From positions 186,001 to 250,000 of the forward strand of contig NZ_JABEQM010000003.1 of the NCBI RefSeq assembly GCF_014174155.1: DNA of 64,000 bases, in the 5' to 3' direction. Below the pieces are notes generated by a model. That model was not told where the DNA came from. It made no database searches and was given only the letters and a program-made list of their open reading frames with translations. The position numbers were made by a program, and so were the translations under genes. Positions 1 to 64,000 of the stretch are shown here, one piece after another. Position 1 is the first letter of the stretch, and every line of letters begins with the position of its first letter. This DNA is from Gluconacetobacter tumulisoli (GTDB lineage Bacteria > Pseudomonadota > Alphaproteobacteria > Acetobacterales > Acetobacteraceae).

Positions 1-851
1 ATTATGTGTTTCCCAAACCCGGCGAGGTCACGTATTTCCGGGAAAAGGGGATGAATATCTTCAGGATCTCGGTGCTCTGGGAACGGTTGCAGCCGGTGCG
101 GCAGGGTAATCTGGACCCCGCCTATCTGGGGCGACTGCGCGATTTCATCGCGGAGGCGAACCAGTCTGGCGCGAAAGTCATTGTCGATGTGCATGATTAC
201 GGCCGTTATCGTGGCGTGCCGATCGGCACGGACCCGGTGACATCCGGCGATTTTCGGGATTTCTGGGCCCGCATGGCCACTGCATTCGGCGGAAATTCGG
301 GCGTCATGTTCGGCCTGATGAACGAACCGCAACTGCATTCGGCCGACGCCTGGCGCGATATCCAGCAGCAGGCCATCCTGGGCATCAGGGGGACGGGGGC
401 GAAAAATCCCATCCTTGTCTCGGGAATTTCATGGGATGCGGCGCATAATTTCGCCACGGTGAACGGACAGGCCTTGAAATCGCTGCAGGATCCGGCGCAC
501 GCCCTGCTGTATGAGGTCCATGAATATTTCGATGCCGACAGCTCGGGGCGCAGTCCCGACTGCATTCCTGCAAGCCAGGTCATCGGCCGCCTGGCGCCGT
601 TCACCGCATGGCTGCATCAGACCGGGCACAAGGGTTTCCTGGGGGAATTCGGGGTCGGCCGCAGCGACGCATGCCTGCAGGACCTGGATCGGGTCGTATC
701 CTACCTGGCGGCGAACGCGGATGTGTGGACCGGATGGACCTATTGGGCGGCGGGACCGCTCTGGGGCGAATACATGTATACGCTGGAACCCAAGAACGGA
801 ACGGATCGGCCGCAGATGACGGTGCTGCAGAAATATCTTTCCGGTCGATAG
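1..851 (+). CDS. Glycoside hydrolase family 5 (cellulase-like), 5' truncated
   Basis: The reading frame is open from the first bases of the window, so the true start lies upstream. About 282 residues are visible. They show the GH5 TIM-barrel pattern: an FRISVLWERLQP strand early on, the acid/base motif LMNEPQ with its Glu near residue 103, and the nucleophile motif GFLGEFGVG near residue 215. GH5 enzymes cut beta-1,4-linked glucans. It is followed by a glycosyltransferase and a flippase on the same strand, so a role in trimming or releasing a beta-glucan-containing exopolysaccharide fits better than nutrient cellulose degradation; that role is inferred. A signal peptide cannot be assessed because the N-terminus is missing. 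Confidence 0.85.
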   Translation, partial: YVFPKPGEVTYFREKGMNIFRISVLWERLQPVRQGNLDPAYLGRLRDFIAEANQSGAKVIVDVHDYGRYRGVPIGTDPVTSGDFRDFWARMATAFGGNSGVMFGLMNEPQLHSADAWRDIQQQAILGIRGTGAKNPILVSGISWDAAHNFATVNGQALKSLQDPAHALLYEVHEYFDADSSGRSPDCIPASQVIGRLAPFTAWLHQTGHKGFLGEFGVGRSDACLQDLDRVVSYLAANADVWTGWTYWAAGPLWGEYMYTLEPKNGTDRPQMTVLQKYLSGR

Positions 852-930
852 GCGTGCGCCATGGACCGCGTCGGTCGGGAGGGCCGGCCTATCGTCTGCC
901 GTGGGATGAACGAGAGGGAGGCATGTTGCG

Positions 931-2085
931 ATGACGGACCCGATTATCGACGTTCTGGTCCCGGCCTATAATGCGCAGAGCACGATCCGGTCGTCGATCG
1001 ACAGCCTTCGCGGCCAGACCATCCGGAACATCCGGATCGTGGTCGTCGATGACGGATCCACGGACAGGACGGGCGAGATATTGGCCGGGATGGCCCGCGA
1101 CGACCCGCGGATCACGGTCCTGACACAGGCCAACCAGGGGATCGTCGCGGCGCTGTCCCACGGGCTGGGGGCATGCGGCGCGCCGTTCATCGCGCGGCAC
1201 GATGCCGATGACCTGGCCGCCTCCGATCGTCTGGAGCGACAGGTGCGGTACCTGGAGGAGCATCCGGACTGCGTTGCCGTGTCGGGCGGGGGGATACATA
1301 TCGACGTAGATGGCCGGCCGACAAGCGGGCGGGTGCGCCTGGCATCCGTGGATGCGGCCGATCCGGCCTGGGCGCCTGCGCGGGAGCCTTATCTGCCGCA
1401 GCCGTTCCTGCTGATGCGGCGCTCGGCGTTCGACCGGGTCGGCGGTTACCGCAGCCTGGCGGTCGCCGAGGACAGCGACCTGTACTGGCGCCTGTCCGAA
1501 ATCGGGCCATTGCGGAACATCGACCAGAATTTCGGGTCCTATCGCGTGCATGCCGGCAGTATCTCGAGCCGGTCCATCCGTAACGGCCGGTCGCTGGCAT
1601 TCTGGTCTCAGATGGCCGCCCTGTCGGCGCGGCGACGGCGGGCCGGGCAGCCCGACCTGGTCTTCACGCCCGACACGATGCGTCAGCGCGAGGCGTCGGT
1701 CACGCTGGATGATTTCTTCCAGTCCGGATGCGCGGGCCTGACGGGCGGCGAGCGGTCATGGCTGGCCCTGGCGCTGGGGATGAAGCTGGTGGCGCTGGCC
1801 CTCTATCGGCCTTATGAGCCGGACAGCGCCGACTGTGATTTCATTCGCCGCGCAGTGCGGGATCCGCATGCCCCCATTACGGTCGAAAATCGGGCGGAGA
1901 TCGCGGACCTGCTGATGGCAACCGCGACGCGCCTGGCGATCCATGGCCGCCTTCGCGATGCGGCGAAGCTGGTGTCGCCGGCCCGCTATCCCGTCTTGCT
2001 GGGGCGTATCTCGTTCCGCCTGGTGTTGCCGGCGGGACTGCGAGATGCCGTCAAGCGGGCGGCCGGACGCGTCCAGCCGGCCTGA
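931..2085 (+). CDS. Family 2 glycosyltransferase
   Basis: A 384-residue GT-A enzyme. The N-terminus has the GT2 opening IDVLVPAYNAQSTI, then VVVDDGSTDRTGEI and the metal-binding region RHDADDLA near residue 90. The acceptor side contains a VAEDSDLYWRL block (the ED acidic pair expected of GT2 enzymes). No transmembrane segments are evident, so it should act at the cytoplasmic face of the inner membrane on a lipid-linked sugar. It lies 79 bp after the GH5 gene and 61 bp before a flippase, consistent with an exopolysaccharide operon. Donor and acceptor cannot be told from the sequence. Confidence 0.88.
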   Translation: MTDPIIDVLVPAYNAQSTIRSSIDSLRGQTIRNIRIVVVDDGSTDRTGEILAGMARDDPRITVLTQANQGIVAALSHGLGACGAPFIARHDADDLAASDRLERQVRYLEEHPDCVAVSGGGIHIDVDGRPTSGRVRLASVDAADPAWAPAREPYLPQPFLLMRRSAFDRVGGYRSLAVAEDSDLYWRLSEIGPLRNIDQNFGSYRVHAGSISSRSIRNGRSLAFWSQMAALSARRRRAGQPDLVFTPDTMRQREASVTLDDFFQSGCAGLTGGERSWLALALGMKLVALALYRPYEPDSADCDFIRRAVRDPHAPITVENRAEIADLLMATATRLAIHGRLRDAAKLVSPARYPVLLGRISFRLVLPAGLRDAVKRAAGRVQPA

Positions 2086-2146
2086 TGCCGACCATCGCGC
2101 GAGCCGGGACGGATCGCATCAATCCTGAAGAGTTATTGGGGGTTTC

Positions 2147-3679
2147 ATGACGGCACAAGCGGAACGGCCCGCTGGCAGGCAGGGCGGTCTGGGCAAGGCG
2201 GCCACCAGCGGCTTCCTCTGGTTGCTCGTGCAAAGCGTTGCGGCGCGGGGAATCGGCTTCGTTTCGCAACTGGCGCTGGCATGGCTGCTGACGCCCGCCG
2301 ATTTCGGTGTGATCGGCCTGGCCTATACCGTGTTCGGGATCGCCAACGCCTTGGTCAGCTTCGGAGTAGATGATGTCCTGCTGCAACGCCAGAAGGCGAT
2401 CATGCTCTGGACCGCGCCCGCCTTCTGGATCTGCCTGTCGCTGGGCATGCTGGGCATGGTAGGCATGCTGGCCGCGGCGCCGTTCGCCGCACGCTGGTAT
2501 CATTCCCCCGAACTGGTGGGGCTGATCGCGGCCCTGGCCGTCGCGACGCCGATCAAGACGCTGGCCACCGTGCCCTCGGTCAGGATCCGCGCCGACATGA
2601 ACTTCCGGTTCCTGGCCGCATACAACACGTTCGAAATCTTCGCGTTGCAACTGGGCACGATCCTTCTGGCGTGGCTGGGTTGCGGGGCATACAGCTTTGC
2701 CATCCCGATCCCGGCACTTGCGGTCATCAAGGCGGCGCTGTTCTGGTGGAAGGCACCGCCGCGTATCGGCCGGATGTTCCGGAAGGTGCAACTGCAATAC
2801 ATACTGGGCAGCAGCACGACCGTCTTCGCGACGCGGACGATCATCGAAATCGTCAATCAGGGGGATTATATCGTGCTGGGGCTCATCGCCTCGCATTCCG
2901 TGGTCGGCCTGTATTTCTTCGCCTTCCGGTTCTCGGCGCAACCCGTCCGCATGCTGGCGGGGAATTTCATCAACGTCCTGCTGCCGGCCTTCGCCCAGTT
3001 GCGGGGCGACCCGCCCCGCCAGACCGAGGCCGCGCTGAAGGCATGCCGCCTGCTGGCCTATATGGTCGTGCCGTTCTGCTTCATGCAGGCCGCCCTCGCG
3101 GGGCCGGGGCTGCATATCCTGTTCGGCGAACGCTGGATCAAGGCGGTGCCCTACGTCCAGATCCTGAGCATGGGCCTGCCCTTCGACGCGGTGTCGTGGA
3201 TCACCGGATCACTGTTGAGCGCGCGGCGCGAGTTCCGCGCCGGACTGATCTTCGCCCTGATCTCGGCGCCGATCTTCTTCGGCATGGCGATCGCAGGGGG
3301 GCTGCTGGGCAGCGCGTTCGGCGTGGCGGTGGCGGTGGCGATCTATTACTTCACGTACCCACCGCTATGTTCGCTGTTGATTCTGCGCCGGTGCGGTGTT
3401 GCGGTCGGCCGGGTCCTCGAACTCTATATCATGCCGTTTCTGGTATCCGCTCTGGCGATTGGCGGCGGCTATCTGATCTCTGTGATGCCGGTGATCCGGA
3501 CGTATGATCTGGCCAGAATCATCGTGATCGGTGGTGTCGGGACGGGATTATATCCCGTCATTCTCTATGTCCTGAGGCGGGATGTCTTCGATCAGTTGTG
3601 CGATCGTTTTGGGGGGATTATCGGAAAATTCCGTCGGGTCAGGCTCGCCGCCCCGCAGGCTGTGGCGTCGGGCGGCTGA
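2147..3679 (+). CDS. Wzx-type polysaccharide flippase (MOP superfamily)
   Basis: A 510-residue protein with roughly 12-14 hydrophobic segments. The N-terminal pattern (GFLWLLVQSVAARGIGFVSQ, then LAWLLTPADFGVIGLA) is typical of Wzx/RfbX-type lipopolysaccharide and exopolysaccharide exporters. These proteins move undecaprenyl-diphosphate-linked repeat units across the inner membrane. It is preceded by a GT2 gene and a GH5 gene on the same strand, and ends 11 bp from a convergent 2OG oxygenase gene. It is one of two flippase genes in the window; the other is at 49.5-51.0 kb in a different locus, so two polymers are probably assembled. Confidence 0.85.
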   Translation: MTAQAERPAGRQGGLGKAATSGFLWLLVQSVAARGIGFVSQLALAWLLTPADFGVIGLAYTVFGIANALVSFGVDDVLLQRQKAIMLWTAPAFWICLSLGMLGMVGMLAAAPFAARWYHSPELVGLIAALAVATPIKTLATVPSVRIRADMNFRFLAAYNTFEIFALQLGTILLAWLGCGAYSFAIPIPALAVIKAALFWWKAPPRIGRMFRKVQLQYILGSSTTVFATRTIIEIVNQGDYIVLGLIASHSVVGLYFFAFRFSAQPVRMLAGNFINVLLPAFAQLRGDPPRQTEAALKACRLLAYMVVPFCFMQAALAGPGLHILFGERWIKAVPYVQILSMGLPFDAVSWITGSLLSARREFRAGLIFALISAPIFFGMAIAGGLLGSAFGVAVAVAIYYFTYPPLCSLLILRRCGVAVGRVLELYIMPFLVSALAIGGGYLISVMPVIRTYDLARIIVIGGVGTGLYPVILYVLRRDVFDQLCDRFGGIIGKFRRVRLAAPQAVASGG

Positions 3680-3690
3680 TTGCGGCGTAT

Positions 3691-4671
3691 TCAGCGCCCG
3701 CGGGAACGATGCGTCATGCGGGCCCGTACCCTGCGCCGGACTTTCTGCAACAGCCGTACGATCGGGGTCGGCAGGGTATTATGCAGCGCGATCTGCAAGC
3801 GGGCGCTTGCCGACTGGCCCGGTCGTGAAACATAGACAGTCGTTGATTTCATGTCCGCCGTTGCATCGTTGGTGTAGAAATAGGCAATCAGCGCCTTACG
3901 TTCGAGGCCGGGCTTGATATGGGTCGGATGCCCGTGAGCCGCTATTTTCGACTGCTCCATCAGCACGGTTCGTCCGAAATGGGGCGCGATTTCCACCGCG
4001 CGCGCGGATGGCCGCACCGTCCAGAGTTCCAGATTTCCCCCATTTTGGGTGTCCCAATCCGGATTGAGATACGTCAGCATCGCGAGGCGATTGGTCAGGC
4101 TGGTCTGGGGATGTTTCTGGAAATCGATATGAAGGTCGAAATGTCCGCCGCCCGACACCACGTGCATGCCGCCCCCGAAAAGGGATGGATCAGGCAGGAG
4201 GTTTTCGATACCCGTCAGGCTGGTCAGCAGACGAAGAAACGGACCGGAGTAAACAAAATCGAAATATCTCTGTACATGGGATGGAAGGTCTGAATTCGGA
4301 ACCGTAGCGGTCTTCTTCTGCAGGGCCGTATCATAGCATTGCCATTGCCAATCGCTGCGATGGCGATACGCGTCCAGTATCGGCAACAGCCAATTTTCCG
4401 GAAACAGGTCGTCGATGATCAGGTGGGGGAATGGGTGTGCCGACTGATAGCGGCCCCGCAATCGTTCGGCCGATTCCTTCAGGCCGAGCGCACGGACGGT
4501 GAAGGGGGGCAATGACCCCGTGATGGACGGTGTATCGCCAGAAATGGTCGGACCCATATTAAATCGCTCATCACAGGTGTGGGACGAGGAGAATGAATGA
4601 CAGGCCGATGTCGAAAAGCCCGGGCGGGAAATGGGTGAAACAGGCGCGGGTTTCCGTTTTCGCTCTGACAT
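3691..4671 (-). CDS. 2-oxoglutarate/Fe(II)-dependent oxygenase family protein
   Basis: A 326-residue protein with the double-stranded beta-helix iron site: HID at about residues 181-183, a distal His in AAHGHPTH at about 246-248, and a 2-oxoglutarate-binding Arg in ERKALIAYFY near 258. These enzymes hydroxylate proteins or small molecules. The first Met has GGAG six bases upstream and is preferred. An internal Met at residue 39 (position 4557) is the alternative, because the first 38 residues are low-complexity and not part of the domain. It sits between the flippase and an acyltransferase, so it may modify a saccharide or envelope component; the substrate is unknown. Confidence 0.78.
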   Translation of the reverse strand: MSERKRKPAPVSPISRPGFSTSACHSFSSSHTCDERFNMGPTISGDTPSITGSLPPFTVRALGLKESAERLRGRYQSAHPFPHLIIDDLFPENWLLPILDAYRHRSDWQWQCYDTALQKKTATVPNSDLPSHVQRYFDFVYSGPFLRLLTSLTGIENLLPDPSLFGGGMHVVSGGGHFDLHIDFQKHPQTSLTNRLAMLTYLNPDWDTQNGGNLELWTVRPSARAVEIAPHFGRTVLMEQSKIAAHGHPTHIKPGLERKALIAYFYTNDATADMKSTTVYVSRPGQSASARLQIALHNTLPTPIVRLLQKVRRRVRARMTHRSRGR

Positions 4672-4865
4672 GGCATCTCCGGTTTAAAACGGGACCGTGA
4701 CCATGGGCTGAACGGTGTGAACGCTATCTCATATTACAAAATGATGTAAAGCATTCGGTTGCATATCCGGCGCAGTTCGTATCTGAGGCGAGGATCTGAA
4801 CGCTGGAGGCGTCTTTCTGGCCGCAGCATGGCGCACATGCCGCCACGCTGTATCCTGCGATGATT

Positions 4866-6011
4866 CTATAGCCTGCCGGCGGTGTTGCCCTCGACCATTC
4901 GGTGGGCGGCGCCACGCGTTTTCAGGTTCAGGAAAATCCGGGCCTGCTCTGTCAGGGGTTTTTCCAGGTACCTGTGCATCATTACGCCCAGAAGCAACGC
5001 GGCCAGCACGTTGGCCGGGTGCAGCAGGGTTGTCGTCAGAACGGGCAATCCCGACAGGCTGGCCGCCTTGCCGACAATTTTGCCGGTCATGTCGAATGCA
5101 ATCTGTTGAAACAGATATATCGCATAGGACGCCGCGCCCAATTCCAGCAGGATGCGGCTGCGCGGCATATATCCCGCGCGTTCGAGGGAAAGAGCCGCCG
5201 ATGCGATGACGATCGCCCCCGCGCCGAACAGCAGGTCATGGTGGAACGGGATGAGAAGAAGAAAGCCGATCGTCAGGGCGGCCGTAGCGCCGGCAATCCA
5301 TCGGCCCGGCATCCGGTTCAGCCGGATGCCGTAAAGGCGTCCCAGTACCATGCCGGCAAGAAATTCAAGAAGCAGGGGGGAGGTATAGATCGTCAGGGCC
5401 GGTGTACGGGGCGGCCACGTGGCGCCCAGCATGACGAGAGTACCAAACAGGACGGCCACGACGCCGAGGCGCCGTGAACCGTCCAGCATCAGGAGGGCGC
5501 CGAAAACCAGATAGAAAAAGACCTCGTACTGCAACGTCCAGCCCAGATAGAGCGTCGGCCAGATATGACCGCCTGGTCCCCAGGCGGGAATGAACAGCAG
5601 CGAGGCCAGCAGGTGGCCGGGACTCCGATCGGTGACCGAGGGCGTGAAGATGCCTCCGGCCGCCAGCAGAATCGTCAGGGCCGTGGCGGCCCAGTAAGGC
5701 GGGACGATGCGCGCGATGCGGTCCAGGTAGAAATGTCGCGGCCCTATATCGCGTCCATCGGTCAGCGCGATCATGATGAATCCGCTGATGACGAAGAACA
5801 GGTCTACGCCGTGCTGGAAAAATCTAACGTCGGGAAAGATATTTTGGAACTGATGAAACAGCACGACACCGATCGCCGCCATGGCCCGGAGATATTGGAT
5901 CGAGACGATCGTATTGCGGCCGCGCAGATGATCGGGCGAGGGGGGTGCGACATTCCCGGCCCTGCGGTTCGGTGCGTCTCGATCGGCGTGGGCGGGGTGG
6001 GGCGTCCGCAT
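4866..6011 (-). CDS. Acyltransferase 3 family membrane protein (polysaccharide O-acylation)
   Basis: A 381-residue integral membrane protein with about ten hydrophobic segments. It shows the acyltransferase-3 hallmarks: SIQYLRAMAAIGVVLFHQ with the essential His, then GVDLFFVISGF and later RIARIVPPYW. Members such as OafA and ExoZ transfer acetyl or other acyl groups to sugars at the inner membrane. The frame is open further upstream to a Met at 6122, but the Met at 6011 has GGAG seven bases before it, so it is chosen. Next to the 2OG oxygenase and flippase it probably decorates the same exopolysaccharide. Confidence 0.85.
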   Translation of the reverse strand: MRTPHPAHADRDAPNRRAGNVAPPSPDHLRGRNTIVSIQYLRAMAAIGVVLFHQFQNIFPDVRFFQHGVDLFFVISGFIMIALTDGRDIGPRHFYLDRIARIVPPYWAATALTILLAAGGIFTPSVTDRSPGHLLASLLFIPAWGPGGHIWPTLYLGWTLQYEVFFYLVFGALLMLDGSRRLGVVAVLFGTLVMLGATWPPRTPALTIYTSPLLLEFLAGMVLGRLYGIRLNRMPGRWIAGATAALTIGFLLLIPFHHDLLFGAGAIVIASAALSLERAGYMPRSRILLELGAASYAIYLFQQIAFDMTGKIVGKAASLSGLPVLTTTLLHPANVLAALLLGVMMHRYLEKPLTEQARIFLNLKTRGAAHRMVEGNTAGRL

Positions 6012-6180
6012 GCTGGGGCTCCGTCCTACGTCATGCTGCAAGGACTTCAGGATATCGCATCCCGCCGGGCCTGACAGGACCATAATGATCGGATCGGGGA
6101 ATCGTTCCGATATTTCTTCCATGCCGTGGAACGGGTGTGGAAGAAGGGGCGGGTCTGTGGTGGTCGACCCGCCTCCAGGA

Positions 6181-7236
6181 CTACGCGCCTGCCGGCAAGG
6201 TCGCCATGTCGATGACGAAGCGGTATTTCACGTCGGACCGCAGCATCCGTTCGTAGGCGGTTTCGATCTGATCCATGCGGATCATCTCGATATCGGCGGC
6301 GATGCCGTGTTCGCCGCAGAAATCCAGCATCTCCTGGGTTTCGGGAATGCCGCCGATCAGCGAGCCGGCGAAGCTGCGGCGTTTCATCAGCAGGCCGAAC
6401 ACCGAAACCGGCAGGGGGTCTTCGGGCGCGCCGACCTGCACCAGGGTGCCGTCGCGCTTCAGAAGGTTCAGGTAGGCGTTGATGTCGTGGTTGGCGGCGA
6501 CCGCATCCAGGATGAAATCGAAGCGTCCGGCCTCGCGCGCCATGGCGTCCGGGTCGCGCGACAGCACAACCTCGTGCGCGCCGAGGCGAAGCCCGTCCTC
6601 GATCTTGCTGGCGGAAGTGGTGAACAGGACGACTTCCGCCCCGAAGGCGCGGGCGAACTTGACCCCCATGTGGCCCAGACCACCCAGGCCGACGATGCCG
6701 ACGCGCTGGCCCGGCCCGACCTTCCAGTGGCGCAGCGGCGAATAGGTCGTGATGCCGGCGCACAGCAACGGCGCCACTGCGGCGAGATCCAGGTGACCCG
6801 GCACTTTCAGGACGAAGGCCTGGTCGACCACGATGGCGCGGGAATAGCCGCCGAAGGTGATGCCGCGTCCATGGAGGTCCTGGCCGTTATAGGTGCCGAC
6901 GAATCCGTTTTCGCAATATTGCTCGAACCCGTCGCGGCAGCTCTGGCAGGTGCGGCAGGAATCGACCAGGCAGCCGACGCCCACCAGGTCACCGGCCCTG
7001 AAGCGGGTGACCGACGCGCCCGTTTCCGTCACGCGGCCGACGATCTCGTGACCCGGGACGCATGGATAGATCGTGTTGCGCCATTCGTTGCGGGCCTGGT
7101 GCAGGTCGGAATGGCATACCCCGCAGAACAGGATGTCGATGCGGACGTCCTCGGGCCCGGTATCGCGTCGCTCGAACCCGAAAGGGGCGAGGGGCGCATC
7201 GGCGGCGGTGGCGGCGTAACCTGTACATGCGAACAT
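6181..7236 (-). CDS. Zinc-dependent NAD(P) alcohol dehydrogenase, cinnamyl-alcohol dehydrogenase/YahK type
   Basis: A 351-residue MDR-superfamily enzyme. It has the catalytic zinc region GVCHSDLHQARNEW and the GHE motif VPGHEIVG. The structural-zinc Cys cluster is CRTCQSCRDGFEQYC and the Rossmann signature is VGLGGLGHMGVKFA. The family interconverts aldehydes and alcohols, generally with NADPH preference for YahK-like members. The frame extends upstream to 7377, but the start at 7236 (MFACTGYAA) has AGGAG nine bases upstream and gives the usual family length. It is a single gene between the acyltransferase and the porin. Confidence 0.92.
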   Translation of the reverse strand: MFACTGYAATAADAPLAPFGFERRDTGPEDVRIDILFCGVCHSDLHQARNEWRNTIYPCVPGHEIVGRVTETGASVTRFRAGDLVGVGCLVDSCRTCQSCRDGFEQYCENGFVGTYNGQDLHGRGITFGGYSRAIVVDQAFVLKVPGHLDLAAVAPLLCAGITTYSPLRHWKVGPGQRVGIVGLGGLGHMGVKFARAFGAEVVLFTTSASKIEDGLRLGAHEVVLSRDPDAMAREAGRFDFILDAVAANHDINAYLNLLKRDGTLVQVGAPEDPLPVSVFGLLMKRRSFAGSLIGGIPETQEMLDFCGEHGIAADIEMIRMDQIETAYERMLRSDVKYRFVIDMATLPAGA

Positions 7237-7542
7237 GGCGGGAGGCTCCTTCCTGGTCGTCAGGGGATGGATCCGCAGGACGATCGGTCGGGTCCTGATC
7301 GGTCGGGTCCCGTCCTGCGGCGTGGCAGATGCACGGCTGGGGAGGGCGCCACGTTGGGCGCCCCGGCGTTCCAGCATCCGGTCGGTATATTCTGTGGGCA
7401 GCGCGCCGGCCTGTCCAGCGCGTGCGGGTCCTGTGCGGACAGCACGATCGCGGTCGTGCCGATCATGTCGGTCGGTTGCGCCTGCGTGTGGTGCCGGCCC
7501 CCGAAACGCGCCTGTGCGTTCAGCGGGTCTTCGTATCCCGCG

Positions 7543-9300
7543 TCAGAACGTGAAATCGAGGTTGGACTGCACGTAAGCCCCCGAGGTCGCGCCGCCGCGT
7601 GTGAATGCGCGCGAGGCGAACAGATATTCGCCATCGAGGCTGAGGGTGATATGCCGCGTGGCGCGCCAGGTGAAGCTGCCCTGCGGGATGGTCGCGGTAT
7701 AGGCCCCGCCGCGCGGACGGTAGGAATAGAAGGTGTTGCTGGAGGTATAGACCGCGTCGTTGACGCTGTTGCGCCACACGACGGGTGCCTTCAGCATCAG
7801 GTTGGTATTCGGGCTGGTGGTCAGGGTGATCAGTGGTCCGATATCGATGATATTCGACAGGCCCAGATCGGTGCTGATATCGAGGTAATAGGCGCTGGGT
7901 ACCCAGGGCGACAGGAAATTGCCCCAGCTTGCGGTCGCGCCCCGGCGGGCGTCGCCGCCCGACGCGTCATCGGCCTGCACGCCGATCGACGGCTTGCCCC
8001 ACCATTTGGCAAAGCGCCAGGACAGCGAGGCGTTGAAGCTGTAGGCCGACACCGGGCGAGCGGGTCCGTTCTTCGCAGCGTTGAAATAGCCGCCCTGCCA
8101 CATTCCGCCCGCCGAAAATTCGATCGGTCCCGCATTGCCCCAGATCCGCATGCCCGGTGTGTCGCGCCGGGTCGAGCCTGCCTGGCTGCCGAACGTCGCG
8201 CCGTCCTGCCTGGGGATCGGGCTGCTGGCCAGGAGGTAGCCCAGGTAGAACGTATCCACGAAGACCTGGCTTTTCTTTCCCAGGAAGGTGAATTGCGGCA
8301 CCGCGTAGGAAGTATAGGCGCCGAACAGGCGCGATCGGTATCCAACCTGATCATGGAAGGGAAGATACGGATTGTCGTTCGTGAGTGTCAGGTCGAACAG
8401 GTCGACCCGGAATCGCTTCCAGAACGCATAGCCCCGGATGCCGTTCCAGGAATAGGGGATGGTGGGATAGACACTGCCGCCCGATACGTAAGGCGGGACA
8501 TCCAGGAACGTCATGCGTCCGACCATGATGCCTGTCGTCGCCCCCAGCAGCCTGCCCCGGACCTCGACGAAAGCCTGCTGCGCATCCAGCTTCGACCGCC
8601 AGCGGCCGGTATAGCCGTAATAATTCATGCCGCCGGCTTCGCCGTTCATCAGTTCGCCATAGAGGCGGACATGCTCGCCCAGATGAAGGTCGGCACCCAG
8701 GTTGAAGCGCAGGTTCGACCGGTAGGAGGGCGACCGCTTCACTGCGCCGAACTGTGCGAACTGGTCGTAGAAGCCGTGATGGCGGAAATTGCCGCTCAAT
8801 GTCAGGTAGATCGATCCGGATTCATTGAACGGAATGTATTTCAGGGGATCGGCCCAATCGATGCGGTTTTGATTATGCCGCAGGCCCGACCAGACCTCGG
8901 CCCAGCGCGATACGGCGTAATATCCCACGGTGCCGAATCCCGCCGCCGCGGCGGTATTGGTGTTGAAGACGCCCCACGGTCCCTGGTGCAACTGCGCTGG
9001 GGGCAGCGGATGCAGCTCCAGCAACTGCGGATTTCCATACAGTTCCGGCCGGCTGGTCAGCGGGGGCAGCATGTTGGGCGCCGGCGCGTGCGGGACGGCG
9101 GCGTCGGCCACGGTCGGTCCGGCGGCAGGTGTCCCGGCGGTCCTGGCCGGTGAAAGCTGGATATGCGTGCCGGTACTGTCGGCGGCGGCCGGCGCAGCAT
9201 GCGCCGGCAAGGTGAATGCAATGCCGACAGTGACGGGCAACATACCCAACCGACAATTTCGGAAGGAGCAGTATGTAGAGAATTTGGCGAACGCACGCAT
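7543..9300 (-). CDS. Alginate-export-family outer-membrane porin
   Basis: A 585-residue secreted beta-barrel protein. A cleavable signal peptide ends near THE motif PAHAAPAA (about residue 35). A Pro/Ala-rich stretch follows, then alternating aromatic strands ending in the C-terminal Phe (QSNLDFTF) expected of BAM substrates. The body (GNFRHHGFYDQFAQ, GEHVRLYGELMNGE) resembles AlgE-like alginate export porins that are abundant in acetic acid bacteria. Despite the family name, many members are probably general solute channels, and nothing nearby suggests alginate synthesis. A second possible start is Met20 at 9243. Confidence 0.8.
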   Translation of the reverse strand: MRAFAKFSTYCSFRNCRLGMLPVTVGIAFTLPAHAAPAAADSTGTHIQLSPARTAGTPAAGPTVADAAVPHAPAPNMLPPLTSRPELYGNPQLLELHPLPPAQLHQGPWGVFNTNTAAAAGFGTVGYYAVSRWAEVWSGLRHNQNRIDWADPLKYIPFNESGSIYLTLSGNFRHHGFYDQFAQFGAVKRSPSYRSNLRFNLGADLHLGEHVRLYGELMNGEAGGMNYYGYTGRWRSKLDAQQAFVEVRGRLLGATTGIMVGRMTFLDVPPYVSGGSVYPTIPYSWNGIRGYAFWKRFRVDLFDLTLTNDNPYLPFHDQVGYRSRLFGAYTSYAVPQFTFLGKKSQVFVDTFYLGYLLASSPIPRQDGATFGSQAGSTRRDTPGMRIWGNAGPIEFSAGGMWQGGYFNAAKNGPARPVSAYSFNASLSWRFAKWWGKPSIGVQADDASGGDARRGATASWGNFLSPWVPSAYYLDISTDLGLSNIIDIGPLITLTTSPNTNLMLKAPVVWRNSVNDAVYTSSNTFYSYRPRGGAYTATIPQGSFTWRATRHITLSLDGEYLFASRAFTRGGATSGAYVQSNLDFTF

Positions 9301-9501
9301 GATCGGGTCTTTGTCTTGTTTTTGATCTTGGGGCCGATCACAGTTATGCTATGACTACAACCCTGTCCTGTATGTGTTGTGGAACATTAGTCGCGGTTCG
9401 TCACTTCGAATTTGCGTGTTCTCCTGCTTTCCTTGCCGGCAGCCGTTTTTTTCCAGTAGATCCCGATTGACAGGCCCCGAAAGGATGGGTTCGTCGGGCG
9501 A

Positions 9502-11211
9502 TCAGCCGATGACAATCATCCGCTCCACATCGACCAGGCCGTGATCGGTGATCTTCAGGCGCGGGACCACCGGCAACGGCAGGAAAGCCAGGTGCAGGAA
9601 GGGTTCTTCCAGCGTCACGCCCATCGCGCGGGTCGCCGCGCGCAGGGCGATCAGCTGGTCGCGCACGATTTCGAACGGCGCGTCGCTCATCAGGCCAGCG
9701 ATCGGCAGGGGCAGTTCCTCGCGCACCTGCCCGTTCTCGACGATCACGAAGCCGCCGCCGATCTCGGCCAGGCGGTTCGCGGCGGCCGCCATGTCGTCGT
9801 CATCGACGCCGACGACGCAGATATTATGGGCATCGTGCCCGACCGAGGATGCCAGCGCCCCGCGCCGCAGCCCGAACCCGCGCACGAAGCCCCGGCCCAT
9901 ATTGTCGTTCAGCCCGTGCCGCGCGACGACCGCAACCTTGGCCACGTCCAGATCGGGACGCGCCAGCACCGTCCCGTTACGGCAGCCGAGGTCGATTGTC
10001 AGGAAATCGGTTATGATCTGTCCGGGAATGATGCCGATCACCGGGGTGTCCCGGCCGTCGCCGGGGACCGCGAAATCGGCCGGCGTAACCGGCCGGCGCA
10101 GGTGCACGCTGTTCCGCCCCGGGGCGTCGACGACCGGCCGCGCCGCCAGTGCCGGGCCGATCGGCCGGCCGCCGGCCAGCACGTCCGACACCACGCAGCC
10201 CTCCAGATCGTCGAGGAAGACGATGTCGGCCCGCTTGCCCGGGGCCAGCATCCCGCGATCGGTCAGCCCGAACGCCCGCGCTGCCGACAGGCTGGCCGCG
10301 CGATAGGCGGCGAGGGGCGGCACGCCACGGGCGATGGCGCTGCGGATCATGAAGTCGACATGGCCTTCGTGCGCGATTTCCAGCGGATTGCGGTCGTCGG
10401 TGCAGAAGGCCAGGAACGGCGACGTCGCGACCGTCAGCAGCGGCGCCAGCGCCGCCAGGTCCTTGCAGACCGATCCCTCGCGGATCAGCACGGTCATGCC
10501 CTTGCGGATCTTTTCCAGGGCCTCGTCCGCGCGGGTGGCCTCGTGGTCGGTGGAGATACCGGCGGACAGGTATCCGTTCAGCCGCTGGCCGGTCATCAGC
10601 GGGGCATGCCCATCGATATGCCGGCCTGCGAAGGCCACCAGCTTGTCCATGCAATCGTCCTCGCAGGACAGGACGCCGGGCATGTTCATGAATTCGGCCA
10701 GCCCGATCACCTTGGGATGGTCCATGAACGGCGTCAGCGCGTCCGCCCGCAGCACGGCGCCCGAGGTTTCCAGCGCGGTCGACGGCACGCAGCTCGACAA
10801 GTTGACGCGCAGGTCCATGACCATCCGCGTGGCGGCATCCAGGAAATAGCGCAGCGCCGTGACGCCCAGCACGTTCGCCATCTCGTGCGGGTCGCAGATC
10901 GCGGTGGTGACGCCGTGCGGCAGGACGCAGCGTTCGAATTCGAACGGCGTGACCAGCGAGGATTCGATGTGCAGGTGCGTGTCGATGAAGCCCGGAACGA
11001 CGATCCGGCCATGGCCTTCGATGACGGTGGTCCCGTCATGGCAGCCCAGCGTGCCCACGATGGTGTCGCCGCAGATCGCGATGTCGGTCGGGATCAGGTC
11101 CCCGGTCACCAGGTCGAACAGCCGGACGTTCCGGACCACCAGGTCGGGTGTCTCCTGCCCGCTTCCCTGGCGGATCCGGCGGGCGAGGACGTCATGCGAT
11201 ATCGTGCTCAT
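9502..11211 (-). CDS. ade: Adenine deaminase
   Basis: A 569-residue amidohydrolase-superfamily enzyme that converts adenine to hypoxanthine and ammonia. It has the metal-binding HLHIES motif after PGFIDT, the CDPHEMANV block, GHAP, and STDHEA, all in the order seen in bacterial Ade proteins. The frame is open to 11271, but the Met at 11211 is preceded by AAGGA with a four-base spacer and matches the length of characterised enzymes (about 577-588 residues). A small membrane-protein gene lies 56 bp upstream on the same strand. Confidence 0.93.
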
Positions 11212-11267
11212 GACATCCTTAAGCACAACGGGGGGCGCTGCGTCCATCGCATACGCCCCGGAATGCT

Positions 11268-11681
11268 TCAATGGCCGGGGAGGGAGGCCGCGTCCAATGC
11301 GATGACGGTCTGGTTGATCGACACGTTTTCGGGCGTCGGGTCGTCGGTGGTACGGGCGTCGATGCCGTGCGTGATCTGGCGCAGGTCGGCCAATTCGGCG
11401 CGGACATCATCCAGGATTTCGACCAGGGCCGCATGGTCGGCCGCCGCCCGTTCGTCCGAACTGCGCGACAGGATGGCGTTGCCGACCATCAGGGCCGGCA
11501 GCGCCACAAGCTGGATGCAGTTGCTGACATACAGCAGCGTATTCTGCCACGCCGGTGCGGCCAGCGGCAGCAGCGAGAAGAACAGGAACGCGTAGACACA
11601 CCAGATACTGCCGAAGATCACCGTCAGCCGGATCGCGACCCGGTCGTTGATCCCGTTGATGAGCGTCCTGCCCGTGGTCAT
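11268..11681 (-). CDS. Small two-helix membrane protein (low-affinity iron permease/DUF1003-like)
   Basis: A 137-residue protein with two hydrophobic segments (around residues 19-42 and 50-68). A charged, probably cytoplasmic helical tail follows: [19 protein letters not shown]. This two-helix-plus-tail arrangement resembles small proteins assigned to the low-affinity iron permease or DUF1003 families; the assignment is by pattern only and transport activity is not implied. It lies just upstream of ade in the same direction with no obvious functional link. Confidence 0.6.
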
Positions 11682-11835
11682 TGCCCTGTTCGTCCTGCTG
11701 CTGCGGCCTGTCCCGCCGTCGGACCTATCAGGTGCGTAGCCATCCCGCCATATCCCGCCATCGAAAGGCAGGCATTCACCGTCGCCGCGGTCGCGCAGGA
11801 CGCACTACGCACTGCGCACGATGCATGCGGGGGCG

Positions 11836-13194
11836 TCACGCCCCGGACAGATGTTCCGTGCCATCGTCGGGAACAGGAACGGCCGTGTCACGCGTTATGT
11901 CGCCGGGGGCGATGCCGCCCTGTCCCGGCATGGCCCACAGGGCGATCGCGCCCGCCAGGGCCGTTCCCCCGACATACAGGGCCGGCGCGACCGTGCTGCG
12001 GGTCACCAGGGCCGAAACGAATGCCGGCGTCAGGCCGCCGAAGACCGCGTAGGACAGATTGTAGGAAAACGACAGGCCGGAAAAACGGACCGGGGCCGGA
12101 AAGGCGCCGACCATTGCGACGGGCACCAGGCTGACGTAGCTGCCGCCGAACCCGGCCAGGGCGGCCAGCGGCAGCAGCCAGCCGGGATGGGCGGGGGCCA
12201 CGTCGTACAGGCCCCATGCGCCCACGATCAGCAGGCCCACCACCGGCGAAACCATGGCGCGCAGTCCCCACCGGTCGGTGCCCGCGCCGACCAGCACCGC
12301 GCCCACGGTGATGGCCAGCGTGGCGACCAGGCTGGCGTACAGGGTCGCGGACGACGAAAATCCGTGCAGCGTCTGCAACAGCGCCGGCATCATCAGCAGC
12401 AGGACCACGATCGCCGCCGTCAGCGTCCATGTTGCCACCATCGACAGGATGACCGCCAGGCGATGCTCGCCCAGGATGGTGGCCAGCGGCAGCCGCCGGG
12501 CCAGTTCGGCCCGCGCATGCATTTCGGCGAAGACCGGCGTTTCCTCCAGCCAGCGGCGCAGGATCATCGCGATCAGGCCGAAGACTCCGCCCAGCAGGAA
12601 CGGGATCCGCCACCCCCAGTCGGCCACGGTCGCGGGCGGCAGCGCTGCGTTCAGCGCCAGCGCGACCAGCGATCCGATCAGCATGCCCGCCGTCAGCCCG
12701 CCGGTCAGCAGGCCGCAGGCCAGCCCGATGCGGCCCGCGCCGGCATGTTCGGCGACGAAGACCCATCCGCCCGGAGCCTCACCCCCGATCGCGGCGCCCT
12801 GCAACATGCGCAGCACCAGCAGCGCCAGCGGCGCGCCGACCCCCAGCATGCCGAAGCCGGGCAGCAGGCCCATCAGCAGGGTCGGCACCGCCATCAGCAG
12901 GACGCTGAAGGCGAACATCTTCTTGCGGCCCAGCGTGTCGCCGAAATGCGCCATGATCACGCCGCCCAGCGGCCGTGCCAGGTAGCCGGCCCCGAACAGG
13001 CCGAATGTCTCGGTCTGGCGCAGCCAGTCGGGCTGCGCGGCGGGGAAGAAATGCTGGGCGATGATCTTCGCGAAATAGGCGAAGATCACGAAATCATAGA
13101 ATTCCAGCGCCCCGCCGAGGGCGGCGAGGGCCAGGGTGCGCAATTCCCTGCCGCTCAGCCCGGCGGGGCGCTGCGCGACGACGGTCGAGGACAT
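11836..13194 (-). CDS. MHS-type MFS transporter (metabolite:proton symporter)
   Basis: A 452-residue protein with 12 predicted membrane segments. The metabolite:H+ symporter subgroup is recognised from the N-terminal GGALEFYDFVIFAYFA, the loop signature GHFGD-type variant AHFGDTLGRKKMF, and RMLQGAAIGGEAPGG. This subgroup (ProP, ShiA, CitA and others) imports organic acids, osmolytes or aromatic acids with protons. No catabolic gene is adjacent, so the substrate is open. It is monocistronic, with a 153-bp gap to the small membrane protein gene downstream. Confidence 0.85.
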   Translation of the reverse strand: MSSTVVAQRPAGLSGRELRTLALAALGGALEFYDFVIFAYFAKIIAQHFFPAAQPDWLRQTETFGLFGAGYLARPLGGVIMAHFGDTLGRKKMFAFSVLLMAVPTLLMGLLPGFGMLGVGAPLALLVLRMLQGAAIGGEAPGGWVFVAEHAGAGRIGLACGLLTGGLTAGMLIGSLVALALNAALPPATVADWGWRIPFLLGGVFGLIAMILRRWLEETPVFAEMHARAELARRLPLATILGEHRLAVILSMVATWTLTAAIVVLLLMMPALLQTLHGFSSSATLYASLVATLAITVGAVLVGAGTDRWGLRAMVSPVVGLLIVGAWGLYDVAPAHPGWLLPLAALAGFGGSYVSLVPVAMVGAFPAPVRFSGLSFSYNLSYAVFGGLTPAFVSALVTRSTVAPALYVGGTALAGAIALWAMPGQGGIAPGDITRDTAVPVPDDGTEHLSGA

Positions 13195-13290
13195 TACGCG
13201 GGGTCCATGGTTCGTTACGCGGGATGTGCATCCACCACGAAGCGGACCGGAATTGCAAGCCTCCTTCCCGACCGTGCCCGCGGCGGACTT

Positions 13291-13704
13291 TCAGGGGGCC
13301 GCGTCGCATCCCACCATCCACGACACGCCGAACCGGTCGACCAGCATGCCGAATTGCGGCGCCCAGAAGGTCTGCTGGACCGGCATGGTGACGCTGCCGC
13401 CGTCCGACAGGGCGGTGAAGATCCGTCCGACCTCTTCCGCCGTATCGGCGGTGACCGAAATGGAGAACCCGGCCGGTGTCACGGTCCTGTCCGGCATGCC
13501 GTCCGATCCCATCAGGACCTGATCGCCCACCGTCAGTGTGGCATGGCAGATGCGGTCGTGCTGGTCGGCGGGTATGCTGCCGGCCATCGGCGTGTCGGCG
13601 AACGGCACCATGGCCGTGATCTTGCCGCCCAGCGCGGCGTGGTAGAAGGCGAAGGCCTCCGGGCATCGTCCGTTGAAGGCGAAGACATAGGCGTTGATCT
13701 TCAT
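13291..13704 (-). CDS. VOC-family (PhnB-like) protein
   Basis: A 137-residue vicinal-oxygen-chelate protein opening MKINAYVFAFNGRCPEAFAF, with the DUF1338/PhnB-style central part HDRICHATLTVGD and the closing WAPQFGMLVDRFGVSWMV. Proteins of this type include glyoxalase-like and antibiotic-binding members, but most, as here, have no known substrate. The start at 13704 has AGGAAAGG upstream; the frame is open to 13776 without a better site. It is divergent from the UPF0178 gene. Confidence 0.82.
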   Translation of the reverse strand: MKINAYVFAFNGRCPEAFAFYHAALGGKITAMVPFADTPMAGSIPADQHDRICHATLTVGDQVLMGSDGMPDRTVTPAGFSISVTADTAEEVGRIFTALSDGGSVTMPVQQTFWAPQFGMLVDRFGVSWMVGCDAAP

Positions 13705-13868
13705 GCCGGCGGCCTTTCCTGTTTGTCCCGATGCGGGATCGCGCCGTGCGGCGCGGACGGATCCTGACGCAGACACCGCCGTATCCGCAAGATTTCCGGC
13801 CCGAGACCGTGCCCTTGCCGCGCGGCAGGGCCACGCTAGGATTGGCGCCGGATAGAGAAAGGGGGCGG

Positions 13869-14348
13869 ATGACCCGCATTTTCATCGACGCGGACGCTTG
13901 TCCGGTCAAGGACGAGACCTATCGTGTCGCCCTGCGCTACGGGATCAGGGTGTTCGTGGTGTCCAATCGGATGATCGCGGTGCCGGACACCCCGCTGATC
14001 GAACGGGTGGTGGTCGATCATGGCCCCGACGTCGCGGACGACTGGATCGTGGACCACGTCGGGCCGGCGGATATCGTCGTGACCGCCGACATTCCGCTGG
14101 CCGCGCGCTGCGTCGCCGGACAGGTCGCGACGCTGGACCCGAAGGGGCGTCTGTTCGACGCGGATTCGATCGGTATGACCCTGGCGATGCGCAACCTAAT
14201 GGACGACCTGCGCTCGACGGGAACCGTGACGACGCATAATCGGCCCTTCGGCAAGGCCGACCGGTCCGCCTTCCTTTCGGCGCTGGATACGGTCATCGTC
14301 CGCCTGCGGCGGCGGCCCGTCGCCGTCCGGCGACCGCCGGAAGGGTAG
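13869..14348 (+). CDS. UPF0178 (YaiI/YqxD, DUF188) family protein
   Basis: A 159-residue protein with the family signature MTRIFIDADACPVKDETYRVA at the N-terminus, NRMIAVPDTP, and the PIN-domain-like acidic block VVTADIPLAARC. The C-terminus carries the usual HNRPFGKADRSAFLSALD. Members are thought to be PIN-like nucleases on structural grounds, but the function is not established. The start at 13869 is set by a GGGGGCGG ribosome-binding region; an upstream Met in frame at 13731 would overlap the divergent promoter region. A strong hairpin follows the stop codon. Confidence 0.9.
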   Translation: MTRIFIDADACPVKDETYRVALRYGIRVFVVSNRMIAVPDTPLIERVVVDHGPDVADDWIVDHVGPADIVVTADIPLAARCVAGQVATLDPKGRLFDADSIGMTLAMRNLMDDLRSTGTVTTHNRPFGKADRSAFLSALDTVIVRLRRRPVAVRRPPEG

Positions 14349-14353
14349 GGACA

Positions 14354-14388
14354 AGGGCGCCGAGGCCGCTGCCTTCGGCCCGCGCCCT
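14354..14388. terminator. Hairpin between convergent genes, probable bidirectional terminator
   Basis: AGGGCGC at 14354-14360 pairs with GCGCCCT at 14382-14388, and the loop contains a second stem (CCGAGGC with GCCTTCGG, one bulge). It fills the 41-bp gap between the UPF0178 stop and the uvrA-like stop. There is no T-run on either strand, so intrinsic termination is likely but not certain. Confidence 0.6.
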
Positions 14389-14389
14389 G

Positions 14390-16924
14390 TCAGCCCGTCA
14401 CCCGGCGCAGGAACGGCGCGGTCCGGCTGTCCGGGGCCTGGGCGATGTCGGTCGGGCGTCCGGCGGCGACGATCCGTCCGCCGGCGTCACCCGCCCCGGG
14501 ACCCAGATCGATGATCCAGTCGCCGGCGGCGGCGACGCGCATGTCGTGCTCGGCCACGATGACGGTGTGGCCAGCGGCGACCAGGCTGTCCAGATGGGCC
14601 ATCAGCCGGTCCACGTCCGATGGATGCAGCCCGGTTGTCGGTTCATCCAGGACGTACAGCGTGTGGCCGCGCCGCTGCTTCTGCAATTCGGTGGCCAGCT
14701 TGATGCGCTGGGCCTCTCCGCCCGACAGTTCCGTTGCCGGCTGGCCCAGCCGCAGATAGCCCAGTCCACCCCGGCGCAGCGTCTCCAGGCTGACCTCCAG
14801 CGCCGGATGATCGGCGAACAATGCATAGGCGCCGTCCACGTTCAGGCCCAGGATGTCGGCAATCGAATGGCCGCGATACGTGACCTCCAGCACTTCGGGC
14901 CGGTAGCGTGCGCCATGGCAGGTCGGGCAGGGGGCGTAGACGCTGGGCAGGAACAGAAGCTCCACCATCACCGAGCCTTCGCCCTCGCAGGTCGGACAGC
15001 GCCCCTTGGGCAGGTTGAAGGAAAACCGCCCGGCGTCATAGCGGCGGCTGCGTGCAAGGTCGGTGTCGGCGAACAGCTTGCGTACCGTATCGAACAGGCC
15101 GGTATAGGTCGCCAGGTTCGATCGCGGCGTCCGGCCGATCGGCTTCTGGTCGATCACAACCAGCCGCCGCACCCCGGCCAACCCGCCGGCCCCCAGTCCA
15201 TTGACGACGCGGCCCTGCGGTTCGCGGGGGGCGGGGGCCGGACCGTCCTGCGCGCCGTCGGGCGTTTCGGCCGGCAGCGCCTGGCCCAGCGCGCGGGCGA
15301 CGATGCCGACCAGCGCCTGGCCCACCAGGCTGGACTTGCCTGATCCGGATATGCCGGTGACGGTTGTGAACGCGCCCAGGGGGAAGGCGACCTCCAGCCC
15401 GGCCAGATTGTTCCATGTCACGTCCGCCAGCAGCAGCCACCCGGCCGGTTCGCGGGGCGTGCGGGCGATCGGGGCGGGGGGCGCGAACAGATAGGGTCCC
15501 GTCCGCGACCGGGCCACGTCGCGCAGGCCGTCCGGCGGGCCGCTGTACAGGATCTCGCCCCCGCGCTCGCCGGCGTCGGGGCCGACGTCGACGATCCAGT
15601 CCGCGCGGCGGACGACGTCCAGATTATGCTCGACGACGAACAGCGAATTGCCGGCGCCGCGCAATCCGTCCAGCGCCGCCAGCAGCGCCTGGGTGTCGGC
15701 GGGGTGCAGGCCCGACGACGGTTCGTCCAGCACATAGGCGACGCCGAACAGGCTGGACCGAATCTGCGTGCCCAGCCGCAGGCGCTGGTATTCCCCGGGC
15801 GACAGGGTCTGCACCCCGCGATCGAGTTGCAGGTAGCCCAGCCCCAGGTCCAGCAGCACGCCGATGCGCCCGATCAGGTCGGCGGCGATGCGCCGGGCCG
15901 CAATGTCTGTCGCCCCGATGCCGGTCGCCACCGATGCGGGCACCAGCAGGTCCGCGATCCGTGCCAGCGGCAGGGCGGCGAGTTGCGCAATGTTCAGCCC
16001 GGCGAAGGTGACGCGCAGCGCATCGGGGTTCAGCCGCTGGCCGTGGCAGGACGGGCAGTCGGTCGCGACCATGAAGGATTCGGCGCGCTTGCGCATTGCC
16101 GCACTCTGCGATTTCGCGAAGGTCTGCGTCACATAGCGTCGGGCGCCGGTAAAGGTGCCATTATAGGATGGCTCGATATTGCGGGCGATCGCACGCCGCA
16201 CGGCGTCACGGTCCAGCCCGGGGTAGACCGGGACGGTCGGCGTTTCGTCGGTGAAGAGGATCCAGTCGCGGGTGTCGCGGGGCAGGTCGCGCCAGGGACA
16301 ATCCACGTCGATGCCCAGGGTGATCAGGATGTCGCGCAGATTCTGGCCCTGCCACGCGGTCGGCCAGGCGGCGACGGCGCGATCGCGGATCGACAGGCTG
16401 TCGTCGGGCACCAGCGTGCGCTCGGTGACGTCGTGAATCCGCCCCAGCCCGTGGCAGCGTGGGCAGGCCCCCATCGGCGTATTGGGGGAAAAGCACTCGG
16501 CCTCCAGCAGCGCCAGATCGGGCGGATAGGTCCCGGCGCGGGAATACAGCATCCGCAGCAGGTTCGACAGCGTGGTGATGCTGCCGACCGACGACCGGCT
16601 GGTGCTGCCGCCGCGCTGCTGCTGCAACGCCACGGCGGGCGGCAGGCCATCGATGGAATCGACGTCGGGAACGGGCATCTGCTGGAACAGCCGCCGCGCG
16701 TAGGGGGAAACCGATTCCAGATAGCGACGCTGGGCCTCGGCATACAACGTGCCGAAGGCCAGCGACGATTTGCCGGAACCCGACACCCCGGTGAATACCA
16801 CCAGCCTGTCGCGCGGCAGGTCCAGACTGACATCGCGCAGATTATGTTCCCGCGCACCACGGACGCGCACGGCATCCGTGGGAGGGGGGGCGTCGCGTGT
16901 CGGGTCGGGGGTCATGTCGGGCAT
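14390..16924 (-). CDS. UvrA paralogue (short, UvrA2/DrrC-like) ABC ATPase
   Basis: An 844-residue protein with two ABC ATPase modules. Walker [17 protein letters not shown] starts near residue 46 and [14 protein letters not shown] lies in the second half. The signatures are [11 protein letters not shown] and [11 protein letters not shown], and the zinc-finger motifs are [22 protein letters not shown] and CPTCHG. It is about 100 residues shorter than canonical UvrA and has a divergent region after the first Walker A, as in the stand-alone UvrA2 class linked to tolerance of DNA-binding drugs. It is therefore unlikely to be the housekeeping excinuclease subunit. It is transcribed alone. Confidence 0.85.
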
Positions 16925-17316
16925 ATCGGCGCAATCTTCCGGTCGTCTGGTCCAGGGGACGGTTTAGACCATAACCGCGCCCTGACGATGATCGGAACCG
17001 ACATGGACCCACCCGGCATGATCGAGGGTGACGACAGCCTTCGCGCCACGCCGCCCCGGCGGGATTGGGGAATGTCGCCTGATCGAGCTGTGATGTCGAC
17101 CGGATATTCATCTAATATATTGTTACGGCGATATATTTTATTCATAAAACTGACACTTAGTGTCGTTTTTCACATGGATGTGATTGCTCGGCTCCTTGTG
17201 TTCGCAGGTCTCACTATATACCGATAAACATAGACAACCAAGGCCGCATTGGTCCTGTTTCGAGCCGGTCCTTTTTGCCAGGCCAATAGCCAGCCATAAA
17301 ACAAGGGAGAGGGATC
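16925..17316. other. Divergent intergenic region between uvrA-like and aldehyde dehydrogenase genes
   Basis: 392 bp without a credible gene. The half nearest the aldehyde dehydrogenase is AT-rich (17100-17170) and contains the GACAC-TTA-GTGTC palindrome. TATATA at 17215-17220 is a possible -10 element, but no good -35 partner is visible. Confidence 0.6.
17152..17164. promoter_or_regulatory. Palindrome GACACTTAGTGTC, candidate TetR-family operator
   Basis: A perfect 5-bp inverted repeat around TTA, with partial continuation into flanking A-run and T-run (AAAACT...GTTTTT). It lies 153 bp before the aldehyde dehydrogenase start. A TetR-family gene closes the same gene group at 20.2-20.9 kb, and TetR proteins typically bind such short palindromes. 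The stem is too short for a convincing terminator, although the T-run after it makes that an alternative. Confidence 0.45.
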
Positions 17317-18819
17317 GTGTCGTTCACCCAAGAACCACCTTTCAAAAGCCGTTACGAAAATTATATCGGCGGCGAATGGACGGCGCCCGTGAAGGGCCAG
17401 TACCTGAAGAACACGTCGCCTGTTGATGGCAGGACGCTCTGCGAGGTTCCGCAATCCACGGCCGAAGATATCGAACTGGCCGTGGACGCGGCCCATAAGG
17501 CCTTCAAATCCTGGTCCCGTACCTCGCCGGCCGAGCGGTCCCTGATCCTGCTGAAGGCGGCGGACCGCATGGAGGCCAATCTCGATCTGCTCGCGCGGGC
17601 CGAAACCTGGGACAACGGCAAGCCCATTCGCGAGACGCTCAATGCGGACGTTCCCCTCGCGATAGACCATTTTCGCTATTTCGCCGGATGTATCCGGGCC
17701 CAGGAGGGCGCTCTCAGCGAAATCACGGATACGACGGTCGCCTATCATTTCCACGAACCGCTCGGCGTCGTCGGCCAGATCATCCCCTGGAATTTTCCGC
17801 TGCTGATGGGATCATGGAAGCTGGCGCCGGCCCTGGCGGCCGGCAACTGCGTCGTCATGAAACCGGCGGAGACGACCCCGGCCAGCATTCTCCTGCTGAT
17901 GGAACTGATCGGTGATCTTTTCCCGGCCGGCACCCTCAATATCGTCAATGGCCTTGGACGCGATGTGGGGGCCGCGTTGTCGACCAGTCCGCGTATCGCC
18001 AAGATCGCATTCACCGGTTCCACGCCGACCGGCAAGATGATCGCCCACGCCGCGGCCGAGAATCTCATCCCCTCCACGCTGGAACTCGGCGGCAAGTCGC
18101 CGAATATCTTCTTCGCCGACGTCATGGACCGTGATGACGATTATTTCGACAAGGCGCTCGAGGGGTTTACGATGTTCGCCCTCAACCAGGGACAGGTCTG
18201 TTCCTGCCCAAGTCGGGCGCTGATTCAGGAATCGATCTATGAGCGCTTCATCGAACGGGCCATGCATCGGGTGAAGGCCATTCGCCAGGGCAACCCGCTG
18301 GATCCCGAGACCATGATGGGCGCCCAGAATTCACCGATGCAGCAGCGCAAGATCCTCGACTATATCGGGATCGGCAAGGACGAAGGCGCGGAGCTTCTGA
18401 CGGGTGGCTGCACGCCCGACCTCGGCGCAGCCTTGAAGGAGGGATGCTACGTCCAGCCGACGATCTTTCGCGGCGATAACAAGATGCGCATCTTCCAAGA
18501 GGAAATTTTCGGTCCGGTCCTGGCCGTGACGACGTTCAAGACCGAGGAGGAGGCCCTGGCTCTCGCCAACGATACGCCGTTCGGCCTGGGCTCGGGTGTC
18601 TGGTCGCGGGATGCCAACACATGCTACCGCATGGGGCGCGGCATCGAGGCCGGACGCGTCTGGATCAACTGCTATCACGCCTATCCGGCCCATGCCGCCT
18701 TCGGCGGCTACAAGAAATCGGGCATCGGGCGCGAGACGCACAAAATGGTCCTGGAACATTACCAGCAGACCAAGAACCTGCTCGTCAGCTACAGCGAAAA
18801 GAAGCTCGGCTTCTTCTGA
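17317..18819 (+). CDS. NAD-dependent aldehyde dehydrogenase (AldB/ExaC type)
   Basis: A 500-residue class-3 aldehyde dehydrogenase. It opens [19 protein letters not shown]. The catalytic Glu motif is LELGGKSPN, the catalytic Cys is in [13 protein letters not shown], and the C-terminus is [18 protein letters not shown], as in ExaC/AldB acetaldehyde dehydrogenases. These oxidise acetaldehyde to acetate with NAD(P)+. The start is GTG, supported by GGGAGAGGG just upstream. An NADH dehydrogenase gene follows after 71 bp in the same direction and could reoxidise the NADH made. Confidence 0.93.
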
Positions 18820-18890
18820 TCCCGGGGGGACGGGGTGCGCGGCATCCCGCCCCGTTCACTTCCATCCAGCGCGGCGGACCCTGAGGCGTA

Positions 18891-20174
18891 ATGGCGGCAA
18901 AATCTGAAATCCTGATCGTGGGCGGCGGCGTCGCCGGGCTTGCCCTGGCCACCCGGCTGGGGGACGCGCTGGGAAAAACCGGGGAAGCCCGGATTACCTT
19001 GATCGACAAAAGCTTTTCCCACGTCTGGAAGCCCATGCTGCATTGCTTCGCGGCGGGGACGGCCCAGAATGAAAATGACCGCATCAGCTTCATGGCGCAG
19101 GCCAGCAGCCATCATTTCGAATTCTGGCCCGGAGAGGTAAGCTCGATCGACCGGGAAAAGAGGGAGGTCGTTCTCAGTCCTTTCCATTCCTCCGACGGTG
19201 CCGTGGTTCTGGACAGCCGGACGGTCGAATATGATGCGCTGATCCTGTCAATCGGGAGTTGCGCCAATGATTTTCGGACAGACGGTGTCACGGCGCATTG
19301 CCTGTTCATCGACAATCTTGTCGAAGCCAACGGTTTCAATGAAAAATTCCGCATGGAACTTCTCCGTGCGTTCGCCACGAACGACGAGCTGGATATTGCC
19401 ATCGTGGGCGGCGGCGCCACGGGCACGCAGCTTGCGGCCGAGCTGCACAAGGCGCTGGACATCGTCGGGTTGCATTCCTTCGGCAAGACGCCGCCAAGGC
19501 TCAGGATTACCCTGCTGGAAGCCGGTCCCCGCATTCTTCCAGCTTTTCCGGAAAGCGTGTCGGAAGCGGCGCAGCGTGAACTGGCCCGGATCGGCGTTGA
19601 GGTCCGCACGTCCGCCATGGTCTCCGCGGCCGACGAGGCGGGATTTTCCCTGAAAGATGGCACGCATATTCCCGCAAAATTGCGTGTCTGGGCGGCGGGC
19701 GTGAAGGCACCCGATGTCACCAGGGGATTTGGTAACCTTTCCCTCAGCCGGTCCGGTCAGATTCTGGTCAAGCCCAACCTGCAATCGGTCGATGACGAAC
19801 GGATTTTCGCCATGGGGGATTGCTCGTTCATTGCCGACGACCCGCTTCCTCCGACGGCGCAGGTCGCACGGCAGCAGGCCCATCATCTGGCGCGCACTCT
19901 TCCCGCGTGGATGCGGGGCAAACGCGCTGTCCCGTCCTGCATTTTCCGGAACAAGGGCGCTATTATCGCGCTGGGCAACTATAATGGCTGGGGCACGCTG
20001 CCGGGCGGCGCGGTCTTCGGCGGTGGAATATTTCGTGGATTGTCCGCGCGGCTGGGCCACCTTATGCTCTATCGCCAGCACCAGGTGGAACTCTACGGTC
20101 TTCTTCGTGGCATGCTGTCCTGTCTTGCCGACTGGGTCGACACCAAGGTGCGGCCTTCCGTGCGTCTGGACTGA
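18891..20174 (+). CDS. Type II NADH dehydrogenase-like FAD oxidoreductase (NDH-2)
   Basis: A 427-residue two-dinucleotide-binding flavoprotein. The FAD site is ILIVGGGVAGLALATRLGD at the N-terminus and the NAD(P) site is IAIVGGGATGTQLAAELHK around residue 165. The second FAD-contact motif is RIFAMGDCSFI, and the C-terminal membrane-associating region resembles NDH-2 (LGHLMLYRQHQVELYGLL). NDH-2 transfers electrons from NADH to ubiquinone without pumping protons. The ATG has GAGG five bases upstream. Pairing with the aldehyde dehydrogenase suggests coupling of aldehyde oxidation to the respiratory chain. Confidence 0.88.
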   Translation: MAAKSEILIVGGGVAGLALATRLGDALGKTGEARITLIDKSFSHVWKPMLHCFAAGTAQNENDRISFMAQASSHHFEFWPGEVSSIDREKREVVLSPFHSSDGAVVLDSRTVEYDALILSIGSCANDFRTDGVTAHCLFIDNLVEANGFNEKFRMELLRAFATNDELDIAIVGGGATGTQLAAELHKALDIVGLHSFGKTPPRLRITLLEAGPRILPAFPESVSEAAQRELARIGVEVRTSAMVSAADEAGFSLKDGTHIPAKLRVWAAGVKAPDVTRGFGNLSLSRSGQILVKPNLQSVDDERIFAMGDCSFIADDPLPPTAQVARQQAHHLARTLPAWMRGKRAVPSCIFRNKGAIIALGNYNGWGTLPGGAVFGGGIFRGLSARLGHLMLYRQHQVELYGLLRGMLSCLADWVDTKVRPSVRLD

Positions 20175-20190
20175 CGGATCCTGGCGTTTT

Positions 20191-20925
20191 TCAGGACAGG
20201 GTCTCGCTCTGCAGCAGCATGATTTTTCCCAGCAGGACACCCAGATCACGGCGCCCTTTCAGCCGGATCCATTCGTCGACCGCCGTTCGGAACGCCGCAA
20301 TGCCCGAGCGCGCGGCGACACGGGCCGCGAGTTTCCTGTCGGGCGAGGCCGGAAGGCGGATAACGAGAGCGTCCGCTAGGCTGTCCTCCCATTGGGCATA
20401 TTTGCGCAAACTGACGGGCAGGAGTGCGGGTGTACGTTCGATGAGGTAGACGGAGGAAAACGCTTCCTCACGGGTTGCCGCGATTTTCGGGATCACGGCT
20501 TCCAGGGCACTGCGGATGATGTCCCGAGGCGTGAAATCGGTCGGGCAATGATGCACGCTCGTCGTCAGGACGTCCGTCATCTGCTGCGTCCATGCGGTGA
20601 CAATGTCTGCCTTGGTCGGAAAATACCGGAAAAGCGTGCGGCGCGAGATCCCCGCGACCTCGGCAATCTCGTCGACCGTGGTTTCGTTGAAGCCCTTTTC
20701 CGAAAGCAGCCTCATCGCCGCGGCGATCAGGGCCTCCCTCGTTTCATGACGTCGCTGTTCACGCCGTGAGGGCAAACAGGATTTCCGCTGGTCTGTGGAA
20801 TACGCCACGGCGCGGTGTCGGGACTGGACGGAAGAAGAAGACGGCAAAATGAGGGTCGCTTTCAGAATGGGGAGCGGCTGGCCGAATATAGGAAAAAGCC
20901 GGTCATGACGGGTGCTTTGACCCAA
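20191..20925 (-). CDS. TetR-family transcriptional regulator
   Basis: The DNA-binding domain is clear: ETREALIAAAMRLLSEKGF, then TTVDEIAEVAGISRRTLFRY, then FPTKADIV. The all-helical C-terminal domain resembles MftR/TetR_C types. The full open frame is 244 residues; the first ~40 residues are not conserved-looking, so the real start may be a GTG at 20808 or nearby, with no strong ribosome-binding site to decide. It is convergent with the NDH-2 gene and may control the aldehyde dehydrogenase/NDH-2 pair through the palindrome at 17152; this is inferred from proximity. Confidence 0.85.
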   Translation of the reverse strand: MGQSTRHDRLFPIFGQPLPILKATLILPSSSSVQSRHRAVAYSTDQRKSCLPSRREQRRHETREALIAAAMRLLSEKGFNETTVDEIAEVAGISRRTLFRYFPTKADIVTAWTQQMTDVLTTSVHHCPTDFTPRDIIRSALEAVIPKIAATREEAFSSVYLIERTPALLPVSLRKYAQWEDSLADALVIRLPASPDRKLAARVAARSGIAAFRTAVDEWIRLKGRRDLGVLLGKIMLLQSETLS

Positions 20926-21124
20926 GGACGCCAGGATAACTCAAAATACTCTTTTCGACACCCTCGGTTTCAAAAAAACCTGATACTGTGCATGGGGATT
21001 CGACGCGATGCCTGCGGCGGTCGTTACGCCAGTCCGTATTGTGAAAAATCGGTGGCCCCAGACCGGACAGCGTGTAAGGTCGGCGCGCAACGCGGATCAT
21101 GGAGCGTCCGATCCGCATGCGGGT

Positions 21125-21796
21125 TCAGGTGTCGGGCGTGGCATCCAGGGCGCGCACCATTGCCGCCACATCGTCGTCGTCGGTGGGACGGTTCATATCG
21201 AACATCGCCGCCTCGGTGATCCCGGCATAGCGGCCCAGGCCACCCGCGCGCAGGATCGGGTGGGCGCGGGCGGTGTCATATACCCCGTCGACCAGCATGG
21301 CCCGGTCGATATGTACCGCGACGACCTCGCCCATGATCATCCAGGTCTCGAGCTCGACGCCCCGCTGGTCGCGCAGGGGGAATAATTGCGTCAGCCGACA
21401 TTCGAAATTCACCGGACTGGACCGCACGCGCGGCGCACCGACCAGTCGTGCGGGCGCCTGCGCCAGGCCGGCCAGGGCGAATTCGTCCTGCGTCACGGCG
21501 GCGGAGGTCAGGTTCATCCGGGACGCCATGCAGCGGGTGACGAGGTTCCATACGAATTCGCCGGTGTCACGGATGTTGGCGACCGTGTCCTTCCAGCCCA
21601 CACTGGCGAAGCCGATGATCGGCGGGCGGTAGTTGAAAGCATTGAAGAAACTGTAGGGTGCCAGATTGGCACGGCCCTGGGCCGATCGGCTGGATATCCA
21701 TCCGATCGGGCGCGGCCCGACGATGGCGGAAAACGGATCGTGCCGCAGGCCGTGCCCGTCGCGCGGTTCGTAATAATGGAAGTCGTCGTCCACCAT
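21125..21796 (-). CDS. Flavin reductase family protein (FMN-binding split barrel)
   Basis: A 223-residue protein opening MVDDDFHYYEPRDGHGL, with the flavin-reductase pattern GPRPIGWISSRSAQGRANLAPYSFFN and a later NFECRLTQLFPL. Members bind FMN and reduce it with NAD(P)H, often for a partner monooxygenase, or act on flavin-linked small molecules. No monooxygenase is adjacent. The Met at 21796 with a GGGGGCAGGA upstream region is preferred to the longer frame reaching 21973. Confidence 0.85.
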   Translation of the reverse strand: MVDDDFHYYEPRDGHGLRHDPFSAIVGPRPIGWISSRSAQGRANLAPYSFFNAFNYRPPIIGFASVGWKDTVANIRDTGEFVWNLVTRCMASRMNLTSAAVTQDEFALAGLAQAPARLVGAPRVRSSPVNFECRLTQLFPLRDQRGVELETWMIMGEVVAVHIDRAMLVDGVYDTARAHPILRAGGLGRYAGITEAAMFDMNRPTDDDDVAAMVRALDATPDT

Positions 21797-22495
21797 GATC
21801 CTGCCCCCTGATGCCCGGTCGTTTCCCGGGCCGACAGATATGGGCAAGGAACATTCCGTCGTCGAGGGCGCGATTACTGCAACGTGGCGATCACCTTCAG
21901 GCCCGCCTACGCGGTGCCCGGGGGCGGCGACGTTTCGCCGGGATGGATCGGGGCGAAGCCGTATAGGCCTCAATCACCGGTGCATTGGTTTGCCGCATCA
22001 GCATCGTCGTGCCCGGGGCCACGCTGGCCTGCCGCGGATCGCCTTGCCATCATGCAAGCGGTCTCGGACGTGGCAGCAGGAATACAGCACGCCGATCCGA
22101 TACCGCGGCCGAGATGGCAGAAGCAGGGAAGGATCCGCCGATATAAACTTCGTGCGCAGGAAGGGTACCGTGCCGCTCCGGAAGAGCGGGTCCAATTCGA
22201 TTCAACGGGGGACGATGCATCCCCATGAGGCGACACGATTGCCTGTCCATTCGGCAGGGCGGTGGCGGGACGAGGAGACGCAAAATCCGGCCCAGCGTGA
22301 TTTTGGTCGACGTAATCCGGGGTACGGTGGCAGAGGCGGGTCCGCCGGATGTTCACATCGAGAGCGCGACGGGAAGATGGAGGATATTCATTTTTGCGAT
22401 TCTGATATGTGAAAAAAGCGCGACATCGCCAATACGCTACATTTCATGTTTTTTTCTTATTATTATAGGGCATGTCGCACACTCCGCGATTTACA

Positions 22496-22515
22496 TGACT
22501 TTTACGTGAACGTAA
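22496..22515. repeat. Copy 1 of TGACTTTTAYGTGAAC with inverted repeat TTACG-TGAA-CGTAA
   Basis: TGACTTTTACGTGAAC occupies 22496-22511; its right part is also in a perfect inverted repeat, TTACG then CGTAA, around TGAA (22502-22515). A second copy with one substitution is at 22684. A pair of protein-binding sites is one reading; chance in AT-rich DNA is the other. Confidence 0.4.
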
Positions 22516-22683
22516 TTGGCGCCGGAAGTTACACGAACTGAGACGAGGGAGCGGGTTCTGGAAGCGATTCCGGGCGTCTTCTTCCACGTTTTGTCATGAT
22601 TTGTAATAGGAAAATTAGGTATATATGCCGAAATCGAAGCGGATATACCGAGTAGACTTCAGTTTTAAAACGACAAATATTGT

Positions 22684-22699
22684 TGACTTTTATGTGAAC
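22684..22699. repeat. Copy 2 of TGACTTTTAYGTGAAC
   Basis: TGACTTTTATGTGAAC, 15 of 16 bases identical to the copy 188 bp upstream. This copy lacks the right arm of the inverted repeat. Confidence 0.4.
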
Positions 22700-23039
22700 A
22701 AAAGATGTGTGGCCATTTTCATTTGTCGAGGATATTTTTTGTCCAGAAGATATAATGATTGATAGCAGTATTATTTTGAATAAAAGGGAGTTATCGTCAC
22801 CTTTTTTGTTATAACAAAACGACTTCCACAGGAAACGAAAAGTGGAGTGGTCCCGTTGTTAATGTAAATTTGAAATATAATTCTGCCATATTTGGATATT
22901 TCACGCCTTTCGATCTCCAATATAAATAAATATACGAGATTGAAATAATGATTTCACTTATATGCGGTCTTCCCGCGAGAGGAAGATGTGAACGATGACC
23001 ACTGTCGCGGCCTCCGGCCGTGCACGATACGCGAAAGGG

Positions 23040-23350
23040 AACGGGAACTGTCGTATTCGACCGGTGGCAAGCTGTACCAGGATCTGTCGTGGAAAACGCG
23101 GCATGGCGTCGAGGTTCTGGCGTGCCGTACCGCCAGAACGGATCGTTTCTTCCGGAGAATGGCGTCGGCGAGGCTGGGATGGCGGCTGGACGATCGCGCC
23201 GCGGCGGATGTCGCGACCTTCATCCGGACAAGCGGGGGGAACCATGCACGCCGGTTGGCGTGCAGGACATCGCGCGGATCCGCAGGACGATCGACAGCGG
23301 ACCGACGCCGGAAAGCAGGGACACCGTTGACCCGTCACCATCATGACGAT
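23040..23350 (+). pseudogene. Decayed C-terminal relic of a membrane-bound dehydrogenase cytochrome c subunit
   Basis: In one frame the region reads GGKLYQD (23060s) and later GWRLDDRAAADVATFIR, TSGGNHA. After the His-Ala the sequence continues one frame over as TPVGVQDIARIRRTI. Together these match the end of the trihaem cytochrome c subunits of acetic-acid-bacterial alcohol and gluconate dehydrogenases, where a haem domain beginning GAxLYxDNCASCHG ends GWRLxDxEVADVxxFIRxSWGNxxxPVTxxxVAxIR. A single-base loss near 23247 explains the shift. The CxxCH haem motif is gone (RHG remains). No start and no N-terminal two thirds are present. A haem-binding-protein gene follows. Confidence 0.6.
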
Positions 23351-23386
23351 GGGGCCTTACCGCAGGACGGATGAAGCAGGGGGAGG

Positions 23387-23887
23387 ATGATGATCGGCAC
23401 GATGACACGCTACATACCCGCGTTCTTCCTGGGGCTCGCGCTGGTCGCGAGCCCCGGGGTGATCGTGGCGGCGACGCCAGGCCTGACCTCGCGGCCGGTG
23501 ATGACCCTGGCGCTGGCCGAACGTCTGCTGCAGGCAGGGGTGCGGGAGGCCGCGCGTAACGGCTGGCCCGGTGTCGTCGCCGTCGTCGACGATGCCGGAC
23601 AGTTGATGGCGCTGACGCGCATGGACAATGCCTATATGCGGGCCAGTGTCGATCTGGCACCGGGAAAGGCCCGCACGGCGGTGATGTTTCACCGTCCGAC
23701 CGCAATTCTGGAGGGCGCGATTGACGGACCGCGACCAGCGCTGGTGACGGCGCAGGGCTATGTCATGATGAAGGGGGGCGAGCCGATCGTCATTGATGGT
23801 CAGCTCGTCGGCGGGATCGGCGTGTCGCTTGATACGCCCGAACATGACGAACAGGTTGCGCTGGCGGCCCTGGCTGGGGTGAAGTAG
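23387..23887 (+). CDS. Haem-binding protein, HbpS/GlcG family, secreted
   Basis: A 166-residue protein with an N-terminal signal peptide (about residues 7-30, ending VIVAATPGL) and a GlcG/HbpS fold: LALAERLLQAGVREAARNGW, VAVVDDAGQLMALTRMD, and the end GGIGVSLDTPEHDEQVALAAL. HbpS-like proteins bind haem or act near redox enzymes, and in acetic acid bacteria they often accompany periplasmic dehydrogenase and cytochrome genes. Two adjacent ATG codons follow GGGGGAGG; the second (23390) or third (23402) may be used. It sits directly after the cytochrome c relic, so it may be the surviving part of a broken operon. Confidence 0.82.
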   Translation: MMIGTMTRYIPAFFLGLALVASPGVIVAATPGLTSRPVMTLALAERLLQAGVREAARNGWPGVVAVVDDAGQLMALTRMDNAYMRASVDLAPGKARTAVMFHRPTAILEGAIDGPRPALVTAQGYVMMKGGEPIVIDGQLVGGIGVSLDTPEHDEQVALAALAGVK

Positions 23888-23956
23888 CGCCGGCCCACAG
23901 GGCTGGATAACGCGTAGAAACATAAAAACACAAAAACAAGAACGCGAGCGAATGAA

Positions 23957-24289
23957 ATGGGAGAGACCACCCTGACCCGGGCCGAGGAGCGCTTCATCCG
24001 ATGGGCCTTCGGCACCTATTCCGGACACAATCCATCCCTGTCGGACGGAATCATCCTGCCGATTTGGAAAAGCGGACCGCGCACCGGCCAGCCGCGCATC
24101 CCGGCATCGATCCGCGACCTGGTGGCGCGCGGATTATTGCGGGTCGTGGCCGAAGAGGGGCCGCCGCGGGCCTATTTTACCCACACTGGAATGACGGCAG
24201 TACGCCGGATGTTCATCAAGCCCCGCTTTGACGCCGGACGCTATATCCACCTGCTGCGCGAGGTGGAGAACGGGGCGGATCCCGGCTGA
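23957..24289 (+). CDS. Small unknown protein, winged-helix-like
   Basis: A 110-residue protein I do not recognise. The central part (IPASIRDLVARGLLRVV, then PPRAYFTHTGMTAVRRMF) has the helix-then-wing rhythm of small winged-helix proteins in which a domain ends in an L..LV.RGLL helix and a T..G..AL-type helix. No transmembrane segment or signal peptide. It lies 69 bp after the haem-binding protein gene, same strand. The amino-acid composition looks protein-like, so I consider it real. Confidence 0.55.
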   Translation: MGETTLTRAEERFIRWAFGTYSGHNPSLSDGIILPIWKSGPRTGQPRIPASIRDLVARGLLRVVAEEGPPRAYFTHTGMTAVRRMFIKPRFDAGRYIHLLREVENGADPG

Positions 24290-24802
24290 TGCCGCGTACC
24301 GGGACGTACCTGCGACGGCCCGGTTGCGACCAACTGGCGACGGACGCCGTCATCGCGGTTTTGTCAAAATCCGCGCCGATTGATTCACATCAACGCGGCG
24401 TTCCCGCCGGACATCTATTGAAAACAGGATCGCGATAGAAGCCGGTTGCTGCCGTGACGGGGCATCCGGTTCTTTCGGGGTGCCGGTTCGTACGGGCCCG
24501 ACAGGTTCCGGACGGTCCATGGCGATGGTGGGACATCCGGTTGTTATAACGGAAAGGAAGACGTCCCATGCAGCGACTGGCCTTGTGCCGTGGGCTTGTC
24601 CGGATCCACGATCCTGCAGCGGGATGAGATGGGATCCGACCGCGATCATGAACGCAATATCGGCGTCAAGCCTGGAGTGTTCCGGGTTTCGGACCCGTAT
24701 TGGATCGAATGATATGCATGCCGGACAACGCTGCATTCGCCTGAGGCGGCGAGAGGGCCCGGCGGGCGGATGGTGGTCGCCGACAGGACAGGAAGCGCAA
24801 GA
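24290..24802. other. Long leader/intergenic region before pyruvate decarboxylase
   Basis: 513 bp with no supported gene; a 108-codon open frame here (24480-24806) has no family resemblance and overlaps the pdc start. It contains a perfect FNR-type site at 24380-24393. If transcription starts just after that site, the mRNA leader would be close to 375 bases. Confidence 0.55.
24380..24393. promoter_or_regulatory. Perfect FNR/ANR/FixK-type binding site TTGAT-N4-ATCAA
   Basis: TTGATTCACATCAA matches the consensus TTGAT-N4-ATCAA for CRP/FNR-family oxygen regulators at every fixed position. It is the only such site I noticed. A class II arrangement would place the transcription start near 24428, about 375 bp before the pyruvate decarboxylase ATG. 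A weak TATTGA at the expected -10 position is the only core-promoter support. Confidence 0.6.
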
Positions 24803-26494
24803 ATGACATATACCGTGGGGATGTATCTGGGCGACCGGCTGAAGCAGATCGGCCTCGACCATCATTTCGCCGTTGCTGGGGATTACAACCTCGTCCTGCT
24901 CGACCAGTTGCTGAAAATCGACGGGATGGAGCAGGTCTATTGCTGCAACGAACTGAATTGCGGCTATAGCGCCGAGGGATATGCGCGGGCGAAAGGGGCA
25001 GGGGCCGCGATCGTGACGTTCAGCGTCGGCGCGATTTCCGCGTTCAACGCGGTCGGCGGCGCGTATGCGGAAAACCTGCCGCTGATCCTGATTTCCGGCG
25101 CACCGAATTCGAACGACCATGGCAGCGGGCACATCCTGCACCATACGATCGGCACGCCCGATTATTCCTATCAGATCGAGATGGCGCGCCGCATCACCTG
25201 TGCCGCGGTCTCGATCATCTCGGCCGACGAGGCGCCGGCGAAGATCGATCATGCGATCCGCACCGCCCTGCGCGAGCGCAAGCCCGCCTATATCGAAATC
25301 GCATGCAACATCTCCGGCGCGGCCTGCGCGCGTCCCGGACCGGCCAGCGCCGTGCTGTCGGACGTGCCGAGCGATGCCGCGACGCTGGAGGCAGCGGTCG
25401 AGGCGATCGCGACATTCCTGAAAAAGCGGGACAAGGTTGCGATCCTGGTCGGCAGCAAGCTGCGTGCGGCAAACGGTGGGGCCGCGACGGTGGCGCTGGC
25501 CGACGCGCTGGGATGTGCGGTGGCGACGATGGCCGCCGCCAAGAGCTTCTTCCCCGAGACCCATCCGAACTATATCGGCACCTATTGGGGCGAGGCCAGC
25601 AGCCCCGGCGCGCGCGAAATCTTCGACTGGGCCGACGGCATCCTGTGCCTGGGCTGCGTGTTCAATGATTATTCCACCGTGGGCTGGACCGCATGGCCCC
25701 GCGGGGCGAACGTCGTGCAGGCCGATATCGGTGCCGTGACGCTGGAGGGGCAGGCCTTCGACGGGCTGCACCTGAAGGACCTGCTGACGGCCCTGGCGGC
25801 GCGCCTGGCGGGCCAGCCGAAAAAGGGGGCCACGATGACGGAATACCGTCGTATCGTCGGCGCACTCGCGCCGGTGGATAGCGCGGCCCCCGCCGCCAGG
25901 CTGACGCGTGCCGAAATGGCGCGGCAGATCGGCGCGCTGCTGACGCCCGAGACGACCCTGCTGGCGGAGACAGGGGATTCCTGGTTCAACGCCATGCGCA
26001 TGAAGCTGCCGCAGGGGGCGCGCGTCGAATTCGAAATGCAGTGGGGCCATATCGGGTGGTCGGTACCCGCGACGTTTGGCTACGCCGTGGCGGAACCGGC
26101 GCGCCGCATCATCACCATGGTGGGCGACGGGTCGTTCCAGCTGACCGCGCAGGAGGTCGCCCAGATGGTGCGTCGCGGATTGCCGGTGATCGTGTTCCTG
26201 GTGAACAACCATGGCTACACGATCGAGGTCGAAATCCACGACGGCCCTTACAACAACATCAAGAACTGGGACTATGCCGGCTTGATCAACGTCTTCAACG
26301 CCGGCGAGGGACGGGGACGCGGCTTCCGTGCGACCACGGGCGCCGAAATGGCCGAGGCCGTGCGGGCGGCGCTGGACAATCACGCCGGCCCGACGCTGAT
26401 CGAATGCGTCATCGACCGTGACGACTGTACCAGCGAACTGATTTCGTGGGGACGCCAGGTGGCGACGGCGAATGCCCGTCCACCGGTGAAATAG
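24803..26494 (+). CDS. pdc: Pyruvate decarboxylase
   Basis: A 563-residue thiamine-diphosphate enzyme that converts pyruvate to acetaldehyde and CO2. It opens [20 protein letters not shown], like the PDCs of Acetobacter, Gluconobacter and Gluconacetobacter. The catalytic Glu is residue 50 in [15 protein letters not shown]. The His pair is in [10 protein letters not shown]. The ThDP/Mg site is [16 protein letters not shown] through [10 protein letters not shown]. Bacterial PDC is rare and is a hallmark of acetic acid bacteria and Zymomonas. The ATG at 24803 has AGGAAG seven bases upstream. Acetaldehyde made here could feed the aldehyde dehydrogenase at 17.3 kb. An FNR-type box lies about 0.4 kb upstream. 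Confidence 0.96.
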
Positions 26495-26504
26495 CGGAAG
26501 GCAG

Positions 26505-26529
26505 GCGCCGGTCCGCGCCATTCCGGCGC
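26505..26529 (+). terminator. GC hairpin after pyruvate decarboxylase
   Basis: GCGCCGG at 26505-26511 pairs perfectly with CCGGCGC at 26523-26529 across an 11-base loop, beginning 11 bp after the pdc stop. There is no T-run, so it could act as an attenuator or mRNA-stabilising end before the following MFS gene. Confidence 0.5.
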
Positions 26530-26551
26530 GGGGGTACCATCACGGGATGAT

Positions 26552-27853
26552 ATGCATATGTCCGTAATATCCGCCCGTTTTCCGGCTGCGCTGCCGCAGC
26601 AGGCCGATCGGAAGACCCCGTCCGCCCTGCGGCCGCTTTATGTGCTGGCCTGGTTCCTGTGCGCGGCGTTCTATTTCTACCAGTACGCCGTGCGCTCGGC
26701 GCCCGGCGTGATGCAGGAACAATTGGCACAGGCCTGGGGTGGCAATCATATCGGTGCGATGATCGCGGCCTATTACGTCGCGTACGCCCTGATGGCTCTG
26801 GTGGCGGGCGTCCTGCTGGACCGCTACGGGGCGCACGCCACCATTCCGGCGGGTATCGCGGTGGTATCGGTGGGCTGCCTGGTCTTCGCCAAGGGGGACG
26901 AGGCGGCGGGGATGGGTGGCTTCGTCCTGCAGGCGATGGGTGCGATCTTCGCCTTCATCGGTTCGTCCTATGTCGCGGCGCGCTACCTGCCGCCCCGGAT
27001 GCTGGCGCTGTTCGTCGGGCTGACGCAATGTCTGGGCATGGCCGGCGCGGCCTTCGGGTCCAAGCCGGTGCATCTGCTGATCGATCCGGCGGGCAGCATC
27101 CATGTGGCGTGGCAGCATATCTGGCTGGGCTTTGCCGCCATCGGTGCCATGCTCGCGGTCGCCACCTGGGTGGTGATGCCGCGCGAGCGCGGCGACAGCC
27201 GCGCCCATCACGGCCCGCTGTCGACCGGCAGCCTGGTCGCGCCCTTTCGCGTGGTCTTCGCCAATCGGCAGAGCTGGATCGCCGGAGCCATCGGCGGATT
27301 GCTGTTCGTTCCCACGACGATCGGGGCGCTGGTGTGGGGCGTCCTGATGCTGCATGCAGGTGAGGGCACGTCGACGGCCTTTGCGGCGTCGGATGTCTCG
27401 ATGGTGCCGATCGGCTGGGTCATCGGATGCCCGCTGCTGGGATATGTCTCGGACCGGATCGGACGGCGGCGGCCGGTACTGATCGCGGGGGCGGGGGTGT
27501 TGCTGGCAGCCTGCCTGATGGCCGTCTATGTCCCCGTCGGGGTCATGCCCCGCTATTCGGTGGCGCTGGTCATGGGCATCGCGTCCGGGGCGGCGATGAT
27601 TCCGTTTTCCAGCATGAAGGAAATCAACCCTCCGCAACTGAAGGGCACGGCGGCGGGGGTCATGAATTTCATGGTGTTCCTGACGACCGGCATCATGTCG
27701 CCCGTCGTCTCGGCGCTGATGGGCAAGGACGAACAGGTGTCCATGCCGACGATCCAGCATGCGTTCCTGCCGCTGATCGCCGGCGTCGCGGTGGCGATCG
27801 GCCTGGCGTTCTGCCTGCGCGAGACGGGATGGAAGGTGAACCCGGAAGGATAG
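26552..27853 (+). CDS. MFS transporter
   Basis: A 433-residue protein with 12 predicted membrane segments. It starts the membrane domain at LRPLYVLAWFLCAAFYFYQYAVRSAPGVM, and has the MFS loop motif GVLLDRYGAHATIPAG and the mid-protein loop GYVSDRIGRRRPVLI. The N-terminal pattern resembles anion/sugar-acid transporters of the OPA-ACS range, but the substrate cannot be assigned. The start may be 26552 or the second ATG at 26558. It follows pdc by 57 bp with a hairpin between, so co-transcription is uncertain. It converges with a cytochrome gene, 11 bp apart. Confidence 0.82.
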   Translation: MHMSVISARFPAALPQQADRKTPSALRPLYVLAWFLCAAFYFYQYAVRSAPGVMQEQLAQAWGGNHIGAMIAAYYVAYALMALVAGVLLDRYGAHATIPAGIAVVSVGCLVFAKGDEAAGMGGFVLQAMGAIFAFIGSSYVAARYLPPRMLALFVGLTQCLGMAGAAFGSKPVHLLIDPAGSIHVAWQHIWLGFAAIGAMLAVATWVVMPRERGDSRAHHGPLSTGSLVAPFRVVFANRQSWIAGAIGGLLFVPTTIGALVWGVLMLHAGEGTSTAFAASDVSMVPIGWVIGCPLLGYVSDRIGRRRPVLIAGAGVLLAACLMAVYVPVGVMPRYSVALVMGIASGAAMIPFSSMKEINPPQLKGTAAGVMNFMVFLTTGIMSPVVSALMGKDEQVSMPTIQHAFLPLIAGVAVAIGLAFCLRETGWKVNPEG

Positions 27854-27864
27854 GCGCGAACCCG

Positions 27865-28263
27865 TCAGTCCTCGGGGCCCTTGGCTGGGGGGCGCGGGGC
27901 GTGACAGCCCTGGCACAGGCGGATGGGGCCGCCGGGACGGCCCTGTTCGCGCGTGCGGATATGGCAGGATTCGCAGAATTGATGGAACGTCGTCTCGACG
28001 CGGGTGACGGTTCCGGGTTCGGTCTTGTGGCAGGCGATGCATTCCTGCCGCGGCAGGTGCGCCATCCGTGATTGCGCATAATTATGGTGGCAGGCAATGC
28101 AGTTGATCGCCGTGTGATCGGTATGTGCGAAACGCAGCGGCAATGCCGGATGGGCCATTACGGCGTGCACGTGCAGCCGGTCGATCGCCCATCCTGCCGC
28201 CGCCAGAAGTACGACCCCGAGCAGCGCGCCGACCATGCGGCCCGGACCGCGCCATCCCGTCAT
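27865..28263 (-). CDS. Tetrahaem c3-type cytochrome, membrane-anchored
   Basis: A 132-residue protein with one N-terminal hydrophobic anchor (residues 10-27) and four CxxCH haem-attachment motifs: CIACH (55-59), CIACH (75-79), CESCH (97-101), CQGCH (117-121). Two extra His residues (AHTDHTAIN) can supply axial ligands, as in class III cytochromes. It is expected to face the periplasm and pass electrons. Its ATG overlaps the stop of the cytochrome b-like gene upstream (ATGA), so the two are translated together. Cytochromes c3 are best known from anaerobes; small ones occur sporadically in acetic acid bacteria. Confidence 0.85.
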   Translation of the reverse strand: MTGWRGPGRMVGALLGVVLLAAAGWAIDRLHVHAVMAHPALPLRFAHTDHTAINCIACHHNYAQSRMAHLPRQECIACHKTEPGTVTRVETTFHQFCESCHIRTREQGRPGGPIRLCQGCHAPRPPAKGPED

Positions 28264-28997
28264 CCGGGGCCGCCATGCGGGGTGGCCAGGGCGTAGAGCC
28301 AGGCCGACAGGACGCTTGTCGCCAGCATCAGGGCGACGATGGCCCGGGCGTGGATGGACATGTTCCGCCATCGCCTTCGGCCGGGGATGGCGTGGTTCCG
28401 GTCCGGCCGCAGCAGCCATCGCGACGGCGTCCATGCGGCCGCCCCGACGGTCAGCGCCACGCATAGCGCGATTTTCCACCCGGTGTTCACATGCAGCCCG
28501 GCGCCGGCCACGTGGAAGGCCGACAGCGGCAGCGTGCCGGTGGCGATGACGGAATGGCCGATCCGGAACCGCCGTGCCGTCCGCCATACGATGCGGCGCA
28601 CCCCGTGCAGACCTGACAGCGCCGCCGCCAGCATCAGGCACGCGGCCGCCACCCCCGCCAGCATCGGCCACGGGCCCGACGGCAGCACATCGTCGACCAG
28701 CAACGGCGCGATCCAGAGTGGCGGCAGGACATGCAAGCCCAGCATGGCCAGCGCGCCAGCGCCCAGCCCCCGATGCAGCACCATGAAAAACTTGCCGTCG
28801 CAGTTCGGCCAGGCCGTGGGCCGTCCGTTCATCACGAACAGGCCGAGCAGCAGGATAAAGGCTGCGAAGCCTGCCGTGTCCGCCATATCCCACGCCAGAC
28901 TCACACCCGGCGGCGGTGACGCCAGCAGGAACAGAGCCGTCAGGGTCAGGACCACGCCCACAAGCCCGGCGGTCAGGACGACGATCTCGGCCTTCAT
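28260..28997 (-). CDS. Cytochrome b561/ferric-reductase-like membrane protein
   Basis: A 245-residue polytopic protein with six or so hydrophobic segments. His residues sit inside the helices at positions suited to haem b: FFMVLHRGLGAGALAMLGLH in the third segment, and RIGHSVIATGTLPLSAFHV later. The pattern resembles the ferric-reductase-like/cytochrome b561-type quinol-oxidising subunits. Overlap of its stop with the tetrahaem cytochrome start suggests the pair forms a quinol-to-periplasm electron conduit; the terminal acceptor is unknown. A guanidino-group enzyme gene lies 89 bp upstream on the same strand. Confidence 0.7.
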   Translation of the reverse strand: MKAEIVVLTAGLVGVVLTLTALFLLASPPPGVSLAWDMADTAGFAAFILLLGLFVMNGRPTAWPNCDGKFFMVLHRGLGAGALAMLGLHVLPPLWIAPLLVDDVLPSGPWPMLAGVAAACLMLAAALSGLHGVRRIVWRTARRFRIGHSVIATGTLPLSAFHVAGAGLHVNTGWKIALCVALTVGAAAWTPSRWLLRPDRNHAIPGRRRWRNMSIHARAIVALMLATSVLSAWLYALATPHGGPG

Positions 28998-29086
28998 CGA
29001 CCGGTCCGTCCTACGGTCCGGGCGGAAGGCGGGACAGGCCGGATAACCGTTTGAAACGGTTTGTCAGTGCCTGTCTGAATGGGCTC

Positions 29087-29959
29087 TCAGGCCTTGACCA
29101 GCGGGCGACGGCGCAGCGGCATGGTCATGCAGTGAATGCTTCCGCCCCCCTGAGAAAACTGGTCGAGTTCCGGATCCAGCACCGTCAGTCCCTCGGCGCG
29201 CAGCATCTCGTTGACGCGGGTGGAATGGCGGGGACTGACGACGCGCCCGTCGCCCAGGGCCAGCACGTTGCACGCCATGTCCCGCATCGCTTCCTTGTAG
29301 GTCACGGGCAGCAGGCGGATGCCCTGCGCGCGGAACCAGTCCAGATCCTCGTCCGCCAGGGCATCGGGGGCGACCAGGGCCAAATTTTCCGCCACCATCG
29401 AGAAGACGACGTCGAGATGGAGGAAATGGTCCGAAAAGCGGATCATGCGGGTCTGCCATCCGGCCTCGTCGAACCAGCCGGTGAATTCCTCGGCCCCCGC
29501 GGTGTCGGTCCGGGTGCCGGTGACGCCCACTGCCAGCAGGCCGGGGCTGATGACGTGGATGTCGCCGCCTTCGACATGGCCGCGGGTCGCGGTCTTCCAG
29601 ATCTCCCCTTCGCCATAGAAGGAGTCGATCAGAGCCTTCTCCCCCTTGCGTTCCTGGCGGAACAGGCTGGTGACGACGGTGCCGAACGGCGTCGTCTGGG
29701 AACTGTCGCGGGTATAGACCTGGTAGGGCAGGCCGGGCTGGGGCGTCAGGAAATGGCAGGCGACGTCCGCGCCGCGCAGCGCGTCCACCAGTTCGTCGAA
29801 CTGTTTGCGCACCGCGTGCGTTTCAGGCTTGCGACCGTTCTCCAGGCTCAGGATCGCGATGTCGTTGCTGGGGATCCAGTCGTAGTAGGTCGGCGGGCAG
29901 AGCAGGACGTCGTCCAGATGCCCGGTCTCGCTGTCGATGAACCACTGATTGCTGCTCAT
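29087..29959 (-). CDS. Arginine deiminase/dimethylarginine dimethylaminohydrolase superfamily protein
   Basis: A 290-residue protein of the guanidino-group-modifying (pentein) superfamily. Visible catalytic features are an N-terminal LDDVLLCPPTYYDW, VEGGDIHV, the catalytic His block SDHFLHLDVVFSM, and the nucleophile Cys277 in GGGSIHCMTMPLRRR. The set fits DDAH-like or amidinotransferase-like enzymes rather than classical ArcA. The Met at 29959 with AAGGA upstream is preferred; the frame is open to 30181. The substrate (arginine, methylarginine, agmatine or other) cannot be told. It is the first gene before the cytochrome b/c3 pair. Confidence 0.85.
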   Translation of the reverse strand: MSSNQWFIDSETGHLDDVLLCPPTYYDWIPSNDIAILSLENGRKPETHAVRKQFDELVDALRGADVACHFLTPQPGLPYQVYTRDSSQTTPFGTVVTSLFRQERKGEKALIDSFYGEGEIWKTATRGHVEGGDIHVISPGLLAVGVTGTRTDTAGAEEFTGWFDEAGWQTRMIRFSDHFLHLDVVFSMVAENLALVAPDALADEDLDWFRAQGIRLLPVTYKEAMRDMACNVLALGDGRVVSPRHSTRVNEMLRAEGLTVLDPELDQFSQGGGSIHCMTMPLRRRPLVKA

Positions 29960-30252
29960 ATCGCTGGAATCCTTGCCGGAAAATCCTGATGTCTCATCGG
30001 TATCATACGGGCGGCCGTCGCGGTATCCGATACCGGGGGATGCAAGTGAACTTTGCGCTCCGTTCAACCGTCCGGCGACATTGGGGATATCTGAAATCAA
30101 TCCATTGAAAACAAACTTATTTTTCATTCGGCATTCATATCTTTCGTCCAGACCCTGGAACGTGCCCGGCGGTCGGGACACTTCTCATTGTCCACGCCGG
30201 TCTGTATGGGCTGGTGCCGGAGGATCGCCGCCGGCGGTCGCTGGAGGTTTTA

Positions 30253-31260
30253 TTGCGTATTCTCATTACCGGGACGGCCGGGTTCATCGGCTTTCATCTG
30301 GCGCTCAGGCTGCTGGATCAGGGGCACGATGTCACGGGCATCGACGGCATGACCAGCTATTATGACGTCACCCTGAAACAGGCACGGCATGCCCGCCTGC
30401 GCGCGCGGCCGGGGTTCACCTGCCATGAATTCATGCTGGAAGAGGCCGAGGCGCTGGCCCGGGCCTGCCGTGCGGCCCGGCCGGACATCGTGATCCACCT
30501 GGCGGCGCAGGCAGGGGTGCGCTACAGCATGGAGAATCCGGGCGCCTATGTCAGCGCGAACGTGGTGGGGACCCAGAACCTGCTGGAGCAGGTGAAGGAC
30601 CTGTCGGTCCGGCATTTCATCCTGGCCTCGACCTCGTCGGTCTATGGGGCCGGTCCCGACGTTCCCTTTACCGAAGACCAGCCCTGCAACCAGCCGTTGA
30701 GCCTCTATGCCGCGACCAAGAAGGCGTGCGAGGAGATCGGCCATTCCTACGCCTACCTGCACGGGCTGCCGATCACCGCCTGCCGGTTCTTTACCGTCTA
30801 TGGCCCGTGGGGGCGGCCGGACATGGCGCTGTTCCGCTTTACCCGCAACATCCTCGCCGGCCTGCCGATCGACGTCTACAACGGCGGGGACATGGAGCGC
30901 GACTTCACCTATGTCGACGATCTGGTCGAGGCCGTCTGTCGCCTGCTGCCTCTTCCGCCGGTCCTGGCGACCCAGGACGGGCGCGGCGCCAGTCCGGTGG
31001 CACCCTATCGCGTGGTGAATGTCGGCGGCGGTGGTCCGGTCGGCCTGCGGGAGTTCATCGCCGCCGTCGAACGCGCGACGGGGCGCACGGCGATCCGCAA
31101 CAGCATGCCGATGCAGCCGGGCGACGTGCCGCGCACCTGGGCGGATTGCACGGTGCTGGAACGCCTGACCGGCTTCCATTCCGTCACGCCCCTGCAAGCC
31201 GGGGTGGACGCCTTCGTCGCGTGGTACCGCGAATGGTACCAGGCCTCTGACGGGCGATGA
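30253..31260 (+). CDS. NAD-dependent epimerase, UDP-glucuronate 4-epimerase type
   Basis: A 335-residue short-chain dehydrogenase of the extended class. NAD-binding GTAGFIGFH lies at the N-terminus. The serine motif is LASTSSVYG, the catalytic YxxxK is YAATKKA, and RFFTVYGPWGRPDMALF is typical of UDP-glucuronate epimerases. It supplies UDP-galacturonate or a related sugar nucleotide for surface polysaccharide. The start is TTG at 30253: GGAGG sits five bases upstream and the resulting protein begins MRILITG as in the family. Reading from an ATG at 30214 would add 13 unconserved residues. Confidence 0.88.
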   Translation: MRILITGTAGFIGFHLALRLLDQGHDVTGIDGMTSYYDVTLKQARHARLRARPGFTCHEFMLEEAEALARACRAARPDIVIHLAAQAGVRYSMENPGAYVSANVVGTQNLLEQVKDLSVRHFILASTSSVYGAGPDVPFTEDQPCNQPLSLYAATKKACEEIGHSYAYLHGLPITACRFFTVYGPWGRPDMALFRFTRNILAGLPIDVYNGGDMERDFTYVDDLVEAVCRLLPLPPVLATQDGRGASPVAPYRVVNVGGGGPVGLREFIAAVERATGRTAIRNSMPMQPGDVPRTWADCTVLERLTGFHSVTPLQAGVDAFVAWYREWYQASDGR

Positions 31261-31399
31261 CCTGGCGGGATCTTATCCACAGAATTGGGGACAATCCTGT
31301 GGGCGGTACTGGGGGGCATGATCGGATAACCTCCTTTTTCGCTGCTGGAATCGCGAGTCACCGCGAATCGTCACGCCGGCCGGCGGTAAAGGGGGGCCG

Positions 31400-32110
31400 A
31401 TGGACGCGATAGAGGACGGCCCGGTCCCCATCGTCTTCGCCCCGGAGATCCCGGCGGACTGCCATGCGCAGGTTCGCGCGGCCCCGCATTTCCGGCGGTG
31501 GCTGGCGATGGCCGCGGCCCGTTTCGACCTGCGGCGGGTCACGGTGGACAGCGTGACGTTTTTCGGCCGCCGGGTCGGGTTCATCCTGGTCCAGGCGGAC
31601 GCCTGGCATGATGGGCGGCAGGTGCCGGGCACGGTTCTGCTGCGCGGCGATTCGGTGTCGGTCCTGCTGATCCTGCGCCATGCCGGCCATCCGGACCGGA
31701 CCGTCCTGACATGCGAGGCCCGGTTGCCGGCCGCATGCCCCGACCTGCTGTCGCTTCCGGCGGGAATGCTGGATGGTGGGACTTTGGCCAGTACGGCGCT
31801 GCGCGAATTGTCCGAGGAGATCGGCGCCGACCTGGCGTTGCGCCAGGACATGCTGGTGGAGCTTGCGACCGTCTGGCTGTCGCCGGGGGGCTGCGATGAG
31901 GCGATCACCCTGTACTATGCGGTCCTGGAACTGGATGATGCCGCGGTTCGCGCCCTGGACGGCCGCCGAACGGGCAACGCGGACGAACATGAATCGATCC
32001 GGGTGCGGGTGGTCGGTCTGGATGACATTCCGCGCATCGGCCGGACCGATGCCAAGACGCTGCTGTCGTTCTACATGTATCGCGACCGGATAGCCCGCGT
32101 CGGGACATGA
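31400..32110 (+). CDS. NUDIX-domain protein with an incomplete Nudix box
   Basis: A 236-residue protein resembling ADP-sugar diphosphatases in its N-terminal part (VTFFGRRVGFILVQADAW, GDSVSVLLIL). The Nudix box reads AGMLDGGTLASTALRELSEEIG. Compared with G-x5-E-x7-REUxEExGU it lacks the first Glu and is one residue short, while the metal-binding RELSEE core is intact. Activity on a nucleoside diphosphate sugar is plausible but may be altered. A GGGGGG run just before ATG is the ribosome-binding site. It is alone, 139 bp after the epimerase gene. Confidence 0.78.
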   Translation: MDAIEDGPVPIVFAPEIPADCHAQVRAAPHFRRWLAMAAARFDLRRVTVDSVTFFGRRVGFILVQADAWHDGRQVPGTVLLRGDSVSVLLILRHAGHPDRTVLTCEARLPAACPDLLSLPAGMLDGGTLASTALRELSEEIGADLALRQDMLVELATVWLSPGGCDEAITLYYAVLELDDAAVRALDGRRTGNADEHESIRVRVVGLDDIPRIGRTDAKTLLSFYMYRDRIARVGT

Positions 32111-32188
32111 CGGGCCGTTCGCCCCATCTGACGGGCAGGCCGGGAACCGCACGTCGGGTCGCGGCGAGGCGAAGTTTAAACCCGCCTC

Positions 32189-33232
32189 TCAGGCAATGAC
32201 GCCGTAGGTGATGCCCAGTTCGCGCAGCCAGCGGCGATAGGCGACGCCCATCCGGTCCGACCGGTGGTGCATCTCGGCGCGCAGGTCGACGGGGATGCGC
32301 TCCGGTCGCTGGGTTTCCACGATGTCGCGGTCCTGGTTGTAGACGACGTCCTGGCGCGGCAGCATGTCGAGTTCGGTCAGGTCGGGGGCGAAATTGATCG
32401 CGAAGATCACGCGGGCGATCGACGTGACCTCGTTCACCGGCTGAACGGTGAACATTGTCACGAACCGGTCGTCCGGCGATCCCAGATGTGCCTGTGCCGG
32501 ATCGACGATGGTCACGCGCTTGGAAAAGGCGGCGACCAGCGGGCGCAGGCAATAATAGGTATACCCTGCCTGTACCGGGATCTTGCGGAAATCGCCGACG
32601 GGTTGGAACACGCTGATCTCGGAGGACACCAGGCCATCGGCGGTCTGGGTCACGTCGTAATCGGCGATGATGTCGGGCGCGTCCGGCACGCCGTTCAGGC
32701 CGGCATGGACGAAGGGAAAATGTGTGGCGTCGACGAAATTCTCGACGGCCCGGAATCCATTTGCGCGATAGGTATAGGGTCCGGCATGGAAGGTCCTGAA
32801 GCCCGGCAGGTCGCGGGCGGGAAAGGCCGGAATCGGATGGGCGGGGTTGCCCAGCGTTGCCCAGATCAGCCCGTCCTGTTCCTGCGCGCGTACCGGAAAG
32901 GCCCGGGCCTTGGGCGGGATCGGCTGGTCGGGCGCCACGGGAATATGGACGCAGCGCGCCTGCCCGTCGAAACGCCAGCCGTGATAGGGACAGACGACCG
33001 TGTCGTCCTTGATCCAGCCCTTGGACAGACGCGCGCCGCGATGGATGCACAAATCGTCCCAGACATGGACCGTCCCCGCCGCGTCGCGCCAGACGATCAG
33101 GTCGCGGCCCAGCAGGGTGGTGGGTGCGATCGTGCCGGCAACGATCTCGCGGCTGCGCGCCACGGGATACCATTCGTCCAGCATGGCCGGATCGTCGCAC
33201 AGGCCGGGCACGGACATGGGGGTATCGGACAT
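32189..33232 (-). CDS. Rieske-type aromatic-ring oxygenase, large subunit
   Basis: A 347-residue oxygenase. The Rieske 2Fe-2S ligands are C62-I-H64 and C81-P-Y-H84. The mononuclear iron region ENFVDATHFPFVH lies in the middle. The layout resembles vanillate O-demethylase oxygenase (VanA) and phthalate-family enzymes, which hydroxylate or demethylate aromatic acids. It needs a reductase; none is adjacent. It starts 11 bp after the FAD monooxygenase stop, so both are in one operon under the promoter with the GTATAC palindrome. Confidence 0.88.
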   Translation of the reverse strand: MSDTPMSVPGLCDDPAMLDEWYPVARSREIVAGTIAPTTLLGRDLIVWRDAAGTVHVWDDLCIHRGARLSKGWIKDDTVVCPYHGWRFDGQARCVHIPVAPDQPIPPKARAFPVRAQEQDGLIWATLGNPAHPIPAFPARDLPGFRTFHAGPYTYRANGFRAVENFVDATHFPFVHAGLNGVPDAPDIIADYDVTQTADGLVSSEISVFQPVGDFRKIPVQAGYTYYCLRPLVAAFSKRVTIVDPAQAHLGSPDDRFVTMFTVQPVNEVTSIARVIFAINFAPDLTELDMLPRQDVVYNQDRDIVETQRPERIPVDLRAEMHHRSDRMGVAYRRWLRELGITYGVIA

Positions 33233-33243
33233 GACGGGCTTCC

Positions 33244-34443
33244 TCAGGCGGCCGACGCCGCCGGTTCGGGCGGGAGGGTCGCATCGTGTTCGTAGATCCA
33301 GTTGGCCTTGATCCCGGACCGATGCGGATTGATCAGGCTGCGCAGCCGATACGTCATGTCACGTCGCCAGAGGGCCAGCGGTGAGGACAGGTGATAGGTC
33401 CGCCCCCGTTCCCGCGATTCCAGCTGCACGCGCCGGGTGCGCGGCAGGCGCTGCGCCTCATACGCCGATAGCGCATCCGCGACCGTGGCACCGGCAGCCA
33501 GGCAGGATGCCAGGACGAATGCATCCTCGATCGCCATGCCCGCCCCCTGCGACAGGAAGGGTAGCATCGGATGGGCGGCGTCGCCCAGCAGGGTGATCGC
33601 GCCGTCCGACCAGTGCGGCATCGGGTCGCGGTCGAACAGGCCCCATTTGAAGACGCTGTCCGCCTGTCCGAACAGGCGCAGCAGGTTGGGATGCCATCCC
33701 GCGAACGCGGCCAGCAATTCATCGCGGGAACTGGGCACGTTCCACGATTCCTCGATCCAGGATGCGGTTTCGGTCACGGCGACGATGTTCACGGCGCGGC
33801 CGCCACACACGTAATAGGTCACGACATGGGCGTGCGGCCCCAGCCAGAACGATGAATCGGGGGACACGTAATCCAGTGGCTGCGTGTCGAACGGCACGAC
33901 GGCGCGATAGCACATGTTGCCGGTGAAGCGGGCCTGCGCGGTACCGAACAGGGAGGCGCGCACGGCGGATTGGATGCCATCGGCGCCGACGATCAGATCG
34001 GCCTCGAACGTGCCGCCGTCGGTGAAGGAGGCGACGGCGCCGGTCGGGGTGCGCGCAACGCTGCTGCACGCGCGCGCGAACGTGACCCGTTCGGCCGGGA
34101 TGCGCGCGGCAAACAGCGCGTGCAGGTCCGCGCGGTGGACATGGAAGAAGGGGGCGCCGTACAGGCTGGGGCAATCGTCGGCCAGCGGGGTGCGCCACAT
34201 TTCCCGTGCCGTCTTCCAGTTGCGTCCCACCAGGGCTTGCGGCGTGAAGCTGATGGCCCGCAAGGCATCCATCAGTCCCATCGCGCGGATGACCTTCACC
34301 GCGTTGGGCGTCACCTGGATGCCCGCGCCGACCTCGCCAAAGGCGGGGGCGCGTTCGAACAGATGAACGTCGATCCCCCGTTGCAGCAGCGCCAGCGCCA
34401 GGGCCGTGCCGCCGATTCCGCCACCGATGATGCCGACCCGCAT
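33244..34443 (-). CDS. FAD-dependent monooxygenase (salicylate/3-hydroxybenzoate hydroxylase type)
   Basis: A 399-residue class A flavoprotein hydroxylase. FAD-binding GIIGGGIGGTALALAL is at the N-terminus, and GEVGAGIQVTPNAV follows. The DG motif is in LIVGADGIQSAVR and the ribityl-binding GD motif is in LLGDAAHPMLPFLSQGAGMAIEDA. Such enzymes hydroxylate or oxidatively decarboxylate aromatic acids with NAD(P)H. AGGAGG lies a few bases before ATG. The gene is divergent from a GntR regulator, which probably controls it. Confidence 0.88.
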   Translation of the reverse strand: MRVGIIGGGIGGTALALALLQRGIDVHLFERAPAFGEVGAGIQVTPNAVKVIRAMGLMDALRAISFTPQALVGRNWKTAREMWRTPLADDCPSLYGAPFFHVHRADLHALFAARIPAERVTFARACSSVARTPTGAVASFTDGGTFEADLIVGADGIQSAVRASLFGTAQARFTGNMCYRAVVPFDTQPLDYVSPDSSFWLGPHAHVVTYYVCGGRAVNIVAVTETASWIEESWNVPSSRDELLAAFAGWHPNLLRLFGQADSVFKWGLFDRDPMPHWSDGAITLLGDAAHPMLPFLSQGAGMAIEDAFVLASCLAAGATVADALSAYEAQRLPRTRRVQLESRERGRTYHLSSPLALWRRDMTYRLRSLINPHRSGIKANWIYEHDATLPPEPAASAA

Positions 34444-34460
34444 GTACGACCTCCTATAAT

Positions 34461-34472
34461 ATCGTATACGAA
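34461..34472. promoter_or_regulatory. Palindrome ATCGTATACGAA, candidate GntR (FadR/VanR-type) operator
   Basis: TCGTATACGA (34462-34471) is a perfect palindrome with near-symmetric flanks, in the short region between the FAD monooxygenase start (34443) and the GntR gene start (34613). FCD-type GntR regulators often bind ATNGTATACNAT-like sites. TATAAT overlaps its left edge at 34455-34460 on the plus strand and is a possible -10 for the regulator gene. Confidence 0.55.
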
Positions 34473-34612
34473 ATAGGGGACTCTACGTTGCGTCAGGATC
34501 GAAGCATGCGCCTGGCGGCGACGTCAACACTATTCCCCTTCCGGAACGAACCGTCTTGCGTCCCCGCCGGCGCACCCCCTAGATTGCATGTGGATGGGAA
34601 TCATGAGGCGGC

Positions 34613-35326
34613 ATGCGGGACAGACAGGACAAGCCGGGCGTCGCGGCACGGCGGCCGCTGCTGGAACTGGTGCTTCCGGTTCTGCGCGACGCCATCATCA
34701 ATCGCACCCTGCCGCCCGGCGAACGGCTGTCGGAAAGCGATATCTGCGCCCGGCTGGGCATTTCGCGTACGCCGCTGCGCGAGGCATTGCGGATCCTGGA
34801 AACCGAAGGCCTGGTGACGATGGCCGCCGGGGTCGGCGCGGTCGTGACACCGATCAGTCCGCCGGACCTGCATGATCGCTTCGACCTGCTGGCGGGGCTG
34901 GAGGCGATTGCCGCCGCACGTGTCGCCGGCCGGCGCGATCCCGAAACCATACGGCGTATCCTGGCGATCCAGCGCGAAATGGAATCCGCATCGCGCCAGG
35001 GATCCCGTGAGGAATACTACAAGGCGAACGACCGTTTCCACCAGACCATCGTCGAGGCCGCGGGCAACGAGGCCGTGCTGAATGCCCACAGGACGACGAT
35101 GTGGCATGTGTATCGGATCCGTCATGCCACCAATACCGCCAATCCCCTGGGCCCGGAAGCCGCCCGCCACCACGAGGCCATCATCGCGGCCGTGATCGCC
35201 GGCGACGTCGACGGGGCGTTCGTTTCGATGCGCCGGCACCTGGAGGACGTGTCTGACCTCGTCCTGGGCCGGCCGGTCGCAGGATGGTTCGGCGCGACGG
35301 ACCACGATGCGCCCGGCGCGGGTTGA
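34613..35326 (+). CDS. GntR-family regulator, FCD (FadR/VanR) type
   Basis: A 237-residue regulator. The N-terminal winged helix is clear (LPPGERLSESDICARLGISR, TPLREALRILETEGLV). The C-terminal all-helical FCD domain carries metal/ligand His positions (NDRFHQTIVEAAG, ARHHEAIIAAVIAGD). FCD regulators usually sense small organic acids and release DNA on binding. Divergent to the FAD monooxygenase/Rieske operon, with a GTATAC-centred palindrome between, it is the likely local repressor. The transporter pair downstream may belong to the same regulon. Confidence 0.9.
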   Translation: MRDRQDKPGVAARRPLLELVLPVLRDAIINRTLPPGERLSESDICARLGISRTPLREALRILETEGLVTMAAGVGAVVTPISPPDLHDRFDLLAGLEAIAAARVAGRRDPETIRRILAIQREMESASRQGSREEYYKANDRFHQTIVEAAGNEAVLNAHRTTMWHVYRIRHATNTANPLGPEAARHHEAIIAAVIAGDVDGAFVSMRRHLEDVSDLVLGRPVAGWFGATDHDAPGAG

Positions 35327-35357
35327 CCTGCATGGGACGACAGGGGAACATGATACG

Positions 35358-35615
35358 ATGACGGAAGGGCCGCAGCACACCGACGCGCGGGGAGGGCGGA
35401 ATGTCCATGCCCCGGTCTGGAGAATTCTGGTTGGGGTGGGCATCCCCTTCGTCGCGGTCGACCTGGCGTTGCCGGTGCTGGACCGCGTGGACGGAACGGT
35501 GCTGGGATTTCCCACGGTGGTGTTCTGGCTGTTCGTCTGGTTCATCCTGACCAGCGTCTGCCTGTCCGCGGTCTGGTTCCTGCATGACCGTCGCCAGGCG
35601 GACGAAGCCGCCTGA
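35358..35615 (+). CDS. DUF3311-type small membrane protein, partner of a sodium:solute symporter
   Basis: An 85-residue protein with two hydrophobic segments (RILVGVGIPFVAVDLALPVL and FPTVVFWLFVWFILTSVCL) joined by the short loop typical of DUF3311 proteins. These usually precede an SSS-family symporter gene, as here, and may be a small subunit. The start at 35358 follows CAGGGGAA; an earlier in-frame start would run into the regulator gene region. Confidence 0.78.
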   Translation: MTEGPQHTDARGGRNVHAPVWRILVGVGIPFVAVDLALPVLDRVDGTVLGFPTVVFWLFVWFILTSVCLSAVWFLHDRRQADEAA

Positions 35616-35694
35616 CGACCGCGCGCCAGCCGGTCGCGGCGGCCGCGGATACGAAATCGAAAAATCGACAGACCAACGGAAAGAAAGCCCCTTC

Positions 35695-37131
35695 ATGGCG
35701 ACAGTGACGTTTTGCCTCGTGATCCTGTTGTCGCTGGCGATCGCGCTGTATTCCCGGCGGGGACATCATCACCAGGGAACGCGGGATTTCTTCGTTGCCT
35801 CCGGGCAGTTCGGTGGCGTGCTGCTGTTCTTCCTGGCGGTGGGCGAGACCTACAGCATCGGCAGCGTACTGGGATTTCCGGCCGGGACGTTCAGTCACGG
35901 TACCGCCTTCGTCATCTGGTTCCTCAGCTATATCGTCCTGGCCTATCCTGTCGGCTATTTCCTCAATCCCTGGATCTGGCAGGCGGGACGCGACCACAAC
36001 GCCATCACCATGGCCGACCTGTTCCGGCATCATTTCGGCAGTCGCGCGGTCGAGATCGCGATGACGCTGAATGCCATCCTGTTCCTGATTCCGTTCGGCG
36101 ACCTGCAATTCACCGGACTGCTGGCCGTGCTGCAGGGATTCGGCTGGCCGGTTCCGACAATCGTCATCACGACGGTGGCCGCGGTGACGGCCTTCTTCTG
36201 GGTCGCGCTCTCGGGGATCCGGGCGCCGGCCTATGTGTCGATCCTGAAGGACGTCATGATGATCGTCGCCGTCGTGGCGGCTGGTATCGCGGCGTTGCTG
36301 GCCTCGGGCCATCTGCCGGATGTCCGGCAGGCAGGGCAGGATATCGCGCGGATCCGTCCGACAGGGCGCGAGGAGGCGTTCGCCATGTCCACGGTCGTGC
36401 TGCAGGCCGTCGGCTTCTGCGTCGCGCCCCAGACGATCGCCTTTCTGTTCACCGGCCGGTCGCGACGGATCGTGCGGCGCAACCAGATCCTGATGCCGCT
36501 CTACATGCTGATGTTCCCGTTCCTGTACTGGGTCGCGGATTATGCCCGGCGGTCGGGAATGCCGCTGCACGCGCCCAACGACGCCTTCATGGCGGTGTCC
36601 CTGGCCCTGCTGCCGGGATGGGTGGACGGGCTCGTGGCGGCGGCGTGCGCGCTGTCGGCGCTGGTCGTGCTGGCGGGAATCTGCCTGGCCATCGGTCCGC
36701 TGGTGTCGCACAATCTGCTGCATGGTCTGTCGGATCGCCAGCAGCGGTACGGCGCGCAGATCGTGATCGCGGTCTATCTGCTGTTCTCGATCGTCAGCGC
36801 GGCGCATGCATCGGGACTGATGATCAAGTTCAACACCATGTATTATTTCGGCGTCACGCAGGCGGCGCCGGGGATATTTGCCATCCTGATGGCGCGGGCC
36901 ATCAGTCCGGCGGCCCTGGTCGCGGGATTGGTGGCGGGCGACCTGTTGTCGGTCGGGCTGTATCTGGGCGATGCCGATCTGGGCGGGATCAATCCGGGCC
37001 TGGTCGGCCTGGTGGCGAATGCCGCCATCCTGTGGGGCGGCAGCCGCCTGCTGCCCAACCGGAAGCTGGTGCCGATCCTGCCGTTCCTGCGGCGGGACGA
37101 GGCGCAGGCGTCGGCGGGCGGGCGTTCGTAG
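35695..37131 (+). CDS. Sodium:solute symporter (SSS) family protein
   Basis: A 478-residue protein with about 13 membrane segments. It has the SSS-family N-terminal pattern FFVASGQFGGVLLFFLAVGE (substrate/sodium region), GFPAGTFSHGTAFVIWF and a later conserved loop AMSTVVLQAVGFCVAPQ. The family moves organic acids, sugars or amino acids with sodium. It is encoded 79 bp after the DUF3311 partner, on the same strand as the GntR gene, so import of the aromatic or organic acid handled by the oxygenases is a reasonable inference. Confidence 0.87.
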   Translation: MATVTFCLVILLSLAIALYSRRGHHHQGTRDFFVASGQFGGVLLFFLAVGETYSIGSVLGFPAGTFSHGTAFVIWFLSYIVLAYPVGYFLNPWIWQAGRDHNAITMADLFRHHFGSRAVEIAMTLNAILFLIPFGDLQFTGLLAVLQGFGWPVPTIVITTVAAVTAFFWVALSGIRAPAYVSILKDVMMIVAVVAAGIAALLASGHLPDVRQAGQDIARIRPTGREEAFAMSTVVLQAVGFCVAPQTIAFLFTGRSRRIVRRNQILMPLYMLMFPFLYWVADYARRSGMPLHAPNDAFMAVSLALLPGWVDGLVAAACALSALVVLAGICLAIGPLVSHNLLHGLSDRQQRYGAQIVIAVYLLFSIVSAAHASGLMIKFNTMYYFGVTQAAPGIFAILMARAISPAALVAGLVAGDLLSVGLYLGDADLGGINPGLVGLVANAAILWGGSRLLPNRKLVPILPFLRRDEAQASAGGRS

Positions 37132-37179
37132 CAGACGGCGTGACCGGGTGGCGACCCATCCTGTCGGGTGGCCAGTCTC

Positions 37180-38553
37180 TCAGTGATCGCGTCCGGCAGC
37201 CCGGACATCCGGCGCGGTGACGCGCATGTCGGATACGGCCTGGAGAATCTGCTGGCGCAGGACGACCTGCATCTGTCCGCTCTGGTGGATACCGTCCGGA
37301 AGGTGCTGGCCGGCGCCCAGTTCGGCGGCCAGGGCATCGACGTCGATGATGGCCAGTTCGCGCGTCTCGGCAATGTCATGGAGCATCAGGTTCAGCTCCT
37401 TGGCCGCGATGTTCGACAGGGTGTCGCTCATGGGCGCGTCGAAGGCCATGTAGCTTGATATATCCTCGTAGCCGGACGTCGACATGCGGTTCAGGACGAG
37501 GATCCGGCCCCCGGTGGTGCGGGCGAGCGTGTCGATCAGTTTCTCGTAGTCCCGGCGAATGGCGTCGATGGATCGCTTAACCGGCTCGAAGGCGCTGGTC
37601 AGCCAGGCCTGAATGGCGGGGCCGGCGGCGGCCTGATGGTGACGCATGACGTGGATATGGTACCCGAGCGTGCGGTGGCGCAGGATCGATTGCGGCTCGG
37701 CACTGAGGGAAAGCAGCACGGCGTCCGCCGGCCCCAGGCGCTGGGTCCCGGTGGAGGAGATGATGTTGTAATTGTCTTTCAGCGGCGTGTTCCGCAGCAC
37801 GGCCAACAGGGCGCCGGCGAACATCCAGTCGTCGGCCGTCGGCGGTACGGTGGAATTACCGAGAAAGCGGCGCAAATCCTCTGCAATCGCCTCGAACTGG
37901 GCCGGCGTCCGGCTCAGTTGGTCGAGCAGGACGGGCGCGCAGGGCGCGACCGGATGATCTGGAATGAAAACGAACTGCATCGCGTCCGAGGCGGCTTCGA
38001 ACATTTCCAGGAACGCGCATTGTTCGCCGAGGATGACGCCCGTGGCGTCACACAGGCCCAGGCTGAGAAGCGTGGCGGGAGTTTCGCCGTCCTCGCACCA
38101 CCAGCCGCGAGTGCGGCCGTTCCAGCCCGGCAGCAGCCCCGAATGCACGTCGGCCAACGCGGTCATGCGCCGCCCGGCTACCACGAGGAGGCGCAGGCGT
38201 CCCGGGTCGCTCTCGTCGACCGGTTGATCGGGTTCGATCAGTCCCAGGACCGTGTCCGGTTTCCAGGCATCTACCCCGCGAATGCTCAGATAGCCGCCGC
38301 GGGTCATTTCCGGATGGATGGTCAATCGACCGCTGACGCGGGGGGCGAAGACCACTTGCAATTCCAGCTCGTCGGCAACCGCGTGGTTGCGGCCGACGCG
38401 CACGCTGGACGGTTCCAGGCTGATATTGCAATAGGCAATGGGTTGGCCGGCACGGCAGAACTGACCCGTTTCGCGCAGCCAGCGCAATCCGGACCGTACG
38501 ATGGTGTAGCCGTCCGACATCAGCGGACCGAACCGCAAGGGAATTCCGTTCAT
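37180..38553 (-). CDS. Large SGNH-like protein with lipoyl-like N-terminal part
   Basis: A 457-residue protein of unknown function. The C-terminal third matches the two other SGNH-like proteins of this locus: ILVLNRMSTSGYED, NLMLHDIAETRELAIIDVD, and the DxxH block LPDGIHQSG. The N-terminal part resembles a biotinyl/lipoyl barrel-sandwich (GQFCRAGQPIAYCNI, then FAPRVSGRLTI), echoing PGQHCALGERIALFS in the protein encoded just upstream. No signal peptide or membrane segment. Its ATG overlaps the stop of the degenerate-lipoyl gene (ATGA). It is the last gene of the leftward run. Whether it is a hydrolase is unproven: a canonical GDSx block I is not visible. Confidence 0.65.
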   Translation of the reverse strand: MNGIPLRFGPLMSDGYTIVRSGLRWLRETGQFCRAGQPIAYCNISLEPSSVRVGRNHAVADELELQVVFAPRVSGRLTIHPEMTRGGYLSIRGVDAWKPDTVLGLIEPDQPVDESDPGRLRLLVVAGRRMTALADVHSGLLPGWNGRTRGWWCEDGETPATLLSLGLCDATGVILGEQCAFLEMFEAASDAMQFVFIPDHPVAPCAPVLLDQLSRTPAQFEAIAEDLRRFLGNSTVPPTADDWMFAGALLAVLRNTPLKDNYNIISSTGTQRLGPADAVLLSLSAEPQSILRHRTLGYHIHVMRHHQAAAGPAIQAWLTSAFEPVKRSIDAIRRDYEKLIDTLARTTGGRILVLNRMSTSGYEDISSYMAFDAPMSDTLSNIAAKELNLMLHDIAETRELAIIDVDALAAELGAGQHLPDGIHQSGQMQVVLRQQILQAVSDMRVTAPDVRAAGRDH

Positions 38554-38918
38554 GAATGGCTTCCCGTCCACATCCCGTCGTGATGGATGATACCCGCGAT
38601 GGTGCAGCGTACCTGGCGTGTCGCGTCCTGATCGATCGGTTCGGTGGGATCGGTGCTGAACAGCGCGATCCGTTCGCCGAGGGCGCAATGCTGCCCCGGC
38701 TGAACATCGATCTGTCGGAGATAGACGGCCTCGCGCAGGACCAGACGATAGAACGACACGGGCGGGCATTCCTGGGCGAACGCGCTGCTGAGGTCCACGC
38801 TCAGATCCATGAGCTTGCTTCCCAGTCGGAGCGCATCATCCCGGGCACTGTACAGGCATTCTATGGTGGCGCCGGACATCTGCGGAACGATGACGGGCAT
38901 CTTGAATTCGTAAAGCAT
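38550..38918 (-). CDS. Degenerate lipoyl-domain-like protein lacking the lipoyl lysine
   Basis: A 122-residue protein homologous to the lipoyl carrier at 44.4 kb. Both begin M-x-Y-x-x-x-x-P-x-x-VP and share PG..CA.G.R.ALFS in the C-terminal half (here PGQHCALGERIALFS). Where the carrier has ETHK at residues 40-43, this protein has SVDL, so the modifiable Lys43 is Leu. It therefore cannot be lipoylated at that site and may be a structural or docking version. Its stop overlaps the start of the large SGNH-like gene. The start at 38918 gives the homologous N-terminus. Confidence 0.7.
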   Translation of the reverse strand: MLYEFKMPVIVPQMSGATIECLYSARDDALRLGSKLMDLSVDLSSAFAQECPPVSFYRLVLREAVYLRQIDVQPGQHCALGERIALFSTDPTEPIDQDATRQVRCTIAGIIHHDGMWTGSHS

Positions 38919-39126
38919 TGTCAGTCCCAATGTATAAAAATTATGAAATAACAAATTGATGAAATGAAATATGATCAAATGAGGCGATGTTTGGGGCGAC
39001 GACCCGTATAACGATCCCGATATCCGCGGGGTTTCCGAAAATCTTAAAAAATCCTTAACTACAATTCAGTTTACAAAGGAATCGATGCCGGCATCCGTGC
39101 ACGAAACCTGAAATCGGACCGCGATC

Positions 39127-40323
39127 TCAGCTGACGGCGACATGGTCGTTATAGATGGAGGTTCCGTCCGGGCCGATCAGGCTGATATCGACGCCATCGC
39201 CCCGGGAGGTTTGCAGGATGCGCCAGGTCGGCGGGATCGTCACGCCGACAGACCCGGTAAAGGCCCGGGGCAAGCATTGGGTGATCATGCGAGCGTCCAC
39301 CCGCCCGAAGAAATGGTCGCGCCAGGCTGGATCCTGACCACCCATCGACAGATCCCAGCTCATGAAATCAAACGACGCCCATCCCTGGTTGTCGAGCCAG
39401 ACCTCCGACCAATAGTGCAGCGTCGGCGAGCGCCGATAGAGGAAATGTCCGCTGACCAGCCGGGCCGGGATGCCATGCGCGCGGCATAGCGCGACAAAAA
39501 ATGCCGATCCAAGCTGGCAATCGCAGCACCTGGCTTCGAGGACCCAGTCAAGGGGTGCGTCTATCCCGATCTGGTCATAATGTACCGGACCGGAAAGGAA
39601 CTCGTCGATCATGAAATCCCAGAAGGCCCGCACCGCGATGTCCGGCGCGGCATCTCCGCCCAGTCGGCGGGCAAGGGCCGCGATCGGATCGGAAAGCTTG
39701 ATCAATCCTTCATCCGGGCGCAGGTAAAGATCGCGATCGGGTGGATTCGCAGCGTCCGAGGCGGGTCGTGGACGGAAGCAGATCTCGGCCCCGATGGTGA
39801 CATCTTCCCCTGCCGCGGGCTGCACCTGCACGTCCAGGCGTCCATCCCCCAGGACGCAGGTTGCCCCGTGATCGGGACCATGGGGACGGATATCGAGAAA
39901 ATCGCATCGGTCACGGAGCGGCAGGGCCAATCTCAGACGTTTTGCTCTGCCCGGCGAGGTATTCCGGAAATTGTAGGTCCGCCGAAGGCTGAGCGTTACC
40001 GGCCCATCCGCCTTCGCGGCCAGGTCACCGACCAGTTGGCGGCTGGTCGTCACATAATGATTCTGCCAGAAATCATCGCGGCCGACAGTTCCGGCATGCT
40101 TAAGGGAATGCACGACCTCGACGGGGTCGAAAAAACGCCGGCCCGTCGGGTCGAGACGGACGCCAAGGCCGCATTCGATCCAGCGGTCCAGGGCCTCCTG
40201 CGCAGTGGTCCGGGCATGATCGGTATCGTCGCAAAACGCCCAGCCCAGCAGAAGCAGCGTGTCCAGAACGCGATCTTCATCGACGGTTCTGTATCGGTCT
40301 TCGAATGTCAAGGCTGTTGCCAT
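39127..40323 (-). CDS. Transglutaminase-like (papain-fold) protein
   Basis: A 398-residue cytoplasmic-looking protein. The transglutaminase core is in the C-terminal half: the Cys in CCDCQLGSAFFVALCRAHG, the His in TLHYWSEVWLD, and the Asp in GWASFDFMSW form the expected Cys-His-Asp triad order. The N-terminal ~200 residues are beta-rich with no clear family. Bacterial members are often peptidases, amidases or peptide-bond-forming enzymes. It lies between the SMR-like gene (116 bp) and the degenerate-lipoyl gene (208 bp) inside a glycan cluster, which is unusual. The substrate is unknown. Confidence 0.72.
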   Translation of the reverse strand: MATALTFEDRYRTVDEDRVLDTLLLLGWAFCDDTDHARTTAQEALDRWIECGLGVRLDPTGRRFFDPVEVVHSLKHAGTVGRDDFWQNHYVTTSRQLVGDLAAKADGPVTLSLRRTYNFRNTSPGRAKRLRLALPLRDRCDFLDIRPHGPDHGATCVLGDGRLDVQVQPAAGEDVTIGAEICFRPRPASDAANPPDRDLYLRPDEGLIKLSDPIAALARRLGGDAAPDIAVRAFWDFMIDEFLSGPVHYDQIGIDAPLDWVLEARCCDCQLGSAFFVALCRAHGIPARLVSGHFLYRRSPTLHYWSEVWLDNQGWASFDFMSWDLSMGGQDPAWRDHFFGRVDARMITQCLPRAFTGSVGVTIPPTWRILQTSRGDGVDISLIGPDGTSIYNDHVAVS

Positions 40324-40439
40324 CGATGATCTCCGGGCGATCGTATTTCAGGTTCGGAATATTATCTGTCGATGCATCGATAAATCAGGCGAATGACCGG
40401 TCGCGATGCCTGTGGAATGGCGGAGACATCGGGAGCGCC

Positions 40440-40820
40440 CTACGTGGCGCGGGCCATCAGGACGACACCGGACACGATCACCACCAACCCAACGATCCGC
40501 ATCGGATGGATATTCTCGCCAAGAAAGATGATCCCGGCGAGGACGGTCAGTACGATACCGAATGCGACGCAGGGATAGGCCTGGGAGACGTCGATACGCG
40601 CCAGGACCAGAAGCCAGACGACGGCGCTCAGACCGAAGGCCAGCAATCCCAGGACGACCGGCACATTCAGCGCGATTACCGACATCGCTTCCCACAGGCC
40701 GGCCCTGTTCGCGATCGCGGCCTGGACCGCCCGGTCGGACATGCCCGTCTTCAGCAGGATCTGGGCGGAAGAGGACAGCAGCACGCTGACAAGTACAAGA
40801 CCAACGGTTCCGAATGTCAT
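40440..40820 (-). CDS. SMR/EamA-type small membrane protein (ArnE/ArnF-like)
   Basis: A 126-residue protein with four hydrophobic helices (GTVGLVLVSVLLSSSAQILL at the start, SQAYPCVAFGIVLTVLAGII and a final VGLVVIVSGVVLMAR). The pattern fits small-multidrug-resistance/ArnE-ArnF-like proteins that flip polyprenyl-phosphate-linked sugars. Its ATG overlaps the stop of the polytopic glycosyltransferase-like gene (ATGA). In that setting a lipid-linked-sugar flippase role is more likely than drug export. Confidence 0.78.
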   Translation of the reverse strand: MTFGTVGLVLVSVLLSSSAQILLKTGMSDRAVQAAIANRAGLWEAMSVIALNVPVVLGLLAFGLSAVVWLLVLARIDVSQAYPCVAFGIVLTVLAGIIFLGENIHPMRIVGLVVIVSGVVLMARAT

Positions 40821-42538
40821 GGCGCAGGGGCTCCCGGCACGGTGAAAAGACACAGGCGGCCAAATCGGGTTGCCTGGGGATGCGGATCGATTTGCGTGCA
40901 GTCATCGACCACATAGGCAATGCCATGATCCGCGGCATAGGACAGGCGTTGGGGCAAATTCCTCAATGTTCTCACCTCCGTCATCCGGGCCTGCCATGTC
41001 CGGAAATAGGCGGGCGCCCACATGACGGCCGCCCCCGCCTGGGAAAATACCCATGTCTGCCGGTGAGAAAAATACGGGAATACGATGGCTCCCTCGAACA
41101 GTTGCTCCTGGTCCGCACTGGTTCGGGGAAACATGCCCGTATCCCGCAAGATCCCAGGGGGGACGAGAAACAGGGCATCCGATGCCGTATGGACGCGGGC
41201 CCATTCACCCAGGGCCTGCCAGTCATTTCGCCGGTCGACATAGGCGCGGTCGGACGCCAGGGCGTGATAGATCCGCATTCCGTTGAACAGAACGACAGGC
41301 ACCAGCAGGGCCGGTGCCGCGTAGGTGCGCCACGAACCGGCCGAGAGCGGCCATGTCCGCCGCACCAGCAATATCGGAATGACCACCGGCATCAGGATCT
41401 TGGCCGTGCAGGACAGCAGGATAAGCAGCGGCGCCCAGACGAGACGATCCGTTTCGTTTCGGGAAAGGATCCAGCGGGTCGACAGGCCAGCGATTGCAGC
41501 CGCCGCCAGCAGATGTACCGTGGTCCCCGATCGCAGCAGATGGAGGTTCAGCAGCATGCGCGCATGGGTCGCGAAAGGAAGAAAGACGCCGACGATCCAG
41601 ACGGCGGCGGCCCCCCACAATGCGGCTGTCAGAAACGAACCGGGCACCCGCAGCATCTGCGCGGCGATCAGGCCGCAGCAGAAAATGCTCGCCAGAAGGC
41701 AGACCTCCCGAAAGACGGTGGTCCATATCAGGAAATGATCGGGAAAGAACGATATAAGATAAGCGATATAGTCGAAATCGAGCGGCGTTCCGGCGTAGGG
41801 ATTGGCCAGGATATTGCGGATGACGGGCGCTGCCAGAAGCGCGGAGATGGCAAGGCCTGCCCCCCCTTGCAGCAGGAGCGACGACCATGTCCATTTTCCC
41901 CGTCGCCACTGGGACCAGAGAATGAATGCAAGGGGAACCGCGGTCCAGACGGCGATGAAGGCGTTGATGAAGAACGTCACGCCATTCATTGCGAACGCGG
42001 CGGCGACCCGTCCCCGCGCGGCCCAGGCCAGGGCCAGCAGGGTCGTTCCATTTGCCAGTTCGGACTGCGTGAAGGTGTTGATCAGAAGCCCCCCGGCACC
42101 CGCGTCGGCGAAATCGCGCAACGTCGAGGACAAGGCGAGGAGCACCGTGAATGTCGCCTGTTCCTTCGTGCTTTCGATACCGAGAAGGCTGGCCCATGCC
42201 AGAAATCCGGAGAACAGAAGCATGCGCGACAGGATCTGGAATATGAACAGAATCGCGTAGACGTCCTGCCCGTGCACGCGGTCGGACAGCAATTGCCAGA
42301 AGCCGGACGAATAGTAGCGCAGGCTCTGTATAAACAGGTCGTTCGCGAATTGCGGTTCGTTATAAAGACCGGCCAGGATAGGAAGGTGATAGATATTATT
42401 CAATTGGCCGCCGACGTGCCCGGACAACGCCACCGAAAAGAACGCGCCGAACGAGACGATCGCGCACGCGACGCCCCATTGTGGGATGCGCCGTGCGCGC
42501 AGGAGTGCGGCACTCGGGGGGATGGCGGACGCCGTCAT
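40817..42538 (-). CDS. Polytopic membrane glycosyltransferase-like protein (GT-C type candidate)
   Basis: A 573-residue protein with about 12 membrane segments and a C-terminal periplasmic domain (WQALGEWARVHTASDALFLVPP, DDCTQIDPHP). That topology matches polyprenyl-phosphate-sugar-dependent GT-C enzymes, although the family motif is weak. The start at 42538 is one base after the UbiA-gene stop (TGA-C-ATG) and its own stop overlaps the SMR-like start, so the three genes are one translational unit. It probably transfers a sugar from a polyprenyl phosphate donor onto a glycan in the periplasm. Confidence 0.65.
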   Translation of the reverse strand: MTASAIPPSAALLRARRIPQWGVACAIVSFGAFFSVALSGHVGGQLNNIYHLPILAGLYNEPQFANDLFIQSLRYYSSGFWQLLSDRVHGQDVYAILFIFQILSRMLLFSGFLAWASLLGIESTKEQATFTVLLALSSTLRDFADAGAGGLLINTFTQSELANGTTLLALAWAARGRVAAAFAMNGVTFFINAFIAVWTAVPLAFILWSQWRRGKWTWSSLLLQGGAGLAISALLAAPVIRNILANPYAGTPLDFDYIAYLISFFPDHFLIWTTVFREVCLLASIFCCGLIAAQMLRVPGSFLTAALWGAAAVWIVGVFLPFATHARMLLNLHLLRSGTTVHLLAAAAIAGLSTRWILSRNETDRLVWAPLLILLSCTAKILMPVVIPILLVRRTWPLSAGSWRTYAAPALLVPVVLFNGMRIYHALASDRAYVDRRNDWQALGEWARVHTASDALFLVPPGILRDTGMFPRTSADQEQLFEGAIVFPYFSHRQTWVFSQAGAAVMWAPAYFRTWQARMTEVRTLRNLPQRLSYAADHGIAYVVDDCTQIDPHPQATRFGRLCLFTVPGAPAP

Positions 42539-42539
42539 G

Positions 42540-43979
42540 TCAGATCGAGGCCAGGACGACGAGGATCGAGCATCCGACGGCATAGCGGCAGGTTCTGTCG
42601 CGCAAGGCCCAGATGACCGGATCGTCGTGCATCTGGCGTCGATGGGCGACCAGAAGGGCCCGTGCTAGGATGAACAGGAGAATGGGCGACAGGACCCAGA
42701 GAATGTACGGGTGACTATACATGGCCCTGACGGAATCGGAGGTAATATACAGGGTGAAGACCGTCACGGCATTGGTCCCGCAGGCCGCGGCCAGGGCCGC
42801 CAGGATCACGAGATCGTCCTTGCGGTATGCCCGGCTGCTCGATTCCGGAAGATTGCCGTCCAGTCGAACGAGAAGTTCGGTATATCTCTTGATCAGGGCA
42901 AGAGAGGTGAATACGAAGAGCGAGAATGCCAGGATCCATTCGGACAGGAAGATGCCTGTCGCGGCCGCGCCCCCGATCAGCCTGGCCGTGTATAAAAGTG
43001 CAAGACCGACGACGTCTCCAAGCATCTTGCGCTTGAGCCAGAAGGAATAGCCCGTCGTCAGGGCAACGTAGCCCGCCAGTGTGATCGAAAACACCCATGG
43101 CAGGACAAGACAGGCGGCAATGGCGCAAAGGCCCAGTATCGGAATAGCCGACAGGGCGGAATGGAGCGACAGGGCCCCACTTGCCAATGGACGTCGTCTT
43201 TTGGAGGGGTGCAGACGGTCGTCGCCCAGGTCGACCATATCATTCAGCAGATATATGGCGGACGCGGTGACGCAGAAGGCAAGGAACGCGGCGCAGCTGG
43301 CGGCCAGCGTTCCGATGTGGAAAGCGTGTGCGGCAAGTGCCGGCAGAAACACCAGCACGTTTTTCGCGTATTGATGGACGCGAAGGGCACGCGCCCATAT
43401 TTTTATCGTGTGACCCGGCTTTTCGATTATATCGACATTTTCCAGCTCGTTCAGCTTCCTGAGCGACCGGCCGTCGAGCCCGATGGCATGGCGGCGGCGG
43501 GCATGACGCCAGATCGCCAGATCATGGCGATGGTTGCCGACATAGTCGAAGCCCTGGTCGCCGAATGCGTCGACCAGGACGCGCGCCTTGTTGTCGCCCG
43601 CGAGATTGTGGTGCTTGTTGCTGGCGAACAGCCCGTCGAAATTGCCCAGATGGTCAGCCACCGCATGTGCAAGGCGCTCGTTCGAGGCTGTGGCGAGATA
43701 GACCGGCCGACCCTCCATCCGGGCTTCGTCGATCAGGTTCAGGACGGCCTGATGGTAAGGCAGCGTCGAGGCATCGATTTCGGCGCGCGACGCGACCTCC
43801 TGTTTCAAATGGGACCGGCCGCGACATAAGGAGAGAAGCAGGAGGGGCAGGGTCGCCGGATTTCGCCCGACGCAGTTGAAAAAGGATTCTATGAGAAGAT
43901 CCGACGCTATGAGCGTGCCGTCCAGATCGACAACCAACGGATGCGAATGGGTTTGACCCAGGGACACTGCTAAATTCAT
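42540..43979 (-). CDS. HAD-UbiA fusion, polyprenyl-phosphate phosphoribosyltransferase (DPPR synthase)-like
   Basis: A 479-residue fusion. Residues 1-190 form a HAD phosphatase domain (VVDLDGTL with D18/D20; GFDYVGNHRHD near 145). The rest is a UbiA-type membrane prenyltransferase with LNDMVDLGDDRLHPSKRRRP and YSFWLKRKMLGDVVGLALLY. Both motifs match decaprenyl-phosphate 5-phosphoribose synthases. Such enzymes join PRPP to polyprenyl phosphate; the fused phosphatase would remove the 5-phosphate. The product would be polyprenyl-phosphoryl-ribose or, after epimerisation by DprE1/E2 enzymes (not seen here), arabinose. GAGG lies six bases before ATG. It is the first gene of a three-gene cassette. 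Confidence 0.8.
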   Translation of the reverse strand: MNLAVSLGQTHSHPLVVDLDGTLIASDLLIESFFNCVGRNPATLPLLLLSLCRGRSHLKQEVASRAEIDASTLPYHQAVLNLIDEARMEGRPVYLATASNERLAHAVADHLGNFDGLFASNKHHNLAGDNKARVLVDAFGDQGFDYVGNHRHDLAIWRHARRRHAIGLDGRSLRKLNELENVDIIEKPGHTIKIWARALRVHQYAKNVLVFLPALAAHAFHIGTLAASCAAFLAFCVTASAIYLLNDMVDLGDDRLHPSKRRRPLASGALSLHSALSAIPILGLCAIAACLVLPWVFSITLAGYVALTTGYSFWLKRKMLGDVVGLALLYTARLIGGAAATGIFLSEWILAFSLFVFTSLALIKRYTELLVRLDGNLPESSSRAYRKDDLVILAALAAACGTNAVTVFTLYITSDSVRAMYSHPYILWVLSPILLFILARALLVAHRRQMHDDPVIWALRDRTCRYAVGCSILVVLASI

Positions 43980-44397
43980 GTGCGCCTCAAGGTGTATTAA
44001 ATATTAAATGAAAATATTCTATATAATAAGAATATAGATGATTTTTATATCAAAAAATACTCTGCGCTAAAATGCAGCTTGTTTCTAACGGCGTTCTGTC
44101 CGGTTGGTTCCTGTCGGATGTTACAAAAACTTACATTTCTGACAGATCGTTCGTTCGTGATGCCCTTGTGTGCAGCGGCAAATTCATCGGACCGTTTCTC
44201 GACGCCGTCGCCGTTCACGGTCGATGCCTGCCATGTGCCATCCGAGGGTTTGCGGCGATGTCGATATAAAAACGCGGGTGAAATAGACGGCAAGCATGAA
44301 ATGAGATGGAGATGCCGGCACGTGGCGACCTCCATATGCTTGCCGTTACATTTCGGTATGAACGCAAAGGGAATGGCGGGCTCAGATGGCGGGTCGG
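43980..44397. other. Intergenic region between the lipoyl-carrier gene and the UbiA-fusion cassette
   Basis: 418 bp with no supported gene. The stretch 43995-44060 is very AT-rich and contains an ATATTCT/AGAATAT inverted repeat (about 44014-44035). It is the likely promoter region for the leftward HAD-UbiA cassette, separating it from the E1/lipoyl operon. A 96-codon minus-strand frame (44045-44335) has no protein-like features and was not called. Confidence 0.5.
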
Positions 44398-44703
44398 CTA
44401 TGTCACCTCGAAATCGACCAGGATATCGGTTGCCGCCGCGTCGCCGTCAGGCAACGGCTTATCCGCGCTGTCCGAGAAGAGCGCCAGGCGCTGGCCGACG
44501 GCGCACCAGTCCCCGGGTTCGGCGCGTATTTCGCGCAAAATTCCGGCCTGACCGGCACGGACCTCGACCACCGCCTTGTGGGTTTCCAGTTCGACGATCA
44601 GGTCACCCGGTGCAAATGTCGATCCCACGTCGCCGTGCCATTCCAGGATACGGATTTCCTCGACGCCCGGTACTGCGGCGGGAACTGACAATTGATAGAT
44701 CAT
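44398..44703 (-). CDS. Free-standing lipoyl (E2-type carrier) domain protein
   Basis: A 101-residue single-domain protein. It opens MIYQLSVPAAVPGVEEI, with the lipoylation site ELETHKAVVEV placing the modifiable Lys at residue 43, and GDWCAVGQRLALFS after it. This is the barrel-sandwich carrier of 2-oxoacid dehydrogenase complexes, but the catalytic E2 acyltransferase domain and E1-binding domain are absent. AGGAGG lies seven bases before ATG. It follows the E1 beta gene by 28 bp, so it should receive the acyl or hydroxyalkyl group made by E1. What takes the group next is the open question. Confidence 0.85.
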   Translation of the reverse strand: MIYQLSVPAAVPGVEEIRILEWHGDVGSTFAPGDLIVELETHKAVVEVRAGQAGILREIRAEPGDWCAVGQRLALFSDSADKPLPDGDAAATDILVDFEVT

Positions 44704-44731
44704 TATTATCCTCCTTGTTTTTTGTGTGAGA

Positions 44732-45721
44732 TCAACGCGCCAGAAGCGCGCGGATGGCGTCCGCCACGCGGGGGGCGTCGGGAATGCAGGCGGCCTCCAG
44801 CACCGGATTCGACGATACCGGGGCGGGAAGGGCGCCAATGCGGGTCCACGGTTTCGGGCCGGTGCGTTCGAACGTCTGGATTGCGACCTCGGTCCCGACG
44901 CCGCAAACGACCTGGCCCTCTTCAAGGGTCAGCAATCGGCCGGTCCGTTCGACGGAACCCGCGACGGTATCGATATCCAGCGGTGCGAGACTGCGCAGGT
45001 CGATGACATCGCAGGATATGCCGTCCTGCGCGACGATCTGCGCGGCGTCGAGCGCGACGCGCATCATGTAGCCGTGGCTGACGACGGTCACGTCGGATCC
45101 GTCGCGTCGTATGCAGGCCTTGCCGAACGGAACGAGGGTTTCCGTAACCGGCGTGTCGCCGGGTGTCGGGAACAACCGTTTGTGGTCGATATAGACCACC
45201 GGCCCGTCGCACCGCAAAGCCGTCTTCATCAGGCCGTAGGCATCGGCGGGCGTCGAGGGAGCGACGACCCGCAGGCCCGGCACGCTCATCAGCCATGCCT
45301 CGATGCATTGGGAATGGGCGACGCCTTGTCCCTGGGCACCCGCCGTGGTCTTGACCACCATCGGCGCGGACAGGCCGCCCGCCGTCTTGTAGCGGAGCTT
45401 GGCCGCGTAATTGATCAGGGCGTCGAAGCCGAGCATCAGGAAATCCATGTAGGTGATGCTGACCAACGGACGATAGCCCGCCGCCGCGGCGCCGGCGGCG
45501 ATTCCAATGGTCGCGGCCTCGGCGACCGGCGTGTCGCGTATGCGATCCGGGCCGAATATCTTGTAAAGCCCATCGAATTCCCGATAGGAGCCGCCGAAGG
45601 CGCCGACGTCCTGGCCGAGAATCAGGACATGGGGGTCCAGCGTCATTTCCTCGCGGACGGCACGTGTCACGGCTTCGCGGAAAAACATCCGGGCCATGGC
45701 GGGTTTCTGTTCATACAACAT
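44732..45721 (-). CDS. 2-oxoacid dehydrogenase E1 beta-type subunit
   Basis: A 329-residue transketolase-like subunit. It has MARMFFREAVTRAVREEM, HVLILGQDVGAFGGSYREF, and the ThDP-activating Glu68 in DTPVAEAATIGIAAGAA. The C-terminal transketolase domain has VIDLRSLAPLDIDTV and the closing EEGQVVCGVGTE. With E1 alpha it forms the ThDP enzyme that decarboxylates 2-oxoacids, or cleaves ketose phosphates in some secondary-metabolite systems. The start at 45721 overlaps the E1 alpha stop by 11 bp. The pair is embedded in a glycan operon, not beside E2/E3 genes. Confidence 0.9.
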   Translation of the reverse strand: MLYEQKPAMARMFFREAVTRAVREEMTLDPHVLILGQDVGAFGGSYREFDGLYKIFGPDRIRDTPVAEAATIGIAAGAAAAGYRPLVSITYMDFLMLGFDALINYAAKLRYKTAGGLSAPMVVKTTAGAQGQGVAHSQCIEAWLMSVPGLRVVAPSTPADAYGLMKTALRCDGPVVYIDHKRLFPTPGDTPVTETLVPFGKACIRRDGSDVTVVSHGYMMRVALDAAQIVAQDGISCDVIDLRSLAPLDIDTVAGSVERTGRLLTLEEGQVVCGVGTEVAIQTFERTGPKPWTRIGALPAPVSSNPVLEAACIPDAPRVADAIRALLAR

Positions 45722-46646
45722 GCCGCAGAGCCTCCTGTGCCGTCGGGTAGGGCGATGCCTCGGCGTAGGCCATGGCATGAGCGATGTCCGTCGCCGCGTC
45801 CTGGCGCATCTGCTCCAGCTGCGCGTCGTCCAGGGTGCCGTCCGCCTGCAGGGCGGCGGCATGGCGCCGTATCGGGCAATGGGTCTGCAGTTCGGCCAGT
45901 TCGGCGCGACTGCGGGTTTCCCGGGCCGTCGTGGAATGCGACCGCAGGCGAATGGACGTGCACTCCAGGAAGGCCGGTCCCAGGCCGTCGCGGACATGGC
46001 GCACCGCGTCGTGTGCCGCCGCTGCGACGCCCTGTACGTCCAGTCCGTCGACCGTGCGGGCCCACATTCCGAACGTCGCGCCCAGGTCCGACAGGTTGGC
46101 AACCGCCAACGCCGCGTCGCGGGCGGTCGATACGGAAAGCTGGTTGTTGTTGCAGACGAACAGGATCGGCAGTTTCCATTGGGCTGCCATGTTCAGGGTC
46201 TCGTGCAGCGCGCCAGCGCCGCAGGCCCCGTCGCCGAACAGGATGGCGACGATGCCGCCATCGCCGTCCAGCTGCCTGGCCATGGCCACCCCGGCGGCGA
46301 TGCTGATATTGCCGCCGACGACGGCATGCGCGCCGAAAAAGCCCGCCTGCGGGTCGGACATGTGGCCGCGTCCGGCACGGCCCTGGTTCATGCCGCCGGA
46401 TTTTCCCAGCAGTTCCGCCATGACCCGTTCCGGTGCGACGCCGCGGGCCAGCGCCGGACCGATCGACCGTCCCCCGGTCAGCAACTGGTCGCCCGTCCCC
46501 AGCGCCGAGACCAGCCCGACGGCAACGGCCTCCTCGCCCGACGACAGCAACTGGAAACCGTGCTCCTTCCGGCGGGCCAGGGCGTCCTCGAACGCGCGGA
46601 TCATCAGCATGGCGCGCAGGGCGCCCACGGGATCGATATGGGTCAT
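45711..46646 (-). CDS. 2-oxoacid dehydrogenase E1 alpha-type subunit
   Basis: A 311-residue ThDP-binding subunit. The cofactor motif is GDG at 138-140 through NNN at 166-168 (FGDGACGAGALHE ... VCNNNQLSVST). The substrate-channel region RLRSHSTTARETR replaces the usual RGHSxxDP. It is slightly shorter than most PDH E1 alpha subunits (about 320-360). Its ATG overlaps the stop of the SGNH-like gene upstream (ATGA). Acetoin-type and 2-oxoacid dehydrogenases, and two-carbon transferases in natural-product clusters, use the same pair of subunits; which applies here cannot be read from the sequence. Confidence 0.88.
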   Translation of the reverse strand: MTHIDPVGALRAMLMIRAFEDALARRKEHGFQLLSSGEEAVAVGLVSALGTGDQLLTGGRSIGPALARGVAPERVMAELLGKSGGMNQGRAGRGHMSDPQAGFFGAHAVVGGNISIAAGVAMARQLDGDGGIVAILFGDGACGAGALHETLNMAAQWKLPILFVCNNNQLSVSTARDAALAVANLSDLGATFGMWARTVDGLDVQGVAAAAHDAVRHVRDGLGPAFLECTSIRLRSHSTTARETRSRAELAELQTHCPIRRHAAALQADGTLDDAQLEQMRQDAATDIAHAMAYAEASPYPTAQEALRHVV

Positions 46647-47503
46647 TGCGGTTTCAGTCCCATCAATCTGATCATGCCCGACGTCAGGAGGCCGAGGCTT
46701 TCCTGCACTCCCCTCCGCCGGACCGCATGAATAAGCTTGTCCATCGCCTGGCCCGGCGGGATCTGCCCCTTCAGGACCTGTCGGATCAGCCAGCCGACAT
46801 GGTTATCCTGGACCGAATCCGTGATGGTGGAGACGACCTGCCGCCGCCGGCCCCTGCCCATGGTCATCAGATTGCCGGGAACGAGGTCCGGCGCGGGCCG
46901 CAGGGCGGGCTGGCTGGCGGTGATCGTCTGCTTGACGCGTTCCTGGGCTTCGAACGGCAAGGCGGCGTCCAGGGCATTTTCCACGATGCCCAGCGCCAGG
47001 GCGTGGCCCGCCAGTTCGGCGGCCGCGTGACCACCCATGCCGTAATCCGTCTGTACCCGGATGGCGCCGACATCGCTGAAGATCCTGTCCAGATCGACGA
47101 CGAAGACGCCATATGCGCGTGACAGCTCCGTCGCCAGCAGGTTCAGCCGCCGGATGCGTATCAAGGTCGCCTCGGCGCGATCGGGGTCCCATTGTCCTGG
47201 GATGTGGCGGAAGATGGTAGCGACAAGGACCGGGTCGCCGCCATCGCACAAGGCGGCATAGTCTCGGCGAAGCCGTTGTTCGACCTCGCTCCAGGGGGTA
47301 TCCAGCTGGTCCAGCTCCGGCGTCAGCGAGGCGATGCGGATCGTGCCGGGTGGCGCTGCCCGCAGGCTGTCGAAATCCACCGCGGTGGAACAGGCCAATG
47401 TCGCCCCCACGTCGCCAAGCCCGGCCTGCAGCAGGTGGGCAGCCCTGGCCGCGGCGGTCTGTTCGGCCCGGGAGGTGAAGAACGCAACGGAAATCCGTGT
47501 CAT
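46643..47503 (-). CDS. SGNH-like protein with altered catalytic block
   Basis: A 286-residue protein related to the other two SGNH-like proteins of the locus (VLVATIFRHIPGQW, then RIRRLNLLATELSRAYGVFVVDLDRI). At the place where the others have DxxH, this one reads DYGMGGHAA, so the Asp-His spacing is changed, and no GDSx serine block is seen. It may not be a working hydrolase. A C-terminal extension of about 70 residues is unique (KQTITASQPAL onwards). Its start overlaps the GT2 stop (ATGA) and its stop overlaps the E1 alpha start, so it is translationally locked between sugar transfer and E1 chemistry. Confidence 0.6.
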   Translation of the reverse strand: MTRISVAFFTSRAEQTAAARAAHLLQAGLGDVGATLACSTAVDFDSLRAAPPGTIRIASLTPELDQLDTPWSEVEQRLRRDYAALCDGGDPVLVATIFRHIPGQWDPDRAEATLIRIRRLNLLATELSRAYGVFVVDLDRIFSDVGAIRVQTDYGMGGHAAAELAGHALALGIVENALDAALPFEAQERVKQTITASQPALRPAPDLVPGNLMTMGRGRRRQVVSTITDSVQDNHVGWLIRQVLKGQIPPGQAMDKLIHAVRRRGVQESLGLLTSGMIRLMGLKPQ

Positions 47504-48558
47504 CGGAAGACCCCCTGATCGGCATGGCGGGCGTGGGACGGTGCGGCGCATGTCGCCAGATAGGCCGCGCGTACCGCGTCACGGCCTTCCAGGCCCTCAT
47601 ATTCCGCGGCGATGCTCGCCAGTTGCGGCAGAGAAAGGATCCGGGAAGTCTCGAGAATGGTCTTCTCGTCGCTGAGGCTCTGCCAGAGCAGCGGCAGCAG
47701 CGCCACGTCGGCGCGGGGATGGGCCGTATAGAAGATATCTTCCCAGTTCTTGTCTTCCAGGGGGTCGCGCCAGCCGCTGCGATGGATCATGTGATAGCTG
47801 CGGGCGGTACTCGCCGCCATTTTCCCGCCGGCCCGGCAGAGCCGCAGAGCCAGTTCGCGATGTTCGTTGATCGTGAGGTCGGGATGAAAACCGCCGGATT
47901 CCAGGAACGCCTCGCGGACAACCGACTGGTTGGCGCCGGCGGCCGCAGCCCACAGGACATCGCAATCCTCCTCGGTTCTCAGGGCTTCCATTTCCAGTTC
48001 ATAGAGCTTGCGTGGCCCATATCCCGGATAGACCCCGGGCTGCGCACGGGCGTCGATTTCGTCGAACCGGGTCCAGATCTGCGTGCGTGTGACCCGGGCC
48101 CGGTCCAGTTCGGCAGGGGACATGCGGGCCACCCGATCTTCGTGGCCGGGCTGGGGCGTGCCGGCCTCGGGGTCGCGGAATGGCCGCGTGCACCTCAGGT
48201 GAAAATTCTCGCCGCGGACAATCAGGTTCGGACGCAGGCGGTGGCATTGCAGGTGCCGGGCGACCAGGTCGGGCCCTGCCAGGGTATCGCCGTCCAGGAA
48301 GATCAGGATATCCCCGCTGGCCTGCGCGGCCCCGGCGTTCGCGGCGGCCGAGCGGCCGGCGGGCTTCGCATGGTGGACGGCCACGAGATCGAGGTTGAGG
48401 GGGGCCTCGGCGATGACGGTTGCCGTGTGGTCGGTCGATCCGTCGTTGACGACCACGACCTCGGCGGCTTCGGTTTGACAGGCCAGGGACGTCAGGGTCA
48501 GACGCAGACGGTCTGCCTCGTTCATGGAGCGGATCACGACGGTCGCCTGCATGTTCAT
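47500..48558 (-). CDS. Family 2 glycosyltransferase
   Basis: A 352-residue GT-A enzyme opening MQATVVIRSMNEADRLRLTL, with VVVNDGSTDHTATV, the metal-binding LIFLDGDTLAGPD, and WAAAAGANQSVVREAFLESG on the acceptor side. Soluble or peripheral; transfers a sugar to a lipid-linked or other acceptor in the cytoplasm. Its ATG overlaps the stop of the upstream SGNH-like gene and its stop overlaps the next SGNH-like start. The first Met (48558) gives the tightest overlap; a second Met two codons later is possible. Confidence 0.85.
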   Translation of the reverse strand: MNMQATVVIRSMNEADRLRLTLTSLACQTEAAEVVVVNDGSTDHTATVIAEAPLNLDLVAVHHAKPAGRSAAANAGAAQASGDILIFLDGDTLAGPDLVARHLQCHRLRPNLIVRGENFHLRCTRPFRDPEAGTPQPGHEDRVARMSPAELDRARVTRTQIWTRFDEIDARAQPGVYPGYGPRKLYELEMEALRTEEDCDVLWAAAAGANQSVVREAFLESGGFHPDLTINEHRELALRLCRAGGKMAASTARSYHMIHRSGWRDPLEDKNWEDIFYTAHPRADVALLPLLWQSLSDEKTILETSRILSLPQLASIAAEYEGLEGRDAVRAAYLATCAAPSHARHADQGVFR

Positions 48559-49352
48559 GCCTCCCTGGCAGTGTCGAATACGCCCAGGTCGGCGAGCACG
48601 CGGACGGCTTCCTCCGCGACGCGCCTGTACCCTTCGGGCGTTAAATGAAATGTATCGAGTTTCATCCTGTCCGCGCCATGACGGGCAATGATGGTGTCCA
48701 CGTCCACAATGGATATGCCGGTCGCTTCGGAAAGTTCCACGAGGGCAAGGTTGAAACGTCGTACGCGTGTCGAAAATGTTTCGTCCAGGCCCAGATAGCA
48801 ATGGACCCCGTCGCCCGGGATGACCGACGACAGATTATGGATCAGTATCGGAACGTCTCGTTCCTGGCGCAGTTTTTCGATAATTTTCGTAAAATTTTCC
48901 ATCGACTGCTCAACGGTCAGAAATCCGGTCGGCGCGAATTCGGATCGAAGCCATCGCCGGTCGGCGTCCGTCCAGGTGGCGGCGTCGGCAGGATACAGGA
49001 AATATCCCTCTGTCCGATGGCGCACGAGTTCGGTTGCCACGTCCGGAAGGATCGACAGGAAGACGGCATCGGCAGGTGTTGTGAAAAGTGCTGAGCTGAA
49101 TTGGCTCGTCGTCGGATAATTGCCCAGCGGCAGGTCACGCCCCGCCATGGAGGCCGGAACGGTACCGGTTGCGGATAGAACGGCGTCGGAACGTGTCAGG
49201 GTTTCATGGCGAAGCCGCATCGACAGGCCGGGATAGGACCCGCGCAGGATCTCATTGATGCCGTTCCATTGTACCGTGCCACCGATCCGGCAGGAATGCA
49301 GGGCATCATGGACATCGACATTGCCTTTGGCGAAGAGGGTGAGCCGCTTCAT
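48555..49352 (-). CDS. SGNH-like protein, first of the coupled chain
   Basis: A 265-residue protein, best conserved of three related SGNH-like proteins here: VPILIHNLSSVIPGDG, RRFNLALVELSEATGISIVD and the C-terminal DxxH motif KLDTFHLTPEGYRRV, which corresponds to block V of SGNH hydrolases. The N-terminus (LTLFAKGNVDVHDALHS) lacks the usual GDSx serine. SGNH enzymes act as O-deacetylases, acyltransferases or esterases on glycans. The start at 49352 is chosen because the homologous region begins there. The stop overlaps the GT2 start. 129 bp upstream is the flippase gene. Confidence 0.68.
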   Translation of the reverse strand: MKRLTLFAKGNVDVHDALHSCRIGGTVQWNGINEILRGSYPGLSMRLRHETLTRSDAVLSATGTVPASMAGRDLPLGNYPTTSQFSSALFTTPADAVFLSILPDVATELVRHRTEGYFLYPADAATWTDADRRWLRSEFAPTGFLTVEQSMENFTKIIEKLRQERDVPILIHNLSSVIPGDGVHCYLGLDETFSTRVRRFNLALVELSEATGISIVDVDTIIARHGADRMKLDTFHLTPEGYRRVAEEAVRVLADLGVFDTAREA

Positions 49353-49480
49353 GGCTTCTCGCTTCTTGTGAGGAAGATTCAAATTATCTGTTTTTGTCAA
49401 AAGATCGGGTTATCAAAAGTAATAAGGCATGCTTCGCCTTTTGATCCGGTATCGGATGCCGGTAACCGCATGTTCGATCC

Positions 49481-51016
49481 TCATGCGGTCCTGCTGCGTG
49501 CCGTGGTGATCCGTCGGAACGAGGCGAGCAGCGAGGATCGTTCCGAACTGGTCAGGCTCCCCGTCCAGACGACGATGTAGAACGACACGATGGAGATCGC
49601 CAGCATCAGCACGGCGATCGCGGCGCCGTTCTCGAACAATGCCGCCATAAGGGCAAGCAGAGCGACTGCCGACATCGGCGCGATATATCGAACCGTTCCG
49701 CCCAGCGCGGGGTAAAACCGGACACCGGCCCGGATGCGGATCATGCAGTCCAGAAGGCTGCGGCACGCCCAGGCGACGGCGGCGCCGGTCACGCCGAAGA
49801 AATGGAGGAGCAGCAGGAGGAGAGGAATGTAGAGGGCGACCTCCACGATCGACAGCGTGGCGTTGAAATCCGGGCGGCCGATGCTGTCGATAAACCCGGC
49901 GGCGACCCCGTCGATGCCGAAAAAGAATACGCCAAGGCTCAGGAATTTCATCAATGTCGAGCTGTTCCTGGCAAAATCGTCCCCGACCCAGAAGGACAGG
50001 ATGTCATGGCTGAAGAGCGCGCTGAGCAAGCAGAGCGGGAACAGCAGCGTCGCGACTGTCAGGACGCTGGTACGATACAGCGTGATGGTCGTGGCGGCGT
50101 CGTTGCGCCAGGATGCGGCCATGGCGGGAAAGGCGCTTCCGGTCACGGCGATGGTGATCATGGACAATCGGGCGACGACGTCGAAGGGGGTGGTGTAATA
50201 GCTGGTCACCGCACTGGACAGGACGGACGCGATCATGAACCGGTCCATGTAGGACAGGATGGGGAATGTCAGGTTGGAGACCGTCATCCACCCCCCGATC
50301 CGGAAAAGCGGTCGCAGGAGCCCGAATGACGGGCGCGCATGGCGCAATTGCGGCATGACGCGCAGGCACAGGCAGCCATAGGCGATGGTCATCGCCAGGC
50401 GGCAGAGCGCCAGCGTCATCATCACCCCGATCAGGCTGTCCCAGACCAGAAGGACCAGCAGGGGACCGACATAGTACATGACCGAAATGGGGATGTTGAT
50501 CAGGTTGGCCGGACGGAATGCCTGGTAGGCGGAAATGACGCCCCACATTGCCGCATTGGTCATGACCAGTGGGGCGGTGGCACAGAGTACCCACATCGCC
50601 AGCAGGGTTTGGGTCTGCAGGTCGGCCGGGATCTTCAGGCCGTGGTGAACCCAGACGGCGACCCCGGCCGCCGCGACGAGACCGCTGACCAGGCCGAAAA
50701 GGCCGAGTGTCAGGACGCCGGTGATCGTCAGGTCGGCGCTTTCCTGATGGCGACCGTCGGAAACGCGCTCCGCCACGGCCCGCGTCAGGGCGCGTCCCAG
50801 CCCGAAATCGAATATGCCGAACGTGCCGATCAGGGTCAGCGCGATCGTCAGGACCCCCCATCGGGCCAGTCCAAGCATGTCGATCAGCCGAGGCGTCACA
50901 AGCAGCGCGACGCCCACCGGTCCAATGCGTCCAAGCATGTTCCAGCCCGCGTTGGACACGAGATGCCGGGAAGGGGTCAGGGCGGCAAAAGTTCCGGGAA
51001 GCCTCGAGGAAGCCAT
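49481..51016 (-). CDS. Wzx-type polysaccharide flippase (MOP superfamily)
   Basis: A 511-residue protein with 12-14 membrane segments, starting with the loop and helix GWNMLGRIGPVGVALLVTPR and LGLARWGVLTIALTLIGTFG, typical of Wzx/RfbX translocases. It should move the undecaprenyl-diphosphate-linked repeat unit to the periplasm for the polymerase encoded at the right edge. It is followed by the SGNH-like/GT2/E1/lipoyl chain in the same direction. It is clearly different from the flippase at 2.1 kb. Confidence 0.83.
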   Translation of the reverse strand: MASSRLPGTFAALTPSRHLVSNAGWNMLGRIGPVGVALLVTPRLIDMLGLARWGVLTIALTLIGTFGIFDFGLGRALTRAVAERVSDGRHQESADLTITGVLTLGLFGLVSGLVAAAGVAVWVHHGLKIPADLQTQTLLAMWVLCATAPLVMTNAAMWGVISAYQAFRPANLINIPISVMYYVGPLLVLLVWDSLIGVMMTLALCRLAMTIAYGCLCLRVMPQLRHARPSFGLLRPLFRIGGWMTVSNLTFPILSYMDRFMIASVLSSAVTSYYTTPFDVVARLSMITIAVTGSAFPAMAASWRNDAATTITLYRTSVLTVATLLFPLCLLSALFSHDILSFWVGDDFARNSSTLMKFLSLGVFFFGIDGVAAGFIDSIGRPDFNATLSIVEVALYIPLLLLLLHFFGVTGAAVAWACRSLLDCMIRIRAGVRFYPALGGTVRYIAPMSAVALLALMAALFENGAAIAVLMLAISIVSFYIVVWTGSLTSSERSSLLASFRRITTARSRTA

Positions 51017-51188
51017 GAAACATCATCCAGTTCTGACAAGTTCGGTGCCCGTCGTAGACAATCAGGGTCGAAATAGTGGTGGACCGCTTCCCCGCCAGCG
51101 CGTCAGTTCGATGGAAAGGCCTGTCGAGAAAAGGCGTCGCATCATGGAACTCCTTGAGGGGATTGCGTGTCCTGGGGCCGGCCGGATG

Positions 51189-52253
51189 TCACGACAGGAT
51201 GCGGGGCGGGGCGCTTTCCCTGATTTTTGTCATCTTGCTGAGACGCAGGCGCAGCGGCGCATCGTAATATTTTTCCACGAACGGAGATGCGGCGGTGACG
51301 AGAACGGAAAAGACCAGAAGGTTTTCCGTCCCGGTAAGGCCGATCTTTCGCAAAAGATACGTGCAGATGAAGATCAGCGGGAAATGTATGCCATATAGCG
51401 GATAGGAGATGTCCCCCAGGAAGGCGGCCAGGCGATGAAAGCGGGACGGAATTTCGAATGCCCGCCCGCATGCCACCAATGTGGGACACAGAAGAAGCGC
51501 GTAGACGATGTCGAGTGTCTGTCCCAGGCCCTGCCGGAAGGGCGTGCAGCACATCACGACGATCAATATCATCGGGATGAACGCGATATGGGTCCCGATA
51601 CGCCGCGTCCTGATCAGCCGGTTGATCAGGACGCCTGCGCTGAAGGCGTAGATCGACCTGAATATGCCGCCGGAAAACGTTGGCCAGGCCCAACCGATAT
51701 TCAGCGTGCCGAACTGGAGCGCCGTGGCGACGATGCCCACGCCGGCAAGGAAGGCAATCGACACGATGCTTCTGGTGGGCAGCCTGAACAGGATCGTCGC
51801 GTATAATATATTGACCATCAGTTCGAAGAACATCGACCATTGCGAGCCGTTCAGCGGGAATATTTCAGCTATATTCAAGGGGGAGGGGAGCATGAACAGG
51901 TTGAACAGAAACGAAATGGTCATGCTCTCCACCGTCAGGTCCGGCTGATTCTGAAGCCACAGGTTCCCGACGGATTTTATGATGCCCAGCACCAGTCCGA
52001 TCAGGAAGATCGGATAGAGGCGGATGATTCTCTTTTCGACGAATTCCCGGGTCGAAAGGGTGGTTTCGAGCCGATGCCTGTAGGACTGGTCGATGACCGC
52101 GCCGCTAAGGGCGAAGAACAGGTCGACGGCAACATATCCATGGGCGGACGGTGACGGGCCGACGCGGCCGGCGTGATACAGCATGACCAGAATTGCGGCG
52201 ACCCCGCGCATCGCGTCGAAAGCGTACAGACGGCGAGTGGGAGGGTGGGACAT
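51189..52253 (-). CDS. Acyltransferase 3 family membrane protein
   Basis: A 354-residue protein with about ten membrane segments and the family N-terminus YAFDAMRGVAAILVMLYHAG (essential His), then VAVDLFFALSGAVID and KRIIRLYPIFLIG. It transfers acyl groups, usually acetyl, onto a sugar at the inner membrane. Part of the exopolysaccharide run, 48 bp after a GT2 gene and 172 bp before the flippase gene. Confidence 0.87.
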   Translation of the reverse strand: MSHPPTRRLYAFDAMRGVAAILVMLYHAGRVGPSPSAHGYVAVDLFFALSGAVIDQSYRHRLETTLSTREFVEKRIIRLYPIFLIGLVLGIIKSVGNLWLQNQPDLTVESMTISFLFNLFMLPSPLNIAEIFPLNGSQWSMFFELMVNILYATILFRLPTRSIVSIAFLAGVGIVATALQFGTLNIGWAWPTFSGGIFRSIYAFSAGVLINRLIRTRRIGTHIAFIPMILIVVMCCTPFRQGLGQTLDIVYALLLCPTLVACGRAFEIPSRFHRLAAFLGDISYPLYGIHFPLIFICTYLLRKIGLTGTENLLVFSVLVTAASPFVEKYYDAPLRLRLSKMTKIRESAPPRILS

Positions 52254-52300
52254 GCTGGAGCTCGATCTTCCGGTCTGTGTGATATCTGCGTCGAAAGGGA

Positions 52301-53152
52301 TTATGGTGCGGCGCCCGCTGGCGACGGCGCACGGTATCCGGCAAGCCGGCCGAAAAATGTCATGACGTAATATCTGGCGATCGGAAAATCGAATTTTGCG
52401 AAATTGACCAGGGCTCCGCCGATCGGCCGCAGCAGGAAGCGGGCCACTGTCGGCAGGTCGCAGCGATTCTTGCGCATGACGCGCCCCATGCCGAGTCCGT
52501 ACGGGAATGCCCGCGACACATTCAGGGCCACCGGCTTGTCGGGATGAATGATCCGCAGCCGGTGGATGTAGTGCCCGGACTTGCCGTGCGACAGCATGCG
52601 CAGGGCGAGGTCCTGTCCCTCGCCGGATCCGAAGCGCGTTCCCGGCCCGAGCGTTTCGTCAAATCCGCCGACGGCATCGAAAATGGTGCGGCGGATGAAC
52701 AGGTTGAACTCGATCAGGCAGGTCCAGACGGTCTGGGTGTCGATGTCGCTGTCATGTTTCAGCCATCGGCCCGACCGCCCCGGAATGCCGCCCGGCAGGA
52801 TGACCGACCCCGTGAGGAAGCCGATTCCGGGATCGTTCCGGAAAAACTGGTCGACCTGCATCAGGACGTCCGGGGTGTATTCGCAATCGTCGTCGGGGAA
52901 GGTGATGATGTCGCCGGTCGCATGCCGTGCCCCCAGGTTTCGGGCGTGGTTGCACAGGCGCACCGCGCTGCGCAGGTGAAGGATGGTCAGATGGCCGGCG
53001 AATTCTGCAATGACGGGATCGAGACGGCTGTCCTCGTTCTGGTCCACGATAATGATTTCGAACGATCGAACGGCCTGCCGGGTCAGGGACAGCAGAAGAG
53101 CCCGAACTTCGTCGGTGCGCCCCAGGGTCGGCACGATGAGGGAAAAGCGCAT
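52301..53152 (-). CDS. Family 2 glycosyltransferase
   Basis: A 283-residue GT-A enzyme: FSLIVPTLGRTDEVRALL, IIIVDQNEDSRLDPVIAEF, the nucleotide-metal site TFPDDDCEYTPD, and acceptor-side GGFDETLGPGTRFGSGEGQD. The DDD metal motif and GEGQD block resemble rhamnosyl- or glucosyltransferases of exopolysaccharide clusters. Lies 26 bp after another GT2 gene. The specificity is not assignable. Confidence 0.86.
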   Translation of the reverse strand: MRFSLIVPTLGRTDEVRALLLSLTRQAVRSFEIIIVDQNEDSRLDPVIAEFAGHLTILHLRSAVRLCNHARNLGARHATGDIITFPDDDCEYTPDVLMQVDQFFRNDPGIGFLTGSVILPGGIPGRSGRWLKHDSDIDTQTVWTCLIEFNLFIRRTIFDAVGGFDETLGPGTRFGSGEGQDLALRMLSHGKSGHYIHRLRIIHPDKPVALNVSRAFPYGLGMGRVMRKNRCDLPTVARFLLRPIGGALVNFAKFDFPIARYYVMTFFGRLAGYRAPSPAGAAP

Positions 53153-53177
53153 GGCGTATCGTCCGGAAATGGGGTGT

Positions 53178-54068
53178 CTACAAGGTCAGTATGCGTTCCG
53201 GGGTAATGCGGCCGCGCAGGATGTCCGCAAGGGCAAGGCCATTGCCGATGAGGCGTCCCCGGCGATCGACATAGGGTTCCGGCCGCAGGCTGAAGACCAG
53301 GTTCATCGCGATATTGCGTCCCACGCTGCGCAACGTGTGGTCCCAGGGAAACGAGCCCTTGCGGGAGAGGTAGATCGGATTTGCGACCTGCGAATATCCC
53401 AGGCGCCGGCCGGGGGTGCGTCCGGTCTTCGTGCCCATGTGAATGCCCTTGGCGCGATTGACCTTGACGATGCGGCCATGCCGTCCCAGGCGCCGGGAAA
53501 AATCGATATCCTCGTACCAGGCATAAAGCGGCAGGCGTTCGTCGAAGCGGATGCCATGGCGCCTGATTTCGGACATGCGGAAGGCCATGTTGCAGCCATA
53601 GCTGCTCCACACGGTCTCGACCGGCGGCAGGTTCGGGGTGTCGTTGATCCTGGGGTCGGCCAGCATCGCCAGGGCGGTATCGGCCGAAATGCCCGGTCCC
53701 TTGGCGCCGTCGGCAAGGACCCGCCCGGTTGCGGCGGAAATGGTCGGATCGCTCTGGAACGCCTGGACGCAATGGAGCAGGTAATCCCGGTCCGGAATGA
53801 AATCGTCGTCGAAGAAGACGATCAGGTCGGTGTCATTGGCGTTGTCCAGCAGGACATTGCGTTGGTGGGGGGCGCCCATCGGCCCGTGCCGCAGAGCGAG
53901 GTCGTCGGCCTCGATCAATCCCGCTGCGTCGGACGCACGTGCCGTGCAGACGACGATCCGCTGTGCGGGATAGCTCTGGTTCCGCAGTTCCTCGACGGTT
54001 TTGCGCAGAATGGCGGGACGTCCGCAACTGGCGATGGCAATCGTGACGGTCAGGGAGGTCTTCATCAT
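53178..54068 (-). CDS. Family 2 glycosyltransferase
   Basis: A 296-residue GT-A enzyme: VTIAIASCGRPAILRKTVEE, IVVCTARASDAAG, the metal site VFFDDDFIPDRDYL, and YAWYEDIDFSRRLGRHG on the acceptor side. Its ATG overlaps the stop of the preceding GT gene (ATGA), so these two are translated together. It acts in sequential assembly of the lipid-linked repeat. Confidence 0.86.
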   Translation of the reverse strand: MMKTSLTVTIAIASCGRPAILRKTVEELRNQSYPAQRIVVCTARASDAAGLIEADDLALRHGPMGAPHQRNVLLDNANDTDLIVFFDDDFIPDRDYLLHCVQAFQSDPTISAATGRVLADGAKGPGISADTALAMLADPRINDTPNLPPVETVWSSYGCNMAFRMSEIRRHGIRFDERLPLYAWYEDIDFSRRLGRHGRIVKVNRAKGIHMGTKTGRTPGRRLGYSQVANPIYLSRKGSFPWDHTLRSVGRNIAMNLVFSLRPEPYVDRRGRLIGNGLALADILRGRITPERILTL

Positions 54069-55258
54069 ACGGTTCCGGCTTGCGGGTAGACGGTCGGATG
54101 CCTGTGCGGCACCGGGGAAGGGGATGACGCGGCGCGAACGCGCGCCGACGACAGGAGATCGCGCGAAAGCGCGACATGCCGCGCGACGTAGGCGCGGGAA
54201 TTCAGGCTGTCGCGCATCCGTTGCTGCGCATGGGCGACCATCGTGGCCTGGGCGGCCGGATCCGCCGCCAGTTCGGTGATGGCGCGCGCCAGGGCCGGTG
54301 CGTCGCCGACCGGCACATAGCGGATCGCGTCGTCGCCGAAATAATGGCGCAGCCCCCCCACGTCGGTGGCGATGACCGGCACCCCGCGCGCCGTCGCTTC
54401 CTGAATGGCCGTGATGCCCGACGCATGCTGGTTGGGACCGACCGGCACGACGACCAGGTCCGCCTGGTCGTACAGATCGAACAGCTCCGTATTGTTCGAC
54501 AGCGTCGCCAGCGTCACATGTGCCGCCGTGGCAAGCGTCCGGCGTGCCGCACGGTCGGTGGTCGCGACGGTGACCTGGCAGGGAAGGTCCGACGTCGCCT
54601 GCAGCAGCGTGGTCCAGTCGCGGTGCCGGTCATTGCCCAGGGACAGGACGCGGACCGGCGTGCCCGGTGCCGGACTGTGCGGGGGGCGGGCAATCATCTC
54701 GTCGATCCTGATGCCGAATTCCATCAGCACCACGCGCTGGTCGGGAAACAGACTTGCCGCCTGGGCCATGTTGCAGGGGGACAGGAAGGTCAGGATATCA
54801 GCCCGGGACAGGAGATTGCGGAACACGAAGCGATTTTTCCGCGATTCCGTCGACCAGCGATCGATCAGCCAGACGCTTTGCGCGATCGTCCGGGGATGCC
54901 GGCGCCGCGGAAAGAGGCGCAGCAGCAACTGAACCGCCAGGGACTGGGATTCGGTATGGGTCCAGACGACGTCGCTTGCGAAGATGGCGGCACGGTTTCG
55001 CCAGGCATGAATGAAATCGAAGCCCAGCAGCAGGCGTACGGAATAGCGGACGAGGCGGCCGGGAACCCCTTCCGGCGCGTCTTCGGACTGGGTGACGGTG
55101 AAACCGGGTTCGGAGGCGCGCAGATAGCCGTATGCGTATTCCTCATTCAGGCCGAGGATGCGTCCCTCCTGCCACCGCGCATGCCATGTCGTGGCCCCAT
55201 AGCCGTAGCTGAGTTGCACGAAGGCGCGTATGGGCTGGCCGGCGTCATTCATCGCCAT
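54065..55258 (-). CDS. GT-B glycosyltransferase (family 4-like)
   Basis: A 397-residue GT-B enzyme. The C-terminal donor domain has VRVLSLGNDRHRDW, LYDQADLVVVPVGPNQHASG and the nucleotide-sugar loop TAIQEATARGVPVIATDVGG. The N-terminal domain is divergent, with a GYGATTWHARW sequence. The start at 55258 is set by GGAAAGGA six bases upstream, giving 20 bp after the secreted-protein gene; the longer frame would overlap it. It belongs to the same leftward exopolysaccharide run. Confidence 0.82.
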   Translation of the reverse strand: MAMNDAGQPIRAFVQLSYGYGATTWHARWQEGRILGLNEEYAYGYLRASEPGFTVTQSEDAPEGVPGRLVRYSVRLLLGFDFIHAWRNRAAIFASDVVWTHTESQSLAVQLLLRLFPRRRHPRTIAQSVWLIDRWSTESRKNRFVFRNLLSRADILTFLSPCNMAQAASLFPDQRVVLMEFGIRIDEMIARPPHSPAPGTPVRVLSLGNDRHRDWTTLLQATSDLPCQVTVATTDRAARRTLATAAHVTLATLSNNTELFDLYDQADLVVVPVGPNQHASGITAIQEATARGVPVIATDVGGLRHYFGDDAIRYVPVGDAPALARAITELAADPAAQATMVAHAQQRMRDSLNSRAYVARHVALSRDLLSSARVRAASSPSPVPHRHPTVYPQAGTV

Positions 55259-55278
55259 GTAATGTCCTTTCCGACAGG

Positions 55279-55713
55279 TCAGAAAACCCCGACGCTGACA
55301 ATCGCCAGGTTTCGTGCGGCCATACGTCCGATCTGGGCTGCACGGGCGGTGGCCGCAGTCGCCCGGTTCCCGGACTGGCGGCAATAGTTGCCTTCCAGAT
55401 TCAGATGCAGGCCGTAGCGCGCGTTGACCGTCCTGCCGAACCGTCCGCTATATGCCCGGGCCGCCATGAAGGACCCCGAGCTCAGCCGGGTCACGCCGCT
55501 GACATACAGGGCGTCCCCGCTCGGGACGCTGCACCAGATGACCGTGGGCGGCCGCATCGGCTGCGCGGCCAGGTCCGGGCCCGGGTCGTCCTGTGCGACG
55601 GCGGGACGGCAGGTCACGGCGGCAAGCAGGGCAAGGCCGCACAGCACCGTCCCGCGGTGCGCCGCCAGGCCGGGTATCGTCGCGCGGCGCCTGAAGGGGG
55701 AAGCGGACTGCAT
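55279..55713 (-). CDS. Small secreted protein of unknown function
   Basis: A 144-residue protein with a long positively charged signal sequence (RRRATIPGLAAHRG, then VLCGLALLAAVTCRPAVAQ) and a small mature domain (about 100 residues) containing two Cys (WCSVPSG and GNYCRQSG) and a GRTVNARYGLHLNLEG strand pair. I do not recognise the family. The position between the GumC-like and glycosyltransferase genes suggests a periplasmic accessory of polymer export. The start at 55713 has GGAGG five bases upstream. Confidence 0.6.
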   Translation of the reverse strand: MQSASPFRRRATIPGLAAHRGTVLCGLALLAAVTCRPAVAQDDPGPDLAAQPMRPPTVIWCSVPSGDALYVSGVTRLSSGSFMAARAYSGRFGRTVNARYGLHLNLEGNYCRQSGNRATAATARAAQIGRMAARNLAIVSVGVF

Positions 55714-55782
55714 GGATGCCTCCGGCCTGCCGTAGTCGGGTGCCTGTCTGGTCGTGCTCATCGCCGCCCGATGCCTCCTGGC

Positions 55783-58005
55783 CTAGGATGTCAGCAGGCC
55801 GTACTGGCTGTAGATGCCGAGCTGGCGCCTCTCGGACCCTTCGAGCCCGCGTGAGGGCACCTGCGTCAGCACGCCGCCCAGAACGCGGGCGTCGTAGGCG
55901 TGCAGGATCCGCATGCCTTCGGCCAGCGCCGACGGTGCCGTCAGTCCCCATTTGACGACCATCACGACGCCGTCGGTCTGCTGCGCCAGGACGGCGGCGT
56001 CGGGGAAAGCCAGGACGGGGGGCGTATCCAGGATGATCATGTCGTAGTGCGGCGAGAACTGCGCCAGGATCCGGCTGAGTTCCAGCGGCGAGACCATCGC
56101 GCAATTGCGTTCGTTCCGGGGCCGAAGGGTCAGGATGTCCACCCCCGGCAGCACGTCGCGGGTCAGGCCGCCCGACGCGGGGTTGAGCGGAAGGGTATTG
56201 TCGCCCGGACGGTCGGACCTGCCCACGACCGCCAGCGCCGAGGGGTTGCGCGTGTCGCAATCGATGACCAGCGCGCGCTGCAGGTCCCGGCCCGTATTGG
56301 CCGCCAGGGACACGGCGAAGGTCGTCTTGCCTTCCCCGGGGCTGGCCGACGTGACGAGCACCACCTTCGCCCGGAAGCGGCTGTGGCCGAAGCACAGGAT
56401 GCTGCGGATGGCTTCGATCGTCTCGACATAGGCCGAGGATGCCCCTCCGGAACGGTAATGCCGTGCCAGGCCGCCGCTCAACGCCGGGACGAGGCCCAGG
56501 GTGAACAGGCCGGGCACCGAGTCCAGCTGGGACGTACTGCGGATGCCGTTGCGGATCCGGTCGATCACCAGGGCCGCCCCCGTGCCGAGCATCAGCGAAA
56601 ACAGGAAGGTAATGGCCATGTATTGCAGGCGCGGCGGTCCGGCGAAGCCCAGGGGGGTCTCGGCACGCGAAATCAGGTCGGCTTCCGGTTCCTGCAACTG
56701 CGCCTGCGTCGATGTCTGGGCGAACCGGCCCAGATAGTCCTGATAGACGACGCGCGCGGCATTGGCCTCGCTTTCAAGCTGGCGCAGGCCGACATTCGCC
56801 TGGTTTTCGCTGGTGACCTGGCGCTGCAAGGCGTCCACGGCGCGGCTCAGCGCCGCGACGCGGGCCTCGGCGGCGCTGACGTCCTTGGCGATGCTGTCGG
56901 CGATCCTGGCGGTGGCCATGCCGATCTGGCGCTGGACCTGTGCCTCGCCCGCCTGCGCCGCCTTCAGCTCGGGATTGCCGTCCAGATAGGACTGGCTGAG
57001 GGTGGCGACGTGGCTGCTCAGCTGGGCGTGCTGCGTCTGGAGCTGCTGGATCAGCGGGGCCGCCACGACTTCGGGAAGATTGCCCAGCGTGCCGTTCCGC
57101 GCGGCTTCGCGGACTTCCATGTAGCGCGAGCGCTTTTCCTCCAGAATTCCCTGCGCGACGGTCAGTTCCTGGTTCATGTGCATGAGCTGCTGGTCCGCGA
57201 CGGTCGACATGTCCGCGCCGCCGCCGCCCGGGCCGGGCTGCTGTTCCATCCGTGCCGAAATCAGCCCGTTATGTTCGCGGAAGGCCTCGACCGCCTGCTC
57301 CGCCTTGCGCAGCCGTTCGCGCAGGGGCACGATCTGTTCGTCCAGCAGGGCGTTCGCCCGCCACGTCGCCGCGACCTTCATCTGGCGCCGGAAATCGAAA
57401 TAGACGTCGGCATAGGCATTGGCGATCCGTGCGCTGGAGATTGGATCGGCGGTCTTGGCCGTGATCGTGATGATGTAGGATCGCCCGTCATTGAGGACGG
57501 TCACCTTGTTGGCCAGCATCATGGCCGTGGCCTGGAGGCGCTGGGCCGGCGTCATGGGTTTCGCCGGCGGGGGCGGCTGGCCGATGATCGTGAACACGGT
57601 GTTCATGATCCTCGCCTTGAGAGGAACGTGGGTGAGCGCATCGCGGAATTCCGGATCGTCCACCAGGTGAAGCTGGCTTGCCACGGCAGTCGCGATCGAG
57701 GTGCTGCGCAGGATGCCGACCTGGGTATTGATCGCCACCGTATCGACGTCTGCACCCGAGGTGGTGGCCTGCAGGTCACGGAACGGCGTCTGACGCGTGC
57801 CGACCATCAGGACGGAGGATGCCGTGTAGTACGGCTTCATCTGCTTGATGGCGAACCCGGCTGGAAGGCTGATTCCCAGGGTAATCAGGGCGACCGTAAG
57901 GCGATGACGGCCGACAGCGCCGAAAACCTGCGTGGGGGATGCCTGCTGGCTGGCGGAATGGTCTGCCGGCAGGCCACTCAGAGACGCTAGCTGGAGCTGG
58001 TTCAT
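55783..58005 (-). CDS. gumC: GumC/Wzc-type polysaccharide co-polymerase with ATPase domain
   Basis: A 740-residue inner-membrane protein. The Wzz domain is bounded by two hydrophobic segments (LTVALITLGISLPAGFAIKQ near the start and YMAITFLFSLMLGTGAALVI near residue 510). Between them lie long coiled coils. The C-terminal BY-kinase-like domain has Walker A TSASPGEGKTTFAVS, VIDCDTRNPSA and MIILDTPPVLAF. The C-terminus (GIYSQYGLLTS) has only two tyrosines, so a Tyr-cluster phosphorelay is weak. It controls chain length and export with the GumB-like protein. The family is widespread in acetan/xanthan-type loci. Confidence 0.9.
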   Translation of the reverse strand: MNQLQLASLSGLPADHSASQQASPTQVFGAVGRHRLTVALITLGISLPAGFAIKQMKPYYTASSVLMVGTRQTPFRDLQATTSGADVDTVAINTQVGILRSTSIATAVASQLHLVDDPEFRDALTHVPLKARIMNTVFTIIGQPPPPAKPMTPAQRLQATAMMLANKVTVLNDGRSYIITITAKTADPISSARIANAYADVYFDFRRQMKVAATWRANALLDEQIVPLRERLRKAEQAVEAFREHNGLISARMEQQPGPGGGGADMSTVADQQLMHMNQELTVAQGILEEKRSRYMEVREAARNGTLGNLPEVVAAPLIQQLQTQHAQLSSHVATLSQSYLDGNPELKAAQAGEAQVQRQIGMATARIADSIAKDVSAAEARVAALSRAVDALQRQVTSENQANVGLRQLESEANAARVVYQDYLGRFAQTSTQAQLQEPEADLISRAETPLGFAGPPRLQYMAITFLFSLMLGTGAALVIDRIRNGIRSTSQLDSVPGLFTLGLVPALSGGLARHYRSGGASSAYVETIEAIRSILCFGHSRFRAKVVLVTSASPGEGKTTFAVSLAANTGRDLQRALVIDCDTRNPSALAVVGRSDRPGDNTLPLNPASGGLTRDVLPGVDILTLRPRNERNCAMVSPLELSRILAQFSPHYDMIILDTPPVLAFPDAAVLAQQTDGVVMVVKWGLTAPSALAEGMRILHAYDARVLGGVLTQVPSRGLEGSERRQLGIYSQYGLLTS

Positions 58006-58081
58006 GGCATGATCTCTCGCGTCAGGGCAAAGGGGAGATGGCAATGGATCCGGGTGTCGAGGCGTCGTGCGAGGGCTGGTC

Positions 58082-59566
58082 CTAGCGGGCCCCGTTCTGG
58101 AACAGGACGGCGGGCACGGTCTTGGCCAGGATGACGACGTCGTTCCACAGGCTCCAGTTCCGGACATACCAATTGTCCAGCTGTACCCGCCGGGGATAGG
58201 ACGTGTCGCTGCGGCCGCTGACCTGCCACAGGCCGGTAATGCCGGGGCGGATCGCCTGGTAGTATTCTATGTCGTCGCCGTAATGATCCTGTTCGGCCTC
58301 GACGATCGGCCGGGGGCCGACGAGGCTCATTTCCAGGCGAAGCACGTTCAGGAGCTGCGGCAGTTCATCCAGGCTGGTCTTGCGCAGGAAACGGCCGATC
58401 GTCGTGATCCGTGGATCGTTCGTCAGCTTGCGCGATGCCGCCCATTCCGCCGCCGCCTGGGGGTCGCGCGCCAGCAGGTCGGCCAGGATATGGTCCGCAT
58501 TCTGCGCCATCGAACGGAATTTGAGGCATCGGAAGGTGCGCCCGTTCCGCCCGATGCGAAGATGGCCGAACGTCGCAGATCCCCCGTCGAGTCGCACCAG
58601 CACGTAGAGCATGACAAAGAGCGGCAGCGTCAGCAGCAGGAGAACGGATGCCACGGTAACGTCGAACGCGATTTTCGTCGCCCGATGGAAGGGCTGGTCC
58701 AGGCTGCTGCGGAAGGTCAGCATCATGGTATCGTGGCTGAAATAGCAAAGACGTTCATGATCGAGGGGAACGCCGGCCATCTGCGGCACCAGCGAGAACG
58801 GAACCCGTCCGCGCGTGACCCGGGAAATGACCGCGCGCCCGGTATCGTCGTTGGCGTCGACCGCCAGGACCAGCCGTGCCGCGCCATAGCGTGTCAGCAG
58901 GACGCGCGTCAGATGGGCCGGGGCCACGCGCAGCAGCGTATCCGACGAGACGCAGCCGACCGATCGCAGGCCGGGCAGCCGCTCGCTGGAAAAGGCTTCG
59001 ACGGCGCGGGCGCATGTGTCCGGGTTTCCGACCAGCAGAACCGGCAATTGCCATATCCCAAAGAAATGCAGGATATGTTTGGTGGTCTGGCGGAAGGAGA
59101 TCGCCAGAATGGAAAACAGTGTCCATTGTTCGATCAGCGGAAGGGCCGCTCCGGCCGGCCACAGGGGGAACCATATCCCCGATGTCGCCACCATCACGGC
59201 GAGGGTTGCCGCGATGATCTGCGGCACCTCGCTCAGGAACGGAAGGCGGTCGCGGTAATGGCCCTTCTTGGAAAAATAAACTGTCAGGCCGGCGAACATG
59301 AAGATGGACAGCCAGAGCCCCCTGGTGCCCGCCATGGGATCGGCGGGCGCCGCGTGCAATCCGGACATCACGTGAACGGTGGCGGTGGCGATGGAGAACG
59401 CCATGACGTCGCCAAGCATCAGAGCATATATCGACAAATAACGAAAAGACGGGACATGTGATGGAATAAGCGGCTGAGGGGGGTCGGCGGCAAGAATGTT
59501 GCTGTCTTCCGTCCGGCCAGCAGCGTTCGGCATTCCAATAACTATGCTGGAAATCTGCGTAGTCAT
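58082..59566 (-). CDS. gumD: GumD/AceA-type undecaprenyl-phosphate glucose phosphotransferase
   Basis: A 494-residue polyisoprenyl-phosphate hexose-1-phosphate transferase. Five hydrophobic segments are visible, and a C-terminal catalytic domain has KFRSMAQNAD, RKTSLDELPQLLNVLRLEM and SLVGPRPIVEAEQDHY, ending RPGITGLWQVSGRSD. It starts repeat-unit assembly by placing glucose-1-phosphate on undecaprenyl phosphate. First gene of the leftward run, with a 248-bp AT-rich divergent promoter region shared with the outer-membrane protein gene. Confidence 0.92.
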   Translation of the reverse strand: MTTQISSIVIGMPNAAGRTEDSNILAADPPQPLIPSHVPSFRYLSIYALMLGDVMAFSIATATVHVMSGLHAAPADPMAGTRGLWLSIFMFAGLTVYFSKKGHYRDRLPFLSEVPQIIAATLAVMVATSGIWFPLWPAGAALPLIEQWTLFSILAISFRQTTKHILHFFGIWQLPVLLVGNPDTCARAVEAFSSERLPGLRSVGCVSSDTLLRVAPAHLTRVLLTRYGAARLVLAVDANDDTGRAVISRVTRGRVPFSLVPQMAGVPLDHERLCYFSHDTMMLTFRSSLDQPFHRATKIAFDVTVASVLLLLTLPLFVMLYVLVRLDGGSATFGHLRIGRNGRTFRCLKFRSMAQNADHILADLLARDPQAAAEWAASRKLTNDPRITTIGRFLRKTSLDELPQLLNVLRLEMSLVGPRPIVEAEQDHYGDDIEYYQAIRPGITGLWQVSGRSDTSYPRRVQLDNWYVRNWSLWNDVVILAKTVPAVLFQNGAR

Positions 59567-59814
59567 AATACATCCCCGTATTGAAATATGAAAATAAAAT
59601 ACAAATCGTCAAAAAAACGGAGACAAAATAAATTACGTGGTAAAAAATTCGTAAATAAATATGATTTTTTAATATTCCGCGTCGTGTCAATATATGTCGC
59701 GTGATCAGAGTGCGCTATACGCGGGATATACGCCAAAGTTTCACGGTAACTCGTAATAAAATAAAGAACCTGGCCGAATGAAGAAACACGATAATGTGAT
59801 GGTATCGGGAGGCG
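59567..59814. promoter_or_regulatory. AT-rich divergent promoter region of the exopolysaccharide locus
   Basis: 248 bp, conspicuously AT-rich against GC-rich neighbours, between the gumD-like gene (leftward) and the outer-membrane protein gene (rightward). No single operator is evident. It must contain both promoters and is a likely target for a silencer or second-messenger-responsive regulator; that is inference. Confidence 0.5.
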
Positions 59815-59820
59815 GTGGCA

Positions 59821-61266
59821 TTGCAAATAAAGCTGGCTAAGAGGGATGCGTTTTCTCTAGATAGATACTGCGTTTCTAATAAAAAACATAATTCTGGAAA
59901 TCGTCGAGGCACATCGACCTCTGCCAAAAACCGTCACATTGCAAGGCTTCCGGTGCGAACAACCTTACCTGTCAGTCTGGGTCTGATCGTCGTTGTCCCT
60001 TTGTTCCTGCCGGATATCGCATCCGCACAGGTGATCGACGCATATTTTCCACCCTTGGGAACGGGATTCGGCGACCTGACGACCGAGCCGGAGCAGGTGC
60101 GGACGCTGGAACATTATGCGCCGCAGGGGCTGCGCTACGGGCCTGTCCAGCTCGATGCTTCCGGCACCGAAAGCGTCGGGTATGACAACAATGCCGATCG
60201 CCTGGCGAACGGCCGCGGCAGTGCCGTCGTTACCTCCAGTGGCAGGGCGTCGGCCGTGGCCCGGTGGCAGCGCGATCAGGTTCACGCCGACATGAGCGTC
60301 GACGATTTTCGATTTATCTCCCAACCGATCCAGAACCGCACCAACTGGACGGTCGCCGCAGGTGGAACGCACGATTTCGGCCATGACCAGCTGGGTGTGG
60401 CGTACACGCATCTGTCGCTTGTCCAGACGCCCGTGGATCTTGGTGCCCTGGGCCTGAGTCAACCCGTGCCGTACCAGTATGATACTGCCCGGATAAGCTA
60501 CACGGCCACGACCCATGGCCGTTTCAGCTTCATTCCCGAAGCCCAGCTCAGCCGCTTTCATTTCGGGCGGATCGATCCGTCGCCGATGCAGATCGACCAG
60601 AGCTACCGTAACCGCGCGGTGATTACCGAGGGCATTACGGGACGGTACGAACTGGCACAGGGCCGGCAGATCCTGGTTATGCTGCAGGGAACCGAGATCC
60701 GGTACATGAGCGGCAACATGGGACTTCCCACCCGCGATTCGAACGGTGCGTCGGGAATGGTGGGCATGGATTTCGGCCTGTCCGGACCGCTTCGTTTCCG
60801 GGCGCTGGTCGGATATCAGACCAGGCAGTACCGTTCGTCCGTGTTCGGCCATATCTCGTCCCCGATGGCGGAGGCCGAACTGGGGTGGAGCCCGACGCGA
60901 CTGACGATGGCGACGCTGACGGTGCGCCATGGAATCGAGGACAGCGCCTTCGAAAATGTCGTGGGTTTCAGCTATACGTCGGCCGACATCGGGGTGCGCC
61001 ACGCCTATAGCCGTAATATCGTGCTGATGGCCCATGCCGCCCTTCAGAAGGCGGATTATCCCCGGACGCCGGAGGCCCTGAACAATACCGTCCTGACCCA
61101 GGTCGGCGCGAACCAGGCGCTCTACAGCGTCGGGGTCGGGGCAAACTGGCTGATGAACCGTCATATCAGCTGGACGTTCAATTACAACTTTTCCAGCCAG
61201 CATACGGTGGGGGCGGGGAGTTTCCCCGACCATACCGTCATGCTCGGCCTGCGCTTCTCGCTCTAG
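59821..61266 (+). CDS. Outer-membrane beta-barrel protein of exopolysaccharide locus
   Basis: About 481 residues. A hydrophobic signal segment (TTLPVSLGLIVVVPLFLP) ends in IASAQ, preceded by an unusually long N-region of about 45 residues. The mature part is strand-rich and ends LGLRFSL, as in beta-barrel porin 2/exopolysaccharide outer-membrane proteins. GGGAGG lies eight bases before a TTG at 59821; a GTG at 59815 is the alternative. It may form or support the outer-membrane exit for the polymer together with the GumB-like lipoprotein 26 bp downstream. Confidence 0.7.
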   Translation: MQIKLAKRDAFSLDRYCVSNKKHNSGNRRGTSTSAKNRHIARLPVRTTLPVSLGLIVVVPLFLPDIASAQVIDAYFPPLGTGFGDLTTEPEQVRTLEHYAPQGLRYGPVQLDASGTESVGYDNNADRLANGRGSAVVTSSGRASAVARWQRDQVHADMSVDDFRFISQPIQNRTNWTVAAGGTHDFGHDQLGVAYTHLSLVQTPVDLGALGLSQPVPYQYDTARISYTATTHGRFSFIPEAQLSRFHFGRIDPSPMQIDQSYRNRAVITEGITGRYELAQGRQILVMLQGTEIRYMSGNMGLPTRDSNGASGMVGMDFGLSGPLRFRALVGYQTRQYRSSVFGHISSPMAEAELGWSPTRLTMATLTVRHGIEDSAFENVVGFSYTSADIGVRHAYSRNIVLMAHAALQKADYPRTPEALNNTVLTQVGANQALYSVGVGANWLMNRHISWTFNYNFSSQHTVGAGSFPDHTVMLGLRFSL

Positions 61267-61292
61267 CCCTCATAAACGGGAGCACACGAAGA

Positions 61293-61877
61293 ATGCTGAT
61301 GACCTGCTTCATGCGCCATCGGTTCGCCGGCCAGACCGTCCTTCTCGGCATGGCCGCGATCCTGGCCGGGTGCTCGGCTGGATCCGATCTTCAGCCCCTG
61401 CCGGCCTACGATCCGAACCAGTACAAGCTGGGCGTCGATGACGAGATCAGGGTCATCACCTATGGGCAGGACCAGCTGACATCGGACTTCCGGGTCGACA
61501 GCAACGGGAAGATCGCCTTTCCCCTGACCGGTGCGCTGCAGGCCGAAGGGCTGACGACGGCCCAGTTCGCGGCCGAGATCACGACCGCGCTGGAGAAGGC
61601 GCGCATGGTGCGCGAGCCCCATGTCTCGGTCGAGGTCACGTCCTACAGGCTGGTGTCCCTGCTGGGCGAGGTGGCGCGTCCCGGCCAGTATCCCTATCAG
61701 CCTTTCATGACGATGCTGACCGCGGTCGCCGCTGCGGGCGGATTTACTTATCGGGCCCTGGAACAAAGGGCCTATGTCGTGCGTCAGGAAGGTGATCATA
61801 CGGTGGTGGGACGCATGGCGCCGCAGGATTATGTGAAGCCCGGCGACGTCATCAAGATCTATGAACGCCATTTCTGA
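61293..61877 (+). CDS. gumB: GumB/Wza-type polysaccharide export lipoprotein
   Basis: A 194-residue protein with a lipoprotein signal (FLGMAAILAGC-type lipobox LAGCSAG at about residue 28). The polysaccharide export motif DEIRVITYGQDQLTSDFRVD and one SLBB-like domain (VSLLGEVARPGQYPYQPF) follow. It is much shorter than Wza and matches the compact GumB form, which needs partners for the outer-membrane passage. It is followed by GT4 and polymerase genes in the same direction. Confidence 0.9.
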   Translation: MLMTCFMRHRFAGQTVLLGMAAILAGCSAGSDLQPLPAYDPNQYKLGVDDEIRVITYGQDQLTSDFRVDSNGKIAFPLTGALQAEGLTTAQFAAEITTALEKARMVREPHVSVEVTSYRLVSLLGEVARPGQYPYQPFMTMLTAVAAAGGFTYRALEQRAYVVRQEGDHTVVGRMAPQDYVKPGDVIKIYERHF

Positions 61878-62005
61878 CCGTCGTCCCGGAGCGGCATGAC
61901 GGTATTTTTGCGGTTTGGGCATGTGACCCATCATGTGTGCGATCTGCATGGTGCAGCGGCAGGTGCCGGAAAGCCACATGATCGGTCGTGACATGGGGGT
62001 GTATC

Positions 62006-63214
62006 GTGACGGTCATGCAGCCTGATCCAAACGTCGCGCCTGTCGTGAAGGTCGCGATCGTCCATGAATGGCTGGAGCATTTTGCCGGGTCCGAGCGGGT
62101 GGTCGAGCAGCTTCTGCTTATCTTTCCGCAGGCGGAACTGTTCGCTATCGTCGATTTCATGCCGGCGTCCGAGCGGGGGATGCTTGGCGGGCGCAAGGTC
62201 ACGACCAGCTTCATCCAGCGGCTGCCCTTCGCGCGGAAGCTGTTCCGGAATTATCTCGGCCTGATGCCCATCGCGGTGGAACAACTCGACCTTTCGGGAT
62301 TCGACCTGATCATTTCCAGTAACCATGCCGTGGCCAAGGGGGTCATTACCGGTCCCGACCAGATCCATGTCAGCTACGTGCACTCGCCCATGCGCTATGC
62401 CTGGGACATGCAGGCCGCCTATCTGCGGCAGGGGGGAATGGAGCGCGGGCTGAAGGGCCTGTTCGCGCGCTGGCTGCTGCATCGGCTCAGGAACTGGGAC
62501 GTGCGATCGGCCAGCGGCGTCGACATGTTCGTTGCCAATTCCCACTACATTCGTCGCCGGATCCGCAAGGTGTACCGGCGCGAGGCGGCCGTCGTCTATC
62601 CCCCGGTCGACATTTCACGCTTCCAGGTGGCGCAGCGCCAGCGCGACGCCTTTGTCGTGGTATCCCGTCTTGTACCGTACAAGCGTGTCGACCTGGTGGT
62701 CGAGGCCTTCGTGCGGATGCCGCATCGCACGCTGATCGTGGTGGGGGACGGTCCGGAGCGGGACCGCATCGCAGCCCTGGCGGCGGGTGCGCCGAACATC
62801 ACGATGCGCGGCAAGGTGCCGCATGACGAATTGCTGGAGCTGATGCAGGGCGCGCGCGCGTTCGTCTTCGCGGCGGAAGAGGATTTCGGCATCGCGATGG
62901 TGGAAGCCCAGGCGTGCGGCACGCCCCTGATCGCGTTCGGGCGTGGGGGGGCGCTGGATATCGTGCGCGGCGTGGAGGACGCCGGCGGCCCGACGGGCCT
63001 GCTGTTCGATCGCCAGACGTCGGACGCCATTGTCGATGCGGTGGAACGGTTCGCGGTGCTGGCCCCCCTGATGACACCGGAAATATGCCGGGCGAATGCC
63101 CTGCGCTTTTCCGAAGAGGCATTCCGCGATTCGATGCGCGAGGTGGTGGAGCGGGTCTTGTCGGATGACACCCGATCCATCCCGGCGCAAACGGCGAGCC
63201 GCAACACCGATTGA
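62006..63214 (+). CDS. Family 4 glycosyltransferase (GumH/AceC-like)
   Basis: A 402-residue GT-B enzyme. N-terminal VAIVHEWLEHFAGSERVVEQ, VSYVHSPMRYAWDMQ, VYPPVDISRF, VVSRLVPYKRVDLVVEAF, and the EX7E element EEDFGIAMVE are those of GT4 mannosyl- or glucosyltransferases. The GumH/AceC mannosyltransferase group is one candidate. A GGGGG run lies six bases before the GTG at 62006, which is chosen; other in-frame starts are GTG 61988 and ATG 62015. Confidence 0.85.
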   Translation: MTVMQPDPNVAPVVKVAIVHEWLEHFAGSERVVEQLLLIFPQAELFAIVDFMPASERGMLGGRKVTTSFIQRLPFARKLFRNYLGLMPIAVEQLDLSGFDLIISSNHAVAKGVITGPDQIHVSYVHSPMRYAWDMQAAYLRQGGMERGLKGLFARWLLHRLRNWDVRSASGVDMFVANSHYIRRRIRKVYRREAAVVYPPVDISRFQVAQRQRDAFVVVSRLVPYKRVDLVVEAFVRMPHRTLIVVGDGPERDRIAALAAGAPNITMRGKVPHDELLELMQGARAFVFAAEEDFGIAMVEAQACGTPLIAFGRGGALDIVRGVEDAGGPTGLLFDRQTSDAIVDAVERFAVLAPLMTPEICRANALRFSEEAFRDSMREVVERVLSDDTRSIPAQTASRNTD

Positions 63215-63272
63215 CCATGGTGTAACCCAGTCCCTCTTCATGGGGCCTTTTTCATGATCGGAGGCCGCCGCC

Positions 63273-64000
63273 ATGGTTCCTTTCGCCGGCTTGCTCCTTT
63301 TCCCGCTTTGCCTCGCATTGTGGATGCGGCCGGACAGGCTGCTGGAGATCCTGATGGTGGCCGGTGCCTTTCCGGCGGCCGCGGCGCTGATCCTGGGCGG
63401 CATGGGGGTGCAGCCGCCCCTGGTGCCGGGAATGGCCTTCATTTCCTATGCGCTGCTGCAGCGCATGCTGGGGGTGCGCTATCCCGGTGACCGGATCGCA
63501 TGGTGGCTCTGCCTGCCGTTCGTGCTGACCACCGTCTGGACGGTCATGGGATCTATCGTGATGCCCCGGCTGTTCATGAACAGCGTCCTCGTCTGGCCGC
63601 AGAAAGGCGACGGTACCGGCCATCAGGTCCTGCTGGCGCCCAGTTTCGGCAACGTGTCCCAGGATATGTATCTGCTGATCAATGTCACGCTGATGGTGTT
63701 GGCGGCAGGATTCCTGACCCGGGGGGATATCCGCATCGACCGGCTGTATCGCGCTTATCTTTTCAGCGGTTGGGTGGTCTGCGCGATCTGCTTCTGGCAA
63801 CTGGCGCATCGCCTGGCCGGCGTACCGTTTCCGGAGACGCTCCTGTATTCCAACCCGGGATGGAGCATCCTGAATGGGCAGATGGCCGGCCCGGTTCCCC
63901 GCATCAACGGATCATTCACCGAACCCTCGGCCTGCGCGACCTATCTGGCAGGGATATTGTACTCGATCCTCTGGGTCGTACTGCAGGGATATCGGCTGCC
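63273..64000 (+). CDS. Probable exopolysaccharide polymerase (Wzy/GumE-like), truncated by the window edge
   Basis: An open frame from ATG at 63273 (GGAGG eight bases upstream) runs off the right end, giving 242 codons. It encodes a polytopic protein: hydrophobic segments begin at residue 5 (AGLLLFPLCLALW), around 24-41 and 60-90 and beyond. A periplasmic loop after the fourth includes GSIVMPRLFM and PQKGDGTG, and INGSFTEPSACATYLAGIL resembles the FxEPS motif found in several polysaccharide polymerases. It follows the GT4 gene in the same direction, as a Wzy would in a Wzx/Wzy-type locus. Confidence 0.7.
   Translation, partial: MVPFAGLLLFPLCLALWMRPDRLLEILMVAGAFPAAAALILGGMGVQPPLVPGMAFISYALLQRMLGVRYPGDRIAWWLCLPFVLTTVWTVMGSIVMPRLFMNSVLVWPQKGDGTGHQVLLAPSFGNVSQDMYLLINVTLMVLAAGFLTRGDIRIDRLYRAYLFSGWVVCAICFWQLAHRLAGVPFPETLLYSNPGWSILNGQMAGPVPRINGSFTEPSACATYLAGILYSILWVVLQGYRL

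Follow-up and report, generated by a model that had tools for sequence, protein, structure and literature searches.

Why would genes for the E1α and E1β subunits of a 2-oxoacid dehydrogenase and for a free-standing lipoyl domain be joined to a glycosyltransferase and to SGNH-fold proteins, with no E2 acyltransferase beside them? This arrangement is found in the 64,000-nucleotide stretch of Gluconacetobacter tumulisoli DNA analysed here (the window).

Gene order and distribution of the cassette

All cassette genes of the window lie on the minus strand (Table 1). Reading the junctions in the sequence bore out the first-pass annotation, which had the SGNH-like, GT2, SGNH-like and E1α genes joined by successive ATGA overlaps: these lie at 48558-48555 (SGNH-A/GT2), 47503-47500 (GT2/SGNH-B) and 46646-46643 (SGNH-B/E1α). 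The 11 bp overlap of E1α and E1β and the 28 bp gap from E1β to the start of the lipoyl gene (Lip) were likewise as described. The genes named there do belong together, but the unit extends further, as Lip2, SGNH-C and a transglutaminase-like gene (together at 37180-40323) are also members. The nine-gene unit thus consists of SGNH-A, GT2 (GT2c), SGNH-B, E1α, E1β, Lip, Lip2, SGNH-C and a transglutaminase-fold protein (TGase); SGNH-C has a GTG start and overlaps Lip2 by 22 bp. Hydropathy gives no transmembrane segment in any of the nine proteins of the window. All look soluble and cytosolic, which makes in vitro reconstitution and testing of the cassette feasible.

Table 1. Features of the cassette and of its surroundings in the window.
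Feature	Coordinates	Strand	Evidence
SGNH-A, SGNH-fold protein	48555..49352	-	Pfam GDSL_2
GT2c, glycosyltransferase family 2	47500..48558	-	PF00535
SGNH-B, degenerate SGNH paralogue	46643..47503	-	hhalign to SGNH-A
E1α (ThDP), own clade	45711..46646	-	PF00676
E1β, own clade	44732..45721	-	PF02779/PF02780
Lip, stand-alone lipoyl protein	44398..44703	-	PF00364
Lip2, lipoyl-fold protein without lipoyl Lys	38550..38918	-	hhalign, model, Foldseek
SGNH-C, N-terminal β-rich domain and SGNH domain	37180..38571	-	model, motifs
TGase, transglutaminase-fold protein	39127..40323	-	PF01841
HAD-UbiA polyprenyl-phosphate pentosyl-type transferase (PRK08238)	42540..43979	-	NF006088 603 bits, cut-off 351
588-aa membrane protein	40817..42583	-	hydropathy; DUF6798 28.4 bits, cut-off 26.9
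EamA/SMR-type small membrane protein	40440..40853	-	PF00892 5.3e-8
Gum-type EPS genes, upstream of cassette	49481..59566	-	
Wzx	49481-51016	-	
Acyltransferase-3	51189-52253	-	
GT2 of EPS cluster	52301-53152	-	
Second GT2 of EPS cluster	53178-54068	-	
GT4	54065-55261	-	
Wzc-like	55783 to about 58035	-	
Sugar-phosphate transferase	58082-59566	-	

The nine genes are a conserved set of some acetic-acid-type bacteria and recur in other genomes, a recurrence for which the first-pass annotation had suggested a search: SGNH-C was found in 16 genomes (nine genera, two families), 13 of which hold the full set. Short contigs show eight of the genes in G195 and six in G167. In G270 (assembly 96 % complete, with 5 % contamination) seven cassette genes are present but cassette-type E1β is missing; this genome may have lost E1 or be able to do without it. 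The count of 15 in 397 excludes a 41-residue match in G022, taken as chance; a wider contig search gave three loci, in G. johannae (90 %), in a MAG (61 %) and in Fulvivirga, the last a match of 55 residues that was also taken as chance. No SGNH-C was found in plasmids, and a first single-sequence search with SGNH-B gave 4 of 150 family genomes.

In Gluconacetobacter the cassette adjoins or interleaves with Wzc, GT4 and GT2 genes of a gum-type EPS cluster, and Wzx was seen in five of the seven cassette genomes of this genus, but not in the G123 and G337 stretches. The window's Wzx, Wzc and GT4 have no homologue in the stretches read in G325 and G669; the flanking genes with Pfam matches are mostly unrelated to glycans, and GT2 genes are the sole glycan link seen. 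Locus L055 is flanked by MarR, HpaB, amidohydrolase, transport permease and MFS genes, and locus L059 by sulfotransferase, epimerase, gluconolactonase and S58 genes. No Wzx, Wzc or GT4 appeared among the flank frames scanned at these two loci; in one flank scan 7 of 10 frames were without a family, several being probably wrong frames. In view of these G325, G669, L055 and L059 stretches, Wzx/Wzc was rejected as a defining neighbour.

E1 subunits and lipoyl-fold proteins

E1α matches E1_dh (PF00676, 5.7e-58), and E1β matches Transket_pyr (PF02779, 2.1e-36) and Transketolase_C (PF02780, 1.7e-29) in Pfam; the pair is of the ThDP type, with the GDG...NN motif present. The cut-offs for pyruvate dehydrogenase E1 are not reached (TIGR03182, 269.9 vs 393.85 bits; PRK11892, 274 vs 454 bits). 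In trees with an outgroup of seven rows, including two from Streptomyces (L094 and L095), the cassette rows form one clade both for E1α (100/99; 8 of 15 rows) and for E1β (100/100; 10 of 17 rows). Cassette-type E1β (61-100 %) is present in 15 of the 16 SGNH-C genomes vs none of eight comparison genomes, every other E1β in these 24 genomes being at 43 % or below; between the cassette E1β and the genome's acetoin-like copy, identity is 37-39 %.

In the alignment, cassette E1 keeps the His equivalent to H128β and H271α, which are implicated in lipoate acylation (PMC2663715). The G[FT]xHL His, the RxHG His and the Tyr/His before the RxHG Arg occur in all seven outgroup rows and in none of the eight cassette E1α rows, and the E1α pocket is opened by a change of Tyr/His to Gly. 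Judged by these trees and alignments, cassette E1 is a separate clade with changed pocket residues. The transfer of a two-carbon unit from a ketose, which the first-pass annotation had cited from some natural-product clusters, finds no support, as both Streptomyces rows (L094 annotated as E1-E2-ACP and Qnc-like by gene order, L095 unannotated) keep the pocket residues that are absent from the cassette.

Lip (101 aa) matches Biotin_lipoyl (PF00364, 1.9e-11) in Pfam. The assignment of Lys43 within ETHK of a stand-alone lipoyl domain stands, and ETHK is kept in 12/12 Lip rows. Lip would be lipoylated at this residue, and LipA is present in 5/5 genomes tested. Biotin attachment sites are of the AMKM type; biotin rather than lipoate on Lip was rejected, the site being ETHKA.

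Lip2 aligns to Lip (hhalign 97.6 %). AlphaFold models cover SGNH-C and Lip2; that of Lip2 (pLDDT 89.1) matches lipoyl/biotinyl domains in Foldseek (probability 1.00, best E 1.2e-3), with a TM of about 0.7 by target length against lipoyl domains, whereas by sequence profile alone the lipoyl match reaches just E 0.31. The column of the lipoyl Lys is occupied by Leu43, invariant in 12/12 rows, according to MAFFT and HMMER; hhalign instead aligns Arg58, also invariant, to it. As read from either alignment, Lip2 is without a lipoyl Lys. Its invariant Cys, in CPPxS, is Cys51.

Had an E2 or E3 been overlooked? With two E2 proteins of the genome as queries, the lipoyl parts alone match in the 21 cassette stretches, relatives included (336.5 kb with the window, some overlapping), and the CAT-domain genes of the genome lie on other contigs than the window. 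Its E3-type genes lie on C8, C6, C4 and C2, with none in the window. For the window the absence of both, as first annotated, is confirmed. PDH-type genes are present elsewhere in the genome, which argues that the cassette does not serve central metabolism.

SGNH proteins, TGase and GT2c

SGNH-A matches Pfam GDSL_2 (8.8e-8; 33.3 bits vs a cut-off of 32.9). The label SGNH-like holds for its fold but not for the catalytic Ser: block V His is kept, and the block I Ser is absent (KGN[VTL]D instead) in all 14 rows reaching that region, near-identical rows counted. SGNH-B has no Pfam match and aligns to the second half of SGNH-A over 86 columns (hhalign 97.6 %). On their sequences, SGNH-A and SGNH-B are apparent pseudo-enzymes.

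SGNH-C aligns to the SGNH half of SGNH-A (hhalign 99.3 %). The best Foldseek match of its AF2 model (pTM 0.81) is 3mil_A (E 2.9e-4, probability 1.00), but with a low TM of 0.27/0.47. Pfam gave no match on the window SGNH-C, nor did GSCFA match in the three SGNH-C proteins scanned. In 12/12 rows block I reads GxC[DE], with Cys in place of Ser, and the Asp-x-x-His of block V reads PDGxH; the alignment would put Cys174 in the nucleophile position, with Asp426 and His429. A third lipoyl domain at the N terminus of SGNH-C is suggestive at most (hhalign 15 % and 5 %); Foldseek pairs this domain, though weakly, with a viral lipoyl-type protein (E 0.063).

GSCFA proteins have Cys in the G-x-C position, a possible motif resemblance to SGNH-C. 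The SGNH fold is shared with the glycan acyltransferases AlgX, PatB and DltD and with the uncharacterised GSCFA family (PMC9487903). SGNH-C differs from all of these in being tied to a lipoyl carrier and in looking cytosolic.

TGase matches PF01841 (1.3e-15), its profile finds 6g49 and 3isr, and the C269/H303/D319 triad is invariant in 11/11 rows. GT2c (Glycos_transf_2, PF00535, 1e-18) is conserved across the cassette loci; in G247 the gene may be broken, because its matches fall in two overlapping frames.

Proposed function and alternatives

We propose, with a probability of about 0.5, that these genes form a dedicated acyl-supply and acyl-transfer cassette for a glycan or glycoconjugate. Starting from what was computed (conservation of the gene set, the folds and motifs, and an E1 clade of its own), we infer lipoylation, acyl identity, hand-off order, acceptor and chemistry as follows. 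With ThDP, E1α/β would decarboxylate a 2-oxo acid that is probably larger than pyruvate, and would acylate the Lys43-lipoyl of free-standing Lip reductively; the acyl group is probably larger than acetyl. Because a CAT-type E2 is lacking, the usual release of the acyl group as acyl-CoA would not take place. The Cys enzymes of the cassette may take it from Lip instead: SGNH-C (Cys174/Asp426/His429), with Lip2 and the apparent pseudo-enzymes SGNH-A and SGNH-B as helpers, TGase with its Cys-His-Asp triad, or both. They would attach it through an ester or amide bond to a sugar that GT2c handles. An E3 from another part of the genome would re-oxidise Lip.

The first-pass annotation had suggested a lipoyl-bound acyl group delivered to a glycan. 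Co-inheritance of E1 and lipoyl genes with SGNH and GT2 genes, the absence of an E2 catalytic domain from the stretches tested and the E1 clade favour this in part; EPS is no more than a candidate acceptor, and the target may be another glycoconjugate because the stretches read in G325 and G669 show no Wzx, Wzc or GT4 homologues and have mostly non-glycan flanks. The product may feed a gum-type EPS in Gluconacetobacter and another glycoconjugate elsewhere.

The known exits for lipoyl-bound acyl groups lead to CoA or, for a few natural-product pathways, to ACP, and acetic acid bacteria make 2-ketogluconate in quantity. More tentatively, and with the odds against it, the cassette could be an E2-free relay new to biochemistry, in which the Cys-SGNH protein, Lip2 and TGase move the acyl group straight from lipoyl to a sugar, with no CoA, ACP or membrane acyl carrier in between. 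The group would be larger than acetyl and might stem from a sugar acid, 2-ketogluconate for example. The invariant Cys of Lip2 possibly takes part. With a conserved cassette that couples E1 and lipoyl to glycosyltransferases and Cys-type acyl-transfer proteins, as proposed above, lipoyl-bound groups would have a new outlet and glycans a new supply of acyl groups; it would also be a new route for decorating a bacterial sugar polymer or glycoconjugate. Literature searches among open-licence PMC texts gave nothing that, judged by title or abstract, describes the cassette.

Known systems resemble the cassette in part. Like the pyruvate dehydrogenase complex, it has a ThDP E1α/β and a lipoyl domain with ETxK; unlike that complex, it has no CAT E2 or E3 that could be found, and the pocket Tyr/His is lost. 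QncN/QncL/QncM and SclQ1-4, which supply glycolyl for quinocarcin and scleric acid, also place E1α, E1β and a lipoyl domain outside central metabolism to provide acyl for biosynthesis, but they also contain an ACP and a domain like that of E2 acyltransferases (PMC6335953), neither of which is among the nine genes. The cassette E1 clade is separate from the L094 and L095 rows, the two Streptomyces rows in the tree.

Could the cassette instead be a non-canonical 2-oxoacid dehydrogenase for metabolism, with SGNH-C as an unusual E2 that uses CoA or water as acyl acceptor and with the GT2 genes as chance neighbours? Acetoin-type complexes pair E1 with a lipoyl-α/β-hydrolase E2. The E1/lipoyl core is of dehydrogenase type, the acetoin complexes set a precedent for a non-CAT E2, and a lipoyl-α/β-hydrolase-like gene, read from its translation, follows the genome's second E1β; in the cassette, any E2 role would fall to an SGNH protein and the lipoyl domain is free. 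On Thermus thermophilus plasmid NZ_LR027520.1, an E1α-E1β-lipoyl trio lies beside a TRAP transporter, with a stand-alone lipoyl protein (80 aa) directly after E1β and, as in the cassette, no E2 beside it (none is annotated within 4 kb). By itself, then, such a trio is no sign of a role in glycans. The Thermus trio differs in its transport context, its position outside the cassette E1 clade and the lack of annotated SGNH, GT2 or TGase genes. We nevertheless consider a metabolic dehydrogenase unlikely: E1 is accompanied by GT2c, SGNH-A, SGNH-B and TGase in nine genera and two families, the conserved set is without a transporter or catabolic gene, and ATGA couplings bind E1 to SGNH-B and GT2.

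Modification of a protein rather than a polymer by the GT2s, TGase and acyl-lipoyl is less probable still. The cytosolic look of all nine proteins and the G325 and G669 stretches are consistent with it, but no conserved substrate protein was seen, and the EPS neighbourhood in Gluconacetobacter, Wzx in five of seven genomes included, speaks against it.

We rate no higher a carboligation in which E1-bound ThDP couples a keto sugar with an acyl or aldehyde unit, giving a branched or higher-carbon sugar, with Lip for oxidation or release. The E1-type ThDP enzymes AviB1/AviB2 of avilamycin, thought to do carboligation, are a precedent, and the opened pocket would fit. Such a reaction, however, needs neither a conserved lipoyl protein nor the retained lipoate-acylation His, and the nine conserved genes include no sugar dehydratase or ketoreductase. 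A chance duplicate of PDH subunits in a polysaccharide operon, whose parts E1 and Lip do resemble, is ruled out for practical purposes by the clade, the shared motif and pocket changes and the co-inheritance (15/16 vs 0/8).

Between Lip and TGase in the window, the 588-aa membrane protein is possibly a GT-C type enzyme, and the EamA/SMR-type protein a possible lipid-linked sugar flippase. Only some of the genomes have the HAD-UbiA transferase gene close to the cassette.

Organization and distribution of the cassette

The nine-gene cassette encodes three SGNH-fold proteins (SGNH-A, -B and -C), a family 2 glycosyltransferase (GT2c), the ThDP-dependent E1 subunits E1α and E1β, a stand-alone lipoyl protein (Lip), a lysine-less lipoyl-fold protein (Lip2) and a transglutaminase-fold protein (TGase), and is best accounted for as a putative unit for acyl supply and for cytosolic acyl transfer, the target being a sugar or a glycoconjugate. 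The gene overlaps claimed in the first-pass annotation proved exact when the junctions were checked. The trio of HAD-UbiA, membrane protein and EamA/SMR protein looks like a polyprenyl-phosphate pentose module; only a subset of the genomes has it close to the cassette.

Features of the window (G000:C3:186001-250000; positions in the window)
Feature	Position	Strand	Remark
Sodium:solute symporter (SSF)	35584-37131	+	convergent with SGNH-C gene
Lip2	38550-38918		lysine-less lipoyl fold with invariant Cys; overlaps SGNH-C gene
HAD-UbiA (PRK08238), 588-aa membrane protein, EamA/SMR protein	40440-43979		
HAD-UbiA, membrane protein, EamA/SMR protein, TGase, Lip2, SGNH-C		minus	after Lip
SGNH-A, GT2c, SGNH-B, E1α, E1β, Lip		minus	after EPS genes
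Sugar-phosphate transferase, Wzc-like, GT4, two GT2, acyltransferase-3, Wzx		minus	gum-type EPS cluster
BBP2-type beta-barrel porin	59815-61266	+	adjoins sugar-phosphate transferase gene

A profile search with SGNH-C matched 16 of 397 family genomes, and leaving out G022 (41 residues) gave 15 genomes in 8 genera. The class sample yielded 2/385 genomes (the window's own and G669, from another family), the order sample 6/150, the phylum sample 1/299 (the window's own) and the family of G669 2/10, one of which, G1060 (assembly 78 % complete), matches in the shared SGNH part only; the order, phylum and G669-family samples overlap partly with the others. In total, SGNH-C is found in 16 genomes from 9 genera and 2 families. 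According to tblastn of the window's proteins against the fetched stretches, 13 of these carry all nine genes, including G388 and G238, each over two contigs. In G195 eight genes are divided between two short contigs, in G167 a 4.5-kb contig holds six, and in G270 seven are present, with Lip directly after SGNH-B, the E1 genes absent (L061 559-2391) and no cassette-type E1β found in the assembly; a transposase gene lies on the same contig (7364-8272).

The gene order of the first-pass annotation recurs elsewhere: the block from SGNH-A to Lip is unbroken on a single contig in 10 of the 13 nine-gene genomes, the split contigs of G388 and G238 are consistent with it, and G053 has SGNH-A at another place within the cassette. 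Lip2 adjoins SGNH-C in all 16 genomes, and a second GT2 stands beside the TGase gene in five stretches (L054, L057, L059, L061, L091). GT2c of G247 (L053 8352-9360) matches in two overlapping frames, possibly a frameshift. A sulfotransferase-like gene adjoins SGNH-A in G356 (L059 1937-3241).

A dedicated E1 and its active site

The cassette E1β is 61-100 % identical to that of the window in 15/16 SGNH-C genomes. Identity reaches at most 43 % in eight comparison genomes (seven Gluconacetobacter without an SGNH-C profile match, and G1060), as it does for all other E1β copies across the 24 genomes. In trees the cassette forms one clade for E1α (15 rows; 100/99) and E1β (17 rows; 100/100), outside which fall seven outgroup rows (the PDH-like and acetoin-like copies of the window's genome, Aminobacter, two Streptomyces, Thermus and Azospirillum). 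Because the window's genome has, outside the cassette, a locus for E1 and E2 of PDH type, another CAT-type E2 accompanied by E3 and probably of OGDH type, and an acetoin-type E1, central metabolism is covered. CAT-type E2 went unmatched in 336.5 kb of cassette stretches, in agreement with the earlier claim that the unit lacks an E2.

PMC2663715 links the reductive acetylation of lipoate by the E1p of G. stearothermophilus to H128β and H271α, and describes a slight clash that would occur between the methyl of the pyruvate adduct and Y102α. Both His equivalents are kept in the cassette rows covering them (AHSQ in E1β, HST in E1α). The residue before the conserved Arg, which we take to be the probable equivalent of Y102α, is Gly in 8/8 cassette E1α rows, and Tyr (3) or His (4) in the outgroup. 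Two further His, one in G[FT]xHL and one in RxHG, occur in 7/7 outgroup E1α rows and are absent from the eight cassette rows. Judged by these residues, the cassette E1 would still acylate lipoyl and may take a donor larger than pyruvate.

Lipoyl-fold and SGNH proteins

Lip has ETHK in 12/12 rows. Its paralogue Lip2 (hhalign 97.6 %) was modeled with a pLDDT of 89.1, and the model resembles domains of the lipoyl and biotinyl type (best E 1.2e-3, prob 1.00); the sequence profile by itself reaches lipoyl domains at E 0.31 only. The lipoyl Lys is absent from Lip2, the column being Leu43, or Arg58 according to hhalign, while the Cys of CPPxS, in a long loop past this column, is invariant (12/12).

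SGNH-C consists of a β-rich N-terminal domain followed by an SGNH domain, for which Foldseek returned 3mil_A at E 2.9e-4, yet with TM 0.27/0.47. In all 12 rows Cys replaces Ser in block I, and block V reads PDGxH. The second half of this fold is common to SGNH-A (hhalign 99.3 %), whose nucleophile position holds V, T or L in the 14/14 rows covering the region; SGNH-B is more degenerate still. In the TGase-like protein the Cys, the His and the Asp are conserved in 11/11 rows. Hydropathy indicated no transmembrane segment in the window's nine cassette proteins.

Genomic context and related systems

In the stretches read from Gluconacetobacter the cassette sits amid EPS genes, and 5/7 cassette genomes have a Wzx homologue; none was seen in the stretches read of G337 and of G123, which shares the genus of the window's genome. 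The cassette is near UbiA, the membrane protein, EamA and a GT87 in G060, and between OmpA/photolyase and GT2/TrpE-like genes in G325; in G669 its neighbours are BrkB, Rieske and GT2 genes. Across the stretches read, the glycan link that stays constant is therefore GT2 rather than the polymer export system.

Two observations speak against acyl supply and transfer: E1 is missing from G270, and on a Thermus plasmid (NZ_LR027520.1; L093 3033-5214) E1α, E1β and a stand-alone lipoyl protein stand in a transport context, followed by TRAP transporter genes. The Qnc/Scl systems resemble the cassette in that E1 and lipoyl are drawn out of central metabolism, as PMC6335953 describes. The cassette, however, has neither an E2-like domain nor an ACP, and its E1 clade differs from that of the Streptomyces rows, so membership in Qnc/Scl was rejected. 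A Streptomyces fungicidicus plasmid (NZ_CP023408.1; L094 4075-9561) carries acsA, E1α, E1β, E2 and ACP in an order like that of glycolyl-ACP systems, but with stress-protein genes alongside.
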